In this document: positions 1 through 57,487 of the stretch, piece after piece | Layout: each line of letters begins with the position of its first letter | Numbering within the stretch: the stretch's first letter is position 1 | Assembly: GCA_021739645.1 (NCBI GenBank) | Contig: JAIPBL010000036.1 | Span: forward strand, 1 to 57,487 | Direction of reading: 5' to 3' | Length of the DNA: 57,487 bases | DNA from: Saprospiraceae bacterium | GTDB lineage: Bacteria > Bacteroidota > Bacteroidia > Chitinophagales > Saprospiraceae | Notes under the pieces: model-generated | Database searches by the model: none | Seen by the model: only the letters and a program-made list of their open reading frames with translations | Told to the model about the DNA's origin: nothing | Position numbers and translations under genes: made by a program

Positions 1-2
1 AA

Positions 3-170
3 GGCACCGCCACCCTGCGCATTTTCGATGCCAGCGGCAAGCTGCTGCACCGGGAAGTGCTGGCCAACCAGCACAACCAGACCAACTACGGCCACCTATC
101 CGCTGGTATTTATTTCATCGAAATCAACAATGGGAAAGATGTGTGGCGGGAGCGGCTGGTGGTGCAATGA
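3..170 (+). CDS. C-terminal fragment of a T9SS-secreted protein (sorting domain)
   Basis: The reading frame is open from the window edge and ends at TGA 168-170, giving 55 residues. The pattern is that of the type A C-terminal sorting domain of type IX secretion cargo: a strand with IFDASGKLLHRE, then LSAGIYFIEIN, then a final basic strand WRERLVVQ. In this family the domain directs export across the outer membrane and is cleaved on the way. The catalytic or binding part lies outside the window, so the cargo function cannot be named. A strong hairpin with a T-run follows at 304-356. The sorting-domain call is confident; the partial state is due to the window edge. Confidence 0.8.
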   Translation, partial: GTATLRIFDASGKLLHREVLANQHNQTNYGHLSAGIYFIEINNGKDVWRERLVVQ

Positions 171-722
171 CAATAAAATCAAATGAAAACAACATGGACG
201 ACCTCATCATTTTCGTCATTTCCGTCATCACATTGGTGGTGATGCACCTGCCTGAGAAGAGGGAACGGCAACCTTGACCGCACCACAAAAAACCAAATAA
301 TTGGCCGCCGGGCACTCATTATTTTTTTTAAAGTGAGCCGCCCGGTGGCTTTTTTTATGGCTAATAAGGCAATTGGTCATGGCCAAGGAAAAGAAAATGG
401 TGTTCGTTATGCTGGTGTGCAGGCTTGGCTGACAACTTCCCAAACCCCTACCTTTGCCCCTTCAAAATTCAAAAGCAAATCACCACCTGTCATGATTCTC
501 TTTTTGGGCAACCCAACCTCAGAAGTCTTCGCTGAACAGACCTACTAGCCCCTACGCACAGCAGACATCAAAAAACTCGTCTGGACTCTTCGGAAATGAA
601 CAGCAAATCCAACCCCAGCACCACGAGACTGAAAAAGGGCTTGCACAGCACCGAGCAATAGGAGAATGGATGCGATGTCTTTTGCGATGCCAAGCACGAA
701 ACTTTACCTGAAATTGGATGAG
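171..722. other. Intergenic stretch without a convincing gene
   Basis: About 550 bases between the T9SS fragment and the first leader module. Open frames here are short, have no recognisable motifs and lack codon structure like that of neighbouring genes. Apart from the terminator at 304-356 I see no feature in it. It may be decayed sequence at the edge of the accessory region. Confidence 0.5.
304..356 (+). terminator. Terminator-like hairpin after the T9SS gene
   Basis: Left arm 304-318 (gccgccgggcactca) pairs imperfectly with 334-349 (tgagccgcccggtggc), followed directly by seven T at 350-356. It suits termination of the upstream + strand gene. Confidence 0.6.
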
Positions 723-911
723 TTGGATACGCAAAAAGAAATGCTTTCTTACCTTCGCCCCGCAAAACAGCATTACATGTTACCATCTTCCATCCCGACC
801 ATAGGTCGGGACAGCATTACCATTCCCACTCCCGATAACTCGGGATTGTGATGCACTGATTCTTTTGAGAAGGACGAAAAGCCCCGGCGAGTTGCACTTG
901 CCGGGGCTTTT
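723..911 (+). promoter_or_regulatory. Leader-peptide attenuator module, copy 1
   Basis: The module has a TTG at 723-725, a -7-like box TACCTTCG at 750-757 (7 of 8 to TAnnTTTG), a small leader reading frame at 777-851, and a strong hairpin: stem aaaagccccggc 877-888 with gccggggctttt 900-911, T-rich at its end. A second copy with the same order lies at 1555-1728. The pieces match a transcription attenuator in which translation of a short peptide decides whether the hairpin forms. The downstream gene is a Uma2-type nuclease. Promoter, leader and hairpin are seen; the attenuation role is inferred. Confidence 0.5.
777..851 (+). CDS. Putative leader peptide (24 aa), copy 1
   Basis: ATG at 777 to TGA at 849-851 inside the attenuator-like module. 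The peptide starts MLPSSI and contains four Ile codons plus Thr and Pro. It shares MLPSSI and SITIPT with the 19-residue peptide of copy 2, although the bases between differ by small palindromic insertions (cccgaccataggtcggg and cccgataactcggg). Conservation of the start and of the Ile/Thr core across two diverged copies suggests that it is translated. No function beyond control is suggested. Confidence 0.4.
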   Translation: MLPSSIPTIGRDSITIPTPDNSGL

Positions 912-930
912 CGATTTTGGCAAAAGCAAC

Positions 931-938
931 TATCTTTG
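931..938 (+). promoter_or_regulatory. -7 promoter box TATCTTTG before the Uma2 gene
   Basis: An exact match to the Bacteroidota -7 consensus TAnnTTTG, 16 bases before the ATG at 955. It lies after the terminator-like hairpin, so the nuclease gene may be transcribed independently of attenuation as well. No clear -33 TTG at the usual spacing. Confidence 0.45.
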
Positions 939-954
939 TAAAAAATCGAAGTAA

Positions 955-1569
955 ATGGTTGACACTTCAATACGGCAAAAACGATACAGCCTTGACGAAT
1001 ACTTCGCCTTGGAAGAAAAGGCTGAGGAGAAACACGAATACCATAACGGAAAAATCATCACTATGGCAGGCGGAAGCACCTCCCACAGCAAAATCGCAGT
1101 CAATATCACCCGTGCGCTCGACAACTGGATTAAAGCGCAAAAGTTGCCACTCATCGTCTTGAACAGTGACACCAAAATCCGAATCCAAGATTTCAACAGA
1201 AACTTTTACCCCGACGCACTCGTTGTTTGCGAAAAAGTGAATTACTGGAACGGCAGAACCGACATCATCACCAATCCGGTGCTCATATTCGAGGTGCTTT
1301 CCGAAAGTACGGAACATTACGACCGGGAAGACAAGTTCAGGATGTACCGCACCTTGCCTTCTTTCAAGGAATACGTCTTGGTCAACCAATTCAAGCCGCT
1401 CGTGAACGACTACTTTCTACAGGATGAAAAGGAAGGACTTTGGAAAATTTCTTCAGCCGATTCTTTGGAGGCAAAAATCGTCCTGCCCTCCATTGGCTTT
1501 GAACTCTCCTTGGCCGATATTTACTGGATGATTCCTGAACTTCAAGGGGAACTTTGGGAAGGGAATTGA
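955..1569 (+). CDS. Uma2 family (DUF820) PD-(D/E)XK-like endonuclease
   Basis: 204 residues, the usual length for Uma2/DUF820 proteins. The PD-(D/E)XK-like core is visible: Asp87 in FYPDALVV, Glu113 in the strand IFEVLSEST, and Lys127 in DREDKFRMY. The N-terminal LDEYFALEEKAEEKHEYHNG is also typical. These proteins are predicted nucleases, often present in many copies in a genome, and their biological role is not settled. The gene is flanked on both sides by copies of the same leader/terminator module, and the promoter of copy 2 overlaps its 3' end. The flanking direct repeats suggest it arrived with, or was boxed in by, a duplication. Family is confident; activity is inferred. Confidence 0.85.
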   Translation: MVDTSIRQKRYSLDEYFALEEKAEEKHEYHNGKIITMAGGSTSHSKIAVNITRALDNWIKAQKLPLIVLNSDTKIRIQDFNRNFYPDALVVCEKVNYWNGRTDIITNPVLIFEVLSESTEHYDREDKFRMYRTLPSFKEYVLVNQFKPLVNDYFLQDEKEGLWKISSADSLEAKIVLPSIGFELSLADIYWMIPELQGELWEGN

Positions 1570-1728
1570 GTTTAGTTACCTATCTTCGCCCCGCAAAACA
1601 GCATTATATGTTACCATCTTCCATTATAATCAGCATTACCATTCCCACGTTGCCCGGCAACTTGTGAGGCGCTGATTCTTTGGAGAAGGACGAAAAGCCC
1701 CGGCAGGTTGCACTTGCCGGGGCTTTTT
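1555..1728 (+). promoter_or_regulatory. Leader-peptide attenuator module, copy 2
   Basis: Same order as copy 1: TTG 1555-1557 within the end of the Uma2 gene, 23 bases, a -7-like TATCTTCG at 1581-1588, a leader frame at 1608-1667, then hairpin 1693-1704 / 1716-1727 with a T-run. The leader part cccggcaa (about 1653-1660) is complementary to ttgccggg in the descending terminator arm, so an alternative antiterminator pairing is possible in this copy. Downstream follow tcmP, the DUF5131 gene and ileS with only 3- and 18-base gaps. Ile-rich leader plus ileS in the same transcript makes control by charged tRNA-Ile attractive; this is inference. Confidence 0.55.
1608..1667 (+). CDS. Putative Ile-rich leader peptide (19 aa), copy 2
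   Basis: ATG 1608 to TGA 1665-1667, peptide MLPSSIIISITIPTLPGNL. Five of 19 codons are Ile (att, ata, atc, att, att), including three in a row, next to Thr codons. The stop lies 25 bases before the ascending arm of the terminator hairpin, a spacing suited to ribosome-position control. The third gene downstream is ileS, whose product charges tRNA-Ile. The reading frame and its Ile content are seen; translation and control are inferred. Confidence 0.5.
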   Translation: MLPSSIIISITIPTLPGNL

Positions 1729-1761
1729 GATTTTTGCATGTTAATAGAAACAAATAATTGC

Positions 1762-1769
1762 TAAATTTG
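1762..1769 (+). promoter_or_regulatory. -7 promoter box TAAATTTG before tcmP
   Basis: An exact TAnnTTTG match 19 bases before the ATG at 1789, after the terminator hairpin. It gives tcmP a possible constitutive start in addition to readthrough from the attenuator. Confidence 0.4.
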
Positions 1770-1788
1770 CAAACAAATAATTTCAAAA

Positions 1789-2703
1789 ATGAACAACGTC
1801 GTCAACGAACCATCTTCAGAATGGGGTGGATATTGGACTGAAAGAAAATTAGAAGCCTTTATCAAATACGTTAAGGCTTATCTATCTATTATGAAGAAAC
1901 AGCCCCAATGGAAGCTTATATACTTTGATGGATTTGCAGGAAGTGGGGAAAGAAGGGCGAAAAAAGAGGAAGATAGCCTATTAGCCAGCTTCAATCTTTT
2001 TGAACATATAGGTGAGGAGGAAGAGAATCTATATCAGGGCGCTGCCGAGAGAGTAATCAGGTTGTCAGAACCTGATATTTTTGATTTCTATTACTTTGTT
2101 GAGAAGTACGAGAAGAACATTGAAAAACTAAAAAATAAACTCTCCACGGCTGCTCCAGACAAATCATCTAAACTTCAGTTTAAACCGGGTGATTGCAATA
2201 AATGGCTTCAAGAGTTGGCCAGTGCCATGAAACGCAAACCTAATGATTACGCTTCATTGATATTCATTGACCCATTTGGAATGCAGGTTGATTGGAATTC
2301 TATTGAACAGCTGAAGGGTACTCGTTCTGATGTATGGATTTTAATTCCGACAGGCGTAATTGTCAATCGCCTTTTAGACAGAAAGGGCGAACTCAAGTTT
2401 ATCAAAAAATTAGAAAGCTTCTTTGGATTAAATGAATCAGAAATAAGGGAGATATTTTATCGAGAATCAAAAGTCCAAAGTCTGTTTGATGTCGAAGAAC
2501 AAACAACTGTTACCAAAATAAGTGACCCAATCAGCAGAATAGCTGACATCTATATTGAAAAAATGAGCAAGGTTTGGAAGTTTGTTACCAAACCAGCTTT
2601 AAGGCTCGACAACACAAGGGGACTACCAATTTTTCACTTTGTTTTTGCTTCCAACAATGCTAACGCCCATAAGATTGCGAAGCAAATCATCCAAAAAGTT
2701 TAA
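1789..2703 (+). CDS. tcmP: Three-Cys-motif partner protein TcmP
   Basis: 304 residues. The N-terminal SEWGGYWTERKLEAF region and its adjacency to a DUF5131/Gp37-Gp68 protein identify the TcmP family, named because it accompanies a CX6CX2C protein. The sequence has methyltransferase-like landmarks: YFDGFAGSG at residues 45-53 resembles the SAM-binding motif FAGxG, and FIDPFG with Asp161 resembles a DPPY-type catalytic motif. A SAM-using Rossmann fold is therefore likely, though the reaction is unknown. The stop is 3 bases before the DUF5131 start, so the two are co-translated. The base composition is clearly more AT-rich than in ileS, suggesting transfer. Family call is firm; enzymatic role is inference. 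Confidence 0.85.
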   Translation: MNNVVNEPSSEWGGYWTERKLEAFIKYVKAYLSIMKKQPQWKLIYFDGFAGSGERRAKKEEDSLLASFNLFEHIGEEEENLYQGAAERVIRLSEPDIFDFYYFVEKYEKNIEKLKNKLSTAAPDKSSKLQFKPGDCNKWLQELASAMKRKPNDYASLIFIDPFGMQVDWNSIEQLKGTRSDVWILIPTGVIVNRLLDRKGELKFIKKLESFFGLNESEIREIFYRESKVQSLFDVEEQTTVTKISDPISRIADIYIEKMSKVWKFVTKPALRLDNTRGLPIFHFVFASNNANAHKIAKQIIQKV

Positions 2704-2706
2704 CCA

Positions 2707-3459
2707 ATGGCACAATCATCAATAGAATGGACGCAGCAAACCTGGAACCCCACTACCGGCTGCAATAAAATCTCGCAGGGCTGCAAGTTCTGTTACGCCG
2801 AAATTCTCTCCCGTCGCCTCCATGCAATGGGCTTGGAAAAGTACGCCAATGGCTTTGAGCTAACGCTGCACCCTGACACGCTGACCATACCCTACACTTG
2901 GAAGAAACCACAAGTGGTTTTCGTCAATTCCATGTCCGATCTCTTCCATGAAAAAGTGCCCCTCGAATATATCCAACGTGTATTCGAAGTGATGAACGAG
3001 TGCCCACAGCATCAATTCCAAGTGTTGACTAAACGGGCAGAACTTGCCGCTACCTATTCGCAGTTTTTGGATTGGACACCCAATATCTGGATGGGCGTTT
3101 CCGTAGAGGACGATAAGGTGGTAGATAGAATTGATTTTTTACGGCAAACAGGTGCCAAAATCAAGTTCCTCTCTTGTGAACCTTTAATTGGGCCATTACC
3201 GAACCTGAATTTAAAAGGCATTGACTGGGTCATTGTTGGTGGGGAAAGTGGCACAAAACCACGTCCAATGGCAGAGGAATGGGTGCAGGATATTTTGCAG
3301 CAATGCGAAAAAAGCAAGGTTGCCTTCTTCTTCAAACAGTGGGGTGGCAGGAACAAAAAAGCCGCTGGGCGAACCTTGAACAATCGCACTTACGACGAAT
3401 TTCCAACCAAAATCAAAAAAGTCCTAAACGGCAGCTCCAAACTTGCAGCAACTGTCTAA
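2707..3459 (+). CDS. DUF5131 / phage Gp37-Gp68 family three-Cys-motif protein
   Basis: 250 residues. It opens with SSIEWTQQTWNPTTGC and has the diagnostic CX6CX2C motif with Cys19, Cys26 and Cys29 (CNKISQGCKFCYAE), typical of the Gp37/Gp68 family (PF07505/DUF5131). The motif looks like a [4Fe-4S]-binding radical-SAM variant. Later family landmarks include VFVNSMSDLFHE, VLTKRAE, WMGVSVED and WVIVGGESG. In this family the substrate is unknown. It follows tcmP by 3 bases and precedes ileS by 18 bases on the same strand, which suggests one transcript. The family is common in phages and accessory islands. Whether it acts on RNA, protein or DNA cannot be read here. Confidence 0.9.
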   Translation: MAQSSIEWTQQTWNPTTGCNKISQGCKFCYAEILSRRLHAMGLEKYANGFELTLHPDTLTIPYTWKKPQVVFVNSMSDLFHEKVPLEYIQRVFEVMNECPQHQFQVLTKRAELAATYSQFLDWTPNIWMGVSVEDDKVVDRIDFLRQTGAKIKFLSCEPLIGPLPNLNLKGIDWVIVGGESGTKPRPMAEEWVQDILQQCEKSKVAFFFKQWGGRNKKAAGRTLNNRTYDEFPTKIKKVLNGSSKLAATV

Positions 3460-3477
3460 ATCATTGATAATCAGAAC

Positions 3478-6400
3478 ATGTACAGAGAATTTAAACAACT
3501 CAACCTCCCCAACATCGACCAAGAACTCCTCCAATTCTGGGAGTCCAACAAAATCTTCGAGCAGAGCGTGACCCAGCGCCCCGCCGACAACTCCTGGGTC
3601 TTCTACGAAGGCCCGCCCTCGGCAAACGGCAAGCCGGGCATCCACCACGTCATGGCACGGGCCATCAAGGACATCTTCTGCCGCTACCAGACCCTGAAAG
3701 GGAAGCGGGTGGAACGCAAGGGCGGCTGGGACACCCACGGCCTGCCCATCGAACTGAGTGTGGAAAAGGAACTCGGCATCACGAAGGAGGACATCGGCAA
3801 GAGCATCTCCGTGGACGAGTACAACCACAAATGCCGGGAAACCGTCATGCGCTACAAGAACGAGTGGGACGACATCACCCGCCTGATGGGCTACTGGGTG
3901 GACCTCGACAACCCCTACATCACCTACGAAAACGAGTACATCGAAACCGTCTGGTGGATACTCAAGCGCCTCTACGACAGGAAGTTGATGTACAAAGGCT
4001 ACACCATCCAACCATACTCGCCAGCGGCGGGCACGGGCCTCAGCTCGCACGAATTGAACATGCCCGGCGCTTACAAGGAACTGACGGATACGACGGCAGT
4101 GGCGCTGTTCAAAGTACCTCGGAGCTCCCGCTCCGAGTTCCTCTTCGACGACGAAACCGAAGACGTCCGCATCGCCGCTTGGACCACCACCCCCTGGACA
4201 CTGCCCTCGAACACCGCATTGACCATCGGTCACCAAATTTCCTATGTAAAAATCAAAACGGAGAACCCGTACACGCACCAGCCCGTGAGCGTGGTGCTGG
4301 CCGAGCCGCTCGTGAGCAAATGGTTTGGCGGCAAAAACCAGCCAACCGTGCTGGAACAGAGCGCCCCATTTTCTGCCCAACAACTCGAAGGCGTCAGCTA
4401 CGAGCAATTGCTGCCGTTCGGCAACGAAATCGAACCGATGCTCGGGTACGATGGCGAGTTTCACACCGACGCCTTCCGGGTGTTGGTCAGCGACTTCGTG
4501 ACCACCGAGGACGGCACGGGCGTCGTACACACCGCCCCCAGCTTCGGTGCAGATGACATGAAGGCAGCCAAAACGAGTGGCATCGGCGCCCTCACGCTGG
4601 TGGACAAGCAGGGCAAGTTCAAGGAAAATGTGGGCGAATTCAGCAACCGCTACGTGAAAAACTACACGGACGACCCCGACTATGTGAGCGTTGACGTGGA
4701 CATTGCCGTGAAGCTGAAACTGGAAGGCAAGGCGCTCAACGTCGCCAAGTACGCCCACAACTACCCGCATTGCTGGCGCACCGACAAGCCCGTGCTTTAC
4801 TACCCGCTTGACTCTTGGTTCATCAAGGCCAGCGCCGTGAAGGAGCGCATGTTTGAACTCAACAAGACCATCAACTGGAAGCCCGCCAGCACGGGCGAGG
4901 GCCGCTTCGGCAAATGGCTGGAAAACCTCCAGGATTGGAACCTTAGCCGCAGCCGCTACTGGGGCATCGGGCTGCCCATCTGGCGCACAGCGGATGGGTC
5001 GGTGGAGAAATGTATCAGCTCCATTGCGGAGCTGCAAACAGCAATTGCGCAAGCAAACGAAAAACTGGGGCTGGCGCAAACCGTGCCCGCCGACTTGCAC
5101 CGTCCTTACATTGACGACATCGTTTTGGTGACGGAAGATGGACAGGAAATGCGCCGGGAACTCGACCTGATTGACGTGTGGTTCGACTCCGGCTCGATGC
5201 CCTACGCCCAATGGGGACTGGATTTGGCGAAGTTGAAAGCGGGTGCTGACCGTCCGTTCAAGGCACCTTTCGACAACATGTACCCGGCCGATTTCATCGC
5301 TGAAGGCGTTGACCAAACGAGGGGCTGGTTCTACACGCTGCATGCCATCGCCGTCATGGCTTTTGACCAGGTTTCCTTTAAAAACGTGGTGTCGAACGGC
5401 CTCGTGCTTGACAAGAACGGCAACAAAATGTCCAAGCGCCTCGGTAATGCCGCCGACCCGTTCGAGACGATTGCGAAGTATGGCGCCGATGCCACCCGCT
5501 GGTACATGATTTCCAACGCCGCCCCATGGGACAACCTCAAATTTGACGTAGATGGCATCGCCGAAGTGCAGCGGAAGTTCTTCGGGACGCTGTTCAATAC
5601 CTACAATTTCTTCGCCACCTACGCCAATATTGATGGCTGGAAAATGGACGAGTTCAACGTGATGGACTACTCCAAACGCTCGGAACTCGACCGCTGGGTT
5701 ATTTCCAAATTGTACAGCCTCGTCGCCGATTACCACGCCGCCATGGACGACTACGAACCGCACCGGGCCTGTCGTTTGGTGGAGGATTTTGTGGATGAAC
5801 ACCTGTCAAACTGGTACGTGCGCCTCAGCCGCCGCCGCTTCTGGCGGGGTGAAATGAGCGACGATAAAAATGCCGCCTACCAAACCCTGTTCGAGTGCCT
5901 GATGGTCGTCGGGCAATTGTCCAGTACCGTGGCACCGTTCTTTTCTGACTGGCTTTTCCGCAATTTGACCGCTCCAATCAAGGACGTTGCGAAGCAAAAA
6001 AACACGCCGCTGCGCCACGATAGCGTGCACCTTTCTGACCTAGTTAAACCTGAACCGGACAAGATTGACAAGGCGCTGGAGAAGCGCATGGACTACGCCC
6101 AGCGCATCTGCTCGCTGGCGTTCAGCATCCGGAAGGGGAACGGCCTGCGGGTTCGTTTGCCGCTGCAAAAAATCCTGCTGCCCGTGCTCGACGAGCGTTT
6201 CATCAAGGAAGTGGACGGCGTGAAGGACCTGATTTTGAGCGAAATCAACGTGAAGGAAATCGAGTACATCACCGATGCCAGCGGCTTGCTGAAAAAGCAG
6301 GCGAAGGCCAATTTCAAGACGCTCGGCGCTAAGCTCGGCAAGGACATGAAAGCCGCCGCCGAGCAGATTGGCAAGTTTACCAACGAGGAAATCAATGCGC

Positions 6401-6813
6401 TGGAAAAGGCGGGCAAGATGGCAATTGTTGCCAACGGCAACAACTACGACATCACGCCGGAAGACCTCGTGGTGACGACCGAAGACCTGCCCGGCTGGAA
6501 GGTCGCCTCGGACGGCCCGCTCACCGTCGCCCTCGACGTGACCCTGACGCCGGAACTGGAGGCCGAGGGCATTGCCCGTGACCTCGTGAACCGCATCCAA
6601 AACCTCCGCAAGGACAAGAACTTCAACGTGACCGACCGCATCAACGTGCGCATCGAGCGGCACGAAGAAGTGGAGGCTGCGGTGGAGGGTTTCCGGGAGT
6701 ACATCAAGGCGGAGGTGCTGGCGGATTCACTGATTTTGGCTAGTGAAGTGGAGGGGGATGAGGTGGAGTTGGCGGATGAGGTGAAGGTGCGGATTGAGGT
6801 GGGGTTGAATTAG
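3478..6813 (+). CDS. ileS: Isoleucyl-tRNA synthetase
   Basis: 1111 residues, normal for the long IleS form. It charges tRNA-Ile with isoleucine and edits valine. Class I signatures are present: the HIGH-type motif GIHH at residues 54-57 in GPPSANGKPGIHHVMAR, and KMSKR at 650-654. The editing region has WTTTPWTLPSNTAL, and the C-terminal anticodon-binding and tail domains follow. The ATG at 3478 is 18 bases after the DUF5131 gene, so it probably shares a transcript with tcmP and may be under the Ile-rich leader. A diverged copy of its last 40 or so codons occurs at 15094-15231, evidence that this locus has been rearranged by recombination. Confidence 0.97.
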   Translation: MYREFKQLNLPNIDQELLQFWESNKIFEQSVTQRPADNSWVFYEGPPSANGKPGIHHVMARAIKDIFCRYQTLKGKRVERKGGWDTHGLPIELSVEKELGITKEDIGKSISVDEYNHKCRETVMRYKNEWDDITRLMGYWVDLDNPYITYENEYIETVWWILKRLYDRKLMYKGYTIQPYSPAAGTGLSSHELNMPGAYKELTDTTAVALFKVPRSSRSEFLFDDETEDVRIAAWTTTPWTLPSNTALTIGHQISYVKIKTENPYTHQPVSVVLAEPLVSKWFGGKNQPTVLEQSAPFSAQQLEGVSYEQLLPFGNEIEPMLGYDGEFHTDAFRVLVSDFVTTEDGTGVVHTAPSFGADDMKAAKTSGIGALTLVDKQGKFKENVGEFSNRYVKNYTDDPDYVSVDVDIAVKLKLEGKALNVAKYAHNYPHCWRTDKPVLYYPLDSWFIKASAVKERMFELNKTINWKPASTGEGRFGKWLENLQDWNLSRSRYWGIGLPIWRTADGSVEKCISSIAELQTAIAQANEKLGLAQTVPADLHRPYIDDIVLVTEDGQEMRRELDLIDVWFDSGSMPYAQWGLDLAKLKAGADRPFKAPFDNMYPADFIAEGVDQTRGWFYTLHAIAVMAFDQVSFKNVVSNGLVLDKNGNKMSKRLGNAADPFETIAKYGADATRWYMISNAAPWDNLKFDVDGIAEVQRKFFGTLFNTYNFFATYANIDGWKMDEFNVMDYSKRSELDRWVISKLYSLVADYHAAMDDYEPHRACRLVEDFVDEHLSNWYVRLSRRRFWRGEMSDDKNAAYQTLFECLMVVGQLSSTVAPFFSDWLFRNLTAPIKDVAKQKNTPLRHDSVHLSDLVKPEPDKIDKALEKRMDYAQRICSLAFSIRKGNGLRVRLPLQKILLPVLDERFIKEVDGVKDLILSEINVKEIEYITDASGLLKKQAKANFKTLGAKLGKDMKAAAEQIGKFTNEEINALEKAGKMAIVANGNNYDITPEDLVVTTEDLPGWKVASDGPLTVALDVTLTPELEAEGIARDLVNRIQNLRKDKNFNVTDRINVRIERHEEVEAAVEGFREYIKAEVLADSLILASEVEGDEVELADEVKVRIEVGLN

Positions 6814-6822
6814 AAATCAAGC

Positions 6823-6850
6823 GACGGCGTGACTTTGGAGTCACGCCGTC
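6823..6850 (+). terminator. Perfect hairpin after ileS
   Basis: Stem gacggcgtgact 6823-6834 pairs perfectly with 6839-6850 around a ttgg loop, 9 bases after the ileS stop. There is no T-run, so it may stabilise the 3' end or mark the left edge of the inserted island rather than terminate by itself. Confidence 0.5.
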
Positions 6851-6903
6851 ACTACAATCCGGGGAACAATAAATAGGTATTAAATGTGCTGAGGCTTTAA
6901 TCT

Positions 6904-6925
6904 AAACCACTCCCGGGAGCGGTTT
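6904..6925. promoter_or_regulatory. 22-bp palindrome before the sensor kinase gene
   Basis: aaaccactcccgggagcggttt is a palindrome with one mismatched pair. It ends 10 bases before the ATG at 6936. It could be an operator or an RNA hairpin over the ribosome binding region; the sequence does not decide. Confidence 0.4.
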
Positions 6926-6935
6926 GCAATTGAAA

Positions 6936-9900
6936 ATGGCCATGACGCTGCTACCTGTTTTTCTGAAAAAAAAATGCAGAAGAAAAGTGAAGCTTACCGT
7001 CCATTCGGGTAGCAAGGGCCATCGTTTTTTAGGTTTTTCCCTTATTGTTCTCACAGTTGTGATTTCCTTGCCTTTCAAGGCAATTTCGCAGGAGCGCATT
7101 GGTCCTTATATGGCCTACTCCTGGCGGATGGGACTTTCCGGGGGGCTCAACACGGCTGTGTGCGAGTCGTCGGACGGGTTTCTTTGGATAGCCACAGGCA
7201 ATGGTTTGATTAAGTTTGACGGGCACCATTACCAGCGGATACTGGCGGGGCCGGGCAGCATTTCCGACAATATAGTGACCGAAGTAGCCAGTACGGTTGA
7301 TGGCCGAAGCATTTGGATTGGCGCCTTCCGCCGGGGGGCAGCTCGCTTCGATTTGAGTAGCCAAAAGTTTAGGACCTACCCCAAACTCTGGGCCCATGAT
7401 AGCCACATGCAAAGTGTCCGAAAAATTTTGTGTTTGGAAAATGGCCAGGTTTGGCTGGGCACCAGCGGTATGGGGCTGGCCTTGTACCTGCCGCAAACAG
7501 ATACTTTTCAGTTTTATACGCCAGAGCCGTTGGCCTTTTATGCGGGGGAACCCAATTTGAGCTTCAATACCAGTGACATGACGCCCGACCCGAAAGACCC
7601 TAGCCAAATCTGGTTGGTCTGCAACAACGGGATTTACCGTTTTGACACCCATTTCAAAGAATTCACCGCTTATCCGCTTCCGCCAAAAAGCGATTTTTTT
7701 TGGACGAGCATCGCCCATGATGGGAAGGATGGACTTTGGCTTGGAAGCTGGGGCAACAGCATGTTTCACTTCAACACCAACACCCGCCGATTAACGCAAC
7801 TGGCATATTTCAACCCAAAAGGACAAGAAGAAAAGGGCATGCTGGCATTGGATGTCGAGCAAATCAATGATACCACCGTGCTTTGGGCCTGCGCCCTTTC
7901 AGGCTTGTTGGAGTACAACCCAAAAACCGGGCAATTCAAACAGGCGCTTCCGACCTTCCAACTGGATGCCTCTTCCGATACACAAGTGGAGTATGCTGCT
8001 ATTTCCAAGACAAAGCATGCAGGCGTTTTCATTGGAGCAAAAGGCTATCTTTTTCAACTGCACCCCTACTATTCCCGACTCGGCAAAAGCATTTTTCCGG
8101 CACCATGGGCACCCAACGACGAGATTTATGCCGGAAGAGGGGTGCTTGATAGCCTTACCAGGCAATACCTGATTCCGGCAGCGGGGCCGCTCGGTTTGAT
8201 AGCCATCGAGCAGGCCAGCCTTTCGGCGGGGGCGGTTCCACCTGCGGTGAAAGGGCTGAAAGCATTGACTTTTTCCCCTTCGGGAAAAATTATTGGCTTG
8301 GGTTTCGATGGTATTTTGCACCAGTTGGATGCCGACAAAAAAGGGACTGCGCCGATACCACTGCCCTGCGCTACGAAGGAGAGCATTACTGAAATGAAAA
8401 TGGACAAGCGGGGCTACCTGTGGGCGCTCACGCAACAAAATCTATACAGGCTCGATGCAGCCACCCTCGCTCCAATTGACAGCTTTTCCTTTCTTGATTT
8501 TGAAAAACCGTTGGACAGGCCGTTCAGCATTTTGTACCTGTACCATCTTGAAACGAACGCTGCTGGTGCAGCGTGGGTGGGCTCCAGCCAGGGGCTTTGG
8601 TTGGCCGAACCCGGCAAGAAGCAACTGACGCTATTTCACCCTGAAAACAAAAAAGGGAAATGGCTGAAAGACAAGCTCATAAAGTCAATGACAATGGATG
8701 CCGAAGACCGCCTCTGGGTAGGCTACAATGGCGATGGGTTGGATATTTTCGATACCAAAAAACTAGAAATAGTGAAGTGGCCACAGGGCGCTACGATGCA
8801 CGCCCGGCAAATCAACGACCTTGCCAGCACGCCCGGTGGCTATGTTCTCGCTCTAACCACGGAAGGCTTGCTCGCCATTGACAGAACTAGGCTTGATTGG
8901 CAGCTTTTTGGAACGGAGGATGGCCTTTTTAGCCAGTCTATGGACAAGAGCCTGTGGGTGGCACCCGACGGGATGGTATTTGTGAATCATGGAACCAGGC
9001 TGAACGTTTTCCATGAATCTAGCTTGCAGATTGCGCAAGAAAAACTGAAAGTGAACATCCTACGTTTGACAATCAACAACCTCGGACAGGATTTGGCAGC
9101 TTACCGGGATTCGGTTGAGTACCTTCGGTTGCCTTATTCCTCCAATAATATCTCCATCACCTACTCGGCCATGCACTGGCTGTATCCATTCAAAACACAG
9201 TACCAATATCGCTTTAGCACCGGAAAAGATTCGGGGGAATGGATTGGAATCGAGGAGCCATTTATCCAGTTGAATGCGCTCCAACCGGGACACTACGTGC
9301 TCGAATTAGGCGCAAAAGGAGCTGGGGGCATCCCCAGCCTTCCCAAGGTTTTGCACATCGAAATCCGGCCACCGTTTTGGAAGCAAACTTGGTTCCTCCT
9401 GCTCTGTGCTGGCTTGTTGCTGCTGCTGTTTTATGCTGTTTACCGTTTCAGGTTGACGCAGTTAAAAAAGCAACTGGAAGTACGGGATACCATTTCGAAG
9501 AACCTGCACGACGATATCGGTTCCTCGTTGAGCAATATTCAAATCCTGAATGAACTGGCCCGCAGAAACCTCGGCGACCAAGCAAAGGCAAGCACATTTC
9601 TGGGGCGGGCGGGCGAAGACATCAGGCGCATCAGCGAGGCGTTGAGTGAAATTGTTTGGAACGTAAATCCGAAATACGACGACCTGCAGTTCCTGTTTGC
9701 GAGGATGAAACGCTATGCCGCCGAATCGTTCGAAGGGATAGAAATTCGATACGAACTGGATTTTCCGGAGGATGCCAACCACTTAAAAATGGGCATGGAA
9801 CAGCGGCGGGATTTTTACCTGATTTTCAAGGAGAGCATCCACAATCTGGTAAAATACTCCGGTGCCAATATGGCAAGGGTAAAAGTGGAAGTCCTCCAGC

Positions 9901-10076
9901 ACAAAATCTTATTGGAAGTGTCAGACGACGGGATTGGTTTTTCGAAAACGGAGGGAAATGTCGGCAATGGTTTGATATCCATGCAGCAGCGAGCAGGAAA
10001 ATGGACGGGAAAATTGGTAATAAAAAGCACCGCCGGAGCTGGCACCTCCATTCATCTTTCCATGCCTTTGAAATAG
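6936..10076 (+). CDS. Propeller-type sensor histidine kinase (LytS/NarX-like HisKA_3)
   Basis: About 1046 residues. An N-terminal hydrophobic segment (FLGFSLIVLTVVISLPF) ending in AISQ is a signal sequence. It is followed by about 14 'two-component regulator propeller' style repeats (SSDGFLWIATGNGLIKFDG and similar), a Y_Y_Y-type beta domain (about 700-800), one membrane span near 815-840, a dimerisation/phosphoacceptor helix NLHDDIGSSLSNIQ with His858, and a HATPase_c domain with FKESIHNLVKYS, DDGIGF and GNGLISM. The periplasmic propeller should bind a ligand and pass the signal to a cytoplasmic kinase. The response regulator follows 58 bases later. I chose ATG 6936 over TTG 6924, which lies inside the palindrome. 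Confidence 0.9.
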   Translation: MAMTLLPVFLKKKCRRKVKLTVHSGSKGHRFLGFSLIVLTVVISLPFKAISQERIGPYMAYSWRMGLSGGLNTAVCESSDGFLWIATGNGLIKFDGHHYQRILAGPGSISDNIVTEVASTVDGRSIWIGAFRRGAARFDLSSQKFRTYPKLWAHDSHMQSVRKILCLENGQVWLGTSGMGLALYLPQTDTFQFYTPEPLAFYAGEPNLSFNTSDMTPDPKDPSQIWLVCNNGIYRFDTHFKEFTAYPLPPKSDFFWTSIAHDGKDGLWLGSWGNSMFHFNTNTRRLTQLAYFNPKGQEEKGMLALDVEQINDTTVLWACALSGLLEYNPKTGQFKQALPTFQLDASSDTQVEYAAISKTKHAGVFIGAKGYLFQLHPYYSRLGKSIFPAPWAPNDEIYAGRGVLDSLTRQYLIPAAGPLGLIAIEQASLSAGAVPPAVKGLKALTFSPSGKIIGLGFDGILHQLDADKKGTAPIPLPCATKESITEMKMDKRGYLWALTQQNLYRLDAATLAPIDSFSFLDFEKPLDRPFSILYLYHLETNAAGAAWVGSSQGLWLAEPGKKQLTLFHPENKKGKWLKDKLIKSMTMDAEDRLWVGYNGDGLDIFDTKKLEIVKWPQGATMHARQINDLASTPGGYVLALTTEGLLAIDRTRLDWQLFGTEDGLFSQSMDKSLWVAPDGMVFVNHGTRLNVFHESSLQIAQEKLKVNILRLTINNLGQDLAAYRDSVEYLRLPYSSNNISITYSAMHWLYPFKTQYQYRFSTGKDSGEWIGIEEPFIQLNALQPGHYVLELGAKGAGGIPSLPKVLHIEIRPPFWKQTWFLLLCAGLLLLLFYAVYRFRLTQLKKQLEVRDTISKNLHDDIGSSLSNIQILNELARRNLGDQAKASTFLGRAGEDIRRISEALSEIVWNVNPKYDDLQFLFARMKRYAAESFEGIEIRYELDFPEDANHLKMGMEQRRDFYLIFKESIHNLVKYSGANMARVKVEVLQHKILLEVSDDGIGFSKTEGNVGNGLISMQQRAGKWTGKLVIKSTAGAGTSIHLSMPLK

Positions 10077-10080
10077 GAAG

Positions 10081-10126
10081 TACCCGTAAGGGTAATAGAT
10101 AGTCGCCAAGCTTTGATATACATTTG
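10081..10126 (+). promoter_or_regulatory. Operator-like palindrome plus -7 box before the response regulator gene
   Basis: TACCC-GTAA-GGGTA at 10081-10094 is a perfect inverted repeat. TACATTTG at 10119-10126, exactly TAnnTTTG, starts 38 bases after the palindrome starts. The same arrangement with the same 38-base offset occurs at 10785-10830. LuxR/NarL-type regulators often bind inverted TACC-type half-sites, so the neighbouring regulator is the natural candidate ligand. Arrangement seen; binding inferred. Confidence 0.55.
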
Positions 10127-10133
10127 CAACTTT

Positions 10134-10772
10134 ATGAGCAAGACCAATTTAGTCATTTTCGAAGACAACGAGCGACTCAGGCAATCGCTCGAACTGCTGC
10201 TGTCCGACATCAGTGGCTTCGAGTTGGTGGGGAGCTACGGGAACTTCACCCAACTGGATGAAGTGCTGAGCAAAATCTGCCCCAATATCGCTATGCTGGA
10301 CATTGATATGCCGGACATGACCGGCATCGCAGCCGTCAAGATTATCAAAGAGCGCAGCCCCCTTTGCAGGGTGATGATGTTCACCGTTTTCGACGATGAC
10401 GAGCGCATTTTTCAGAGCATCTGCAACGGAGCTGACGGCTATATTTTAAAAAACACTTCCCCTTTAAAAATCGTCCAAGCCTTGCAGGAACTATCGGAAG
10501 GCGGTACGCCGATGAGCCCCTTCATCGCCCAAAAAATATTCCAGCATTTCAGGCAGGCGAGCAAAACACCTGACTACCACCTCACCACCCGGGAGCAAGA
10601 AATTCTTCAACTTTTGGTGAAAGGCCACAGCTATAAAATGATAGCCGCTGACTGCGCCATCTCACTGGACACAGTAAAAAAACACCTTAAGAACATCTAT
10701 ACCAAACTTCACGTCAGTTGCGGTACAGAAGCCGTGGCGAAAGCGCTGAGAGACCGTATCGTGCCCATCTAA
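10134..10772 (+). CDS. LuxR-type (NarL/FixJ) response regulator
   Basis: 212 residues from ATG 10134. A CheY-like receiver comes first, with acidic pocket E10-D11, phosphoacceptor Asp56 in LDIDMPDMTG, a Thr switch in MMFTVFDDD and Lys in ILKNTSP. The C-terminal LuxR helix-turn-helix reads LTTREQEILQLLVKGHSYKMIA...TVKKHLKNIYTKL. The cognate kinase is the gene just upstream. I chose 10134 because the -7 box at 10119-10126 leaves only a few transcribed bases before it, whereas a start at 10113 would overlap the promoter. It probably activates or represses its own gene and the exported-protein genes downstream through the shared palindrome. Confidence 0.92.
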   Translation: MSKTNLVIFEDNERLRQSLELLLSDISGFELVGSYGNFTQLDEVLSKICPNIAMLDIDMPDMTGIAAVKIIKERSPLCRVMMFTVFDDDERIFQSICNGADGYILKNTSPLKIVQALQELSEGGTPMSPFIAQKIFQHFRQASKTPDYHLTTREQEILQLLVKGHSYKMIAADCAISLDTVKKHLKNIYTKLHVSCGTEAVAKALRDRIVPI

Positions 10773-10784
10773 GCTCCCAGATAG

Positions 10785-10830
10785 TACCCGAAAAGGTAAT
10801 TGCGGAGCCTACTATTTGCCCTCAACTTTG
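10785..10830 (+). promoter_or_regulatory. Second operator-like palindrome plus -7-like box
   Basis: TACCC-GAAA-AGGTA at 10785-10798 resembles the site at 10081. CAACTTTG at 10823-10830 matches TAnnTTTG at 7 of 8 positions and lies at the same 38-base offset. It faces the exported-protein genes beginning at 11093, which would have a leader of about 250 bases. Confidence 0.5.
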
Positions 10831-11092
10831 TCTCGAACATAAATTCCAGAAAAAACTGGAAAGGGATTGAAAAGCCCCACAAACACCTTCTTTTATCAGA
10901 AGTAATACCAACCCACATTCTTGACCCACACCCATACATTCACAGGCCGCCCATTATGAGTTAAATTAATACTCCTATAATAGGCTAAAAACTCATGTGC
11001 TTATCATTGTCAGCCTTGGTTGACGATATGATATGTATGGCGTTCAAAACTAGCCAGTATATCACTAAAAGAAAAACAGTAAAACTCAATCC
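10831..11092 (+). other. Long untranslated leader or spacer before the exported-protein genes
   Basis: About 260 bases without a supportable gene. If transcription starts after the -7-like box at 10823, this would be a 5' leader. I see only short local pairings and no known riboswitch fold. Confidence 0.35.
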
Positions 11093-11950
11093 ATGTCAAC
11101 CATCAAATCTGTATTGCTTTTTGCCTTTGTTCTCAGCTTTGGGAGCAGCTTTGCGAATTCCTTTCTCGGTGTCTATTTAGTAACTGGGAATGACGGTTTG
11201 CGCAGTGGAAATCATGCCTATGTCACGGTCAATTATGCCGATGGTACGTCTTCCCCAGAATACAGATTGCCTCATGCTTATGGGCTTTCTACTGGCCCTT
11301 CCCTTCCAAGCAAAATAGCCTTAAACAAGACAGTAGTCTCGGCAAATGAAATCAAGAGTGTATTGCTCCGTCATGACGGTGCGCCACGTCAAGGCGAGCC
11401 ATTTGATACTTATGACAATTGGGATTTGCAGTCAATCCGTATTACTGTATTCATAGGAGGAGAAGAGGTGGAGGTTTGTAACAAGCTGGGGAATCCATTG
11501 GTGAGGTTTACGGGGAATTTGCGGACTTATGTGCTCAGTGCATCACCTCCACCGCCAGCGAATACTACCAATAAAGTGAAAGTTTACTTTACCACAGGAG
11601 GCGATAATTTGCGCAGCAACAGTAGGGTCATTATGATTGTGAACTATACTGATGGAACGACTTCGCCGGAGATTGATTTCGGTGGTGGTTTCGGACAAAA
11701 CATGGTTATCACACGGACTGCAACGATTAGCAAAAGCGTTGAGAATGTTAGTGCTATAAAAAGCATAACTATCGGTCAAGATGGTGCGCCACGCCAATGG
11801 TTCGAGTCTTATGACAACTGGGATTTGCAAGCCTTGCGGGTTGTACTTATTATGCCCAATGGCATAGAAAAAAACATCATCAACGAATCGGGAAACCCCT
11901 TGATAAGGTTCACTGGTAGTGTCCGCCATCAAACTTGGCTTCGCCGTTAA
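11093..11950 (+). CDS. Exported protein with two tandem PLAT/lectin-like domains
   Basis: 285 residues with a clear signal peptide (SVLLFAFVLSFGSSFAN). The mature part is two copies of one domain: VTGNDGLRSGNHAYVTVNYADGTSSPE...DNWDLQSIRITVF...NPLVRFTG and FTTGGDNLRSNSRVIMIVNYTDGTTSPE...DNWDLQALRVVLI...NPLIRFTG. The TGxDxLR start and DNWDLQ strand recall PLAT-like beta-sandwiches that bind lipids or ligands, but I cannot assign a family with certainty. The second copy has fewer residues between motifs. It is the first of four exported proteins behind the two-component system. Export is secure; ligand unknown. Confidence 0.7.
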   Translation: MSTIKSVLLFAFVLSFGSSFANSFLGVYLVTGNDGLRSGNHAYVTVNYADGTSSPEYRLPHAYGLSTGPSLPSKIALNKTVVSANEIKSVLLRHDGAPRQGEPFDTYDNWDLQSIRITVFIGGEEVEVCNKLGNPLVRFTGNLRTYVLSASPPPPANTTNKVKVYFTTGGDNLRSNSRVIMIVNYTDGTTSPEIDFGGGFGQNMVITRTATISKSVENVSAIKSITIGQDGAPRQWFESYDNWDLQALRVVLIMPNGIEKNIINESGNPLIRFTGSVRHQTWLRR

Positions 11951-11957
11951 ATCAAAA

Positions 11958-12001
11958 GCATCCCCTCGGAGCTGTATGGCTTCAGGGGATTCCTGTTTTT
12001 A
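11958..12001 (+). terminator. Hairpin with T-run after the double-domain gene
   Basis: atcccct 11960-11966 pairs with aggggat 11984-11990, followed by a T-run at 11996-12000. It may attenuate transcription between the first and second exported-protein genes. Confidence 0.5.
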
Positions 12002-12022
12002 TAACCTAAAAATTTATTTTCA

Positions 12023-12640
12023 ATGAAAAAGCATTCAAAATCCATCCTCCTTTTTTGCCTATTCGCTCATTTGAACATGGGCTTGCTCATTGCCCAAAAC
12101 TTGGTGCCCAACCCCCAGTTTGAGATAAACAGGCCCACCTCAGCCACCTACAGTTTCAACAACCCACAAATGGAATGCTACCGCAAGGGATGCACTGAAA
12201 TGGAAAACCTTTTCCGCTATTCGCAAACCCAAAACTGGACGTTGTGGCTGGGAACTACGCTCAACAATGCCTGCGTCATGACAGAATTGGTAAAAACCGC
12301 AGGCAATTGCATCCCTGCCGGACCCAAAGGTTTGAGCGGCAATATGATGCACGTCAAAACCACTTATGGCGGAATGGGCATTGTAAACTCGGACATTCCC
12401 GCAGGGAACAGCAAAGTCAAAATCACATGCTGGGTATATGTGGTGAAAGGCAAGGCATATATGGGGTACGGCCCTACCGGCTCGCCCATTAAGTCTGCGT
12501 CCTCCTCAGCAAATTGCAAATGGGAGAAACTTGAGATTACAAAAACCGGCTCAGAAGCATGTAACCAAGTGGTCATCTATTCCGACAGCGTTGGCGACGC
12601 CGAATTTTATGTGGATGCTGTCAGTGTTGTAAAAATCTAA
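12023..12640 (+). CDS. Exported CBM-like (jelly-roll) protein
   Basis: 205 residues. The signal peptide is KSILLFCLFAHLNMGLLIAQ. The mature protein begins NLVPNPQFE, the usual opening of carbohydrate-binding jelly-roll modules (CBM4/9-like) in Bacteroidota, and ends with a FYVDAVSVVKI strand, also typical. Between are a tryptophan-rich strand (NWTLWLG) and several cysteines (ECYRKGC, CVM, NC, CKW, EAC) suited to disulfides. No sorting domain follows, so its final location is unclear. Sugar binding is inferred from the fold-like pattern. It is the second gene of the exported-protein series, 13 bases before the next. Confidence 0.6.
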   Translation: MKKHSKSILLFCLFAHLNMGLLIAQNLVPNPQFEINRPTSATYSFNNPQMECYRKGCTEMENLFRYSQTQNWTLWLGTTLNNACVMTELVKTAGNCIPAGPKGLSGNMMHVKTTYGGMGIVNSDIPAGNSKVKITCWVYVVKGKAYMGYGPTGSPIKSASSSANCKWEKLEITKTGSEACNQVVIYSDSVGDAEFYVDAVSVVKI

Positions 12641-12653
12641 AAAGAATATTGTC

Positions 12654-13475
12654 ATGAAAATAACGAGCACAATACGGGTTGCCCTAATAACCTTTTCCTT
12701 TTTTGTGGCTCCCGCTTTCATTTTCGCCCAAGGCTCCGTTGATAGCCGTATTTGCAACTGCTTCGCCGCACCCGTGGCCGATAATTTTATGCAGGGCGTA
12801 AAGGCGGTTTATGGCAAAATCGGACTTTACCTCAGCCCAAACTTAGAGATTCCATCACAACAGCTCCAGCCTGTGAAGTTCACCATTCCGGTAATCCAGT
12901 CAAAACAGGGCTGCCAATCTTGGTACAGCATCTATATTACCGACGGTCAGAACAACAAGGTTTATGAGTCGGCTGGCCGGAACAACGAAATCACTTACGC
13001 CTTCCCCGATTGCGACAAAACCTACGCTGTAGTATTGATGGCTTACAGCAAATCCGCCAATGGCGGCGACGGGAATTGCACAAGGAGAATAACCTTCACC
13101 GTAAAACCAACCTGCAATACGGCTTCTTGTGACTGCGGCATAACTGGTAAAAGTGCAGCCTTTGCCCTCAGCGGAGAGGTACAATGCAAGGGCCGGACTG
13201 GCGATGAGAACAGGTACTTGCTGCGGTACAGCGTCACCAATAAATCAAGCTGCATACTGACCATCCAATCTATTACCATGATGAATCAGGTAATCGAAGC
13301 ATCGCCGTCCAAGGTTACGGCCAAGTCTTCCTTGAACGGCATCTCACTCGGCTTTGCCACGCCCTCCAAAGTGCCGATATATTCGGACTCCAAAGTCAGC
13401 GCTGTCGTCCGATACAGCCTGAACGGGCGGAAGTGCAGCGAAACGGTGGAGTTGCCTTATCGGGGTTGCAATTAG
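12654..13475 (+). CDS. Exported cysteine-rich protein of unknown function
   Basis: 273 residues with a signal peptide (VALITFSFFVAPAFIFAQ). About a dozen cysteines occur in the mature part, including ICNCF, CQSW, DCDK, TCNTASCDCG and a final RGCN, so it should be disulfide-stabilised. Two beta-rich halves are likely: residues 25-160 with a fibronectin-like strand pattern (TIPVIQSKQGCQSWYSIYI) and 165-273. I do not recognise the family. It starts 13 bases after the CBM-like gene, so the two are probably co-transcribed and act in the same extracellular process. Confidence 0.55.
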   Translation: MKITSTIRVALITFSFFVAPAFIFAQGSVDSRICNCFAAPVADNFMQGVKAVYGKIGLYLSPNLEIPSQQLQPVKFTIPVIQSKQGCQSWYSIYITDGQNNKVYESAGRNNEITYAFPDCDKTYAVVLMAYSKSANGGDGNCTRRITFTVKPTCNTASCDCGITGKSAAFALSGEVQCKGRTGDENRYLLRYSVTNKSSCILTIQSITMMNQVIEASPSKVTAKSSLNGISLGFATPSKVPIYSDSKVSAVVRYSLNGRKCSETVELPYRGCN

Positions 13476-13586
13476 GTCAATTGGAAAACCAAATGAGAAC
13501 AAGGTTTTGTAATCATTTGAAATAATCCAAGTCAGGACTGACGCAGTATTACTCATACAAGTATGGGCAGCAGTTTCACAATTATA

Positions 13587-13594
13587 TATCTTCG
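13587..13594 (+). promoter_or_regulatory. -7-like box TATCTTCG before the tectonin gene
   Basis: Matches TAnnTTTG at 7 of 8 positions, 17 bases before the ATG at 13612, in a 136-base gap. It suggests that the last gene of the island has its own promoter. Confidence 0.35.
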
Positions 13595-13611
13595 AAAATA
13601 ATCTAAAAATC

Positions 13612-15087
13612 ATGGAAAAAAAATTTGATTTAAAAAAGAACCGGACAAGTATTGATACGCTCCTTTATCCTTGCAAATCAATACTTTTCACTATTTGCAT
13701 TATTCTAATTACCAATACTAATGGTTTTGCACAATGGAAACAAATGCCTGGCAAAGCCAACGATATTGCAATAGGCGGCAACCCTGAACAGATATGGATA
13801 ATAGGCTTTGAATCTCGGGGTGGTGGAAATCAAATCCAAAGATGGACTGGCACCAGTTGGGAAGAAATAGACGGTGGGGCTGTCAAAATTGCAGTGGACG
13901 GCATGGGAATGCCCTGGGTTGTAAATAATGATGGACAAATTTTTAAAAGGCGGTTAAATAATACTTGGGTTGAAATGCCCGGCAGGGCTCGTGATATAGC
14001 CATTGGGGGAGGAGTCGCCTGGATAATCGGCACTGATGCTTATGGGAGCGGGCACAGGGTTTACTATTGGGGGGAATCAAAATGGATACCCGTTGATGCC
14101 GGGGCAGTGGACATTGCAGTGAATGCTGTAGGCACTGTGCATATGGTGGATGCTGGCGGAAATATATGGAGCGGTGAACCGGTTCTTGAAAAAAGCCTGT
14201 CAAATGCTACCAATAGCAGCACATTTGTAAAATCATTCACGAAAGGAAAATATCAAGATGACTACAAGGCAACGGCAGTTGCTGGTGGTGGTACGCCCTC
14301 CCTAGCAGGAGGCCATGAAGTTTGGTATTTAAGCAATCGCCCAGAATCAGGGGGATATTCCATTTGCAGAAGGATATCATCAAGTCTAAACCGGAATCTG
14401 CTTTGGAACGAATATTCCGGAGGGGCAAAATACATAGCGGTGAATAATAGGGGATTGCCCGTCGTGGTCAATGTATATGGCGACATCTTCTTTTGGGATG
14501 AGAATATAAACACCTTTACTATCAGGGTAAATCCGTTAAAAAGAGACATGTGCCCGTTCATCATGACGGAAACGGAGCACCCATGGAGAGATTATCTGCC
14601 CAGCGAGAAGAATCAATATGATAAGGAGCTTAAAAGCGAAGGTGCCACAAATTTTCAATTAGCACTTGCTTTTAATTTAGATAAGGGATTATTGAACCTT
14701 GAAGTTGTCACCTCAGTAAAAGAAGGTGGGTCGAGTTATGACCGTATAGAAAAAGGAATTGGAGTAGGAAAGCTAACTAGAGCAAGGGGAATAACCTATA
14801 TTCCTGTGGTAATTCCCTTACCGGGGAAAAAGATTGTTTCGATAGCCAACAACGCTAGTTTTTCGAATTCATATTTTCTGGAAGAAGGAGGAAGGTTCGA
14901 GCCTTTAGAAGGTTGTGATGGGCCAATTGTCCAGCTAAACGACCCGGGTTACCCGATAAAAATGATACAATTAGTAGGTGATACAGGCGGTGAGGATATT
15001 GCCATAGATACTTACTCCTGTGAATGCAATAGCCGAATCAACTACCTGGAATTGGTTCCGATAAAGGTAACGATGGCTAAAAAGTAA
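13612..15087 (+). CDS. Exported tectonin-repeat (beta-propeller lectin-like) protein
   Basis: 491 residues. A hydrophobic signal (SILFTICIILITNTNGFAQ) follows a basic N-terminus of about 27 residues. Residues about 40-190 hold repeats of the tectonin type: WKQMPGKANDIAIGG..IWIIG, WEEIDGGAVKIAVDG.PWVVNNDGQIF, WVEMPGRARDIAIGG.AWIIG, WIPVDAGAVDIAVNA. Tectonins are beta-propeller lectins that recognise sugars on foreign surfaces in slime moulds, fish and horseshoe crabs. A second set of propeller-like strands follows at 215-330, and a C-terminal domain of about 150 residues is unassigned. The gene is AT-richer than ileS, suggesting transfer. The ileS remnant starts 6 bases after its stop, marking the island edge. 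Confidence 0.75.
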   Translation: MEKKFDLKKNRTSIDTLLYPCKSILFTICIILITNTNGFAQWKQMPGKANDIAIGGNPEQIWIIGFESRGGGNQIQRWTGTSWEEIDGGAVKIAVDGMGMPWVVNNDGQIFKRRLNNTWVEMPGRARDIAIGGGVAWIIGTDAYGSGHRVYYWGESKWIPVDAGAVDIAVNAVGTVHMVDAGGNIWSGEPVLEKSLSNATNSSTFVKSFTKGKYQDDYKATAVAGGGTPSLAGGHEVWYLSNRPESGGYSICRRISSSLNRNLLWNEYSGGAKYIAVNNRGLPVVVNVYGDIFFWDENINTFTIRVNPLKRDMCPFIMTETEHPWRDYLPSEKNQYDKELKSEGATNFQLALAFNLDKGLLNLEVVTSVKEGGSSYDRIEKGIGVGKLTRARGITYIPVVIPLPGKKIVSIANNASFSNSYFLEEGGRFEPLEGCDGPIVQLNDPGYPIKMIQLVGDTGGEDIAIDTYSCECNSRINYLELVPIKVTMAKK

Positions 15088-15093
15088 ACGAGG

Positions 15094-15231
15094 GGAGGAA
15101 TTGAGGCTGCTGTGGAGGGTTTCCGGGAGTACATCAAGGCGGATTCGCTGGTGCTGGCGAGCGAAGTGGAGGGGGATGCGGTGGAATTGAGCGATGAATT
15201 AGTGTTGCGGATTGAGGTGGGACTCAACTAG
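15094..15231 (+). pseudogene. ileS: Remnant of a second ileS: last ~43 codons
   Basis: In frame, 15103-15231 reads EAAVEGFREYIKADSL, then LASEVEGDAVELSDE, then RIEVGLN and a stop. This matches the C-terminus of the full ileS (6675-6813) except for a four-codon gap and some 20-odd base changes over about 130 bases, many of them synonymous. The first 39 bases differ at one position. No start or upstream ileS sequence is present. The pattern of silent changes says that this copy was once a working gene's tail, from a diverged allele, and not a fresh duplication. Confidence 0.85.
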
Positions 15232-15258
15232 AATTTAAGTACCCCAAAATAGCCAAGT

Positions 15259-15297
15259 GCTCAAATCTCGCTGATTTAGTGGGGTTTGAGCTTTTTT
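15259..15297 (+). terminator. Terminator after the ileS remnant
   Basis: gctcaaatc 15259-15267 pairs with ggtttgagc 15283-15291 (one G-T pair), followed by six T. It may be the terminator of the ancestral ileS, left with its tail. Confidence 0.6.
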
Positions 15298-15375
15298 GTT
15301 TTTGAAAGGAATATTCTTTTCAATTTTAAAAGATAAAGTGCCAATGGGTGGAAGGTCAACATCCCGCACCAACCC

Positions 15376-16440
15376 TTACCCGATATTTTTGACCTCCTCT
15401 GCCAACCGCTCCGCACACCTATTGCAATATCTCGCCTCCTGCTCGTGGCCATCTTTTCCGCAACGGGGGCAAGGGGTCATATCATAGTTCGCCTTTCTTG
15501 TTTCGTTCACAAATTCAGCCGAAACAATCCCCGTCGGCACAGCGATGACCGCATAACCGGTTATCATGATAATGGCGGCGATGAACTGTCCTTGCCAAGT
15601 CGCTGGGGCAATATCGCCATAGCCCACCGTCGTCAAAGTGACGATAGCCCAATAAATGCTCACGGGTATGCTCGTAAAGCCGGAATCCTGCCCAGCTTCC
15701 ACAATATATAATATAGACCCCATCATCGTGACCACCAACAGGATGAACACCAAAAAAATGGCAATCTTCTCTTTGCTCGCCTTCAGCGATGCCATGATGG
15801 TGTTGCCTGCTTTGAGCAGTTTCACCAGCTTGAGCAATCGGAAAATACGGAACACCCGCAAAATCCGCAGCACGAGGAAAGTATGCGCCCCGACCACGAA
15901 ATAACTGATATAAGTCGGCAGGATGGTCACCAAGTCAATGATGCCAAAAAAACTGGTGGCATAGCGGAATGGCCGCCTGGCGCTGTAAAGCCGCAGCAGA
16001 TATTCAATCGTAAATAAGATAGTGAAAGTCCATTCCAGAATATCCGTGAGCCAAACAAACCGCCTATGAACTGCATCTATGCTGTCAATGATGACCAACA
16101 GCACGCTCAACACGATAGCCACCATGAGCAGGGACTCGAAGAGCCTGCCGAGCGCGGTCTTGTCTTCGAAAAGCATCTGGTGCATCTTCTCCCGAGAGGT
16201 GTCGAGGGTCAAAAAAGTGGCTTTCCACTCTGCTGTTTTTATCCTGAAACTATCCCGGTAGTGCAAAAAACGCAAGTGCCAAACCCTTACCGCAGCATCG
16301 GCATCGGCTTTCCAACTGGGCAACTGCTTTTTGGCCTCGACCTTCATCACAGAAAGTACATCGCCTATTTTTCGGATATGCCGCCGCAACGAAGCCCAGT
16401 TATTTCTGAACAGGTCTTTGATTGATTTCCAGTTTTTCAT
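15376..16440 (-). CDS. Voltage-gated K+ channel with C-terminal zinc ribbon
   Basis: 354 residues from ATG 16440. The alternative TTG at 16467 overlaps a -7-like box and is rejected. A cytoplasmic helical N-terminus of about 100 residues precedes six membrane spans. S4 carries the voltage-sensor pattern VLRILRVFRIFRLLKLVKLLK, the pore helix and selectivity filter read TLTTVGYGD (filter at 271-276), and S6 follows. The tail contains CPRC...CNRC at about 323-345, a zinc-ribbon that is not usual in Kv channels. It should let K+ cross the inner membrane in response to voltage. Neighbours are other ion transporters. Fold call is firm; gating partner of the zinc ribbon is unknown. Confidence 0.92.
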   Translation of the reverse strand: MKNWKSIKDLFRNNWASLRRHIRKIGDVLSVMKVEAKKQLPSWKADADAAVRVWHLRFLHYRDSFRIKTAEWKATFLTLDTSREKMHQMLFEDKTALGRLFESLLMVAIVLSVLLVIIDSIDAVHRRFVWLTDILEWTFTILFTIEYLLRLYSARRPFRYATSFFGIIDLVTILPTYISYFVVGAHTFLVLRILRVFRIFRLLKLVKLLKAGNTIMASLKASKEKIAIFLVFILLVVTMMGSILYIVEAGQDSGFTSIPVSIYWAIVTLTTVGYGDIAPATWQGQFIAAIIMITGYAVIAVPTGIVSAEFVNETRKANYDMTPCPRCGKDGHEQEARYCNRCAERLAEEVKNIG

Positions 16441-16602
16441 CAATTGTTTTGTCGTTTGCTTGCACAAAGTAAATAAACCTTGCCATTTCCGGTATCACGG
16501 CTCCATAGTCCGAAGGGGGACCACATTGAGTTTTGCAAGATGGGAAAGAAACTGCCCCTATACTGGAATGACCCGAAAGAAAGAGGGTGGCACAAACCGA
16601 GG

Positions 16603-16643
16603 GGGCAGTTTGCTACTTGCAAGGGCTGCGCTGCAAACTGCCC
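16603..16643 (-). terminator. Hairpin after the cotransporter gene
   Basis: gggcagtttgc 16603-16613 pairs perfectly with gcaaactgccc 16633-16643. It lies just downstream of the minus-strand cotransporter gene. There is no T-run, so its role as a terminator is moderate. Confidence 0.4.
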
Positions 16644-16649
16644 TCATCA

Positions 16650-18917
16650 TCACGCTAAAGCATTCTCACCGCCACCGTCCATGGTAAACAAACAAGATGT
16701 CTCAAGTGCATCAATGCGTCGGCGGATGGCATCCATATCCACTTCCCCGGGCTTCATTATCAGGATGTTTAGATCGGCGTGAGGGGCATCAGGGCCAGCG
16801 GTTTCCGCATTACCTTGCACAAAATACATCTGGGCATTGGGTATCCTTGCCAAGATGGAGAGTTTTTTCAAAAAAGCGGTGGCAACCTCCTCATCAATCG
16901 TATCGTCGAGTTTGGCAATGAAATTCAGTTTGCCTTTCCAGTTCCGGTGCAGCAGATAGGCCGTGAGCAGGCCCAGGTTCTTGTCCTCGATTTTGTGTTC
17001 CACATCAAAGTCAAGATGGCGGAGGTCGAGCCAAAGATTGAGCGTTTTTTCCAGGCCCAAACCCACCTTTTTATAAGGCATATAGAGATAAGAGCCTAAA
17101 CCATACTGCCTTGCTTTATCAATCAAAACCTTGAAATCTTCATCCCTATCTGTCTCGTCGGTAAGGCTGAGAAAGAGGGTATTGGGGGTGAAAAAAGATG
17201 CCATCAAACCCTGCATACAAGTCAGCACGCCAGACCGGAAACTCTCCGCTTCCACCATGGCCGATGAAGCGCTGATGTTCTGTTCCATAAAATAATCGCA
17301 AAGTTCGGGCAGCCGTTCTCTCATCTTTTTGGCATAAGCGCTGTTGCCAGTGTCAAAGCCGAGTATTTTCACAGAACCTTTTGGGCGGGAAAGGTTGTAG
17401 AGCGATTTGTAACAGCGCACCACATCGTTTATTGTTTGGGCAGGCACAAGCAGGTTGGGCTGCCACGCCCGTTCGCTGGCTTCTGGCAAGCGGCTTACCA
17501 CCTTTGCAGACCATTCCGCTAGGGAATTGAACATCCCGCTGCGGGTGTCTCCTTCTTCTGTTTCAAGGTTTTTTTGCTTCGACAAATAAACGTACATGGC
17601 CAGCACCAGTGCGATAGATACCAGCCCCACCGTAGCGTTGATGATGAACATGACGAAAAAACAGCCAATGGCACCGAGCAATGGCACGATGATAGGCACC
17701 TTCAAGGTAGGGCGGAAACTTATCTGCCCCAAGCCCTGCTCTACCAGCACCACTACGTTTATCATGGCATAAGTTATGAGGAAAAACATCGTGAGCAAGG
17801 GGGCGATGGCATTCAAGTCACGGAGCAAAAGCGAAAGCAACACGATGACTGTTGTAAAATAAAGGGCAAATTTTGGCTCGCCCTTCTTGTCCGTGCTCGC
17901 CAGTTTTTTGTTCATGAACAGGATATTGTTCTGACCCAGGGCCTGCAAAATCCGAGGGGCGCCCACCAAGGATGCCAACGCCGAGGAAAAAGTGGCCCCC
18001 AGCAGCCCCGCCACCACCAAAGGAGCAAAATAGGACTTATCAATCAGGATGTTATAGTTTTCCAACAACTCTTGGGGCGTTGCCAAAAAAGCCACTAAAA
18101 TAGCCATCCCAACATAAACGAAATAGCTCAGACCAACAGCCGCCAAAGTACCCACCGGGATACTGCTGCGGGGGTCTTTCAAGTCGCCGGACATGTTCGC
18201 CCCGGCCATGATGCCCGTCACAGCAGGGAAATATACGGCGAACACTATCCAAAAATTGGAGCCCGAAAAGCCGTTTTCCTGCGAGCCTTCGTAATTGCCT
18301 AACCAGCGCACATCAAGGTTGACCGGGTGTGTCAAGAAACCCATGCCGATAGAAACAATGGACAATAAGATAATGGCCAGAACGAGGTATTGTATCTTGA
18401 AAGCGAAGTCGGTACTGATGTTGGCGATGATGAATATAAAAGCAAAGATTGCCAAATCCACCAACAGTGCCGGGTGTGTTGGGAACACCCAAAGCCAGCC
18501 CTCCCGGAAGCCGAACACGTACATCGCCACTGCGAACGCTTGGGCAATATAAAGCGGGATGCCGATGGCGCCCCCTGCTTCCAGCCCCAAAGATTGGGCG
18601 ATGATAGAAAACGCCCCGCCCGCCTTGATGCGGATGTTTGTCACAATGCTCGACATGGAAAGCGAGGTGAAAAGCGTGATGACCGTCGCCAAGGTGATGA
18701 TTCCGATAGCGCCAAGCACACCGGCATTCCCGACAACCCATGGCCCCCGCAGGAACATGATGACCCCGAGGATGGTGAGCAAGGTAGGCGTGAACACGCC
18801 TTGGAACATTCCGAACTTGATAGGTGCTTTTTTATAAGGTGGTGTGTTCGCCGCCCCTGTTTCGTTGGCCGAAACTGCCGATGCAGCAAAAGGGTGCAAT
18901 GTTTTGTCATTTTTCAT
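16650..18917 (-). CDS. SLC12-like cation-chloride cotransporter (APC superfamily)
   Basis: 755 residues from ATG 18917; a TTG three codons upstream is less likely. After a short N-terminus, residues 30-480 hold about 12 membrane spans in the APC fold. The first span FGMFQGVFTPTLLTILGVIMFLR..WVVGNAG closely follows the Na-K-Cl/K-Cl cotransporter pattern, and FAVYFPAVTGIMAGANMSGDLKDP is another family hallmark. A cytoplasmic C-terminal domain of about 270 residues is also SLC12-like (VKILGFDTGNSAYAKKMRE). It probably moves K+ and/or Na+ with Cl- across the inner membrane. Next to a K+ channel and an outer-membrane protein on the same strand, it suggests coordinated salt handling. The transported ions are inferred. 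Confidence 0.85.
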   Translation of the reverse strand: MKNDKTLHPFAASAVSANETGAANTPPYKKAPIKFGMFQGVFTPTLLTILGVIMFLRGPWVVGNAGVLGAIGIITLATVITLFTSLSMSSIVTNIRIKAGGAFSIIAQSLGLEAGGAIGIPLYIAQAFAVAMYVFGFREGWLWVFPTHPALLVDLAIFAFIFIIANISTDFAFKIQYLVLAIILLSIVSIGMGFLTHPVNLDVRWLGNYEGSQENGFSGSNFWIVFAVYFPAVTGIMAGANMSGDLKDPRSSIPVGTLAAVGLSYFVYVGMAILVAFLATPQELLENYNILIDKSYFAPLVVAGLLGATFSSALASLVGAPRILQALGQNNILFMNKKLASTDKKGEPKFALYFTTVIVLLSLLLRDLNAIAPLLTMFFLITYAMINVVVLVEQGLGQISFRPTLKVPIIVPLLGAIGCFFVMFIINATVGLVSIALVLAMYVYLSKQKNLETEEGDTRSGMFNSLAEWSAKVVSRLPEASERAWQPNLLVPAQTINDVVRCYKSLYNLSRPKGSVKILGFDTGNSAYAKKMRERLPELCDYFMEQNISASSAMVEAESFRSGVLTCMQGLMASFFTPNTLFLSLTDETDRDEDFKVLIDKARQYGLGSYLYMPYKKVGLGLEKTLNLWLDLRHLDFDVEHKIEDKNLGLLTAYLLHRNWKGKLNFIAKLDDTIDEEVATAFLKKLSILARIPNAQMYFVQGNAETAGPDAPHADLNILIMKPGEVDMDAIRRRIDALETSCLFTMDGGGENALA

Positions 18918-18996
18918 AAATAACAAATTAAAGTTGGTGTAAAGTTGAAATAAAAAAAATCAGATTTCAGAATCAGACCACCTACACTCAAATTGG

Positions 18997-19776
18997 TCAC
19001 TTAACCTTCTGCCGTTGTACCCAGCGCCAAGAAACGCCCACGCTGATAAAAAATTCTTTGTATGCTTCCACACCCTGCCAACCGCCGTACAAATCAAGTT
19101 GGAGGTCTTTGTTCAGCAAATAAGAAAACCCACCGTCGTAAAAGGCCGTCCATTCATCAATCTCCCCATAAACCTCCATGAAACCGCCCAATTTGGAAGT
19201 AATGTCGAAGGAAGCGCTCAGGGTGTATTTGAAATGCGGTTTTGCTTCGTTGCCGTTCCATATTGCAGACCAATTGGTGACAAAATTGATTTTCTTGAAC
19301 ACCTTGTTATTAGTGGCCATGGCCACCGCTGACCCCAAATGCTGCCTTCGGTAAATTTCAGATTGGGCAGGCAACAGCAGACGGTACTGAAAACCAAGCC
19401 CTGGGCGGGCTCCCTTTCGCTCCAACACATTGAAGCGCAGGCCTATTTGGGAGTTGCTCACACCCCCTGCCGTTCTTGAAATACCCTGCTCTTTTGTAGC
19501 CGTGGATTGCCAATCCAGTAGGGTGTTCATCTCGAATTTTTCAGAGAAACCGACCCGGAAGACGGTATTGTGAAGAAAGGTGTTTTCAGAAACTGCTTGT
19601 TTTTCATAGTCCCGGAAGTATTGTTCGAAACCAGACTGTACTTGGAAAACGCCCTTGCCTAAGACATAAGGACCAATCGCCTGGCCTGGGCGGCCCGTGC
19701 GGATATTTTCTGCGAATTGGGCAGAAAGAGATGTGTTCATCAACACCAATAGTATGACTGGGAATAGGTATTTCAT
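18997..19776 (-). CDS. Outer-membrane transporter-like beta-barrel protein
   Basis: 259 residues from ATG 19776, preferred over two upstream GTG codons. The signal peptide is MKYLFPVILLVLMNTSLSAQ. The mature sequence alternates hydrophobic and polar residues as in a barrel of about 12 strands and begins ENIRTGRPGQAIGPYVLGKGVFQVQSGFEQYF, like proteins annotated as 'transporter' of the PF13557 type. The final strand ends in WRWVQRQKVK. It lies 79 bases upstream of the cotransporter gene on the same strand and may form an operon with it and the K+ channel. Substrate unknown. Confidence 0.7.
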   Translation of the reverse strand: MKYLFPVILLVLMNTSLSAQFAENIRTGRPGQAIGPYVLGKGVFQVQSGFEQYFRDYEKQAVSENTFLHNTVFRVGFSEKFEMNTLLDWQSTATKEQGISRTAGGVSNSQIGLRFNVLERKGARPGLGFQYRLLLPAQSEIYRRQHLGSAVAMATNNKVFKKINFVTNWSAIWNGNEAKPHFKYTLSASFDITSKLGGFMEVYGEIDEWTAFYDGGFSYLLNKDLQLDLYGGWQGVEAYKEFFISVGVSWRWVQRQKVK

Positions 19777-20003
19777 CACCACGTTTTTTTTATTTCTGGC
19801 GCTTGCCCAAAGGTTAAAAAATTGGGAGCAATAAAAATAAAATAATCAAGAACAACAGGAAACAACATTCGATTGGGGCGGACAAATAGTTTAGTTATAT
19901 GTTTGCCAAAGTGACAAAGGCCAATCACAATGGTCACATTTTCAAAAACACACCAGCACTGTGACGGAATCCGCCAGCACTGGTCTTGTAAAAAAACAAG
20001 AAC

Positions 20004-20618
20004 ATGGAATCTGTAAAAAATCGTTTTGCACAGCATCTCAAAACTAATAAATGGTTCTTTGGTGCAATTGGACTTCTGATTATTGCGTGTCTCTATTTTT
20101 TCATTTCTAAAAACATGGCCGAAAAACGCCATGCCGAAGCGTTGGTCGAAACGAAACACTATTTCGAAGAACAAGCACAGTTCGTCATTGATAAAAACGC
20201 AAAAGAACAGCTCACCCTCCTGCAAAAAACATTTGTTTGGGCCGTGCGGAGCGCCCTCATCCGGGACAACCTCGACGAGGTCAACCAGTATTTCAACGAA
20301 CTCATCAAGGAAAAGGACGTGAAGGAAATCGTATTGGCAGGCAGGGAAGGCAATATTTTGGTCTCCACTAATAAAAAACATGAAGGAAAGCCATTCAAGG
20401 ATTTCTATCCCGAGGTCATGCTCCAGGGCAGCGATGTCTTTTTCCAGCAGGACAGCTCATTTTATCAAGTGTCTGCCCCAGTGCTGTCCCTGAACACCAA
20501 AATGGGGACGCTGTTCGTGCTTTATAATGTGGAAGGTGTCCATTTTGACGCTGACCCAACAGCCCCCGTTGACTCCACCTCGGCTGAACAGCAGAAGAAG
20601 GCTACAAAATCTGAATGA
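20004..20618 (+). CDS. Single-span membrane protein with sensor-like periplasmic domain
   Basis: 204 residues. One membrane span (WFFGAIGLLIIACLYFFIS, about 18-36) precedes a long helix (EALVETKHYFEEQAQFVIDKNAKEQLTLLQKTF) and then a small alpha/beta domain with VKEIVLAGREGNILVSTNKKHEGKPF and FYQVSAPVLSLNTKMGTLFVLYNV. This resembles the Cache/PAS-like extracytoplasmic domains of sensor proteins, but no kinase or methyl-accepting domain is attached. A strong terminator follows at 20681-20720, so it is transcribed alone. It may sense a signal for the ion-transport genes around it; this is speculative. Confidence 0.55.
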   Translation: MESVKNRFAQHLKTNKWFFGAIGLLIIACLYFFISKNMAEKRHAEALVETKHYFEEQAQFVIDKNAKEQLTLLQKTFVWAVRSALIRDNLDEVNQYFNELIKEKDVKEIVLAGREGNILVSTNKKHEGKPFKDFYPEVMLQGSDVFFQQDSSFYQVSAPVLSLNTKMGTLFVLYNVEGVHFDADPTAPVDSTSAEQQKKATKSE

Positions 20619-20680
20619 AGCTGCTCATTCCAAGAAAGCACTCATTGCGCAAGCCCTAAGCATAAACCCTGTTTTATAGA

Positions 20681-20720
20681 CCTATTGCGCCCACAACCGT
20701 GGGCGCAATAGGTTTTTTTT
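20681..20720 (+). terminator. Strong intrinsic terminator
   Basis: A perfect 14-bp stem, 20681-20694 with 20699-20712, closes an aacc loop and is followed by eight T. It separates the sensor-like gene from the next gene and rules out a start at 20699 for the latter. Confidence 0.9.
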
Positions 20721-20827
20721 CATATCCGATACTTAAAGAAAAATTTGCCGTATTATGCGAGAATCCCAATTCCAAAACGAGATTTGCAGTCAACGGCCAA
20801 CGACCATTCTTTACAAAACCAGACAAA

Positions 20828-21694
20828 ATGGAAATCCTCACCAACGACACCATAAATATCCAACGCATCTTCGAAAGCGTGAACTTCGACATTCCGAAGC
20901 ATGGAAGCTTGGAGGGCATTCCTGAAACCCTCCAAAAAAGAGTGACCGATTTCAGGGACATCGTAGCGGCAGCAGGCAACAACAGCTTTCAAGCCCTGGA
21001 TTCCATGCCCGTAGGCGATCCAGAAGAAGCGCTTTCCCTGTTTTTCCATTTCCAATTTGCCGACCGTGCAAAACAACTCCTCCTCCTTTGCCGGGACGTG
21101 CTTTTCCAACACCTAAAAGGCAAGCTGCTCGTTGCCGATGGCAAAATGAAGGAAGCCCAGCTCGAAAAGCACATCGTACAATCGGAAGGTATCATTGACA
21201 ATGCCACCCTTGAATTCAAGGAATGGTCGGAACGGGAAATCGTTGCCCTCAAAAGCCAAGCGCCTTCCACTACAAAAAACCTGAAAAACTGGCGCTTGCA
21301 GACCAACCCGTGGCCGGTCTTTCAGGAACAAATGGACGCTATCTGCGAACAATGCGCCTTTTTGATGGAAAACCACCAGCAGGCCGAGGCGCACCGCCTT
21401 GTTTTCAAGGCCATCCATGCCCTCACTTTTGAGACCCTCGGCCAGTGTTCCAAAGAAGGGGCAAAGGTCTCAAAAATTTCAAAAGACACCCTTCATTGGC
21501 TCGAAAACGCCACCGATGAAACCCCCGGCAAGATTGCCACCAAACTGGAGCAGACCGAGGATAACCTTGCCCTCCCCAATCACCTCGACATTTTCACCCA
21601 AAAAATGGAGGCCCTCACAGAGGCGTTGCCCAGCAAGTGGCAAATCACCACGGCACCGAGGGCGGGATGCTGCTGCGCCATGATTTGGACCTAA
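20828..21694 (+). CDS. N-terminal part of a helical/P-loop ATPase gene, ended by an apparent frameshift
   Basis: 288 residues from ATG 20828 (MEILTNDTINIQRIFESV). The upstream in-frame start at 20699 falls in the terminator. The sequence is mostly helical (DRAKQLLLLCRDVLFQHLKG, LEKHIVQSEGIIDNATLEFKEWSERE). I do not recognise the family. The last residues, APRAGCCCAMIWT, look unlike protein, while the overlapping +2 frame already reads well from about 21610 onward (RGVAQQVANHHGTEGGMLLRHDL). I therefore think this frame and 21637-23187 are one gene of about 786 codons with a frameshift near 21615-21640. A sequencing error, a real mutation and programmed slippage are all possible. Confidence 0.6.
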   Translation: MEILTNDTINIQRIFESVNFDIPKHGSLEGIPETLQKRVTDFRDIVAAAGNNSFQALDSMPVGDPEEALSLFFHFQFADRAKQLLLLCRDVLFQHLKGKLLVADGKMKEAQLEKHIVQSEGIIDNATLEFKEWSEREIVALKSQAPSTTKNLKNWRLQTNPWPVFQEQMDAICEQCAFLMENHQQAEAHRLVFKAIHALTFETLGQCSKEGAKVSKISKDTLHWLENATDETPGKIATKLEQTEDNLALPNHLDIFTQKMEALTEALPSKWQITTAPRAGCCCAMIWT

Positions 21695-23187
21695 AAAAAA
21701 GGACGGTGCAATGGCTCGAAGGCGAGATTTTGCCGACGCTCTATAAGATTTGGGAACAAACAGAGGCTATGCACAACAGCGTCAAAATGTCGCTTTCCAA
21801 TATGCGGAACCGGGCGGTGCTGTTGCCTTCGGGCATTGGCGAAAAATTCGATGCCACCCTCCTTTCACACCCGTTGCTGCAAACCATCAAAAGTCTGCAA
21901 ACCATTGAAAATGAATTAGTTGCCTTGTCTGAAAATATCAAGGCAAAAATGGCGGAGAATTTCAGGCTCTCCAATATTTATGAAACTTCCCGCCCGTTTT
22001 TGCCCCTTTCCCTGCAACACACGGTCAGGCAGATAGAAGCCACAAGGGGCTGGCTATTAGACCAAATCGCAAAATGGGGCAGCACCCGCTTGGCCTTGCT
22101 GCACCGTTTGTGGTACAATTTGGAAAAAGAAGAAAGCATGGGTTTTTCAGAAAAAACAGCCCGTTTCATCGAACACCGGCAGCCCGACCCGGCCAACCAT
22201 CACTACACTTCGATTTTCCTCACTAAAGGCTTCGTCGGCGCATCCTTTGCCACTGGTCGACAAGACCAAATGAGCCATTTCGACAACCTTGTGCGGCAAT
22301 GGGAAAAAGGTTTCCGGGGCGCTGCACTCTTGACCGGACGGCGTTTTTGCGGCAAATCCTTCTTCGGAGAATGGGCGGCCACCCGCCATTTCCCCAATAA
22401 TATCATCCGATTGGCCGCTCGGCAGGAGACCAACTTCAAAGGCCGAAAATGCCCCGGCACCACCAACCTTGCCGAGGTGCTGGATTTTGTGAAAAAATAC
22501 GCCCTGCACGACCGGCCCTTGCTCTGGTTGGACGACCTCGAACTCTGGCAGGATGCCGACCATTCCCTCTTCGACAACACCGCCGCCCTGCTCCATTTCA
22601 ACGACCACCATGCCACCCGCTGTTTTGTGATGGCCTCCATCAACCGATGGTCGCACCAGCATTTGCAGGCGTTGTTGGACATTGACCGGGGATTTCAGGC
22701 GACCTTGAAATTCGACACAATGCCAGTTCAGAACATTGCAAAGGCCATTCTAATCCGTCATGGCGCTACCCACAAAAAATTGGTTTCAAAAGACGGTATA
22801 GAGCTTTTTCCCGGCCAAGTACAGCGATTGGTCAGGCGGGTGGAAAAGGCGGCGCATGGTAATATCGGCGAGGCGCTCCAATCTTGGGCTGCCGCTGCCC
22901 ACATTGCCGATGATGACAGCGTGACCATTGATTTTCAAGACAAATACAGCCTACCCAGCAATTTTTCACCAGATATGAGCCTTTTGCTGACAGAGGTTTT
23001 GACCCAAAAAAGGACGGACGAATACCGCCTCCGCAAACAGTTCGGCCAATCTTTCAACGACCGTTATGCCGACCTTGTCCGCCGTTTGCTCGGCACAGGG
23101 CTGCTGAACCGTTTGCCGGATGGAAGTCTTGAAATCAACGAAGATATTGTGAACGCCTTGGCCGGAAGGCTGCTGAAGAATGGCTGA
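21637..23187 (+). CDS. P-loop ATPase part of the split gene
   Basis: The frame is open before GTG 21637; an ATG occurs at 21667. About 516 residues. A helical first third (LKKRTVQWLEGEILPTLYKIWE...) leads to a P-loop NTPase core: GAALLTGRRFCGKSFFGEW with Walker A GRRFCGKS, then RPLLWLDDLELWQ as Walker B, and CFVMASINRWS as a sensor-like strand. The C-terminal part (ELFPGQVQRLVRRVEKAAHGNIGEALQSWAA and a winged-helix-like tail RLLGTGLLNRLPDGSLEI) resembles AAA+/STAND-type ATPases. The next gene, MscS-like, starts 26 bases on, so they are likely co-transcribed. An ATPase tied to membrane channels is suggested. Family unnamed. Confidence 0.65.
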   Translation: MANHHGTEGGMLLRHDLDLKKRTVQWLEGEILPTLYKIWEQTEAMHNSVKMSLSNMRNRAVLLPSGIGEKFDATLLSHPLLQTIKSLQTIENELVALSENIKAKMAENFRLSNIYETSRPFLPLSLQHTVRQIEATRGWLLDQIAKWGSTRLALLHRLWYNLEKEESMGFSEKTARFIEHRQPDPANHHYTSIFLTKGFVGASFATGRQDQMSHFDNLVRQWEKGFRGAALLTGRRFCGKSFFGEWAATRHFPNNIIRLAARQETNFKGRKCPGTTNLAEVLDFVKKYALHDRPLLWLDDLELWQDADHSLFDNTAALLHFNDHHATRCFVMASINRWSHQHLQALLDIDRGFQATLKFDTMPVQNIAKAILIRHGATHKKLVSKDGIELFPGQVQRLVRRVEKAAHGNIGEALQSWAAAAHIADDDSVTIDFQDKYSLPSNFSPDMSLLLTEVLTQKRTDEYRLRKQFGQSFNDRYADLVRRLLGTGLLNRLPDGSLEINEDIVNALAGRLLKNG

Positions 23188-23213
23188 TGGCAGTTGGCAA
23201 AAAAAACTAAAAA

Positions 23214-23945
23214 ATGGAAAACATACTCAGTCCTTATTTTACTTGGTGGCATTTGATTCATACGGCGGTATGGCTCGTTGTCATTTTTTTAGTCCTCAAA
23301 CTCCTCTCCCGCTGGCTGGCGCTTGGAAGGATAGGCGGGGCCACGATGGGAGGCCGCTTCCAGCGTTCGCTGCAGCCCATTGTGGAGAAAATCCTTCTTT
23401 TGTTCGAACCGTTGGTCGCCCTGTCTTTGGGCACCGTGTTCGTTTTCATTGACCCTGTGCTGTATGGCACCATCGTGTTGGTATTGATGATTGCCGGTTT
23501 TTCGAGCCTGAAAAATTATATCAATGGGCGTTTCATCTTGCTCAACAATTCGGTCGCCAATGCCAAACGGATAAAAACAAAAGATGGCGAAGGCATCATC
23601 GCCCGCCGGGGGCGGCTGGGGCTATACCTCCAAACAGGCGGAGGATTGCGGCATATCCCATATAGCATATTGATGGACAGCAGTTTCACCCTCATTTCCG
23701 GGGAAAACATGGAGCGCTTTTGGCGGGTGCAGATGGCCCCAAAAGAAGCAGAAGAGGCGACCCCGAAAAAATTGTTGGGGATGCTAGCCTCCAGCCCTTA
23801 CCTCGACAAAAACCACCTGCCTGAACTGAGCCACTTCGCAGATGGCCAAATCGAAGCAAAACTGCTGTTCCTCCATGAAAGATACCTGTCCGATTTTGTG
23901 CAGGTTATGGGGGAATTGGGCTGGGAATGCAATGTAAAAAATTGA
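23214..23945 (+). CDS. MscS-like membrane protein
   Basis: 243 residues. Three N-terminal membrane spans (LIHTAVWLVVIFLVLKLL, PIVEKILLLFEPLVALSLGTVFVFI, LYGTIVLVLMIAGF) precede a small beta domain beginning FSSLKNYINGRFILLNN and reading IKTKDGEGIIARRGRLGLYLQTGGGLRHIPYS, which resembles the beta domain of MscS channels. A cytoplasmic tail follows. MscS channels open under membrane tension to release ions. This version is shorter than classic MscS and lacks an obvious glycine-rich pore helix. It directly follows the ATPase gene. Family resemblance is moderate. Confidence 0.6.
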   Translation: MENILSPYFTWWHLIHTAVWLVVIFLVLKLLSRWLALGRIGGATMGGRFQRSLQPIVEKILLLFEPLVALSLGTVFVFIDPVLYGTIVLVLMIAGFSSLKNYINGRFILLNNSVANAKRIKTKDGEGIIARRGRLGLYLQTGGGLRHIPYSILMDSSFTLISGENMERFWRVQMAPKEAEEATPKKLLGMLASSPYLDKNHLPELSHFADGQIEAKLLFLHERYLSDFVQVMGELGWECNVKN

Positions 23946-23975
23946 TTTTCAACCATTTACAATAACCTACTCGCC

Positions 23976-24014
23976 CCACCAATCACCAAACACTATTCAC
24001 CAATCACCATTAAC
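23976..24014 (+). repeat. AATCACC-type word repeats before the antiporter start
   Basis: The stretch before ATG 24017 repeats caccaatcacc and attcaccaatcaccatt. Similar words occur before the ABC-F gene (36608-36632) and inside the GHMP kinase gene (33891-33925), so this is a dispersed short-repeat family. Confidence 0.6.
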
Positions 24015-24016
24015 AC

Positions 24017-25312
24017 ATGGAAATCCTTACCTCTTACAATCTCATTATTGAGGCATCCGTCATCATCATCCTTTCTTTTATTTTCGGGGAAATAGCCCGG
24101 AAAACGAATGTCCCTGCCGTGCTGATGCTCATTGCCTTGGGCATCGGGATGAAATTCGGGCTGGATGCGCTTGGCCTGGGACACCTTAATTTTTTCCCGA
24201 TTCTGGAAATCCTCGGCATCGTGGGGTTGATCATGATCGTGCTGGAAGCGGCGCTGGAATTGGAGCTGAAACCAGAAAAGCTCAAACCTATCTTAATGGC
24301 CATGCTCATTGCCCTTATCGGCCTGCTGGCCTCGGCGTGGGCAGCCGCCGCCATCCTTCAATATTATATGCCCGAAATGTCCACGGTGCAGGCATGGCTG
24401 TACGCCACGCCTTTGTCCATCCTTTCGAGCGCCATCATCATCCCCAGCGTTTCGGGGCTGAAATCGCACAAAAAGGAGTTCCATATTTACGAAAGCACCT
24501 TTTCCGACATCCTCGGCATCATGCTTTTTTATTTCGTCTCAGGGCAAGTGGACATAGGCGACGGCGCACATTCGAGCGGCGTCGCCGGCTTCTTCGGCAA
24601 TCTGGGGCTGACCATTGCCATCGCTTTGGTGGCGAGCTATGGCATCGTGCTTATTTTTCAGAATATCAAAAGTCATATCAAATTGTTTCTTTTGATTTCA
24701 GTCCTGTTGCTGTTGTACGCCTTGGGCAAAAAAATGCACCTGTCCTCGCTCATCATCATCCTCGTGTTCGGGTTGGTCATTGCGAACATGAAATTGTTTT
24801 TCCGAGGAAAATTGGCCCAATGGCTGCATCTTGAAAAAGCCGCCAATATTTATGAAGGGCTGCACGTCGTCACCGGGGAAACGGCCTTCGTGGTGCGGAC
24901 TTTCTTCTTCGTAATATTCGGCCTCACCATTTCTTTGGCTTCCTTGGCCAGCGGGCAGGTTGCCATCATCAGCGGACTTATCGTTTTGAGCATTTATGCC
25001 ATCCGTTGGGTGTTGTTGCGGCTGTTCATCGGCAAGGATATTTTGCCACAGCTTTTCATTGCCCCACGTGGCTTGATCACGGTGCTGTTGTTTTACGCCA
25101 TCCCTGTGCAGGCACAAGTGGAAGGGTTCGAAGCGGGCATCCTGCTGTTCATCATCATTGCGACCAGCCTCATTATGACTTTCGCCATGGTCTGGGACAA
25201 ACGCCGCACTGGTCAGGCCGTGCAGAAAGCGAAAAACCTGTCGGTGGGATATGCGAAGTGGAAAGCACCAGCGGTGGAAACGGAGGAAGAAGATAGGAGA
25301 CCGACATATTAG
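24017..25312 (+). CDS. CPA-type cation/proton antiporter
   Basis: 431 residues, about 12 membrane spans from residue 8 to 385. Family patterns include IIEASVIIILSFIFGEIARKTNVPAVLMLIALGIGMKFG, LEILGIVGLIMIVLEAALELELKPEKLKP (with the acidic residues of the exchange site) and SILSSAIIIPSVSG. It should exchange Na+ or K+ for H+ across the inner membrane for pH and salt balance. A short charged tail (VETEEEDRRPTY) is cytoplasmic. It follows the MscS-like gene after 71 bases of word repeats. The ion is inferred from the family only. Confidence 0.85.
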   Translation: MEILTSYNLIIEASVIIILSFIFGEIARKTNVPAVLMLIALGIGMKFGLDALGLGHLNFFPILEILGIVGLIMIVLEAALELELKPEKLKPILMAMLIALIGLLASAWAAAAILQYYMPEMSTVQAWLYATPLSILSSAIIIPSVSGLKSHKKEFHIYESTFSDILGIMLFYFVSGQVDIGDGAHSSGVAGFFGNLGLTIAIALVASYGIVLIFQNIKSHIKLFLLISVLLLLYALGKKMHLSSLIIILVFGLVIANMKLFFRGKLAQWLHLEKAANIYEGLHVVTGETAFVVRTFFFVIFGLTISLASLASGQVAIISGLIVLSIYAIRWVLLRLFIGKDILPQLFIAPRGLITVLLFYAIPVQAQVEGFEAGILLFIIIATSLIMTFAMVWDKRRTGQAVQKAKNLSVGYAKWKAPAVETEEEDRRPTY

Positions 25313-25327
25313 TGCCGGTCTTGTGGT

Positions 25328-25356
25328 TGAAACTAAGCCGGAAGGCCTTCGGCAGT
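25328..25356 (+). terminator. Imperfect hairpin after the antiporter gene
   Basis: aaact..gccg pairs with cggc..agttt around gaaggccttc (itself palindromic), 16 bases after the stop. T-rich sequence follows. Confidence 0.45.
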
Positions 25357-25402
25357 TTCTAAATTTTCAATTTTTTAATGAAACTTAGAAATGGGGTTGT
25401 GT

Positions 25403-25439
25403 AAAAAAAAGCCGCGGAAGAAACCTCTTCCACGACTTT
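25403..25439 (-). terminator. Terminator for the minus-strand MscS-related gene
   Basis: 25408-25421 pairs with 25426-25439 with two G-T type pairs. On the minus strand it ends in eight T, which suits termination of the gene at 25532-26719. Confidence 0.65.
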
Positions 25440-25531
25440 AAAATTAAACTGCTTTATTCATTTGCGAATTCTCCAAGCGGAGTATTCAATGAAATAAAGC
25501 TTACTGGATATGTTTTTGACAGAAAGAATTA

Positions 25532-26719
25532 TCAGCTGTCTTTCTTTTTCAATTTCTCAAAAAAGTGCGCTGCATACTTGCCCGCAGCTTCCCGGCCACC
25601 AAGACCGAAGGAAAGGGCAAAAGCCACGCCGATAGCACCAGCCGTGATTCCAAAGATGATGTTCACAATGTCCTGGCCAATGCCCATGGTGCTGAGGCCA
25701 AGTGCCAAGAATATGAACAGGATGCTGAATTTGGCCAAGGTGCCGAGCCATTCGTTGTTCTCCGACTGGGTGACGGCTTTCTTCGCTAGGTTCGCCAGGT
25801 AATTGCCGATGAAGAGGATGACGATGCCAAAAAACACCTTCGCCGCTATTTCAAACGTATTGTTCAATATTTCGGAGAACTGTGGAAGCAGTAGCTTGTC
25901 CACCGCTGCAATGATGCCACCGAACATCAGGAAGAAAAACGCAATGTTGCCAATGATTTTTGACAGGCTAGTCTCTTTGTCCACGAATTTGGCGAGGCCC
26001 AATGAGTCGGAGAGCTTGTCGGTGCCAATGCTGTGGAGCAGCTCCGTCAACAGGGCAATGACATACCGCCCTCCAAGGTAAAACACGGCAATGATGACCC
26101 CAGCCGAAAGCACCTGTGGTACGATGGCCAAAAATTCTGCAAACATTTGAGTAGCAGGGTCGGAAATCACTTTTAATTGCAGCGCATCAATGGCAGCTAT
26201 CAGGATTGGGATAAAAACGAAAATGAAGACCAATTTCTTCACGATGGCTTCAAGGCTCAATGCCCCTTTCAACCCCGCTTTTTCGGAGATACCTTGCAAA
26301 GTGGAGGCGAGGAAGCCTGTGGCTTCGCTGGCAAGTGTTGCTATCACGTAGCCGGCAAAACCGATAAGGATGGCCGCCACTACGTTCGGGATGACGCCGA
26401 GGAATTCGTTCATCATGTTTTGCAGCGGTGCAAGCACGTCTTTAACACCCATCATGTCCAATACAAGTAGCAGCATATAAACCACTACCAGGAAGTAGGC
26501 AAGCCTTGCTACAAAGTGATCAAATTTGAAAGTGGACTTGAACCTTGCGCTAAGTTTTTCGTCAAATTGCGTTTTCTTGAAAAGGTAGAGCACAAGTCGC
26601 TTGACACCAGAGGCCAAAAATAAGCCGAGGATGAGCACAAGGATTGCTCCTAGAATACCCGGCAAAAGTTGGCCGATGCGACTGGTAAGGGAGGTAAATA
26701 AGTTGTTTAAATAATCCAT
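25532..26719 (-). CDS. MscS-related protein with conserved TM-helix repeats
   Basis: 395 residues from ATG 26719 (MDYLNNLFTSLTSRIGQLLPGILGAILVLILG); upstream in-frame codons give an unlikely extension. Several copies of the 'conserved TM helix' occur: QLLPGILGAILVLILGLFLA, VIPNVVAAILIGFAGYVIATLASE, IVPQVLSAGVIIAVFYLGGRYVIALL, and KVFFGIVILFIGNYLAN. The end, GITAGAIGVAFALSFGLGGREAAGKYA, is the glycine/alanine pore-lining type helix of MscS relatives. It is probably an inner-membrane small-conductance channel responding to osmotic change. It faces the antiporter gene. Family is well supported; gating is inferred. Confidence 0.85.
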   Translation of the reverse strand: MDYLNNLFTSLTSRIGQLLPGILGAILVLILGLFLASGVKRLVLYLFKKTQFDEKLSARFKSTFKFDHFVARLAYFLVVVYMLLLVLDMMGVKDVLAPLQNMMNEFLGVIPNVVAAILIGFAGYVIATLASEATGFLASTLQGISEKAGLKGALSLEAIVKKLVFIFVFIPILIAAIDALQLKVISDPATQMFAEFLAIVPQVLSAGVIIAVFYLGGRYVIALLTELLHSIGTDKLSDSLGLAKFVDKETSLSKIIGNIAFFFLMFGGIIAAVDKLLLPQFSEILNNTFEIAAKVFFGIVILFIGNYLANLAKKAVTQSENNEWLGTLAKFSILFIFLALGLSTMGIGQDIVNIIFGITAGAIGVAFALSFGLGGREAAGKYAAHFFEKLKKKDS

Positions 26720-26844
26720 ATTGTTTTGATTGAAGGTGAATGATAAACCGATGGGCAGCTGTTGGCTAAACGCAATGAAAGCGGCAATAAATGGAGCCTC
26801 CAAAAACATTGCTGGCGAGGTGCTGTCGGGAAAAGCTTATAATA

Positions 26845-26881
26845 CAAAAAACCTGCTGGCGCACCAAATGCACCAGCAGGT
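26845..26881 (-). terminator. Terminator for the barrel/coiled-coil gene
   Basis: acctgctgg 26851-26859 pairs with ccagcaggt 26873-26881. The minus strand ends in a run of T. Confidence 0.7.
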
Positions 26882-26893
26882 ATGTTTGAAATT

Positions 26894-29311
26894 TTAGAAC
26901 GGAAATCTATATCCCGCTATCAATTGGTTGTACTTGAACAGGTTGCGGGCCGTCAAGTCCACATAAAACCTGCCCTTGCCAACATTGAGGTACGTCCCAA
27001 AAATAAAATTGTAGTTCAGCCGCAGCTTGTCATCGCCGTCCTTGGCGATTTGCATGAAACCTGCGCCAGCGCCGAGGTATGGCGTCACTGGGCCGAGTTT
27101 TTTGATGACTACGGGCAGTACGAAATTCCCAGTAATGCCAAACGAAGCAGGCGAGCCAAAGCCGAAAAAGGTTTCTGGCATGAACTCGAAATCGCTCTTG
27201 CCGATGCCATAGTGCCAGCGGAGGCCAATATTCATGGTAGTTTGCCCACCGAAATTGAAGCCCGCAAAACCGGACATGCCCTCATAGACCAGCAACGAGA
27301 AAACGCTGCTGTCCGTCACGATATAATTGCCGCCGGTTTTCACGCCAAGCACGTTGCCCTGCGTCACGGAGGGATTCAGTACGGCTGGCGGTATTTCACC
27401 ATCTTCACCTGTTCCACCAGCAGCCGGTTGGCCCACTGTTCCGGTCTGGCTGCCTGCGGCGTTCTTCTCCACCTTTTCGTTCAGCTTCTGCATTTCGACG
27501 AGCAGTCGAGCGGAGAACTCCGTCATGTCACGGCGCAGCAGCGTGTCCGAAAACTGGCGCTCCACTTGGCCGGCTTTCAGGTTGGCACCCTGCCGCTCTT
27601 CCATTCGAATGAGCGTCTTTTCAATATCGCCGAGGCGCTGGCCCATGTCCTGCATCTGGAGGGCAGATTGTAGGTTGCCCTGCTCCACTGCCGGTGCAAT
27701 ACGTTGGCCTTTGTCGCCCATGTTTTCCAGTATCTCCTCGATGAGGTTCTGGAACTCCGCTGGCGACATGCTGATGCGGCTGCCAGAAGCTGCGAAAGCT
27801 GCGTTCTGCTGCTGCATTTCCAGCGCATCGGATTTGGCATTTTCCTTCGCAATGCGCTCCTGCTCCCGGGCCTCCAGTTCTTTCACCACTTGTTCCGCCT
27901 TATCCTTTTCACGAAGCAGGGAAGCCGCTTTTTCGATGTCCTGCTTTGCGTAAGCCTCGTTCAGTTGTTTCTCAAAATCCACAATTTTGTTCTCGTAGTC
28001 CATTTTTAACTGCTGAGATTCGAGGCGGATTTGCTCCTTCTCGGCTTCGTTCGTCATTTGCTGTTCGGTGAGCGCAGATTCCATTTCCGATTTGAAAACG
28101 GCCTGTGGCGCTTCGGCTTTTTTACCGAGGGAAAGCTTCACGCCCATGTTGTACATCCAACTGGTCTGAATCTGGTCGGTGCTGGCCAGGTCTTCCGGGT
28201 CTGAGTTGGCGGTGAGGATGCCCCTTACGCCGCCAAACAGGATGAACGAGCTGGAAACGGGCAGGTTCACGCTCACACCACCCGATGCGAATGCTTGGCT
28301 CTCCGCTTGCACAGTGTCTTGCGGCACGTATTTGTTGCCGACGTCCAAATAGCCACCACCCAGCGTCAGCACAGGGGTAAGCCCCTTGGAGAGGTTCGTG
28401 CGCAGCCGTAGTTCACCGCCGTACATGGCGAGGTCTTCGAAGTTGAGGTTGATTTCGTTTTTCTCCATGGCCTTGAAGTAAAAGCCACGAACGCCCACGT
28501 AAGGCCCGAAGTCGAAGCCCGCATAGCCACCGCCCATCCAGGTGTCACGGTACGGCAGCGAGTTGTGGAAGTTCATCTTGGCGAGGGTCGGCTCGATGGG
28601 GATGCGAAGCCCCGACATGCCAGAGGCGAAGGAATTGTAGTAGGCTTTGTCCAGTTCGGACATCTGGCCTGGCCTGCGGCCACCGAGGTAAAACTGCAGC
28701 GAGGCGCCCAGTGACCAGTTGCTCAGGCGATTTGACTTGAAGTCGCCGTCCGAGACGCCCAGGGCTTCTTTGTCCTCCGTGGTCAGCAGACGCTTCCCGG
28801 CGTTGAGGTTGTACTGCGTGTTCCTGCCTTCGATGGTGAGGGTGGAGCGGTCGCCGAGGCTGAGCTTGAGGCCCAGTCCTAAGCTGGCGTAAATGTTCTT
28901 GTTGGCATCAAAGCTGTCCAATTTGATGGACTGAACGCCCGTGCCAAGGGTGAGGAAGGGCAGCAGGGCGCCCCTGCTCAGGTTCGCTTTCAGCTCGCCG
29001 CCCCAGCGGGTCAAATTCACGTCTCGGGAAGTGTAGAGCGAGTCCGCAAAATTGGGGATGCCGAAGTCCTTAAAACTCGTTTTCAAGTCAAGGGATTTCA
29101 TGTAACTGCCCCGCAGTTCGAGGTTTTCACCGAAGCCGAGGCCCAGTTTTCCACCATAGAGGAGGCCGTCGTCAAGACCAGCCTTGTCGTCCCACCAAGT
29201 GTATTGGATGGCCGGTGAAAGGGTGTAGCTGATGCCGCTCACCTGTGCGTTCACCTGCACGTAAGCCGTAATTAGAAATGTAAATGCAAACAGTAAGATT
29301 CTGCTTTTCAT
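26894..29311 (-). CDS. Large outer-membrane protein: barrel, coiled coil, barrel
   Basis: 805 residues from ATG 29311, where a signal peptide (SRILLFAFTFLITAYVQVNAQ) begins cleanly; an upstream start would add 29 residues before it. Residues 25-400 are amphipathic strands rich in Gly and aromatics (LSPAIQYTWWDDKAG..., AGFDFGPYVGVRGFYF), like a beta-barrel. Residues about 410-505 are a highly charged coiled coil (EAEKEQIRLESQQLKMDYE...). A linker rich in Glu and Gln follows, and the last 150 residues are strands ending GYRFPF, a C-terminal Phe as in barrel proteins. Two membrane-embedded parts joined by a periplasmic coil would be unusual. No family name. It lies at the end of the ion-transport cluster. 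Confidence 0.6.
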   Translation of the reverse strand: MKSRILLFAFTFLITAYVQVNAQVSGISYTLSPAIQYTWWDDKAGLDDGLLYGGKLGLGFGENLELRGSYMKSLDLKTSFKDFGIPNFADSLYTSRDVNLTRWGGELKANLSRGALLPFLTLGTGVQSIKLDSFDANKNIYASLGLGLKLSLGDRSTLTIEGRNTQYNLNAGKRLLTTEDKEALGVSDGDFKSNRLSNWSLGASLQFYLGGRRPGQMSELDKAYYNSFASGMSGLRIPIEPTLAKMNFHNSLPYRDTWMGGGYAGFDFGPYVGVRGFYFKAMEKNEINLNFEDLAMYGGELRLRTNLSKGLTPVLTLGGGYLDVGNKYVPQDTVQAESQAFASGGVSVNLPVSSSFILFGGVRGILTANSDPEDLASTDQIQTSWMYNMGVKLSLGKKAEAPQAVFKSEMESALTEQQMTNEAEKEQIRLESQQLKMDYENKIVDFEKQLNEAYAKQDIEKAASLLREKDKAEQVVKELEAREQERIAKENAKSDALEMQQQNAAFAASGSRISMSPAEFQNLIEEILENMGDKGQRIAPAVEQGNLQSALQMQDMGQRLGDIEKTLIRMEERQGANLKAGQVERQFSDTLLRRDMTEFSARLLVEMQKLNEKVEKNAAGSQTGTVGQPAAGGTGEDGEIPPAVLNPSVTQGNVLGVKTGGNYIVTDSSVFSLLVYEGMSGFAGFNFGGQTTMNIGLRWHYGIGKSDFEFMPETFFGFGSPASFGITGNFVLPVVIKKLGPVTPYLGAGAGFMQIAKDGDDKLRLNYNFIFGTYLNVGKGRFYVDLTARNLFKYNQLIAGYRFPF

Positions 29312-29830
29312 AATATTCTTGTTTAAATTTATCAGGTTCATTAAAAAGCTTTTTGTGAAAAAATATGGGCTAAAGACCCTATCAGCTACAGGCATCAACC
29401 TGTGCTGTCATAAAATTTTGGATAGTTTTAGCTTGGTATTGCCTGCCCATCGTACTGCCAAGGCCTGCGATTGCAGCAAGTGAACAATTTGAATGGTGGT
29501 CTTTTGATTGACCTCAATTACAAGACCTGCATGGGGCATTTCGGTCACAATAGGGGAGGTAGGAGGTATTTAATACATTAGGGTTTCCCAAGGAGTCGGA
29601 AAATCCTTGTGGCGCAACGTACATCACTTTAATGGTGCGCTATCGCAATGCTTGAGTGAGCTTGGTAATTGTTAAAGATTTACCCTATTTGCATTCTTTT
29701 ACAATAGAATATGCACGGTGAAGGTGGTTCAAATACTTTGTGTGAAAAAAGAATTAACAAATGAGGAACGATGGTATCACTGTAGATAAACGCCGTGCTG
29801 CGCAGGGGCTCATATTAACCACTTTATAAA
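29312..29830. other. Intergenic stretch, no gene seen
   Basis: About 520 bases with stop codons in all frames and no recognisable motif, tRNA fold or terminator of note. It probably holds the promoter of the minus-strand outer-membrane gene. Confidence 0.45.
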
Positions 29831-29965
29831 ATGAAAGATGAGATTGCAATTATAGTTCTGCTTTTCACATCACTATCATTACTTGGTCAAGAAGAAACAG
29901 GCTTCTACTTTTTAGAAACAGATACTACGGGCACAGAAGCGATTTGTCCCCCTGCCTCGTCCTGA
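29831..29965 (+). CDS. Possible 5' remnant of an exported protein gene (44 aa)
   Basis: ATG 29831 to TGA 29963-29965. The first 20 or so residues (MKDEIAIIVLLFTSLSLLGQ) look like a short signal peptide ending in a Gln-type cleavage site, then EETGFYFLETDTTGTEAICPPASS. It could be a tiny exported peptide or the broken start of a larger gene. No neighbour explains it, and the frame closes by a stop shortly before the convergent nucleotidyltransferase gene. Confidence 0.3.
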   Translation: MKDEIAIIVLLFTSLSLLGQEETGFYFLETDTTGTEAICPPASS

Positions 29966-30037
29966 AAAAACCTTACAGGTTACATAGATAGTCCGGCTAA
30001 GGAATTTTCAAGATGAGGCAATAAACATAGCGGTTAA

Positions 30038-30940
30038 TCAACCTCCCCACAGTCCCACTGGATACACCCCCTTCCCCGTCATTTCTGCAAATGCAGCCTG
30101 CACCATATCCTTGTCTTCCCTGTAGGTGACGCCGTACCATTTTTCATCGTTGGGCAGCACCTCGAAGCTGGCTGTGTCGCTGTTGATGAGGTCGTTTGCG
30201 AAGCTGGAAATATAGAATTCAGCCTTGGGATTTGCGGCATTCGCCGCAACGAAATCATTGAAACCCTCCTGAAGCAGCTCAAAAATATGCGGATGAAAAC
30301 CCCAAAGGTTCATCGAAACCAAAGCACTGGCGTCGAGCGGAGCCTTGCCATTTTCAGCATTGTAGAAAATGCCGTCAGTTGTTTCTTCGATGCCCGTACA
30401 CTCCGTCACGGTTTGCAGCAAGTTGTTTTCGTCCATGGAACAGACGCCGCGGGATACGGCGCCATTTTCTGAAAGTGTGTTTTTCAAAACATAGCCCACC
30501 ATCGCATAATTCGTTGGTTTACAGTTATTTGTGAGGAAGTCGGCCATTTTCCCAAACCCGGCATACCCGTAAAAGTCGTCGGCATTGATGGCAACAAAAG
30601 GTTCTTTCACTACGTCCTTCGCCACCAAAACGGCATGGCCAGTGCCCCAAGGCTTTGCTCGTTCTACCTGTCCGGCAACGGCTGGCACGTAGGTATCCGG
30701 CCCTTGGAAGGCATAATCTACGACGATTTTGCCTTCCCAACGTGAGCCGATTTTCTCTTTGAACGCCTGTTCAAAATCCCGCCGGATGACGAACACCACC
30801 TTGCCGAAGCCCGCCTTGATGGCATCGTAAACCGAGTAGTCCATGATGGCCTCGCCTGCTTGGCCGACCTCGTCGAGTTGTTTGAGGCCACCGTAGCGGC
30901 TGCCCATTCCGGCAGCAAGTATAAGAAGTGTGGGTTTCAT
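30038..30940 (-). CDS. Nucleotidyltransferase (sugar-nucleotide type)
   Basis: 300 residues from ATG 30940 (MKPTLLILAAGMGSRYGGLKQLDEVG). The nucleotide-binding motif LILAAGMGSRYGG, the sugar-nucleotide pocket GTGHAVLVAKD, and the metal-binding INADDFYG place it in the NTP_transferase family, which joins NTP and sugar-1-phosphate to make activated sugars. The substrate is not readable. The start 10 codons upstream is rejected because the signature begins right after ATG 30940. It lies downstream of bcp on the same strand, separated by a 124-base spacer with TTGGGTA word repeats. Confidence 0.85.
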   Translation of the reverse strand: MKPTLLILAAGMGSRYGGLKQLDEVGQAGEAIMDYSVYDAIKAGFGKVVFVIRRDFEQAFKEKIGSRWEGKIVVDYAFQGPDTYVPAVAGQVERAKPWGTGHAVLVAKDVVKEPFVAINADDFYGYAGFGKMADFLTNNCKPTNYAMVGYVLKNTLSENGAVSRGVCSMDENNLLQTVTECTGIEETTDGIFYNAENGKAPLDASALVSMNLWGFHPHIFELLQEGFNDFVAANAANPKAEFYISSFANDLINSDTASFEVLPNDEKWYGVTYREDKDMVQAAFAEMTGKGVYPVGLWGG

Positions 30941-30975
30941 AAAATTGGGTATTAGAAATCGAAGGTTCACGCAAG

Positions 30976-30998
30976 TAAATTGGGTATTGGGTATTTAG
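30976..30998. repeat. TTGGGTA heptamer repeats
   Basis: aaattgggtattgggtattta; a related ttgggtatta lies nearer the nucleotidyltransferase start. It is one more member of the dispersed word-repeat class, in the spacer between two same-strand genes. Confidence 0.6.
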
Positions 30999-31064
30999 TG
31001 AGGTGCAAACATAGCAGTTTCCGGCAATTCGGGCAGACCCAAACATACCTCAAACCTCCATACC

Positions 31065-31523
31065 TCATACCTTTTCTAAAATCTGTTCGCTGTGCCGCTT
31101 CGACTCCACTTTGTCAATCACCCGCTCGATGATGCTTTTTTCGTTGATGATAAAAGTGGTGCGCAGCAGTCCGTCGTATTCTTTGCCGAAGGTCTTTTTC
31201 GGCCCCCAAACGCCGTAGGCTTTAATCATGGTGAGGTCGTCGTCCACCAGCAGCGGGAAGGGGAGGCTGTGTTTTTTGATGAAATTCTGGTGCTTTTTCT
31301 CGCTGTCTGGGCTGACGCCGAGGACGTGGTAGCCTGCTTTGCGAAGCACCTCGAAATTGTCCCGAAGGTTGCAAGCCTCCACCGTACAGGTAGGCGTATT
31401 GTCGGCAGGATAAAAATAGAGGATGAGTTTTTTACCTTTAAAATCACCCAGTGAAACGGGGTTGCCGTTTTCATCCTGGCTCTTGAAATTCGGGGCTTTG
31501 TCGCCCGCCTTTAGTTTGGTCAT
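31065..31523 (-). CDS. bcp: Thiol peroxidase of the Bcp/PrxQ family
   Basis: 152 residues, normal length. The peroxiredoxin reduces hydrogen peroxide and organic peroxides in the cytoplasm using thioredoxin. The peroxidatic Cys46 lies in TPTCTVEAC and the resolving Cys51 is five residues on, the atypical 2-Cys pattern of PrxQ. Other family blocks are GDKAPNF, GKKLILYFYPADNTPTC and GVSPDSEKKHQNFIKKHSLPF. The motif has Thr where most Bcp proteins have Gly (TPGCT), a minor change. No regulator is adjacent. Confidence 0.95.
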   Translation of the reverse strand: MTKLKAGDKAPNFKSQDENGNPVSLGDFKGKKLILYFYPADNTPTCTVEACNLRDNFEVLRKAGYHVLGVSPDSEKKHQNFIKKHSLPFPLLVDDDLTMIKAYGVWGPKKTFGKEYDGLLRTTFIINEKSIIERVIDKVESKRHSEQILEKV

Positions 31524-31631
31524 GTTAAAATATTTGGTATAAATTCAGAAGACGGAACAGGCTTGAGGCAGAATGGTTGAGATGATTTTCGTCAAAATTT
31601 GCCAGCAAAGCCAACGTTTCCGACCAAACCA

Positions 31632-31639
31632 TATCTTTG
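31632..31639 (+). promoter_or_regulatory. -7 promoter box TATCTTTG before purD
   Basis: Exact TAnnTTTG match, 28 bases before ATG 31668. The bases between are made of taaatcg-type word repeats running up to the start codon. Confidence 0.5.
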
Positions 31640-31667
31640 CCCCTAAATCGTAAATCCAAAATCGTAA

Positions 31668-32939
31668 ATGAAAATCCTTCTCCTCGGCGGCGGCGGCAGG
31701 GAACATGCCTTCGCTTGGAAACTCAGCCAAAGCCCGCATTGCACCAAACTCTACATCGCACCGGGTAATCCCGGCACGGCACAGCACGGCGAAAACGTGC
31801 CGATTGACCCCGAAAACAATGCCGTCGTAGCGGATTTCGTCTTGGAAAAAGGCATCCAGATGGTGGTGGTAGGGCCGGAAGCGCCGCTCGTGAACGGTGT
31901 GTGGAACTACCTCCGGCGCTACCCCAGCACGGCGCACGTAGCCATCATCGGCCCTTCCATGCAGGGGGCAAAACTGGAGGGTAGCAAGGCGTACGCCAAG
32001 AAGTTCATGCGGGACTTCCGCATCCCGACAGCGGGCTACCGGGAGTTTTTCGCTACCCGACCAGCGATGGCGCTCAATTTTTTGCGAAAAAAAGCCACGC
32101 TGCCCATCGTTTTGAAGGCCGATGGACTGGCTGCTGGCAAGGGTGTCGTCATCTGTCAGACAAGGGACGAGGCCGTGGCCGAAATGTCGGAAATGCTCAG
32201 TGGCAAGTTCGGTGTGGCCAGCCGCAAGGTGGTCGTGGAGGAGTTCCTCAGCGGCATCGAGTTCAGCGTTTTTGTGCTGACCGACGGTGATTCGTACAAG
32301 ATTTTGCCCTTGGCAAAGGACTACAAGCGCATCGGCGAAGGCGACACCGGGCCGAACACGGGCGGCATGGGCGCCGTTTCCCCACCTCCTTTCGTGGACG
32401 CTGGCATGATGAAAAAAGTGGAGGAACGCATCGTGAAACCCACCATCGCCGGGCTGAAATTCCGCAAAATCGAGTACCAGGGCTTCATTTTTCTAGGTTT
32501 GATAAAAATCGGGGACGACCCGTTCGTCATCGAATACAACGTGCGCATGGGCGACCCCGAGACCGAGGTCGTGCTGCCCCGCCTGAAAAACGACCTCATG
32601 GAACTGTTCCTCGCCGTGCGTGACCGCCGACTTTCTGAAGTGAAAATCGAGGTGGACGAGCGAGCGGCCACCACCATCATCCTCGCCTCGGGCGGCTACC
32701 CCGGCGATTATCCTAAGGGCAAAACCATCACGGGTTTAGACAAAACGGAGGGCAGCATCGTCTTTCACGCTGGCACAAAAACCATTGACAATCAACTGGT
32801 TACGAACGGCGGGCGAGTGATGGCGGTGACTTCGTTGGGAAAAACCTTCCGGGAGGCGCTGGCCGTTTCCAATAAAAATGCAGAGGTGGTGGAGTTTGAA
32901 GGGAAGTATTTTCGGAGGGATATTGGGTTTGATTTGTAG
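31668..32939 (+). CDS. purD: Phosphoribosylamine-glycine ligase
   Basis: 423 residues, typical for PurD, which joins phosphoribosylamine and glycine using ATP in de novo purine synthesis. The N-terminal LLLGGGGREHAFAWKL, VVVGPEAPLVNG, the ATP-grasp segment LPIVLKADGLAAGKGVVIC, VVEEFLSGIEFSV, the GPNTGGMGAVSPPP loop and the metal-binding EYNVRMGDPETEVVLPRL are all present. ATG 31668 is preceded directly by short repeats and a -7 box. Other purine genes are not in the window. A toxin-antitoxin pair follows after 51 bases. Confidence 0.97.
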   Translation: MKILLLGGGGREHAFAWKLSQSPHCTKLYIAPGNPGTAQHGENVPIDPENNAVVADFVLEKGIQMVVVGPEAPLVNGVWNYLRRYPSTAHVAIIGPSMQGAKLEGSKAYAKKFMRDFRIPTAGYREFFATRPAMALNFLRKKATLPIVLKADGLAAGKGVVICQTRDEAVAEMSEMLSGKFGVASRKVVVEEFLSGIEFSVFVLTDGDSYKILPLAKDYKRIGEGDTGPNTGGMGAVSPPPFVDAGMMKKVEERIVKPTIAGLKFRKIEYQGFIFLGLIKIGDDPFVIEYNVRMGDPETEVVLPRLKNDLMELFLAVRDRRLSEVKIEVDERAATTIILASGGYPGDYPKGKTITGLDKTEGSIVFHAGTKTIDNQLVTNGGRVMAVTSLGKTFREALAVSNKNAEVVEFEGKYFRRDIGFDL

Positions 32940-32967
32940 GTTTAAAAACATTGCAAAGCAAAAATTG

Positions 32968-32975
32968 TATTTTTG
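32968..32975 (+). promoter_or_regulatory. -7 promoter box TATTTTTG before the toxin-antitoxin pair
   Basis: Exact TAnnTTTG match, 15 bases before ATG 32991, with a TTG at 32951 at a short spacing. Confidence 0.45.
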
Positions 32976-32990
32976 TAAAAAATCAAGACC

Positions 32991-33221
32991 ATGCAAGAAC
33001 TCATCAAGCGCATTACCATTGACCCAGAAATTTGCCACGGAAAACCGACCGTCCGTGGCTCTCGCCTGATGGTAGCTACAATACTTGAGCTGATGGCAAG
33101 TGACATGACAGTTGATGAAATATTGGCCGATTATCCAGCACTGGAAGTGGCAGATATTAAGGCCTGTTTACAGTATGCGGCCATGTTGGCGAAGTTTCAA
33201 AGCATACCCTTGGCAGCATGA
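32991..33221 (+). CDS. DUF433 antitoxin
   Basis: 76 residues. The sequence ITIDPEICHGKPTVRGSRLMVATILELMASDMTVDEILADYPALEVADIKACLQYAA is a full DUF433 domain, a winged-helix-like fold found in VapB-type antitoxins. It should bind and neutralise the DUF5615 protein encoded next and probably represses the shared promoter. Its stop overlaps the next start (ATGA at 33218), normal for co-translated pairs. Composition is AT-richer than purD. Family confident; pairing well supported by context. Confidence 0.9.
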   Translation: MQELIKRITIDPEICHGKPTVRGSRLMVATILELMASDMTVDEILADYPALEVADIKACLQYAAMLAKFQSIPLAA

Positions 33222-33571
33222 AATTCCTTATTGACGAACAACTTCCGATTTCACTTGTCAAATGGCTTGCTGGACAGGGATTTGATGTAATTCATGCCAC
33301 CGCTTTGGGGAAAAATATGAAAATTTCAGACAAGGACGTTTGCAGAGAAAGTATAACAAACCAAAGAGTTGTAATCAGCAAGGACATTGATTTTTTGAAC
33401 AGTTTTTTGATTAAAAAAGAACCTTGGAAACTCATTTATCTCACCACTGGCAATATTTCCAATAAATATCTTCTGGCCCTTTTTCAATCCAATTTGAATC
33501 AAATCATTGATTTGTTCGACAAGGCCAATGTTGTTGAAATGAGCCAACAAAACATTCTTGTCAGGCTTTGA
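33218..33571 (+). CDS. DUF5615 PIN-like toxin
   Basis: 117 residues. MKFLIDEQLPISLVKWLAGQGFDVIHATALG and DKDVCRESITNQRVVISKDIDF give the PIN-like pattern with conserved acidic residues (Asp6, Glu7, and the SKDID group) for metal-dependent RNase activity. Partnership with DUF433 is the usual arrangement. Its stop TGA (33569-33571) overlaps the start region of the GHMP kinase gene, so the three frames are chained. Toxic RNase activity is inferred from family. Confidence 0.88.
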   Translation: MKFLIDEQLPISLVKWLAGQGFDVIHATALGKNMKISDKDVCRESITNQRVVISKDIDFLNSFLIKKEPWKLIYLTTGNISNKYLLALFQSNLNQIIDLFDKANVVEMSQQNILVRL

Positions 33572-34530
33572 ACCCAAGTTTAAAATCCTTCCACGCCCAC
33601 GGCAAACTCCTCCTCACCGCCGAGTATTTCGTGCTCGACGGAGCGCTGGCGCTGGCGTTGCCGGTGCGGCTGGGACAATCACTCGATTTACGATTTACGA
33701 TTTACGATTTACGATTGGGGGGCAAAGGAACACTGCATTGGCGCAGCTTGGACGAAAAAGGTGAGTGCTGGTTTGAGGCAAATTTTGACTTGGAAAACTT
33801 CGACGCCTCGAAAGTCACCGGCCAGGCCATTGCGGAGCGCCTCCAAAAAATCCTGCAAGAAGCCCGACGACTGAACCCTGACTTTGCCCCAATCACCAAT
33901 CACCAGTCACTAATCACCAGTCACCTCCAATTCCCCCGTCTCTGGGGCCTCGGCACGAGCAGCACCTTGATATATTTGGTGTCGCAGTGGGCGGAAGTGG
34001 ACTCGTTCGAGTTGTCGGCCCGTACCTTCGGGGGGTCGGGCTACGATGTGGCTTGCGCTGGGGCAGATGGGCCAATTTTGTACCGATTGGAAAATGGAAG
34101 GCCGCATGTAGAAGCCTGCGATTTTCATCCGCCATTTCACAACTCACTGTATTTCATTTATTTAGGTCAAAAGCAAGATAGTCGGGAGGGGATAAAAAAT
34201 TACAGATTGCGGATTGCGGATTGCGGATTGGAGGTGGCAGATGTAGTGTCAAGAATCTCAGATTTGACACAGCAATTTTTGGCTGCGCAAACACTGCCCG
34301 AATTCGACGACCTCATCCGGCAGCACGAAACTTTGGTGTCGGAAACCATCGGTTTGCCGCGGGCCAAGTCACTGTTTTTCAACGACTTTTGGGGCGAGGT
34401 GAAATCGCTCGGCGCATGGGGCGGCGATTTTGTGCTGGTCACCAGCGACCGTCCAGCGGAAGAAACCCGCCGCTATTTCAACGAAAAGGGCTTCGAGGTG
34501 TTCTTGTCTTTTGACGAACTTGTGCTGTAA
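33568..34530 (+). CDS. GYDIA-type GHMP kinase with three in-frame repeat inserts
   Basis: 320 residues. GHMP hallmarks: AHGKLLLTAEYFVLDGALALALP at the N-terminus, the ATP loop LWGLGTSSTLIYL at about 126-138, and GGSGYDVACAGADGPILY, the GYDIA-family motif. These kinases resemble mevalonate/phosphomevalonate kinases of isoprenoid synthesis; the substrate is unsure. No ATG is available: the start is TTG 33568, overlapping the toxin stop. Three short tandem repeats lie in frame (33684-33716, 33891-33925, 34205-34231) at about residues 39-50, 108-119 and 213-222, encoding LRFTIYDLR, ITNHQSLITSH and RLRIADCGL. They fall between conserved blocks and look like tolerated surface insertions. Confidence 0.85.
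   Translation: MNPSLKSFHAHGKLLLTAEYFVLDGALALALPVRLGQSLDLRFTIYDLRLGGKGTLHWRSLDEKGECWFEANFDLENFDASKVTGQAIAERLQKILQEARRLNPDFAPITNHQSLITSHLQFPRLWGLGTSSTLIYLVSQWAEVDSFELSARTFGGSGYDVACAGADGPILYRLENGRPHVEACDFHPPFHNSLYFIYLGQKQDSREGIKNYRLRIADCGLEVADVVSRISDLTQQFLAAQTLPEFDDLIRQHETLVSETIGLPRAKSLFFNDFWGEVKSLGAWGGDFVLVTSDRPAEETRRYFNEKGFEVFLSFDELVL
33684..33716 (+). repeat. CGATTTA heptamer repeat inside the GHMP kinase gene
   Basis: Four complete CGATTTA units and a partial fifth. The frame stays open across all units. Confidence 0.85.
33891..33925 (+). repeat. AATCACC/AGTCACT word repeat inside the GHMP kinase gene
   Basis: Alternating aatcacc and agtcac(t/c) words, the same as found upstream of the antiporter and ABC-F starts. 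It is in frame and encodes a Thr/Ser/His-rich insert. Confidence 0.8.
34205..34231 (+). repeat. GATTGCG heptamer repeat inside the GHMP kinase gene
   Basis: Three complete GATTGCG units and a partial fourth, in frame. Confidence 0.85.
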
Positions 34531-34613
34531 CACGGACTGCCAGTCCGTGCTTTCGCATTAATAAAAACCCACCGCCTTCAAAGCGGAAAAGCACGGACTG
34601 GCAGTCCGTGTTA
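34528..34613. repeat. REP-like paired palindromes filling a gene junction
   Basis: Arms 34528-34551 and 34590-34613 are perfect 24-bp inverted copies. Each contains the near-palindrome cacggactg(c/g)cagtccgtg, so the element can fold as two hairpins or one long one. It starts at the stop codon of the GHMP kinase gene and ends 6 bases before the next ATG. This is the layout of a BIME/REP-type mobile palindrome; no transposase is in the window. Confidence 0.75.
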
Positions 34614-34619
34614 CATGAC

Positions 34620-35342
34620 ATGACAACCTGGTACAACGGAAATATCACCCGAATCGAGGACGCTTCACCCACGACTAAGCGCTTCTGGCTGGAAGTCGAA
34701 GGTGAAGAACATTTCGACTTCGAGGCCGGCCAGTTCATCACGATGGACCTGCCCATCGGTGAGCGGCGCAACCAGCGCTGGCGCAGCTACTCCATCGCCA
34801 GCGCCCCCGGTGGTTCGAATGTGATGGAACTTTGCATCGTCCACCTCGATAACGGTCTCGCAAGCGGCTATCTTTTCAACGAGGCCAAAGTCGGAACGAC
34901 CATCAAGTTCAAAGGGCCGGATGGTACTTTCACTTTGCCGGAAAGTTTAGAAAACGAGTTGGTGCTGGTCTGTACTGGCACTGGTGTGGCACCGTTCCGC
35001 AGCATGGTTTGGGATATTTTTAATAAAAAAATACCGCACCGGGGCATCCACCTGATTTTTGGCACCCGCACGTCGGACGGCATTTTGTACCAACAGGAAT
35101 TTGAGGAGCTGGCGCGAAAAATGCCCGGCTTTCGCTACTCTGTCGCCTTGTCGAGGGAAGAAAGTGAGGTTCATCACCACGGCTACGTCCACGATATTTA
35201 CCTAAAAAATTACAAAGAAAAACGCACTAACGTCACGTTCTACCTCTGTGGTTGGACAAAGATGGTGGATGAGGCGGTGGCCAATTTAATCGTAAAAATG
35301 GGCTACGGACGGGAGCAGGTGAAATATGAATTGTATGGTTGA
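34620..35342 (+). CDS. Ferredoxin-NADP reductase-like oxidoreductase
   Basis: 240 residues from ATG 34620; an upstream GTG lies inside the palindrome. The FAD-binding domain has RWRSYSIASAPGG (the RxYS motif) and GTTIKFKGPDGTF, and the NAD(P)-binding domain has LVCTGTGVAPFRSMVWD, HLIFGTRTSDGILYQQEF and FYLCGWTKMVDE. It transfers electrons between NAD(P)H and a protein carrier. It lacks its own iron-sulfur domain, so a separate ferredoxin is needed. The Nfu iron-sulfur gene follows after 66 bases with its own promoter, which gives loose thematic linkage. Confidence 0.88.
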   Translation: MTTWYNGNITRIEDASPTTKRFWLEVEGEEHFDFEAGQFITMDLPIGERRNQRWRSYSIASAPGGSNVMELCIVHLDNGLASGYLFNEAKVGTTIKFKGPDGTFTLPESLENELVLVCTGTGVAPFRSMVWDIFNKKIPHRGIHLIFGTRTSDGILYQQEFEELARKMPGFRYSVALSREESEVHHHGYVHDIYLKNYKEKRTNVTFYLCGWTKMVDEAVANLIVKMGYGREQVKYELYG

Positions 35343-35366
35343 TGAACTTGAAAAGTATTTTTCTGT

Positions 35367-35374
35367 TACTTTTG
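35367..35374 (+). promoter_or_regulatory. -7 promoter box TACTTTTG before nfu
   Basis: Exact TAnnTTTG match with a TTG at 35348-35350, 16 bases upstream. The ATG is 34 bases downstream. Confidence 0.5.
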
Positions 35375-35408
35375 TGGACTAAATCTAAATAGGAAAATCG
35401 TTTAAAAT

Positions 35409-36017
35409 ATGAATACTGCCACCACATCACCCGTCATGCTCTACACCGAGCAAACCCCCAACCCCGAATCGCTCAAATTTGTCACCAACCGAATGCTCTA
35501 CCGGGGCACCGCCGATTTCCGGGAGGAAGCACTGGCACGTCAATGGTCGCCACTGGCCGCCCACCTGTTCGACCAGCCGTTCGTGAAGGGCGTTTACATC
35601 ACCAACAACTTCGTCTCCATCACCAAAGAGTTCAACTACGAATGGGCGGACATCATGCTCAAGTTGAAGGATTCAATAAAAAAATACGTGGAGGATGGTG
35701 GTGACATCATGAAGGAGGGCTATGCCGAAGCCATGCAAGAACTGGAGGCCGAGAATATTTCACAGCAGTTCAGTGGCGAAGATGGTGAAATTGCGCAGCG
35801 CATCAAAGAATTGATTGACACCTACGTGAAGCCTGCCGTGGAAATGGACGGTGGCAATATCGAGTTCAAGGCCTACGACAAAGGCACGGTCCATGTCATT
35901 ATGCAAGGTTCGTGCAGCGGCTGCCCATCCAGCACCGTCACCCTGAAATCCGGTATCGAAGGCATGTTGAAGCGAATGGTGCCAGAGGTGCAGGAAGTGG
36001 TGCAGGAGATGGAGTGA
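35409..36017 (+). CDS. NifU/Nfu-type iron-sulfur scaffold protein
   Basis: 202 residues. The N-terminal Nfu_N domain (MLYTEQTPNPESLKFVTNRMLY...) and the C-terminal NifU-like domain (RIKELIDTYVKPAVEMDGGNIEF) with Cys169 and Cys172 in GSCSGCPSS are complete. The CXXC binds a [4Fe-4S] cluster at a dimer interface and hands it to target enzymes. The layout is that of Nfu proteins of mitochondria and Bacteroidota. No other suf or isc gene is in the window. Confidence 0.93.
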   Translation: MNTATTSPVMLYTEQTPNPESLKFVTNRMLYRGTADFREEALARQWSPLAAHLFDQPFVKGVYITNNFVSITKEFNYEWADIMLKLKDSIKKYVEDGGDIMKEGYAEAMQELEAENISQQFSGEDGEIAQRIKELIDTYVKPAVEMDGGNIEFKAYDKGTVHVIMQGSCSGCPSSTVTLKSGIEGMLKRMVPEVQEVVQEME

Positions 36018-36566
36018 TTTTTTAAGGAAAAAGGAAAAAGTAGCGGGCACGATAAGTGCCAAAAAATAATTTCTCTACCGTACACTTTTTAAATAAATAG
36101 GCTACAGCAGTTCTTATGAAAACTTGGATTCAACTAAAAGTTGCACTTCAAACTTGAGCCTAAGAACTTGAACCTGCTCCAGCCCCATGCCCGACGAAAG
36201 CAGGCCAAGTGCCCGGACTATCTTGCCCAGGAGCGTGCGGAACCTGGAAAACATGCCCCCCTTCCTGAATGGAGAAAGGCTTGCCTTTGCAGCAGCTGCA
36301 CTAGCCTTGGCCTCGAAGGGCACTGAGGGCCTTGGTGTTCCCAACAACAATATCGTACTTTTCGCATGCTTTGCTGTCACAGCATTGATGCGGTTTTAGC
36401 GCCTCAAATTCTACTTTTGCAAGTGGCATTGGAAAAATTTGACGATAAGATACTCCATGCCTTGATCGTTCAGCATCCGGGTTAACGCTTGCCTATCATA
36501 AGTCTCGAATTTATTCAAAAAAAGCAAGCACCAAACTCCAGTATCTGCAATGCCCTAATTCCAGCT
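36018..36566. other. Intergenic stretch, no convincing gene
   Basis: About 550 bases. Both strands contain open frames of 60-90 codons around 36114-36400, but they overlap each other, lack recognisable motifs and have no promoter or ribosome site of note. I regard them as chance or heavily decayed sequence. Confidence 0.45.
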
Positions 36567-36600
36567 TACCTTTGCGCCCCAAATCACCTCCGAAAGGAGG
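36567..36600 (+). promoter_or_regulatory. -7 box and Shine-Dalgarno hairpin before the ABC-F gene
   Basis: TACCTTTG at 36567-36574 matches TAnnTTTG. cctcc-gaaa-ggagg at 36587-36600 is a perfect hairpin with a GAAA tetraloop whose right arm is an ideal Shine-Dalgarno sequence, rare in this phylum. The site could be sequestered or could serve TTG 36604, 3 bases on. Confidence 0.45.
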
Positions 36601-36633
36601 CCTTTGGACAATCACCAGTCACAAACCACCAGC

Positions 36634-38508
<1,875 letters not shown>

Positions 38509-38534
38509 ATTTAAGCAATCTTCAAATCATAAAA

Positions 38535-38852
38535 ATGATAGCAAAAACACCACCTCCGCCCTACTACGCCGTCATTTTCAGCAGCCTCCGCACCGACGTT
38601 GAGGCGGGCTACCACGAAACCGCCGAGCGGATGCTCGAACTCGCCGCCGAACAACCAGGCTACCTCGGCGTGGAGGGCGTTCGGGAAGGGCTGGGCATCA
38701 CCGTTTCCTATTGGGAAAGCCTGGAGGCCATCCGAAACTGGAAGCAAGTGGCAGAACACGTCGTTGCGCAGCAAAAGGGACGCACCGACTGGTACACCGC
38801 CTACAAGACCCGCATTTGCAAGGTGGAACGGGACTATGGTTTTGAAAAATGA
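38535..38852 (+). CDS. Antibiotic biosynthesis monooxygenase (ABM)-fold protein
   Basis: 105 residues from ATG 38535. YYAVIFSSLRTDVEAGYHETAERMLELAAEQPGYLGVEGVREGLGITVSYWESLEAIRNWKQVAEHVVAQQ is the dimeric alpha/beta-barrel ABM pattern, with the characteristic 'PGYLG' and 'SYWESLEAIRNWK' blocks. Members range from monooxygenases to haem-degrading or structural proteins; no cofactor residue settles the matter. The stop overlaps the start of the amidohydrolase gene (ATGA at 38849), so the two are translationally coupled. Confidence 0.8.
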   Translation: MIAKTPPPPYYAVIFSSLRTDVEAGYHETAERMLELAAEQPGYLGVEGVREGLGITVSYWESLEAIRNWKQVAEHVVAQQKGRTDWYTAYKTRICKVERDYGFEK

Positions 38853-39694
38853 AGCTCCGCAAAATGACACTCGATACCCACGTCCATTTCTGGCAGTTCA
38901 ATCCCGTGCGGGACGCCTGGATTGACGACTCGATGGAAGTCCTGCAACAGGACTTCCTGCCCGCCGACCTGTTGCCTGAGCTCTCGGCCAACGGCATCTC
39001 CGGCTGCGTGGCGGTGCAGGCTGACCAGTCGGAGATGGAGACGCATTTTTTGCTCCAACTGGCTGAAAATCATGATTTTATAAAAAAGGTGGTGGGCTGG
39101 ACTGACCTCCGTTCTCCCGACGTGGTGGAGCGTTTGGCGTATTTTTCACAGTTTGAAAAACTGGCGGGATTCCGGCATATCGTGCAGGGCGAGGCAGACG
39201 TGAATTTTTTGCTCCGCAAAGATTTTTGTCGAGGAATCGCCGCATTGGAGCAGCACGGCTTTACTTACGACATCCTCGTTTTTCCGCACCAACTGGGGGC
39301 TGCGCTGGAGTTTGTCCGGTTGTTTCCCAATCAAAAATTCGTGATTGACCACCTCGCAAAACCGTACATCAAAGACGGCTACTTCGACGGCTGGGCGGCG
39401 CTGATGCGGGAAATTGCGAAGCACGAAAACGTGTACTGCAAGGTGTCTGGCATGGTGACGGAAGCGGACTGGCAGGGCTGGAAGTACGAAGATTTTGTGC
39501 CCTATCTCGACCTTGTGGCGGAGGCATTTGGTATCCGGCGGCTGATGTTTGGGTCGGACTGGCCGGTGTGCTTGCTGGGCGGGGGGTATGGGGAGCTGCT
39601 GGGCGTGGGCAGAAAATTTTATGTCAACTTCAATGAAGATGAACAATCTTTAGTTTTCAATGACAATGGAAGGCATTTTTACAATATTCTTTGA
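38849..39694 (+). CDS. Amidohydrolase family 2 protein (sugar lactonase-like)
   Basis: 281 residues. The metal-binding HxH is in LDTHVHFWQF, His at strand 5 in FVIDHLAKPYI, and the catalytic Asp in MFGSDWPV, all typical of Amidohydro_2 enzymes such as L-fucono- and L-rhamnono-lactonases or 2-pyrone-4,6-dicarboxylate hydrolase. The opening DTHVHFWQFNPVRDAWID strongly resembles the lactonase branch. It overlaps the ABM gene by 4 bases. An ATG at 38864 is the alternative start. Substrate inferred. Confidence 0.85.
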   Translation: MKLRKMTLDTHVHFWQFNPVRDAWIDDSMEVLQQDFLPADLLPELSANGISGCVAVQADQSEMETHFLLQLAENHDFIKKVVGWTDLRSPDVVERLAYFSQFEKLAGFRHIVQGEADVNFLLRKDFCRGIAALEQHGFTYDILVFPHQLGAALEFVRLFPNQKFVIDHLAKPYIKDGYFDGWAALMREIAKHENVYCKVSGMVTEADWQGWKYEDFVPYLDLVAEAFGIRRLMFGSDWPVCLLGGGYGELLGVGRKFYVNFNEDEQSLVFNDNGRHFYNIL

Positions 39695-39807
39695 AGGATG
39701 GGAATCTTAACGAGCGTGTTCACTTGTCAAGAACTCAAGTGCTTTGACTGAATGGTCTAGTGCCCCTCACTTCCAAAACGTGCAAACCGAAAAAAAATCT
39801 CTAAAAT

Positions 39808-39853
39808 AAAAAAGCCTGACACCAATCTACAAATGATTGATTGTCAGGCTTTG
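39808..39853 (-). terminator. Terminator after tRNA-Val
   Basis: aaagcctgaca pairs with tgtcaggcttt on either side of a 20-base loop. The minus strand ends in a T-run, which suits termination of the tRNA transcript. Confidence 0.7.
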
Positions 39854-39860
39854 AAGTGGG

Positions 39861-39935
39861 TGGGCGCACACGGATTCGAACCGCGGACCCTCTGCTTGTA
39901 AGGCAGATGCTCTGAACCAGCTGAGCTATGCGCCC
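39861..39935 (-). tRNA. tRNA-Val (anticodon TAC)
   Basis: Read on the minus strand it begins gggcgcatagctcagctgg and ends in the T-arm ggttcgaatcc and acceptor tgcgccc. The seven-pair acceptor stem gggcgca/tgcgccc is perfect, the anticodon loop is cttacaa with anticodon TAC, and the discriminator is A. CCA is not encoded. It reads GUA and related Val codons. Confidence 0.97.
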
Positions 39936-40157
39936 CAATGTTAATCTTAAACGAGAGCTTGTTAAGGCTTCCTTTAATCAAACCTGCTTTTCTTCAAAAG
40001 CGGGCGCAAATATAGCTGGATATTTTATTCCTATGCAACTCAATTCAAAAAAAAATTAAAAATATTTTGATGTGCCTGCCGAACACTTGCCCCGCTTGAT
40101 TCCTTTACCTTTATGTTCATTTTTTTGAATACAAAACAAAGGCAAGACAAACTAACC

Positions 40158-42731
40158 ATGAAGAAACATATTAAACGGGGTTTTCTGGGGATGGGCATTT
40201 TGGTGGCGGCGATAGTGGTGGCAGCAATTGTGATTGCCGCTTTTTTTCAAGAAGCCGTCGGTAAAAAGCTCATCGCCGTGCTAATCCAACAACTCAAAAC
40301 GGAGGTGAAAGTGCGCAGTTTTGACCTTTCATTGCTCCGCAATTTTCCGGATGCAACGGCCAGTTTAAAGGACGTGACCGTGATGGGCCTCAACAAAAAG
40401 CCCCTGCTCGAAGCCCAGGAATTGGCCTTTAATTTCCGCTTGTTGAGCCTTTTTGAACAACAAGTAAAAATACATTCCGTGACCATCAGCAATGGCGCAC
40501 TGGACGTCTGGGTGGACAAAAATGGCAAGAACAACTACGATATTTTCAAGCCTTCCAAGTCGGATGCTGGGGACGACCAGTTCAATATTTCCCTCGAAAA
40601 AGCCACGCTCAAGCAAATTGGATTGTCGTACCACGACCTGAAACTGAAACAGGAGGTACAGGCACAGGTGGAAACCGCCACATTTTCTGGCCTGTTTTCC
40701 AGCAAAAAATTTGACCTGAAAAGTGCTGTGCGGCTCGCCTCCAATTTCGTAGAAATGGACGGGGTGCGGTATGTCGTGGGCAAGAAAGGCGGCCTCGATG
40801 CCACCATCTCCGTGGACCTCGACAAGGGAAAATACCAATTCACCAGTGCCCGGGTTTTTGTCGAAGACAACGCCTTCAACGTCAAAGGCTCTGTGCAATC
40901 GCTGAAAAACGCCACCGAATTTGACCTCAGTGCTGCCGCCGAGGATGCAAGCCTGGCATCAGTTATCGCCCTGCTGCCGGAGCAGTACCTGAGTGCCCTC
41001 GGCGACTTTGCGAGCAGCGGTCGGTTCCAATTCACCTCGTTTATCAAAGGAAAACTCAGTGCCACCGAGCGGCCCTCCATCAACTTTGAGTTTGGCCTAG
41101 ACAACGGCAAACTCAGCAGCCCACGCCTCGCCGAACCGTTCAAGGACGTGTCGTTCAATGCCCGGTTCACCAACGGCGAGGGGCGAAACAACCAAAATTC
41201 TGTCTTCGAAATCAGCAATTTCAAGGGCTACCTCAACCGCCAGCTCATCACCATGAGCATCAAAATTGAAGACCTCGACGACCCGAGGGTTAACCTCAAA
41301 GCCGATGGCGCCGTGCCTATCGGCTATGTTTACGGCCTGCTCGGAAACCCGGCCATCACTGGCGGCGACGGCGAAATCGAAATCCAAAACCTCAGCCTCA
41401 ACGGCTATTACAGCGACATGATAAACATCAACAGCATCACGACCGTGGCCATGAGCGGCGACCTCGTCTTCGATGATGCATCACTGGAGGTGAACGGTGA
41501 AAAAATCATTTTCGACCGAGGGAAGCTGCTGCTCCGGGACAACCTCCTGACGCTCGAAGACCTTAAGGTCGTGGGCGGCGGCAGCGAAATTCACCTGAAA
41601 GGATACGTGCGCAACCTGCTGCCCGTGCTGCTCTCCGACTCCCTCAACACCGAAAACGCCGTGCTTGAGTTCAGCGCCGACCTGCTCTCGCCGAAAATGG
41701 ACTTGGCTCGCCTCGTCAAATTGACAGATGTCCCCGTGAAGGAAGACGAAGTGCAACAGCAGGTATTTGACTCGCTCAAAGTCGCCAAAAATGAGAAGCG
41801 CCAGCGTATCAGCGACCTGCTCAGGGGTGCCTTCAAAGCCAAGGTGGACGAATTCAGTTACAACAAAATAGAAGGGCAGGACTTCAACGGACTGCTCACA
41901 TTCGAAGCCGCTAAAATGCGGGTCGAGGGCGATGCCAAGGGCATGGATGGCGCATTTGTCCTCGACGGAACGGTTTTCTTTGAAAAAGAACCCCGCCTCG
42001 AAGCCAAGCTCGACTGCCAGATGATTGACGTGAAGGAGTTTTTTCGGCAAACGGAGAATGTTGGGCAACCCGTGCTAAAGGCTGAAAATATCTCTGGCAA
42101 CATGAATTCCAAGATGCTCATTCACGCCTTTTGGGACTCGACAGGCGTTTTTCTGACGGACAAACTGCACGTCTGGGCGGGCGTTGGCATCCGAAACGGC
42201 GAGTTGAAAAACTTCAAAATGCTCGAAGAATTTGCCGACTACGCCCGTATGCAGGACCTTCGCAACGTGCGCTTCGAGGACATGCAGAACTGGCTGGAGG
42301 TGAAAAACAGCACGTTTTACATGCCCGCCATGTTTCTACAGAACAACGCCATGAACCTCACCATCGGCGGCGAGCAAAGCTTCGACGACAAGATTGACTA
42401 TGGTATCAAGGTGAACGCTGGGCAGGTGTTGGCCAATAAATTCAAGAAAAACAACTCGAAAGTGGAGTCCATTCCCGCCAAGGAGAATGGCTTTTTCAAC
42501 CTCTATTTCCGCATCAGCGGCACATTGGACAAGTATAAATACGAGACAAACAAGTCCTTTGTAAAGACAAAGTTCGACCGCAGCGAGAGCCAAAAACGGC
42601 AAATCCGGGCAGCACTAATCAAGGTTTTCGGCGCTCCGCTGAACATGGTTAAGGAACCGAAAGGCTGGGAGGACAAGGGCGACAAAGCGCCCGTGGAAGA
42701 CGATGATGTGGAGTATATTCCGGGGTTTTAA
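40158..42731 (+). CDS. AsmA family protein
   Basis: 857 residues from ATG 40158 (MKKHIKRGFLGMGILVAAIVV), with an N-terminal membrane anchor (GILVAAIVVAAIVIAAFF). The repeated beta groove is seen in LRNFPDATASLKDVTVMGLNKKPLLEAQELAFNF and the C-terminal AsmA block with DFNGLLTFEAAKMRVEGDAKGMDGAFVLDGT. AsmA/TamB-like proteins span the periplasm and are thought to move or handle lipids between membranes. The upstream -7-like box TACCTTTA is near 40107. The tail is acidic (KAPVEDDDVEYIPGF). Neighbours do not refine the role. Confidence 0.85.
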   Translation: MKKHIKRGFLGMGILVAAIVVAAIVIAAFFQEAVGKKLIAVLIQQLKTEVKVRSFDLSLLRNFPDATASLKDVTVMGLNKKPLLEAQELAFNFRLLSLFEQQVKIHSVTISNGALDVWVDKNGKNNYDIFKPSKSDAGDDQFNISLEKATLKQIGLSYHDLKLKQEVQAQVETATFSGLFSSKKFDLKSAVRLASNFVEMDGVRYVVGKKGGLDATISVDLDKGKYQFTSARVFVEDNAFNVKGSVQSLKNATEFDLSAAAEDASLASVIALLPEQYLSALGDFASSGRFQFTSFIKGKLSATERPSINFEFGLDNGKLSSPRLAEPFKDVSFNARFTNGEGRNNQNSVFEISNFKGYLNRQLITMSIKIEDLDDPRVNLKADGAVPIGYVYGLLGNPAITGGDGEIEIQNLSLNGYYSDMININSITTVAMSGDLVFDDASLEVNGEKIIFDRGKLLLRDNLLTLEDLKVVGGGSEIHLKGYVRNLLPVLLSDSLNTENAVLEFSADLLSPKMDLARLVKLTDVPVKEDEVQQQVFDSLKVAKNEKRQRISDLLRGAFKAKVDEFSYNKIEGQDFNGLLTFEAAKMRVEGDAKGMDGAFVLDGTVFFEKEPRLEAKLDCQMIDVKEFFRQTENVGQPVLKAENISGNMNSKMLIHAFWDSTGVFLTDKLHVWAGVGIRNGELKNFKMLEEFADYARMQDLRNVRFEDMQNWLEVKNSTFYMPAMFLQNNAMNLTIGGEQSFDDKIDYGIKVNAGQVLANKFKKNNSKVESIPAKENGFFNLYFRISGTLDKYKYETNKSFVKTKFDRSESQKRQIRAALIKVFGAPLNMVKEPKGWEDKGDKAPVEDDDVEYIPGF

Positions 42732-42769
42732 GGGGCGGATTTCAAAATGTCGCATTGCCCAAATAGCTA

Positions 42770-42892
42770 TTGAGCAAAATGCCAACATGAGGGCAAAAAA
42801 TTATCTGTAACATCGGAGCCACCTTGGGCATGGGGTCTTACATGGTCTTCTTCAAATTTATCAAATTCTAATAGGCACAAACAGACCCTTTC
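42770..42892 (-). pseudogene. Remnant of an HNH endonuclease gene
   Basis: On the minus strand the frame reads ERVCLCLLEFDKFEEDHVRPH, then AQGGSDVTDNFLPSCWHFAQ and stop. This is the core of an HNH domain of the CxxC...EDHVRPxxxGGxDxxxNLxPxCxxCN type: the DH pair, the GGSD turn and the N are intact, but the zinc cysteines are damaged (CLC in place of CxxC; CWHF in place of CxxC). No upstream part or start is visible. It lies between AsmA and the DUF457 gene and is probably dead. Confidence 0.6.
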
Positions 42893-42968
42893 CATTATTT
42901 TGTGTAAACGTGAATTTTCACCATATTTCAAATGCCGCAACGGTCGCCAAAGATGAAAAACTCTTCCA

Positions 42969-44183
42969 CTACCTCCCCAGCACCCTATCCATATACTTTG
43001 AAAAAGCATCCCCGTTTATCTTCCGCCCCTCCCTCGACTGCTCCGCCTCCAGTTTCCCATCTTTTTCCTCCAGAATGAACTTGAAAACATAGGCGTTTTC
43101 GTCCTTGAAGCCCTCCTCGAAAGCACCGTAACGAACATCGTTAAATTGCAATCGCCCATCTTTTCGCTGGATGACATTGTAGTAGTCTTTGGAAAACCAC
43201 TTCAAAATCTTGAAGGTGCGGTCGTTCTCATAGCCCGACAGGAGTTCGTGGTTTTTGGGTAAAACATTGAATGTTTTCACCGTTGGCTCCTTGTCGAAAA
43301 AGGTATAATAGCCATGATAATACGCCGTGTCGCCCTCCGCCACACCAAGCCAGAGGGAGTTGTTCAGGATGGTTGGCGCAGACATAAATCGCTGATATTC
43401 AATCCCTTCCTTGGCGAGCGATGCTTTGAATATTTTATCAAATTCGGCCTTGTGGTAAAAAGTGAAGGTCATGTAGGCGGAGCTGAGTACAATGCCTACC
43501 CAGTTGGCGATCCGCCGGGCTTTCTTCTCCCTCGAAATTTGCGAAGCAACCAAAATCCCAATCAATAGAAAAATGGTGTACTGCGGATCCAGCACGGAGA
43601 TGTTGTTGAACGCTACCCGATAGTCGGAAAAGGGCTGGAAAAGCTGTGTGCCAAATACCGTGAAACAATCGAGTACCGGATGGGTGAAAATGGACACGAA
43701 AAACAGCAATACCCAATCTTTTCGGGTTGTTGCAACGGGCATAAGTTCTTGCGAAAAATATTTTTTCCAGATGAACCAGCCGAGCGCCAACCCACCAACC
43801 ACTGCCACAGCAAAATGCCCCCAAGTCTCCACTGCATCCTTGAAAATGAAGCGAAAGCCAAACATCAGCAACACATAAAAAGCGAGCACAGCACCCAGCA
43901 CGAAACCCTTGTAGCCTCGTCGTCGGTAGAAACCACTGCTGTACAGGCGTTCAACAGCCCAGCCTAGCCCCAACGAAGCCAACATTGCAAAAGTGATAGA
44001 ATGCATGAAGCCCCGGTGAAACGCCAACGCCGTTATTTCATCGGTAAAAAACGAAGCCGCTACATCAAAGTCGGGCAGTAGGCCACCAAAAGCACTCCAG
44101 ACCATGGCCCGGTTGCCAATTTTCCTTCCTAAAGCAGCTTCGCCACATGCGGCGCCGAGGGCGAGTTGGGTAAAAGTATCCAT
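42969..44183 (-). CDS. DUF457/YdjM-type membrane-bound metal-dependent hydrolase
   Basis: 404 residues from ATG 44183 (MDTFTQLALGAACGEAALGRKIGNRAMVWSAFGG). Upstream in-frame codons run into the ATTGGGA repeats and are rejected. Family residues are LLPDFDVAASFF and LAFHRGFMHSITFAMLASL, with conserved Asp and His for a metal, and TDHPVLDCFTVFGTQLF-like FTHPVLDCF. About five membrane spans follow. The C-terminal 150 residues form a soluble domain. Members are annotated as inner-membrane hydrolases, some tied to lipid turnover, but the reaction is not known. It is on the same strand as proS upstream. Confidence 0.8.
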   Translation of the reverse strand: MDTFTQLALGAACGEAALGRKIGNRAMVWSAFGGLLPDFDVAASFFTDEITALAFHRGFMHSITFAMLASLGLGWAVERLYSSGFYRRRGYKGFVLGAVLAFYVLLMFGFRFIFKDAVETWGHFAVAVVGGLALGWFIWKKYFSQELMPVATTRKDWVLLFFVSIFTHPVLDCFTVFGTQLFQPFSDYRVAFNNISVLDPQYTIFLLIGILVASQISREKKARRIANWVGIVLSSAYMTFTFYHKAEFDKIFKASLAKEGIEYQRFMSAPTILNNSLWLGVAEGDTAYYHGYYTFFDKEPTVKTFNVLPKNHELLSGYENDRTFKILKWFSKDYYNVIQRKDGRLQFNDVRYGAFEEGFKDENAYVFKFILEEKDGKLEAEQSREGRKINGDAFSKYMDRVLGR

Positions 44184-44236
44184 GGTTGGGAATTGGGAAT
44201 TGGGAATTAGGTATTGCTTACAATTCCCAATTCCCA
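44184..44236. repeat. ATTGGGA heptamer repeats forming a 14-bp hairpin
   Basis: Three ATTGGGA-type units (44184-44208) are followed by inverted copies at 44222-44235. gggaattgggaatt at 44195-44208 pairs perfectly with aattcccaattccc at 44222-44235. The element fills the junction between proS and the DUF457 gene and touches the latter's start codon. Confidence 0.8.
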
Positions 44237-44242
44237 ATACCA

Positions 44243-45709
44243 TCAATAAGCCCGTGCAAACAGCACCCGCTCCTTCGATGGGTTGCCCGTGAGCACGCAC
44301 TTGCCATCTTCCTGCGGATTGTTGAGCGGTATGCAGCGGATGGTGGCTTTGGTCAGTTCCTTGATTTTCAATTCTGTTTCTGACGTTCCGTCCCAGTGTG
44401 CACTTACGAACCCGCCTTTGCTATCCAGCACAGATTTAAAATCGTCGAAATTGTCCACGGAAGTGGTATGCTCGGCACGGTACGCCTTGGAGCGGTCGAA
44501 CAGATTTTGCTGAATCTCGTCGAGCAGGGCGATGATGCGGTCGGCGATGCCCTCCACGGGGTAGCTGGTCTTTTCCTTAGTGTCGCGGCGGGCCACTTCC
44601 ACCTTGCCTTCGGCGAGGTCACGGGCGCCGATGCCGAGGCGGACGGGGATGCCGTTCATCTCGTGTTCGGCGAATTTGAAGCCGGGACGCTTCTGGTCAT
44701 CCATGTCGTATTTCACCCGAATGCCTTTGGCTTTCAGCTCCTTCATCAGCTTGTCGGCAGCTTCGTCAATTTCCGGCGTCGGCTTTGGGATAGGCACGAT
44801 GACTACTTGTGTCGGAGCGATTTTTGGTGGTAAAACAAGGCCGTCGTCGTCCGAGTGGGTCATGATGAGCGCACCGACGAGGCGGGTGGAAACGCCCCAG
44901 GACGTTGCCCAAACGTACTCCATTTGATTTTCTTTATTGGAAAATTTCACGTCGAATGCCTTCGCAAAATTTTGCCCCAAAAAATGCGAAGTACCAGCTT
45001 GCAGTGCCTTACCGTCCTGCATCATCGCCTCTATACAATAGGTATCCACGGCGCCAGCGAAGCGTTCATTTGCGGTTTTTACGCCTTTGATGACGGGCAT
45101 CGCCATCCATTCTTCCGCAAACGTGGCGTACACGTCGAGCATGGTGCGGGTCTCAGTCACGGCTTCTTCCTCTGTGGCGTGGGCGGTGTGGCCCTCTTGC
45201 CAGAGGAACTCAGTTGTGCGCAAAAACAAGCGGGTGCGCATCTCCCAGCGTACCACATTTGCCCACTGGTTGATGAGCAGCGGTAGGTCACGGTAGCTGT
45301 TTATCCACGTGCGGTAGGTGTCCCAGATGATGGTCTCGGATGTGGGGCGAACGATGAGTTCTTCTTCTAATTTTGCTGAAGGGTCAACCACGACGCCGCT
45401 GCCGTCCGGGGCGTTCATCAGGCGGTGGTGGGTGATGACGGCGCATTCTTTTGCAAAGCCCTCCACGTGCTGTGCCTCCCGGCTGAGAAAGCTTTTTGGG
45501 ATAAAAAGTGGAAAATAGGCGTTGACGTGGCCTGTGTCTTTGAACATGCGGTCGAGTTGCGCCTGTATGTTCTCCCAAATGGCATAGCCGTTCGGCTTGA
45601 TGACCATGCAACCCCGCACTGCCGAGTGGTCGGCGAGGTTTGCTTTTTGGACAATATCGATGTACCATTGCGAATAATCCTGCTCTCTGGAAGTGATTTC
45701 TTTTGCCAT
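44243..45709 (-). CDS. proS: Prolyl-tRNA synthetase (archaeal/eukaryotic type)
   Basis: 488 residues. The short ProS form without the bacterial insertion/editing domain: [46 protein letters not shown], class II motif 2 around [26 protein letters not shown], motif 3-type [24 protein letters not shown], and the anticodon-binding domain [13 protein letters not shown]. The C-terminus ends in RAY, the Tyr expected for this type. It charges tRNA-Pro. Divergent from the Gly/Tyr-rich gene with about 330 bases between. Confidence 0.96.
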
Positions 45710-46036
45710 AATTTTATTTTACTGTCGGGTTTTACGAAGGATAGCCAAGCTTGTTCAAATAATTTACGCTCGCCAACTATTTTGAAAAAATAAGGTTTTA
45801 ACATAAAAAGGCATCAAATCAGGCCATTTTGGGCGAATAAACTACCATTTTAAGAGTTTGTTAAATGACTTTTATATGGATATTCGTCTAATATTTGAAC
45901 CACTTAAAAACTTTAACAGGGCTAAAATTCAATTTTAGTGGTACCTTAACAAAAAAGTGGCGCAAAGCTAATAATTTCGTGACTGGAAACTCGCAAGAGA
46001 GAAAGTCGAAGTAAATACCAAATCAATACTTGTAAA
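45710..46036. other. Divergent intergenic region between proS and the Gly/Tyr-rich gene
   Basis: About 330 AT-rich bases holding both promoters. A perfect 17-bp palindrome, ctaaaattcaattttag at 45922-45938, is the only strong structure. I see no gene. Confidence 0.5.
45922..45938. promoter_or_regulatory. 17-bp perfect palindrome, possible operator
   Basis: ctaaaatt-c-aattttag lies 99 bases before the ATG at 46037. It could be a repressor site or a weak hairpin. No regulator gene is adjacent. Confidence 0.35.
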
Positions 46037-47293
46037 ATGAAAAAGAATAAATTGCTCCTCGCCTTGGTCGCCTTCTTCGTCCTCGGTTTGACAAACATCA
46101 GCTTCGCTCAGTACGATGACCTGTACTACAACCCTGACACCGATGCAGGGTACTACTATTCTTCGAATAGTTCCTCTTCGGACAGCTACGCCAGCAATGA
46201 CCGCAACGACAATGGTTATGACGACGAAGTATATGAAGACTATAATGATTATGACGATTATAACTACTATTATAGTTCCCGAATCCGTCGTTTTCACCGC
46301 CCGTACTACGGCTTCAGCTATTTCGACCCCGTTTACGTTGACCAAGTGTACTACGACCCATTTTGGACACCCGGCGTGACTTTGCTCATCTACGATAGCT
46401 ACAACCCATGGCGCAGCAGGTACAACCGCTTCAACTATGGGTACAGCTGGAATTCTTGGGGAGGCTCTAGGTTCTTCATTTCCAATAGTTATGGTAGCCC
46501 TTGGGGCTGGAACAATGGCTACTATGGTGGCGGCTACGGCAACACCTACGTTACAAACAATTACTACGGTAATGGCTACGGCGGTTACGGGGGTGGTTAC
46601 GGAAACTACGGCGGCGGCGGCTACAGCAACTACTACTGCCCTCCATCATGGGGCAATGGCAACAGCTACAACACGGTCAGCTACAACAACCCTGTCAACA
46701 ACCGCTACTATGGTTCAAGGAAAAGTGGTAGCAGTGGCACCAGCGATGCCCGCATCAATGGCGCATCTGGTCGCCGTGGAATAAGCAATGGCAACGAAGC
46801 TACTCAAGCTACTAGACCCAACAACGATGCCACCAACCGGGAAGCCGAAAGGAACAGCCTTCGCAGGGAACTGAACGAAACTCGCACAAACGAGAACCGT
46901 CGCCCAAGCGAAACTGACCGCAGCACGGTTAGCCCAAGCGACCGCAGCACACCAAGGACGGACCGCAACGTCGAAGAAACTCGGCCAAGCCGGGGCAGCG
47001 ATACTCGCCAAGCGCCAACCCGTAATCGCACGGAAGTGACGCCAAGGGATAACAGCAACAAGCGCAGCACGCCTAGTCCTCGCATTGAAAACAACAGCCG
47101 CAGCCGTGGTGGTGGTTTTGACAACAACCGCAGCAGCACTCCACAGCGGAGTACGCCTGCTCCACGAATGGACAACAACAGCCGCAGCTCCTCACCTTCT
47201 GTTTCTCCAAGAAGCAACGGTGGTGGCAGCAACAACACTGGCTCTTCTTCCCGCAGCAGCGGAGGTGGAAGCAAGCGTGGCGGCAAAGGTTAA
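46037..47293 (+). CDS. Exported low-complexity Gly/Tyr/Asn-rich protein with Arg/Ser-rich tail
   Basis: 418 residues with a signal peptide (LLLALVAFFVLGLTNISFAQ). Residues 25-90 are acidic and Tyr-rich (YDDLYYNPDTDAGYYYSSN). Residues 150-215 are Gly/Tyr/Asn-rich, with runs of YGNGYGGYGGGYGN type. The tail from about 230 is rich in Arg, Ser, Asn, Thr and Pro with no stable fold, ending GGGSKRGGKG. Similar proteins are often mis-annotated as 'vitellogenin-like'. Composition resembles adhesive or phase-separating proteins: aromatic-Gly part plus cationic part. No sorting domain is evident. A good terminator follows. Function unknown; export is clear. Confidence 0.7.
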   Translation: MKKNKLLLALVAFFVLGLTNISFAQYDDLYYNPDTDAGYYYSSNSSSSDSYASNDRNDNGYDDEVYEDYNDYDDYNYYYSSRIRRFHRPYYGFSYFDPVYVDQVYYDPFWTPGVTLLIYDSYNPWRSRYNRFNYGYSWNSWGGSRFFISNSYGSPWGWNNGYYGGGYGNTYVTNNYYGNGYGGYGGGYGNYGGGGYSNYYCPPSWGNGNSYNTVSYNNPVNNRYYGSRKSGSSGTSDARINGASGRRGISNGNEATQATRPNNDATNREAERNSLRRELNETRTNENRRPSETDRSTVSPSDRSTPRTDRNVEETRPSRGSDTRQAPTRNRTEVTPRDNSNKRSTPSPRIENNSRSRGGGFDNNRSSTPQRSTPAPRMDNNSRSSSPSVSPRSNGGGSNNTGSSSRSSGGGSKRGGKG

Positions 47294-47334
47294 TCGCGCC
47301 CGCCGGGCTTTTCCAAAAAGCAACTGCTTAATTG

Positions 47335-47374
47335 AAAAAAGTGGGTGGATGACAACATATCCACCCACTTTTTT
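47335..47374 (+). terminator. Strong intrinsic terminator
   Basis: aaaaaagtgggtggat 47335-47350 pairs perfectly with atccacccactttttt 47359-47374 around an 8-base loop. It works in both directions and ends the Gly/Tyr-rich gene. Confidence 0.9.
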
Positions 47375-47380
47375 ATTTCC

Positions 47381-47388
47381 TAACTTTG
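47381..47388 (+). promoter_or_regulatory. -7 promoter box TAACTTTG
   Basis: Exact TAnnTTTG match just after the terminator, 55 bases before ATG 47444 of the FadL-like gene. Confidence 0.5.
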
Positions 47389-47443
47389 GCGCATTGTCAA
47401 CTGATTTACTCATTTCAAACGCTAACCTGGAAAAACAACAACC

Positions 47444-48916
47444 ATGAGATATTTACTTTTTCCCTTGTTCGCAATAATCTTTATCCCATCATTTCTAAAT
47501 GGCCAAACCGTAGAGGATGCCGTGCGCTACTCGTTGTTGGAAGTGAGCAGCACCGCCCGTGCAGCGGGCCTCGGCGGCGGGCTTGGCGCCTTGGGCGCTG
47601 ATTTTTCGGTGCTGAGCACCAACCCTGCTGGGTTGGCCACGGTTCGTCGTTCCGAGTTTACCTTCACGCCGGCCTTTACCAGTACCGCTGACGAAAGCAT
47701 TTTGGAGGGATTGAACGCCCCCAACACGAAATCCAAGGCGAATTTCAATTTCAACAATATCGGACTGATTTTCCCTTCTCAACCGTTAAGCACCAATTGG
47801 ACAAACACTGCTTTCGGTGTTGGTCTCAACCGAATGGCCAATTTTCACCAAAAAGTGTACTACGAAGGCACCTCTTTCGGCTCCATCACGGAACGGTGGG
47901 TGGATTTGGCAAATGGCGTTTCGCCCAATAACCTGGGTTTCGAGGAAGGCCTTGCCTTCGATGCAGAAGCCATTTACAACCCTGATGAAAATGACAATAC
48001 CTTTTACCTCAATGATTTTAACCCAGGCGAGTCGGTTTGGAGGTCTCAAAATATAAAACGAAAAGGCTCGTACAACGAACTGGTGATTTCTTATGCTGGC
48101 AACTTCAAAGAGCGACTGATGATTGGGGCTACAATGGGCATCCCGTTTATTAATTACGAAGAAAAAAAGACTTACGTGGAAAAGGTTGCAGACCCCACAA
48201 ACCCGGTTTTCAACGAACTAACCTACACCGAAAACCTGAAAACCTCAGGGGCCGGCATCAACCTGAAAGTGGGCATGATACTACGTGTCAACCAAATGTT
48301 TCGGGTAGGAGCGGCCATTCACACACCAACTGGTATTGGACTAACCGACGATTTCTCCTCCGACCTCGATTACAGTTATTCGCTGGGGGGCATCTCTTAT
48401 TCGAACTCCCAAGCCTCCCCTGCTGGCAAGTTCGAGTACCGAATGCGAACGCCTTGGCGGGTGATAGGCAGTGCCGGGCTGGTGTTTGCGAAAAGCGGCT
48501 TTCTGGTGGCCGAAGTCGAATATTTGAACTATACCAAGGCTAAATTCAACTTCAACAATGCGACCAACGGTGGCGATGAAGCATACGAAGCAGAACTGAA
48601 CCAACAGATTGAAGACAAACTAACCTCCGCTCTAAACATCCGTTTGGGTGGCGAGTATGCACTGGACAAATTCAGGTTCAGGGGTGGATACGCCATCATG
48701 CAATCGCCCTATTCCAAAGATTTCGAGCCAATAGGAACACTCAGCGTCGGAGCCGGAGCCTGGTGGTCGGAGAGCTTTTTTATGGACATTGCTTATAGGC
48801 GTCAAATCTCGCAGGGACAATACTCGCCCTATGTTTACAGGAACGAACCGGGGCAGTCCGTAAGCCAAGACATCACCCGCAACCAATTTTTGCTCACTTT
48901 CGGCTTTAAATTTTAG
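47444..48916 (+). CDS. OmpP1/FadL-like outer-membrane transport protein
   Basis: 490 residues, signal peptide (LLFPLFAIIFIPSFLNGQ). The mature start TVEDAVRYSLLEVSSTARAAGLGGGLGALGADFSVLSTNPAGLATVRRSEF holds the NPAGLA signature of FadL/OmpP1 channels for hydrophobic compounds. A barrel pattern runs to the end, closing with QFLLTFGFKF and a C-terminal Phe. In this phylum such proteins are often called 'hemin receptor' without proof. The aldolase-like gene follows by 8 bases, so the two share a transcript. Substrate unknown. Confidence 0.8.
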   Translation: MRYLLFPLFAIIFIPSFLNGQTVEDAVRYSLLEVSSTARAAGLGGGLGALGADFSVLSTNPAGLATVRRSEFTFTPAFTSTADESILEGLNAPNTKSKANFNFNNIGLIFPSQPLSTNWTNTAFGVGLNRMANFHQKVYYEGTSFGSITERWVDLANGVSPNNLGFEEGLAFDAEAIYNPDENDNTFYLNDFNPGESVWRSQNIKRKGSYNELVISYAGNFKERLMIGATMGIPFINYEEKKTYVEKVADPTNPVFNELTYTENLKTSGAGINLKVGMILRVNQMFRVGAAIHTPTGIGLTDDFSSDLDYSYSLGGISYSNSQASPAGKFEYRMRTPWRVIGSAGLVFAKSGFLVAEVEYLNYTKAKFNFNNATNGGDEAYEAELNQQIEDKLTSALNIRLGGEYALDKFRFRGGYAIMQSPYSKDFEPIGTLSVGAGAWWSESFFMDIAYRRQISQGQYSPYVYRNEPGQSVSQDITRNQFLLTFGFKF

Positions 48917-48924
48917 TCTATAAA

Positions 48925-49530
48925 ATGGCCGTTCCAGACGAAGGCTATGTCAAGTTTCAAGCAGTTTGGGAGCAGGCAGCGCCACTGCCTGCTCCCAAAC
49001 TTGCCGAACTGAGCCACTGGCGGGACGAAATGCACCGCCTCCACCTCATTGGCGTGTACGAGAACGGTATCGGTTTCGGCAATATCAGCCAGCGGAGTTC
49101 GGGGAATCAGTTTATCATCACCGGCACAGCTACGGGACACCTGCCCACCCTCACATCTGCCCATTTCACCACCGTCACAAATTTTGACATTGAAAAAAAC
49201 ACGGTGCATTGCCGTGGCCCTGCCCTTGCTTCATCGGAGGCCATGAGCCATGCCGTTATTTACCGGGAATGCCCGGAGGTCCAGGGTGTCATTCACGTGC
49301 ACAACGCTGAACTGTGGGAGCGGCTACTTGACCAAGTACCGACCACCGCCGATGGAGCCACCTACGGCTCCCCAGAAATGGCGCTTTCCATTATTAACTT
49401 GTTGAAAAACAGCGATTTGCGCCAGCAGAAAATCTTCGTGATGCGAAATCACCCAGAAGGTATTTTTGTTTTTGGTGCATCTTTGGCGAAGGCTTCAGCC
49501 GTATTGATGCACCATTTGGACGTTACCTAA
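48925..49530 (+). CDS. Class II aldolase/adducin-domain protein
   Basis: 201 residues. ELSHWRDEMHRLHLIGVYENGIGFGNISQRSSGNQFIITGTATGHL and VIHVHNAELWERLL give the zinc-site His pair (HVH) and the GNISxR phosphate loop of the class II aldolase/adducin fold. ALASSEAMSHAVIYRECPEVQGVIHVHN is typical, and MRNHPEGIFVFG gives the third His. Relatives act on sugar phosphates or in methionine salvage; no specific substrate can be named. The gene is 8 bases after the FadL-like gene. Confidence 0.82.
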   Translation: MAVPDEGYVKFQAVWEQAAPLPAPKLAELSHWRDEMHRLHLIGVYENGIGFGNISQRSSGNQFIITGTATGHLPTLTSAHFTTVTNFDIEKNTVHCRGPALASSEAMSHAVIYRECPEVQGVIHVHNAELWERLLDQVPTTADGATYGSPEMALSIINLLKNSDLRQQKIFVMRNHPEGIFVFGASLAKASAVLMHHLDVT

Positions 49531-49940
49531 CCCTTACTTTTTAAAACCCTGTGGAAAAAAAATTGAAAAAAATCCAATCCGTTCTTGTCCAGTTCAAATA
49601 AATGAACCTACATTTGGACATCTTTTTGAAATAAGTAATATGGTAGCACTGACAGGCATTTTGCGACCATTTTGAACAAACCCATCCTTATATTTTCCCG
49701 AACATTGATCACAGTTTCCCAAAACTGATAGTCTTGAAGATTGAAGCTTAATCTGTTTTTCCAGCTGCTGAATCGCAGCCGGAAAGATATTTCCCGTAGT
49801 GCTGTGACTTCACACACGGGTTGCAGCGCCTATCGGGAGTTTGACCTAGATGCTTTACCTGTTTTTTTACCATTATTTAAGGCCCAAATTGGGCACCCAC
49901 ACACTATTTTCCCATGTCCCTCACACTATTTGCGACACTT
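49531..49940. other. Intergenic stretch, no convincing gene
   Basis: About 410 bases. A minus-strand frame near 49608-49817 and a plus-strand frame near 49741-50007 exist but have no motif, start context or codon bias. The rest of the gap to ObgE is occupied by two terminator-like hairpins. Confidence 0.45.
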
Positions 49941-49973
49941 CGGCATGTGCTCTGCACATGCCGCTTTTTTTTT
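49941..49973 (+). terminator. Strong terminator
   Basis: cggcatgtgc-tct-gcacatgccg is a perfect 10-bp stem followed by nine T, well downstream of the aldolase-like gene. It may end that transcript or that of an unseen small RNA in the gap. Confidence 0.75.
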
Positions 49974-49977
49974 GACA

Positions 49978-50014
49978 AAACACAAATGCCCGCCAAGTTT
50001 TACCTGACGGGCAT
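49978..50014 (-). terminator. Terminator downstream of obgE
   Basis: atgcccg 49986-49992 pairs with cgggcat 50008-50014. On the minus strand T-rich sequence follows. Confidence 0.5.
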
Positions 50015-50102
50015 CTGTTGTTTGGAATAAAGGCCAATATTTTACCACTATGAATTCTCACGCCACTGACTGCACACTGTCAACTGCCGAACTGCCAACT
50101 CC

Positions 50103-51134
50103 TTATTCCTCCTCGTCTTCGTAAAAGAGCTGCCTGTCCGGTTCATTCATTGACTTCCACAGCACATCCTTGAGTTCCTCTAAACCCTGTTCTGCCACGG
50201 CGGAAATGAACACGACCGGAAGTCCCTTGGGCACGGATTCCTCTCGAAGCATTTCGATGATTTCAGCATCGATCAAGTCGCATTTGGTGATGGCGAGCAC
50301 CCTCGGCTTGTCCAGCAACTCCGGGTTAAACTGCTTGATTTCATTGAGCAAAATGCGGTACTCCTTTCGGATGTCGTCCGTTCCGCAGGGTATCATGAAA
50401 AGCAAGGTCGAGTTCCGCTCAATATGGCGCAAGAACCGAAGCCCAAGCCCCCGTCCCGTGTGCGCACCCTCAATGATACCTGGAATATCAGCAATCACGA
50501 ACGACTGGTGGTCGTGGTAGCTCACCATGCCAAGCTGTGGCACGAGGGTGGTGAAGGGGTAGTCAGCAATTTCCGGCTTTGCCGCCGAAAGTGCCGATAC
50601 GAGCGTTGATTTACCCGCATTCGGGAATCCCACCAAGCCAACGTCGGCCAATACCTTAAGCTCCAAAATCTTCCACTCCTCCCGCCCCGGCTCGCCCGGT
50701 TGGGCGTATTCGGGCGCTTGGTTGGTGGAGGTCTTGAAATGCTCGTTGCCAAGGCCGCCTCTGCCGCCGGGAGTCAAGGTGACCTTTTGGTCGTGCTCTG
50801 TGATTTCAAAATGGATTTGGCCAGTCTCGGCGTCCTTGGCCACCGTGCCGAGCGGCACATCGAGAATAACATCATCACCGAAGCCACCCGTGCTGGTGCT
50901 GCCGCCGCCCGGTTTTCCATCACCAGCGATGACGTGCTTACGGTACTTGAGGTGCAGCAGCGTCCAGGTATTGCGATTGCCCCGAATGATGATATGGCCG
51001 CCACGCCCACCGTCGCCGCCATCGGGGCCGCCACGGGAGTTGAAGCGGTCACGGAGGAAATGGGAACTACCCGCCCCGCCCTTACCGGAGCGACAGCAGA
51101 TTTTTACGTAGTCAACAAAGTTTTGGTCGGCCAT
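50103..51134 (-). CDS. obgE: GTPase ObgE/CgtA
   Basis: 343 residues. The glycine-rich Obg domain ([47 protein letters not shown]) precedes the G domain with G1 [10 protein letters not shown]3 [17 protein letters not shown]4 TKCD and G5 ISAVAEQG. It lacks the C-terminal OCT domain, as is common outside Firmicutes; the tail is acidic (LFYEDEEE). ObgE helps 50S ribosome maturation and stress response. It follows adk on the same strand after a hairpin-forming repeat. Confidence 0.96.
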
Positions 51135-51142
51135 TTACGGAA

Positions 51143-51210
51143 TTATTGGGTTATTGGGTTATTGGGTTATTGGACTGGATTCCTTCCAATAACCCAATAA
51201 CTCAATAACC
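51143..51210. repeat. TTATTGGG octamer repeats forming a 25-bp hairpin
   Basis: 3.9 units of TTATTGGG at 51143-51173 face inverted copies at 51186-51210. The last 25 bases of the left arm pair with the right arm at 24 of 25 positions around a 12-base loop. It fills the junction between adk and obgE. Confidence 0.85.
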
Positions 51211-51212
51211 TT

Positions 51213-51785
51213 TCAAAATGTATCTAACTCTTCACATAGCCGCCCGAAGATATCCTCGATGCTGCCTACACCGTTGATTTTCAACGACTTGCCTTCATGG
51301 GCATAGTGGTCGAAAACGGGTGTTGTTTCGTTTTTGTACACGGCGATTCGCTTCGCAATGATTTCAGGGTCGTTGTCATCGGAGCGGCCTGAGGTCTTGC
51401 CACGGAGCAGGATGCGCTCGGTGATTTCGGCGTCTGGCACATCCAAGGAAATGAGGTAAGAGACACTGGTGTCCATGTCGTCGAGCAACACATCAAGTGC
51501 TTCGGCCTGTGCCACGGTGCGGGGGAAACCATCGAAGATGATGCCCTCCACGTCGGGGTTGGCTTTCACCTTATTTTTCAACATGCCGATGGTGACTGAG
51601 TCCGGCACGAGCTGGCCCTTGTCCATGTAGCTCTTGGCCAGCAGGCCCAGTTCGGTGCTGTTGCCGATTTCGTAGCGGAACAAATCACCCGTTGAGATGT
51701 GCAGCAACTGGTATTTTTCAACCAACAGGGCCGCCTGAGTGCCCTTGCCAGAGCCTGGAGGGCCGAAAAGTATGAGGTTTAGCAT
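51213..51785 (-). CDS. adk: Adenylate kinase
   Basis: 190 residues from ATG 51785 (MLNLILFGPPGSGKGTQAALL), the short form without a zinc LID. P-loop GPPGSGKGT at 8-16, the AMP-binding HISTGDLFR, GFPRTVAQAE and the LID GKTSGRSDDND are present. It balances AMP, ADP and ATP. An in-frame start 20 codons upstream would be encoded by atatcc/tggata word repeats and is rejected. Confidence 0.97.
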   Translation of the reverse strand: MLNLILFGPPGSGKGTQAALLVEKYQLLHISTGDLFRYEIGNSTELGLLAKSYMDKGQLVPDSVTIGMLKNKVKANPDVEGIIFDGFPRTVAQAEALDVLLDDMDTSVSYLISLDVPDAEITERILLRGKTSGRSDDNDPEIIAKRIAVYKNETTPVFDHYAHEGKSLKINGVGSIEDIFGRLCEELDTF

Positions 51786-51818
51786 GGCTGGATAATGGAT
51801 ATTGGATGCTGGATACAG
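51786..51818. repeat. TGGATA-type word repeats before adk
   Basis: ggctggataatggatattgg and further ggatgctggatac units lie directly upstream of the adk start codon. Another example of the start-adjacent word repeats. Confidence 0.6.
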
Positions 51819-51930
51819 ACAATTTGAAGTGCCAGTGCCCAGCAAAGTTTTTTTTTAAATTGGGTGCGAAAATAGCAAAATACAGGCAGTAGGGCTGGCA
51901 AAACGTTTTGGCTTGATAAAAATCAATGCT

Positions 51931-52251
51931 TTACAGCTTCGCAAAGCGGCGAGCAGCAACGGCGTTTCCCTGTTGGATGGTGAGAATATACATTCCCGAA
52001 GGCAAATCGGAGACTGGAACTTGGGATGCAGAAAGTCCAGTCGGAACGTTTTTTTTGAAAACCATTTTACCCGAAAAATCAAATATGGCAAGCGAGAACG
52101 GGCTTTGCTGTCCTTCGGACAATGTGACGGTAAGCCAATCGGCTGCTGGATTCGGCGACAGTTCCATTTGCCATTCGGCCAAACGCTGCCGGGTGCCGCT
52201 GACCGGTTGGAGGCCGCAGTATGCATCTTCCAAACCGCAGTAATCGTACAA
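51931..52251 (-). pseudogene. Tail of a T9SS-secreted protein, 5' part missing
   Basis: The frame on the minus strand ends at 51931 and is open upstream to about 52300. The last 85 residues are a T9SS type A sorting domain: WQMELSPNPAADWLTVTLSE, then AIFDFSGKMVFKKN, VSDLPSGMYILTIQQG and AVAARRFAKL. Upstream is only about 40 residues of cysteine-containing secreted-type sequence before it meets the opposite-strand HsdS fragment at about 52260-52300. There is no start or signal peptide. It is the end of a gene whose body has been lost. Confidence 0.7.
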
Positions 52252-52261
52252 AAAGCTCGGT

Positions 52262-52531
52262 TTGGCGGGATGCGGATATGCGAAAATTTGCCAAAACGGC
52301 GAATATGAAAAAACACAGGAAGTTCAAAACCTGCTCTCCCACCAACTCACCCTCCTCGAAAACCTAAACCAAGCCATCCTGCAAGAAGCCGTGCAAGGCA
52401 AACTCGTACCACAAGACCCAGCCGACGAACTCGCCAAGACGCAACAACTCAAAGCGCATATCCTCGCCAACCAGCAAGCCACCGAGCAGTTGCTCAAGGC
52501 GCTGCTGCACCAGGCATTCGAGGTGGGCTAA
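52262..52531 (+). pseudogene. hsdS: HsdS C-terminal fragment (type I restriction specificity subunit)
   Basis: From about 52310 the frame reads LLSHQLTLLENLNQAILQEA, VQGKLVPQDPADELAKTQQL, then LLKALLHQAFEVG and stop. LENLNQAILxEAVQGKLVPQDPxDE is the standard C-terminal helix of HsdS subunits. No target-recognition domains, hsdM or hsdR remain. The first 15 codons come from the junction with the T9SS fragment. It is a remnant of a former restriction system. A 23-base scrap of the same gene recurs at 52779-52801. Confidence 0.75.
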
Positions 52532-52547
52532 GGTTTCCGAAATCTTG

Positions 52548-52770
52548 TATTGACCGGGTGACTTTGAGTCTAATGGCGCCAACTTAAGGGATTTTGATTT
52601 ACGATTGTTGATGTCATGTTTCATGGTTTGATTGATGATGGCTGAATATCAACCATGAAATCATCGGCTATTCCTTCAAATATCAACATTCATGTAATCA
52701 ACAATCGTCAATCAAAACAAGTCATTTGCGCTAAATTGACGACATTAGACTTTGAGTCACCCGGTCAATA
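52548..52770. mobile_element. MITE-like element with 28-bp terminal inverted repeats
   Basis: Left end 52548-52575 starts tattgaccgggtgact; the right end 52743-52770, reverse-complemented, starts the same and the two match at 25 of 28 positions. Imperfect inverted similarity continues inward (gattgttgat and related segments). Length is 223 bases and there is no coding capacity. The outer TA...TA could be the target duplication of an IS630/Tc1-mariner-type element, which would class this as a MITE. No matching transposase is in the window. Confidence 0.65.
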
Positions 52771-52778
52771 TCGCTCCA

Positions 52779-52801
52779 CAGCTCAAAGTGCATATCCTCG
52801 C
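52779..52801 (+). pseudogene. Second scrap of hsdS
   Basis: cagctcaaagtgcatatcct and the next three bases differ from 52445-52467 within the HsdS fragment at three or fewer positions, and encode QLKVHILA against QLKAHILA. It lies just right of the MITE-like element and shows that more than one hsdS copy, or a duplication, existed here. Confidence 0.5.
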
Positions 52802-52816
52802 ATTATTGCTGTTGCC

Positions 52817-54157
52817 TCAATACCCTTCGTTCTGTACCAAATTGGAATTGGCCTCCATCTCCCGCAGCGGAATCGGGAACACCAGTTTCGGGTCGTTGTA
52901 CTTTAAGGAGCCAACGTCTAGTTTCAGCCGTTTCATGTCATGAATCTTGAAGCCTTCGTGTGCCAGTTCCCGTCGGCGCTCCAACAGGATTTCGTCCACC
53001 GTGACGGAATTGGCGGCGGACAAGCCCGCACGGGTATGCACGGCGTTGTAGTCATCCAGCGGCGCAGCGCCTGCAGCGGTGCCCAGTCTTGCATTGCACT
53101 CGGCACGAATCAGGTACATTTCCGCCAGGCGCATCAGCGTGATATTGCCGTATTGCGTGTTCCATTTGCCGGAACGGGCAGCGCCGCTGTAGTCAAAGAA
53201 CAGCGCCAAACGGGTGTCGTCCGGCGCATACAGTGCCAAGTGCGCAGGCAGTATTTCAATATCGCCATCCCGTCCGCCAAAATCTGGGATGGAGAAAAAG
53301 ATGTTCATCGAGTTGGTGCCATCTTGCGCACTAACCTGCGTGACGAAAATATCCTCTGAAGAGTTTGAACTGCGGTTGAAAACATCGGCGTAGTTGGCCA
53401 TCAATTGATGGCTGTTCATGCCAATCACTGCATCGGCGGCATCCCTCGCTTTGGCATGGTCGCCCATTTGCAAATAAACCCTGGCCAACAATCCCGTGGC
53501 AGCGGCCTTGCTGGCCCGCCATTCGTTGTCTCCTGGTAAAAGCCCGGCTGCAGCGGTCAGGTCAGCGATTACCTGCTGATAAACCTCGTTAACGGCATTG
53601 CGGGAAACTTGCTGCACCTCGCCCACCTCACGGGTTGGTTCCAGCACCAGCGGCACACCGGGCTGGTCGTTGCCTCCGTTCGCCTCGAATGGCTGCGCAA
53701 AAGAGCGCACCAGCTCGAAATAGGCCAGCGCACGCAAGAAGCGGGCCTCGCCTTCCACCCATCCCCGGTCATCTTCATTGACGACCGACAAGGCGCTGAG
53801 CACATTGTTGGCGACATTTACCGTGTTGTACCCGGCTACCCACATTGCTTCGGCATCATTGTTCGAAGCGTTCATCTGTTTGTTGAAAATCTCCCTTGGC
53901 CCTTGGTAGGTGCCTACCCATACCACTTCTCCATCCCCACCTTGCAGCTCGGCATTGCGCAGCACATCGGCACCCAGAAAACCATCGGAGGACATGGCGT
54001 TGTAAACGCCGTTCAAAACTGTTTTGACGTTCTTGTCGCTGTTCAGTGCCACGGATTCGTCCAGCGATTGCGAAGGCAAAAGGTCGAGTTTATCGTTGCA
54101 GGCGGTAAACGACAGTATCGTCAGAATGGCTGCTGCTATTAGATTTATATTTTTCAT
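52817..54157 (-). CDS. RagB/SusD family lipoprotein
   Basis: 446 residues. Lipoprotein signal with Cys20 in LTILSFTACND. The helical SusD scaffold is seen in KTVLNGVYNAMSSDGF, EGEARFLRALAYFELVRSFAQPF and WRASKAAATGLLARVYLQMGDHAKARDAADAVI, and the C-terminal LMRLAEMYLIRAECNARLG...ERRRELAHEGFKIHDMKRL. It caps the SusC barrel at the cell surface and binds the oligosaccharide or peptide to be imported. It follows the SusC gene by 26 bases. No glycan enzyme or anti-sigma pair is in the window, so the substrate is unknown. Confidence 0.95.
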   Translation of the reverse strand: MKNINLIAAAILTILSFTACNDKLDLLPSQSLDESVALNSDKNVKTVLNGVYNAMSSDGFLGADVLRNAELQGGDGEVVWVGTYQGPREIFNKQMNASNNDAEAMWVAGYNTVNVANNVLSALSVVNEDDRGWVEGEARFLRALAYFELVRSFAQPFEANGGNDQPGVPLVLEPTREVGEVQQVSRNAVNEVYQQVIADLTAAAGLLPGDNEWRASKAAATGLLARVYLQMGDHAKARDAADAVIGMNSHQLMANYADVFNRSSNSSEDIFVTQVSAQDGTNSMNIFFSIPDFGGRDGDIEILPAHLALYAPDDTRLALFFDYSGAARSGKWNTQYGNITLMRLAEMYLIRAECNARLGTAAGAAPLDDYNAVHTRAGLSAANSVTVDEILLERRRELAHEGFKIHDMKRLKLDVGSLKYNDPKLVFPIPLREMEANSNLVQNEGY

Positions 54158-54183
54158 GAATGTTGTTTTTGATGTTGTGAAAC

Positions 54184-57100
54184 TTAGAATCCGACATTGA
54201 TGCCAAAGGCAATGGTTTTTGGTTGCGGCGCAGAGTAAAAGTCAATGCCCGATGCAACGTTGTCAGAAAAGGCATCGGACGACACTTCGGGGTCCCAACC
54301 ATCGTACTTGGTGAAGGTCATCAGGTTTTGGCCAATCACGTACAAGCGGAGCCTCGACAAGCCAATGTTTTCGAGGATGGAGCGAGGAAGCTCGTACCCT
54401 ATCGTCAAGGTTTTTAGGCGCAGGTAGGAGCCATCGCTGACATAGCGGCTGTTTCGGGATTGGTCGCCATTCGAGTACCAGAAGCGGGGTTCTGGCACTT
54501 TGGTGATGTCGCCCGGTTTGTCCCAATGTTTGAGTTGGTCGGTCGTTTGGTTGTCGAACCAACAGGCTTGGCAAGCCATGAAGCGGTCGCCGTCTTTGTA
54601 GATTTCGTTGCCATAAACACCTTGGAAAAGGACGTCCAAAGAAATGCCCTTCCATGAAAAGGAGTTGGTGATGCCGCCGATAAAGTCAGGGTTTGGGTTC
54701 CCAATCACCACATACTCGGCTTCTGAATAATCGTTGGTGGTTTCACGCCCGGTGTTCTCCCCGTTTTTATACCACAAAGCGTCACCGTTGGCCGGGTCAA
54801 CGCCCGCATATTCCGCCCCATAGAAAACGCCGATGGACTCGCCGACTTTTACGGCACTCAAGCCCAAGTCAATCAAGTCTTGTCCGGCGGAAAGGCTTTT
54901 CACTTTGTTCTTGTTCAGGGCGATGTTGAAGCTGGTCGTCCATTTGAAATCGCCAACGAGGTTGTTGCTGTTGATGACAAATTCCCAGCCCTTGTTTTCC
55001 ACCTCGCCCACGTTTTTAGTCTGGCTCTCAAAACCCGTGGTGGAGGGCACCGGCACATTGAGCAACAGGTCGGTGGTATTCTTGATGTAATAGTCAATTT
55101 CGCCGTTCAGGCGGTTGTCGAACAGGCCAAAGTCAAGGCCGAAGTCCGTCTGCGTGGTTTTCTCCCATTTCAGGTCAGGGTTGGGTATTTGCGAAGGCGC
55201 CAAGCCCGATACCCCGGCATAGCTATTGGCGCCATAGAGGCCAAGGTGCTGGAAATTGCCGATGGCCGCATTGCCCGTCTTGCCGTAGCTCGCCCTTATT
55301 TTCAGGAAAGAAATCAAGTCGTTGTCCGCCAAGAAATCCTCTTCCGACAGCACCCAGCCTGCCGAAACAGCGGGGAAATAACCGTAGCGGTTGTTTTTGC
55401 CAAACCGGGAAGAACCGTCGGCACGAGCACTCAGGGATAGCAGGTACTTGCGGTCAAAATCATAGTTGGCCCTGGCGAAATAGGACAGGAAACTAAATTC
55501 GGTAATCGAAGAAGTGCCGATGGTAATGGTGGCAGCGCTTGCCAGCGTTTTCAGGTCGTCCACTGGGAATTCCTGGCCTTCCACCCGTGTGACGTCATTG
55601 CGGGATTGTTGGTACTCCATGCCACCCGTCAGGCTGAGGTGGTGCTGCGCACCAAATGCCTTATCGTAGTTCAAGTAAGTCTTCGGCGTAAAATTGACAA
55701 TCTGGGAATACAGCGACGAGCCATAGCCATTGGAAGCATTTCCACCGTCCGTCCGGGAGCCATAAAAGGCATTGTCACGCAGGTTATAGACATCCACCCC
55801 GAGGTCGCCATTCAGCAAAAGCCCCTCCGCCAATTTTAAGCGGACATAGCTGTTGGCAAGGGTTCGGAACGAGGTCACGTCCCGGTTGGCGTCTTCTTGG
55901 TCAATAAGGCCATTGTAGTAGGTGGTCGTTGGTCGGTCGTAAAGGACACCATCCGCATCCCTTGGCGGTGTCAGGGGCGACAAAGCGACCAACTGCATGG
56001 GTGTTGAAAACTGGTTGTCGTCGGAAACCTGGTCGGTAAACGTGCGTGCCAGGCTCATGTTGATGCCAAAGTTGAGGCGTTTTGAGGCGGCTTGGTCGAG
56101 GTTGAGGCGGGCGCTCATCCGCTCGAAGTTGTTGCCGATGAGGATGCCCTCCTGTTTGTTCCAAGCGGCGGATGCATAAAATTTCGTCTTGTCAGTGCCG
56201 CCCGAAGCAGCAATGGATGCCTGCGTGGAAACGGGGTTATCCGCAAAAGCTTGGTCTTGCCAGTTGGTATTGGTCGTGGTGGTGGTATAATCAGCACCAG
56301 GGCCGGAGTAGCGGTTGAAGCGTTTGGTGGCGTAATTCTCCACGTACCAGTCAATGGCCTCCGCTTCATCCGTCCAAGCCGAGGGGTCCAGCGCATACTC
56401 GTAGGTGGCAGCGCCCGTCACGGAACGGGTGAACATCTGGATGTACTGCTCCCGGTTGAGGAACTCCCGCTTGCCGGTCGGCGTGGAAGAACCCATCTGG
56501 AAATTGGCTTCAATATTGGTTTTGCCAGCCTTGCCTTTCCGGGTAGTGATGAGCACGACGCCATTGGCTGCCCTTGACCCATATATCGCACCAGCAGAGG
56601 CGTCCTTCAATATCTCCACCGATTCAATATCGTTGGGGTTCAGGTCGGCCAGCGGGTTGAGCGCTCCACCAGAAATATTCTGGGCATCCACCGAAATTGG
56701 CACCCCATCAACGATATAAAGCGGCTGGTTGCTGGCGGTAATGGAGCCTGCCCCACGTATCCGCACCCGCACGGCGCCGCCCGGCTTGCCGTTGGCTGAC
56801 TCGATGAAAACCCCGGCTGTTTTACCCTGCAAGCCTTGCTCCATGGAACTGACCGGCAGGTCTTTTAGTCTGTCCCCGTCCAGTTTGGCGATGTTGCCCG
56901 TCAGGGTACTCTTGATTTGGGTGCCATAGCCTACCACGACGATTTCGTTCAGCGCCGTTACATTTGGCGCCATTGTAATGTCAATCACGTTGGAAGCTCC
57001 GATTGCAATTTCTTGGGAATTATAGCCCGTATAAGAAACCAATAGCACCTTGGTATCAGTGGGCACCGTGAGGCTGAAATTGCCATCAATATCAGCGATG

Positions 57101-57252
57101 GTGCCATTGCTCGTACCTTGTGCCAAAACGGTCGCTCCATACAATGGCTCGCCGCTTTCGCCATCAAGGATTTTGCCTGTAAGTGTGCGGTTTTGGGCAA
57201 ACATCATCATTGCCCCAAACGCCAGTAGAGTGGTGAGTAGTGATTGTTTCAT
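54184..57252 (-). CDS. SusC/RagA TonB-linked outer-membrane transporter
   Basis: 1022 residues. Signal peptide (LLTTLLAFGAMMMFAQ), then a CarboxypepD_reg-like domain (RTLTGKILDGESGEPLYGATV...DIDGNFSLTVP), the linker LNEIVVVGYGTQ, the plug (VRIRGAGSITASNQPLYIVDGVPI, IESVEILKDASAGAIYGSRAANGVVLITTRKG) and a 22-strand barrel ending FGINVGF. It imports substrate delivered by SusD with TonB energy. ATG 57252 is the clear start. It lacks the STN domain needed for anti-sigma signalling. First gene of the SusCD pair. Confidence 0.97.
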   Translation of the reverse strand: MKQSLLTTLLAFGAMMMFAQNRTLTGKILDGESGEPLYGATVLAQGTSNGTIADIDGNFSLTVPTDTKVLLVSYTGYNSQEIAIGASNVIDITMAPNVTALNEIVVVGYGTQIKSTLTGNIAKLDGDRLKDLPVSSMEQGLQGKTAGVFIESANGKPGGAVRVRIRGAGSITASNQPLYIVDGVPISVDAQNISGGALNPLADLNPNDIESVEILKDASAGAIYGSRAANGVVLITTRKGKAGKTNIEANFQMGSSTPTGKREFLNREQYIQMFTRSVTGAATYEYALDPSAWTDEAEAIDWYVENYATKRFNRYSGPGADYTTTTTNTNWQDQAFADNPVSTQASIAASGGTDKTKFYASAAWNKQEGILIGNNFERMSARLNLDQAASKRLNFGINMSLARTFTDQVSDDNQFSTPMQLVALSPLTPPRDADGVLYDRPTTTYYNGLIDQEDANRDVTSFRTLANSYVRLKLAEGLLLNGDLGVDVYNLRDNAFYGSRTDGGNASNGYGSSLYSQIVNFTPKTYLNYDKAFGAQHHLSLTGGMEYQQSRNDVTRVEGQEFPVDDLKTLASAATITIGTSSITEFSFLSYFARANYDFDRKYLLSLSARADGSSRFGKNNRYGYFPAVSAGWVLSEEDFLADNDLISFLKIRASYGKTGNAAIGNFQHLGLYGANSYAGVSGLAPSQIPNPDLKWEKTTQTDFGLDFGLFDNRLNGEIDYYIKNTTDLLLNVPVPSTTGFESQTKNVGEVENKGWEFVINSNNLVGDFKWTTSFNIALNKNKVKSLSAGQDLIDLGLSAVKVGESIGVFYGAEYAGVDPANGDALWYKNGENTGRETTNDYSEAEYVVIGNPNPDFIGGITNSFSWKGISLDVLFQGVYGNEIYKDGDRFMACQACWFDNQTTDQLKHWDKPGDITKVPEPRFWYSNGDQSRNSRYVSDGSYLRLKTLTIGYELPRSILENIGLSRLRLYVIGQNLMTFTKYDGWDPEVSSDAFSDNVASGIDFYSAPQPKTIAFGINVGF

Positions 57253-57420
57253 ACTAATTGCTTTTAGCGTTAATGAAATTTGGTTAATTCAAACGGTTAA
57301 AAGTAGAGGTAATAATTTATTGCCAAGATATTTTTTTTGAAGCTTTCAATGGCGTTCTTATAAAAACTAAATTACTTTGTGAAATTTGGCTTCGCCATGT
57401 CCTCGCCACGTTGTCATCCT

Positions 57421-57487
57421 GTAAGGAACCGTCCTCGTCCTAAAGAAGTCTCGCGAGGCTGCCCTTAGGACGAGGACGGTTCCTTAC
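57421..57487. repeat. 23-bp perfect inverted repeat at the window edge
   Basis: 57421-57443 (gtaaggaaccgtcctcgtcc then taa) is the exact inverse of 57465-57487, with a 21-base loop that contains the palindrome ctcgcgag. It is 170 bases upstream of the SusC gene. It may be a REP/MITE-like unit, cut short by the window end. Confidence 0.7.

Follow-up and report, generated by a model that had tools for sequence, protein, structure and literature searches.

What does it mean when an essential gene appears to end twice? In a 57,487-nt contig of a Saprospiraceae bacterium (JAIPBL010000036.1, positions 1–57,487 of the forward strand, assembly GCA_021739645.1; hereafter the window), the isoleucyl-tRNA synthetase gene ileS is followed, across an 8.2-kb block of other genes, by a second copy of its own 3' end. 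The source assembly is a 6.16-Mb draft of 147 contigs with 3.33% contamination, and the genus comparison set also consists of fragmented metagenome assemblies, with 11 other genomes having an ileS end available for comparison of the 3' flank. In this uncultured Saprospiraceae group, new genes, often of toxin-antitoxin or candidate phage-defense type, are inserted beside ileS, and several inserts are bracketed by a duplicated end of the ileS unit: the upstream isoleucine leader or, in the window, the downstream 3' end. The window reads leader, Uma2, leader, TcmP-DUF5131, ileS upstream, and ileS, kinase/regulator/exported-protein block, second ileS tail and terminator downstream. A 57-kb self-scan of the window alone recovered four families of direct repeats of at least 45 nt, two consisting of ileS tail pieces (D1, D3) and two of ileS leader pieces (D2, D4).

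A second, diverged ileS 3' end

Full-length ileS (3,478–6,813, + strand; ORF and protein search) encodes 1,111 amino acids. Its 3' end (tail 1; 6,666–6,821, + strand) recurs as tail 2 (15,094–15,239, + strand), which has 45 codons and a stop, a 12-bp deletion and no start of its own; its coding part runs from 15,094 or 15,097 to 15,228. Self-comparison and protein search place the homology at about 6,666–6,821 versus 15,096–15,239, with 75.8% identity across 149 nt (blastn, E about 1e-26) and a longest common exact run of 32 nt. Tail 2 is the sole further ileS-tail match in the 6.16-Mb assembly, while a search with the whole IleS protein gave two extra, distant synthetase-like matches on contigs C11 and C55. 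The first-pass annotation had described 15,094–15,231 as a working-looking tail with mainly silent changes and a four-codon deletion, starting 6 bases past the last gene of the block, and all of this held. Ten of the 16 codons that differ from 6,673 on are silent, the four codons EVLA are missing at a point flanked by GGCGGA direct repeats, the frame is intact and the last island ORF ends at 15,087. Divergence amounts to dN 0.11 and dS 0.59 (NG86), a dN/dS of about 0.2. Because tail 2 is in frame and its changes are mostly silent, we conclude that it diverged within a working ileS. Mismatches are unevenly distributed, with 1 among the 36 aligned positions of the 5' core (6,673–6,713) followed by 21 in 93, a mosaic of only moderate significance (Fisher P = 0.0076). 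Tail 2 is succeeded by a GC-rich terminator (15,257–15,297, + strand; sequence comparison) resembling that after the single ileS of genome G011, and tail 2 plus terminator aligns with this G011 ileS end across the terminator.

The island is flanked by an att-like direct repeat, the ileS tail with its 32-nt exact run. In the sequence available, the 11 other genomes of the genus that include an ileS end all lack a second tail, as do 36 other ileS regions inspected, which leaves a single event behind the 3' case. We also rejected duplicated tails as a trait of the whole family: paired ileS-tail matches came from 7 of 398 genomes, the window's among them, and in the two others inspected (G035 and G273) one match lies at a contig edge. 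By eye, G158 and G237 carry a short ileS-like stub beyond the stop.

Genes of the downstream block

All genes of the block lie on the + strand. A two-component propeller histidine kinase (6,924–10,076; Pfam Reg_prop, HisKA_3, HATPase_c) and a LuxR-type response regulator (10,113–10,772; Response_reg, GerE) precede three exported-looking proteins without a Pfam match and with export signals judged by eye: a two-repeat protein (11,093–11,950) and the products of ORFs at 12,023–12,640 and 12,654–13,475. The last island gene encodes an exported-looking tectonin-domain protein (13,612–15,087; Pfam Tectonin, 4e-8). The kinase has its only close orthologue of the genus set in G013, where it also follows ileS; relatives of the two-repeat and tectonin proteins were found by tblastn on G013 contig C772, which is distinct from the ileS contig of that genome and has no ileS tail. 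A Pfam scan of 40 window ORFs of at least 90 aa other than ileS gave no integrase, transposase or recombinase, in agreement with the earlier remark that no integrase is visible. Several of the 40 ORFs lack any Pfam match.

Turnover of ileS flanks and tails among relatives

Tail 2 adjoins an ion-channel (K+ channel) gene (15,376–16,467, − strand; Pfam Ion_trans). The first-pass annotation had expected a simple empty site, with the channel gene directly after ileS where the island is absent. In the sequence available, none of the 11 relatives whose ileS end could be compared has this arrangement, and we rejected the channel as ancestral ileS neighbor. The most similar channel in the genus shares 60% identity and occupies another locus (G007, C24), and genus relatives of the cotransporter beside the window channel are just 34–37% identical. 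A polyprenyl synthetase gene was also discarded as ancestral right neighbor, as it follows the cargo only in G005, G006 and G011; in G003 and G008 it lies at another locus, collinear between those two. The gene immediately following ileS is nearly always a different one from genome to genome in the genus (it varies among G002–G011 and G013), the window and G013 sharing the kinase. As a synteny control, G003 contig C23 and G008 contig C39 are collinear over more than 10 kb elsewhere, yet their ileS flanks differ. The view of ileS as a boundary is upheld to the extent that cargo beside it changes between relatives. purD lies about 0.5 kb after ileS in G002 and at 31,668 in the window; the whole 25 kb between ileS and purD in the window may therefore be accessory. 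G237 has two genes after ileS that are absent from its congener G158, followed by a shared gene, an unpolarized difference that could be insertion or loss.

The gene end itself also turns over. In several genus genomes the last ~30 ileS codons are replaced and the rest of the gene is not, as in the pair G005–G011, with 92% identity upstream versus 51% in the tail (24/314 versus 43/88 differences, P = 6e-17). The window shows the same drop against G005 (P = 3e-10), G011 (P = 1e-7) and G003 (P = 4e-5), but no drop against G008 (P = 0.20) or G006 (P = 0.24), and none separates G002 from G004 (P = 0.13). Genomes with replaced tails also differ in the downstream gene, and downstream DNA has changed without tail replacement in the last three pairs too. 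Relative to G008 and G006, tail 1 is consistent with vertical inheritance. Of the proposal that foreign ileS-linked DNA recombined here, the core survives, in that tail 2 diverged under selection in another allele and tails of relatives have been replaced; the simple empty site does not.

An isoleucine leader heads ileS and its upstream cargo

ileS is preceded by a leader with isoleucine codons and a terminator, a predicted leader-peptide transcription attenuator. Leader copy 2 (1,576–1,741, + strand; CM R1 1,578–1,740, E = 4.8e-33) comprises a leader peptide (MLPSSIIISITIPTLPGNL; ORF 1,608–1,667), a putative antiterminator and a terminator (stem about 1,693–1,727). Copy 1 (745–922, + strand; CM R1 747–924, E = 1.7e-23) has a terminator and an ORF with four Ile codons that is disturbed by a small palindrome; self-comparison of the window identifies the two copies as a direct repeat. 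This leader duplication (745–922, 1,576–1,738), absent from the first-pass annotation, is of the same kind as the tail duplication.

A closed leader ORF of 10–40 codons with 4–7 Ile codons is present in 14 of 16 aligned copies, and in two G001 copies the start is Ile-rich but the reading frame runs on. Fifteen of these copies came from a DNA-similarity search rather than from Ile content; a separate leader scan favors Ile by design and so cannot serve as independent evidence of Ile richness. Terminator pairing holds in 99.6% of cells, with four pairs (eight cells) changed on both sides, and none of 500 shuffles matched its cell count or covariation score. Antiterminator pairing (94.5% of cells, just one pair with a double change) was equalled by 41 of 500 shuffles; it is supported by the fold of window copy 2 and is poorer in palindromic-variant leaders (window copy 1, G006 and the second of G008). 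Rfam returned only sub-threshold matches for the ileS leader (His_leader, 32.8 versus 49 bits gathering; Thr_leader, 26.1 versus 55 bits). Literature searches with little coverage of subscription journals revealed, among the matches listed, no ileS leader peptide in Bacteroidota and no attenuator copies heading toxin-antitoxin genes, and no work on Saprospiraceae with a leader peptide.

Between the two window leaders lies a gene for a Uma2-family protein (955–1,569, + strand; Pfam PF05685, 2.8e-32; PADLOC candidate PDC-S03, 2.4e-26). Between the attenuator and ileS are genes for a TcmP-like protein, PDC-M41A (1,789–2,703, + strand; PADLOC 8.2e-111, no Pfam match), and a DUF5131 protein, PDC-M41B (2,707–3,459, + strand; Pfam 1.4e-98, PADLOC 1.3e-126), ending 18 nt before ileS. 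Both components of the PADLOC candidate defense pair PDC-M41 are thus adjacent. Within the genus, Uma2, VapBC, DUF433/DUF5615 or PDC-M41 genes stand behind leader copies upstream of ileS; in G001, G008, G011, G012 and the window, cargo genes have leader copies between them. The simplest case is G165, of another genus, with leader, a 0.65-kb gene on the opposite strand, leader and ileS. Its leader copies match at 97–98% identity in one stretch of 36 nt and another of 108 nt, and similarity stops at the leader end.

Discussion

The duplications, the genes bracketed by them, genus-wide turnover of flanks and tails, and the leader with its position at ileS are seen directly. On balance, we think it likely that ileS is a two-sided insertion locus, where incoming DNA with a piece of the ileS unit and cargo recombined by single crossover without a dedicated integrase. 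Incoming DNA would carry a leader or 3' end, which would recombine with the resident copy and leave the cargo between two copies. The route would be Campbell-type homologous recombination, and at the 3' end the exchange probably took place in the near-identical core (6,673–6,713). Several observations weigh against this reading: the second tail stands alone, the mosaic is only moderately significant, downstream DNA also changed where tails were kept, the G165 cargo has the opposite orientation, and the apparently vertical inheritance of tail 1 is hard to square with its arrival alongside the kinase. A recombinase acting in trans would give much the same pattern.

Some mobile elements insert at the 3' end of a gene and supply a substitute for it. 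As with these, a duplicate of the gene end lies beyond the insert in the window, which differs in having no detected integrase and an ileS leader that is similarly duplicated. Site-specific integration at the ileS 3' end, with the recombinase lost or supplied in trans, would have brought tail 1 and displaced native tail 2 and its terminator to the far end. The near-identical core with divergence after it, the alignment with G011 across the terminator and the tail-kinase linkage in G013 all agree with such an event. We nonetheless consider it unlikely: the scanned window ORFs include no recombinase (though several are of unknown family), cargo at the site is very different, the leader-side duplications need another explanation, and tail 1 seems to have been inherited vertically when compared with G008 and G006. 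Somewhat less credible is a complete foreign ileS acquired in tandem and deleted down to its tail, the block being carried along or gained later; purifying selection on tail 2 would be accounted for, but the assembly holds no other ileS remnant and the fragment starts exactly where the near-identical core does, not at an arbitrary position. An assembly chimera joining two metagenome genotypes at the ileS repeat is conceivable given the draft state and contamination of the assembly and the 32-nt exact repeat. However, tail 2 abuts the island on its left at a point where the two copies have no long exact match, which a simple join at a repeat would not account for, and kinase-after-ileS recurs in another assembly (G013); we regard a chimera as highly improbable.

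Under the favored two-sided insertion, cargo behind the isoleucine attenuator would probably be expressed together with ileS when charged tRNA-Ile is scarce. A more speculative extension, which we put forward tentatively, is that the ileS promoter-attenuator serves as a reusable header. Arrayed toxin-antitoxin and defense genes, each with its own copy, would be switched on with ileS upon loss of charged tRNA-Ile; the repeats would act as homology handles for the exit and entry of leader-plus-cargo circles, making up a cassette system that needs no integrase, and the ileS 3' end would be the same handle on the other side, as in the window.

Among leader-peptide transcription attenuators of amino-acid and aminoacyl-tRNA synthetase genes are those of trpS, leuS and pheST (PMC1262725). 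The Saprospiraceae leader resembles these in lying ahead of a synthetase gene, in its short ORF rich in cognate codons and in its terminator with a putative competing antiterminator, and differs in pairing isoleucine with ileS and in being copied before unrelated cargo. Actinobacterial ileS T-boxes (PMC1262725) are likewise predicted to place ileS under RNA control that responds to tRNA-Ile charging, but are T-boxes with translational control rather than leader peptides. The toiL uORF, which controls the TopAI-YjhQ toxin-antitoxin of E. coli (PMC12121999), is likewise a uORF sensing translation stress ahead of such a pair; it is a single locus that works through ribosome-binding-site occlusion and Rho and is not copied from a synthetase gene. 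Core-gene-flanked defense hotspots (PMC10250203) also hold variable defense cargo beside core genes, whereas the cargo at ileS is surrounded by duplicated pieces of the ileS unit. If the proposed insertion route is true, an essential synthetase gene is a recombination-driven dock for defense and toxin-antitoxin genes and lends them its amino-acid sensor. Isoleucine starvation would then be linked to defense gene expression, and the locus would show how genes next to a core gene can be exchanged with no integrase involved.

Results

The window spans positions 1-57487 of contig C19 in a Saprospiraceae assembly of 6.16 Mb. It carries ileS at 3478-6813 and a second, diverged ileS 3' end (tail 2) at 15094-15231, which starts, as the first-pass annotation stated, 6 bases past the tectonin-domain gene closing the intervening block (end 15087). 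The two tails are 75.8% identical across 149 nt, with a longest common exact run of 32 nt. Relative to tail 1, the end of the working gene, tail 2 has one 12-bp deletion flanked by GGCGGA repeats, and counting from 6673, 16 codons differ, 10 of them silently; the four-codon deletion and mainly silent changes proposed earlier are thus confirmed. This excess of silent differences (dN 0.11 versus dS 0.59) shows that tail 2 diverged while part of a functional ileS. Genes in the block encode a histidine kinase of the propeller type, a LuxR-type regulator and four proteins that look exported (export signals judged by eye). The tail pair and an ileS leader pair are the direct-repeat families of at least 45 nt found in the 57,487 bases. 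No recombinase was found among 40 window ORFs scanned, in keeping with the earlier remark that no integrase is visible. A perfect 12-bp hairpin without a T run behind it follows tail 1 directly (6823-6850); none was seen by eye behind ileS in relative G013.

Relatives (G, genomes; C, contigs; L, locus extracts) were compared in a genus set of 14 genomes, the window's included. An ileS end was present in 11 of the 13 others; the G012 assembly lacks ileS and a G001 contig breaks within it. A K+ channel gene directly after ileS, as would be expected where the block is absent, was seen in none of the 11, although several of their contigs stop soon past ileS (after 1.6 kb in G005, 2.1 in G002, 3.1 in G013 and 6.5 in G010). 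What follows ileS is instead a kinase in G013 (71% amino acid identity to the window kinase; the contig stops inside the gene), an AAA ATPase (PADLOC HEC-01A) in G006, a Schlafen/AlbA_2 protein in G005, an AAA ATPase with a DUF4276 protein (AbiLi/HEC-01-like) in G010, a SIMPL protein and others in G011, a PQ-loop protein in G008 and, about 0.5 kb on, purD in G002. In the remaining four, the first genes match none of the other first genes. One of the 13 others carries a close kinase orthologue; the second-ranking match among them is 38% identical. No second ileS tail was found in 36 other ileS regions (some genomes counted twice), each reaching 0.7-19 kb downstream; matches of 16-24 nt in six (best E 0.001) had no protein support. 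Congeners G237 and G158 differ by two genes just after ileS, which only G237 carries (L162 5279-6306 versus L159); both have the gene that comes next. By eye, G158 and G237 (L007, L008) also have a short ileS-end-like stub within 35 nt past the stop, possibly another displaced or duplicated ileS end.

We compared pairwise identity of the last 88 nt of ileS with that of the preceding 314 nt (W, window). Identity fell from 92.4% upstream to 51.1% in the tail for G005-G011, 85.7 to 52.3% for W-G005, 86.9 to 60.2% for W-G011, 82.2 to 59.1% for G006-G011, 81.2 to 59.1% for G006-G005, 90.1 to 71.6% for W-G003 and 87.8 (131 nt only) to 72.7% for W-G013. The drop was not significant for W-G008 (88.5 to 83.0%), W-G006 (86.0 to 80.7%), G002-G004 (92.7 to 87.5%) or G006-G008 (84.1% in both). 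Because only some pairs drop, the tail is not simply fast-evolving; it was replaced in some lineages. The proposal that ileS-linked DNA recombined here stands to that extent; against it, downstream DNA also changed without tail exchange in G002-G004, W-G008 and W-G006.

Evidence for which window tail is native does not agree. Tail 1 has its nearest relatives in G008 and G006, consistent with vertical descent. Tail 2 and the terminator behind it align over 209 nt (69%) with the one ileS end of G011, the match running through the terminator, but the tail by itself is no nearer to G011 (71%) than to tail 1 (77%) or G008 (73%). The G013 tail, with its kinase behind, is 72.7% identical to tail 1, a value near the 74% between the two kinase genes. 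The flank right of tail 2 looks accessory too: a cotransporter gene (16650-18926) has genus matches of only 34-37% at the threshold used. Compared over 19.8-39.7 kb, the window shares longer blocks with G003, G005, G006, G008 and G012 from about 30.0 kb and scattered matches at 24.0-29.6 kb with G002, G004, G007, G010 and G013; purD at 31668 is oriented as in G002. As a synteny control, G003 and G008 stay collinear for over 10 kb elsewhere but differ at their ileS flanks. A DUF5615 gene at 33218-33571 has a relative (43% amino acid identity) in G008, within the DUF433/DUF5615 pair headed by a leader.

Upstream, two copies (745-922 and 1576-1738) of an element that looks like an isoleucine attenuator flank a Uma2 gene (955-1569). 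Copy 2 comprises a leader ORF, MLPSSIIISITIPTLPGNL, then a terminator. Of 16 aligned copies, 14 have a short, closed ORF containing 4-7 Ile codons. The terminator stem covaries. Folding of copy 2 predicts an antiterminator, with modest comparative support, that would form with a ribosome stalled on the Ile codons. By eye, a small palindrome (CCCGAT...ATCGGG type) has spread to several copies (window ~794-810 and 829-846; L027 leaders) and disturbs the leader ORF or antiterminator. The leader directly precedes ileS in loci L015, L007, L008 and L025 and in single-contig genome G113.

With a covariance model of the leader (150 candidates scored per genome), 11 of the 14 genomes in the genus set gave at least 18 strong matches (E <1e-18) in total. 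Of these 18, 16 are on the ileS contig; the other two are near contig ends (G011 C172, G012 C55), and the C172 end has 24 bp in common with an end of the contig bearing ileS. Weak matches over the full model stand just before ileS in G002 and G004, and G013 has no match among the candidates scored. At least about ten further weak matches (E 1e-6 to 1e-3) on other contigs cover, for the most part, the model's terminator half. Across the family, strict filters left leader matches in 30 genomes out of 120, counting the window's own. In 16 more of these 30 the match lies just upstream of ileS by coordinates, and in G113 and G161 by locus reading.

Arrays like the window's leader copies around Uma2 are found elsewhere in the genus too, carrying toxin-antitoxin genes. 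We read the arrays between upstream genes and ileS, assigning families by Pfam, PADLOC and tblastn with the window Uma2, the rest by eye. One reads leader-Uma2-leader-Uma2-leader-(UPF0175-like and PIN-like pair)-leader-VapBC-leader-ileS (G001). Others read Uma2-leader-VapBC-(contig gap)-leader-ileS (G011), Uma2-leader-(UPF0175 and PIN-like pair)-leader-VapBC-contig end (G012), leader-Uma2-leader-DUF433-DUF5615-ileS (G008), VapBC-leader-ileS (G007), Uma2-leader-ileS (G009), Uma2-leader-DUF922 protein-ileS (G005), Uma2-remnant-leader-unknown-ileS (G006), leader-one gene-ileS (G003 and G010) and, in the window, leader-Uma2-leader-TcmP-DUF5131-ileS. The window's TcmP-like and DUF5131 genes (1789-3459), a PDC-M41 candidate defence pair, separate attenuator from ileS, and accordingly no leader copy was found immediately upstream of the latter. 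The first array gene is often preceded by a leader fragment only (G005, G006, G007). All 30 cargo genes (one a remnant) are on the ileS strand, counted by eye with overlapping antisense ORFs left out. In another genus, G165 has one opposite-strand gene flanked by two leaders that share 97-98% identity across two stretches, 36 and 108 nt long. Copies sort neither by genome nor by the gene behind: those of G006 and G012 and the second of G008 are 90-93% alike yet head different cargo.

Discussion

One process could account for both sides of ileS. Incoming DNA with a piece of the ileS unit and cargo would recombine with the resident piece, so that the cargo ends up flanked by two copies of that piece. 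Where two leader copies are present, excision between them would yield a [leader + cargo] circle able to enter at any other leader. Related themes appear in published work on synthetase attenuators and ileS T-boxes (PMC1262725), a uORF-controlled toxin-antitoxin (PMC12121999), leader genes generally (PMC4833913) and core defence hotspots (PMC10250203); none of the matches listed in our literature search describes ileS leader or tail copies around cargo. Gene spacing (gaps of 48 and 18 nt) suggests that TcmP-DUF5131 and ileS form a single transcription unit behind leader 2. Cargo inserted upstream would come under isoleucine attenuator control.
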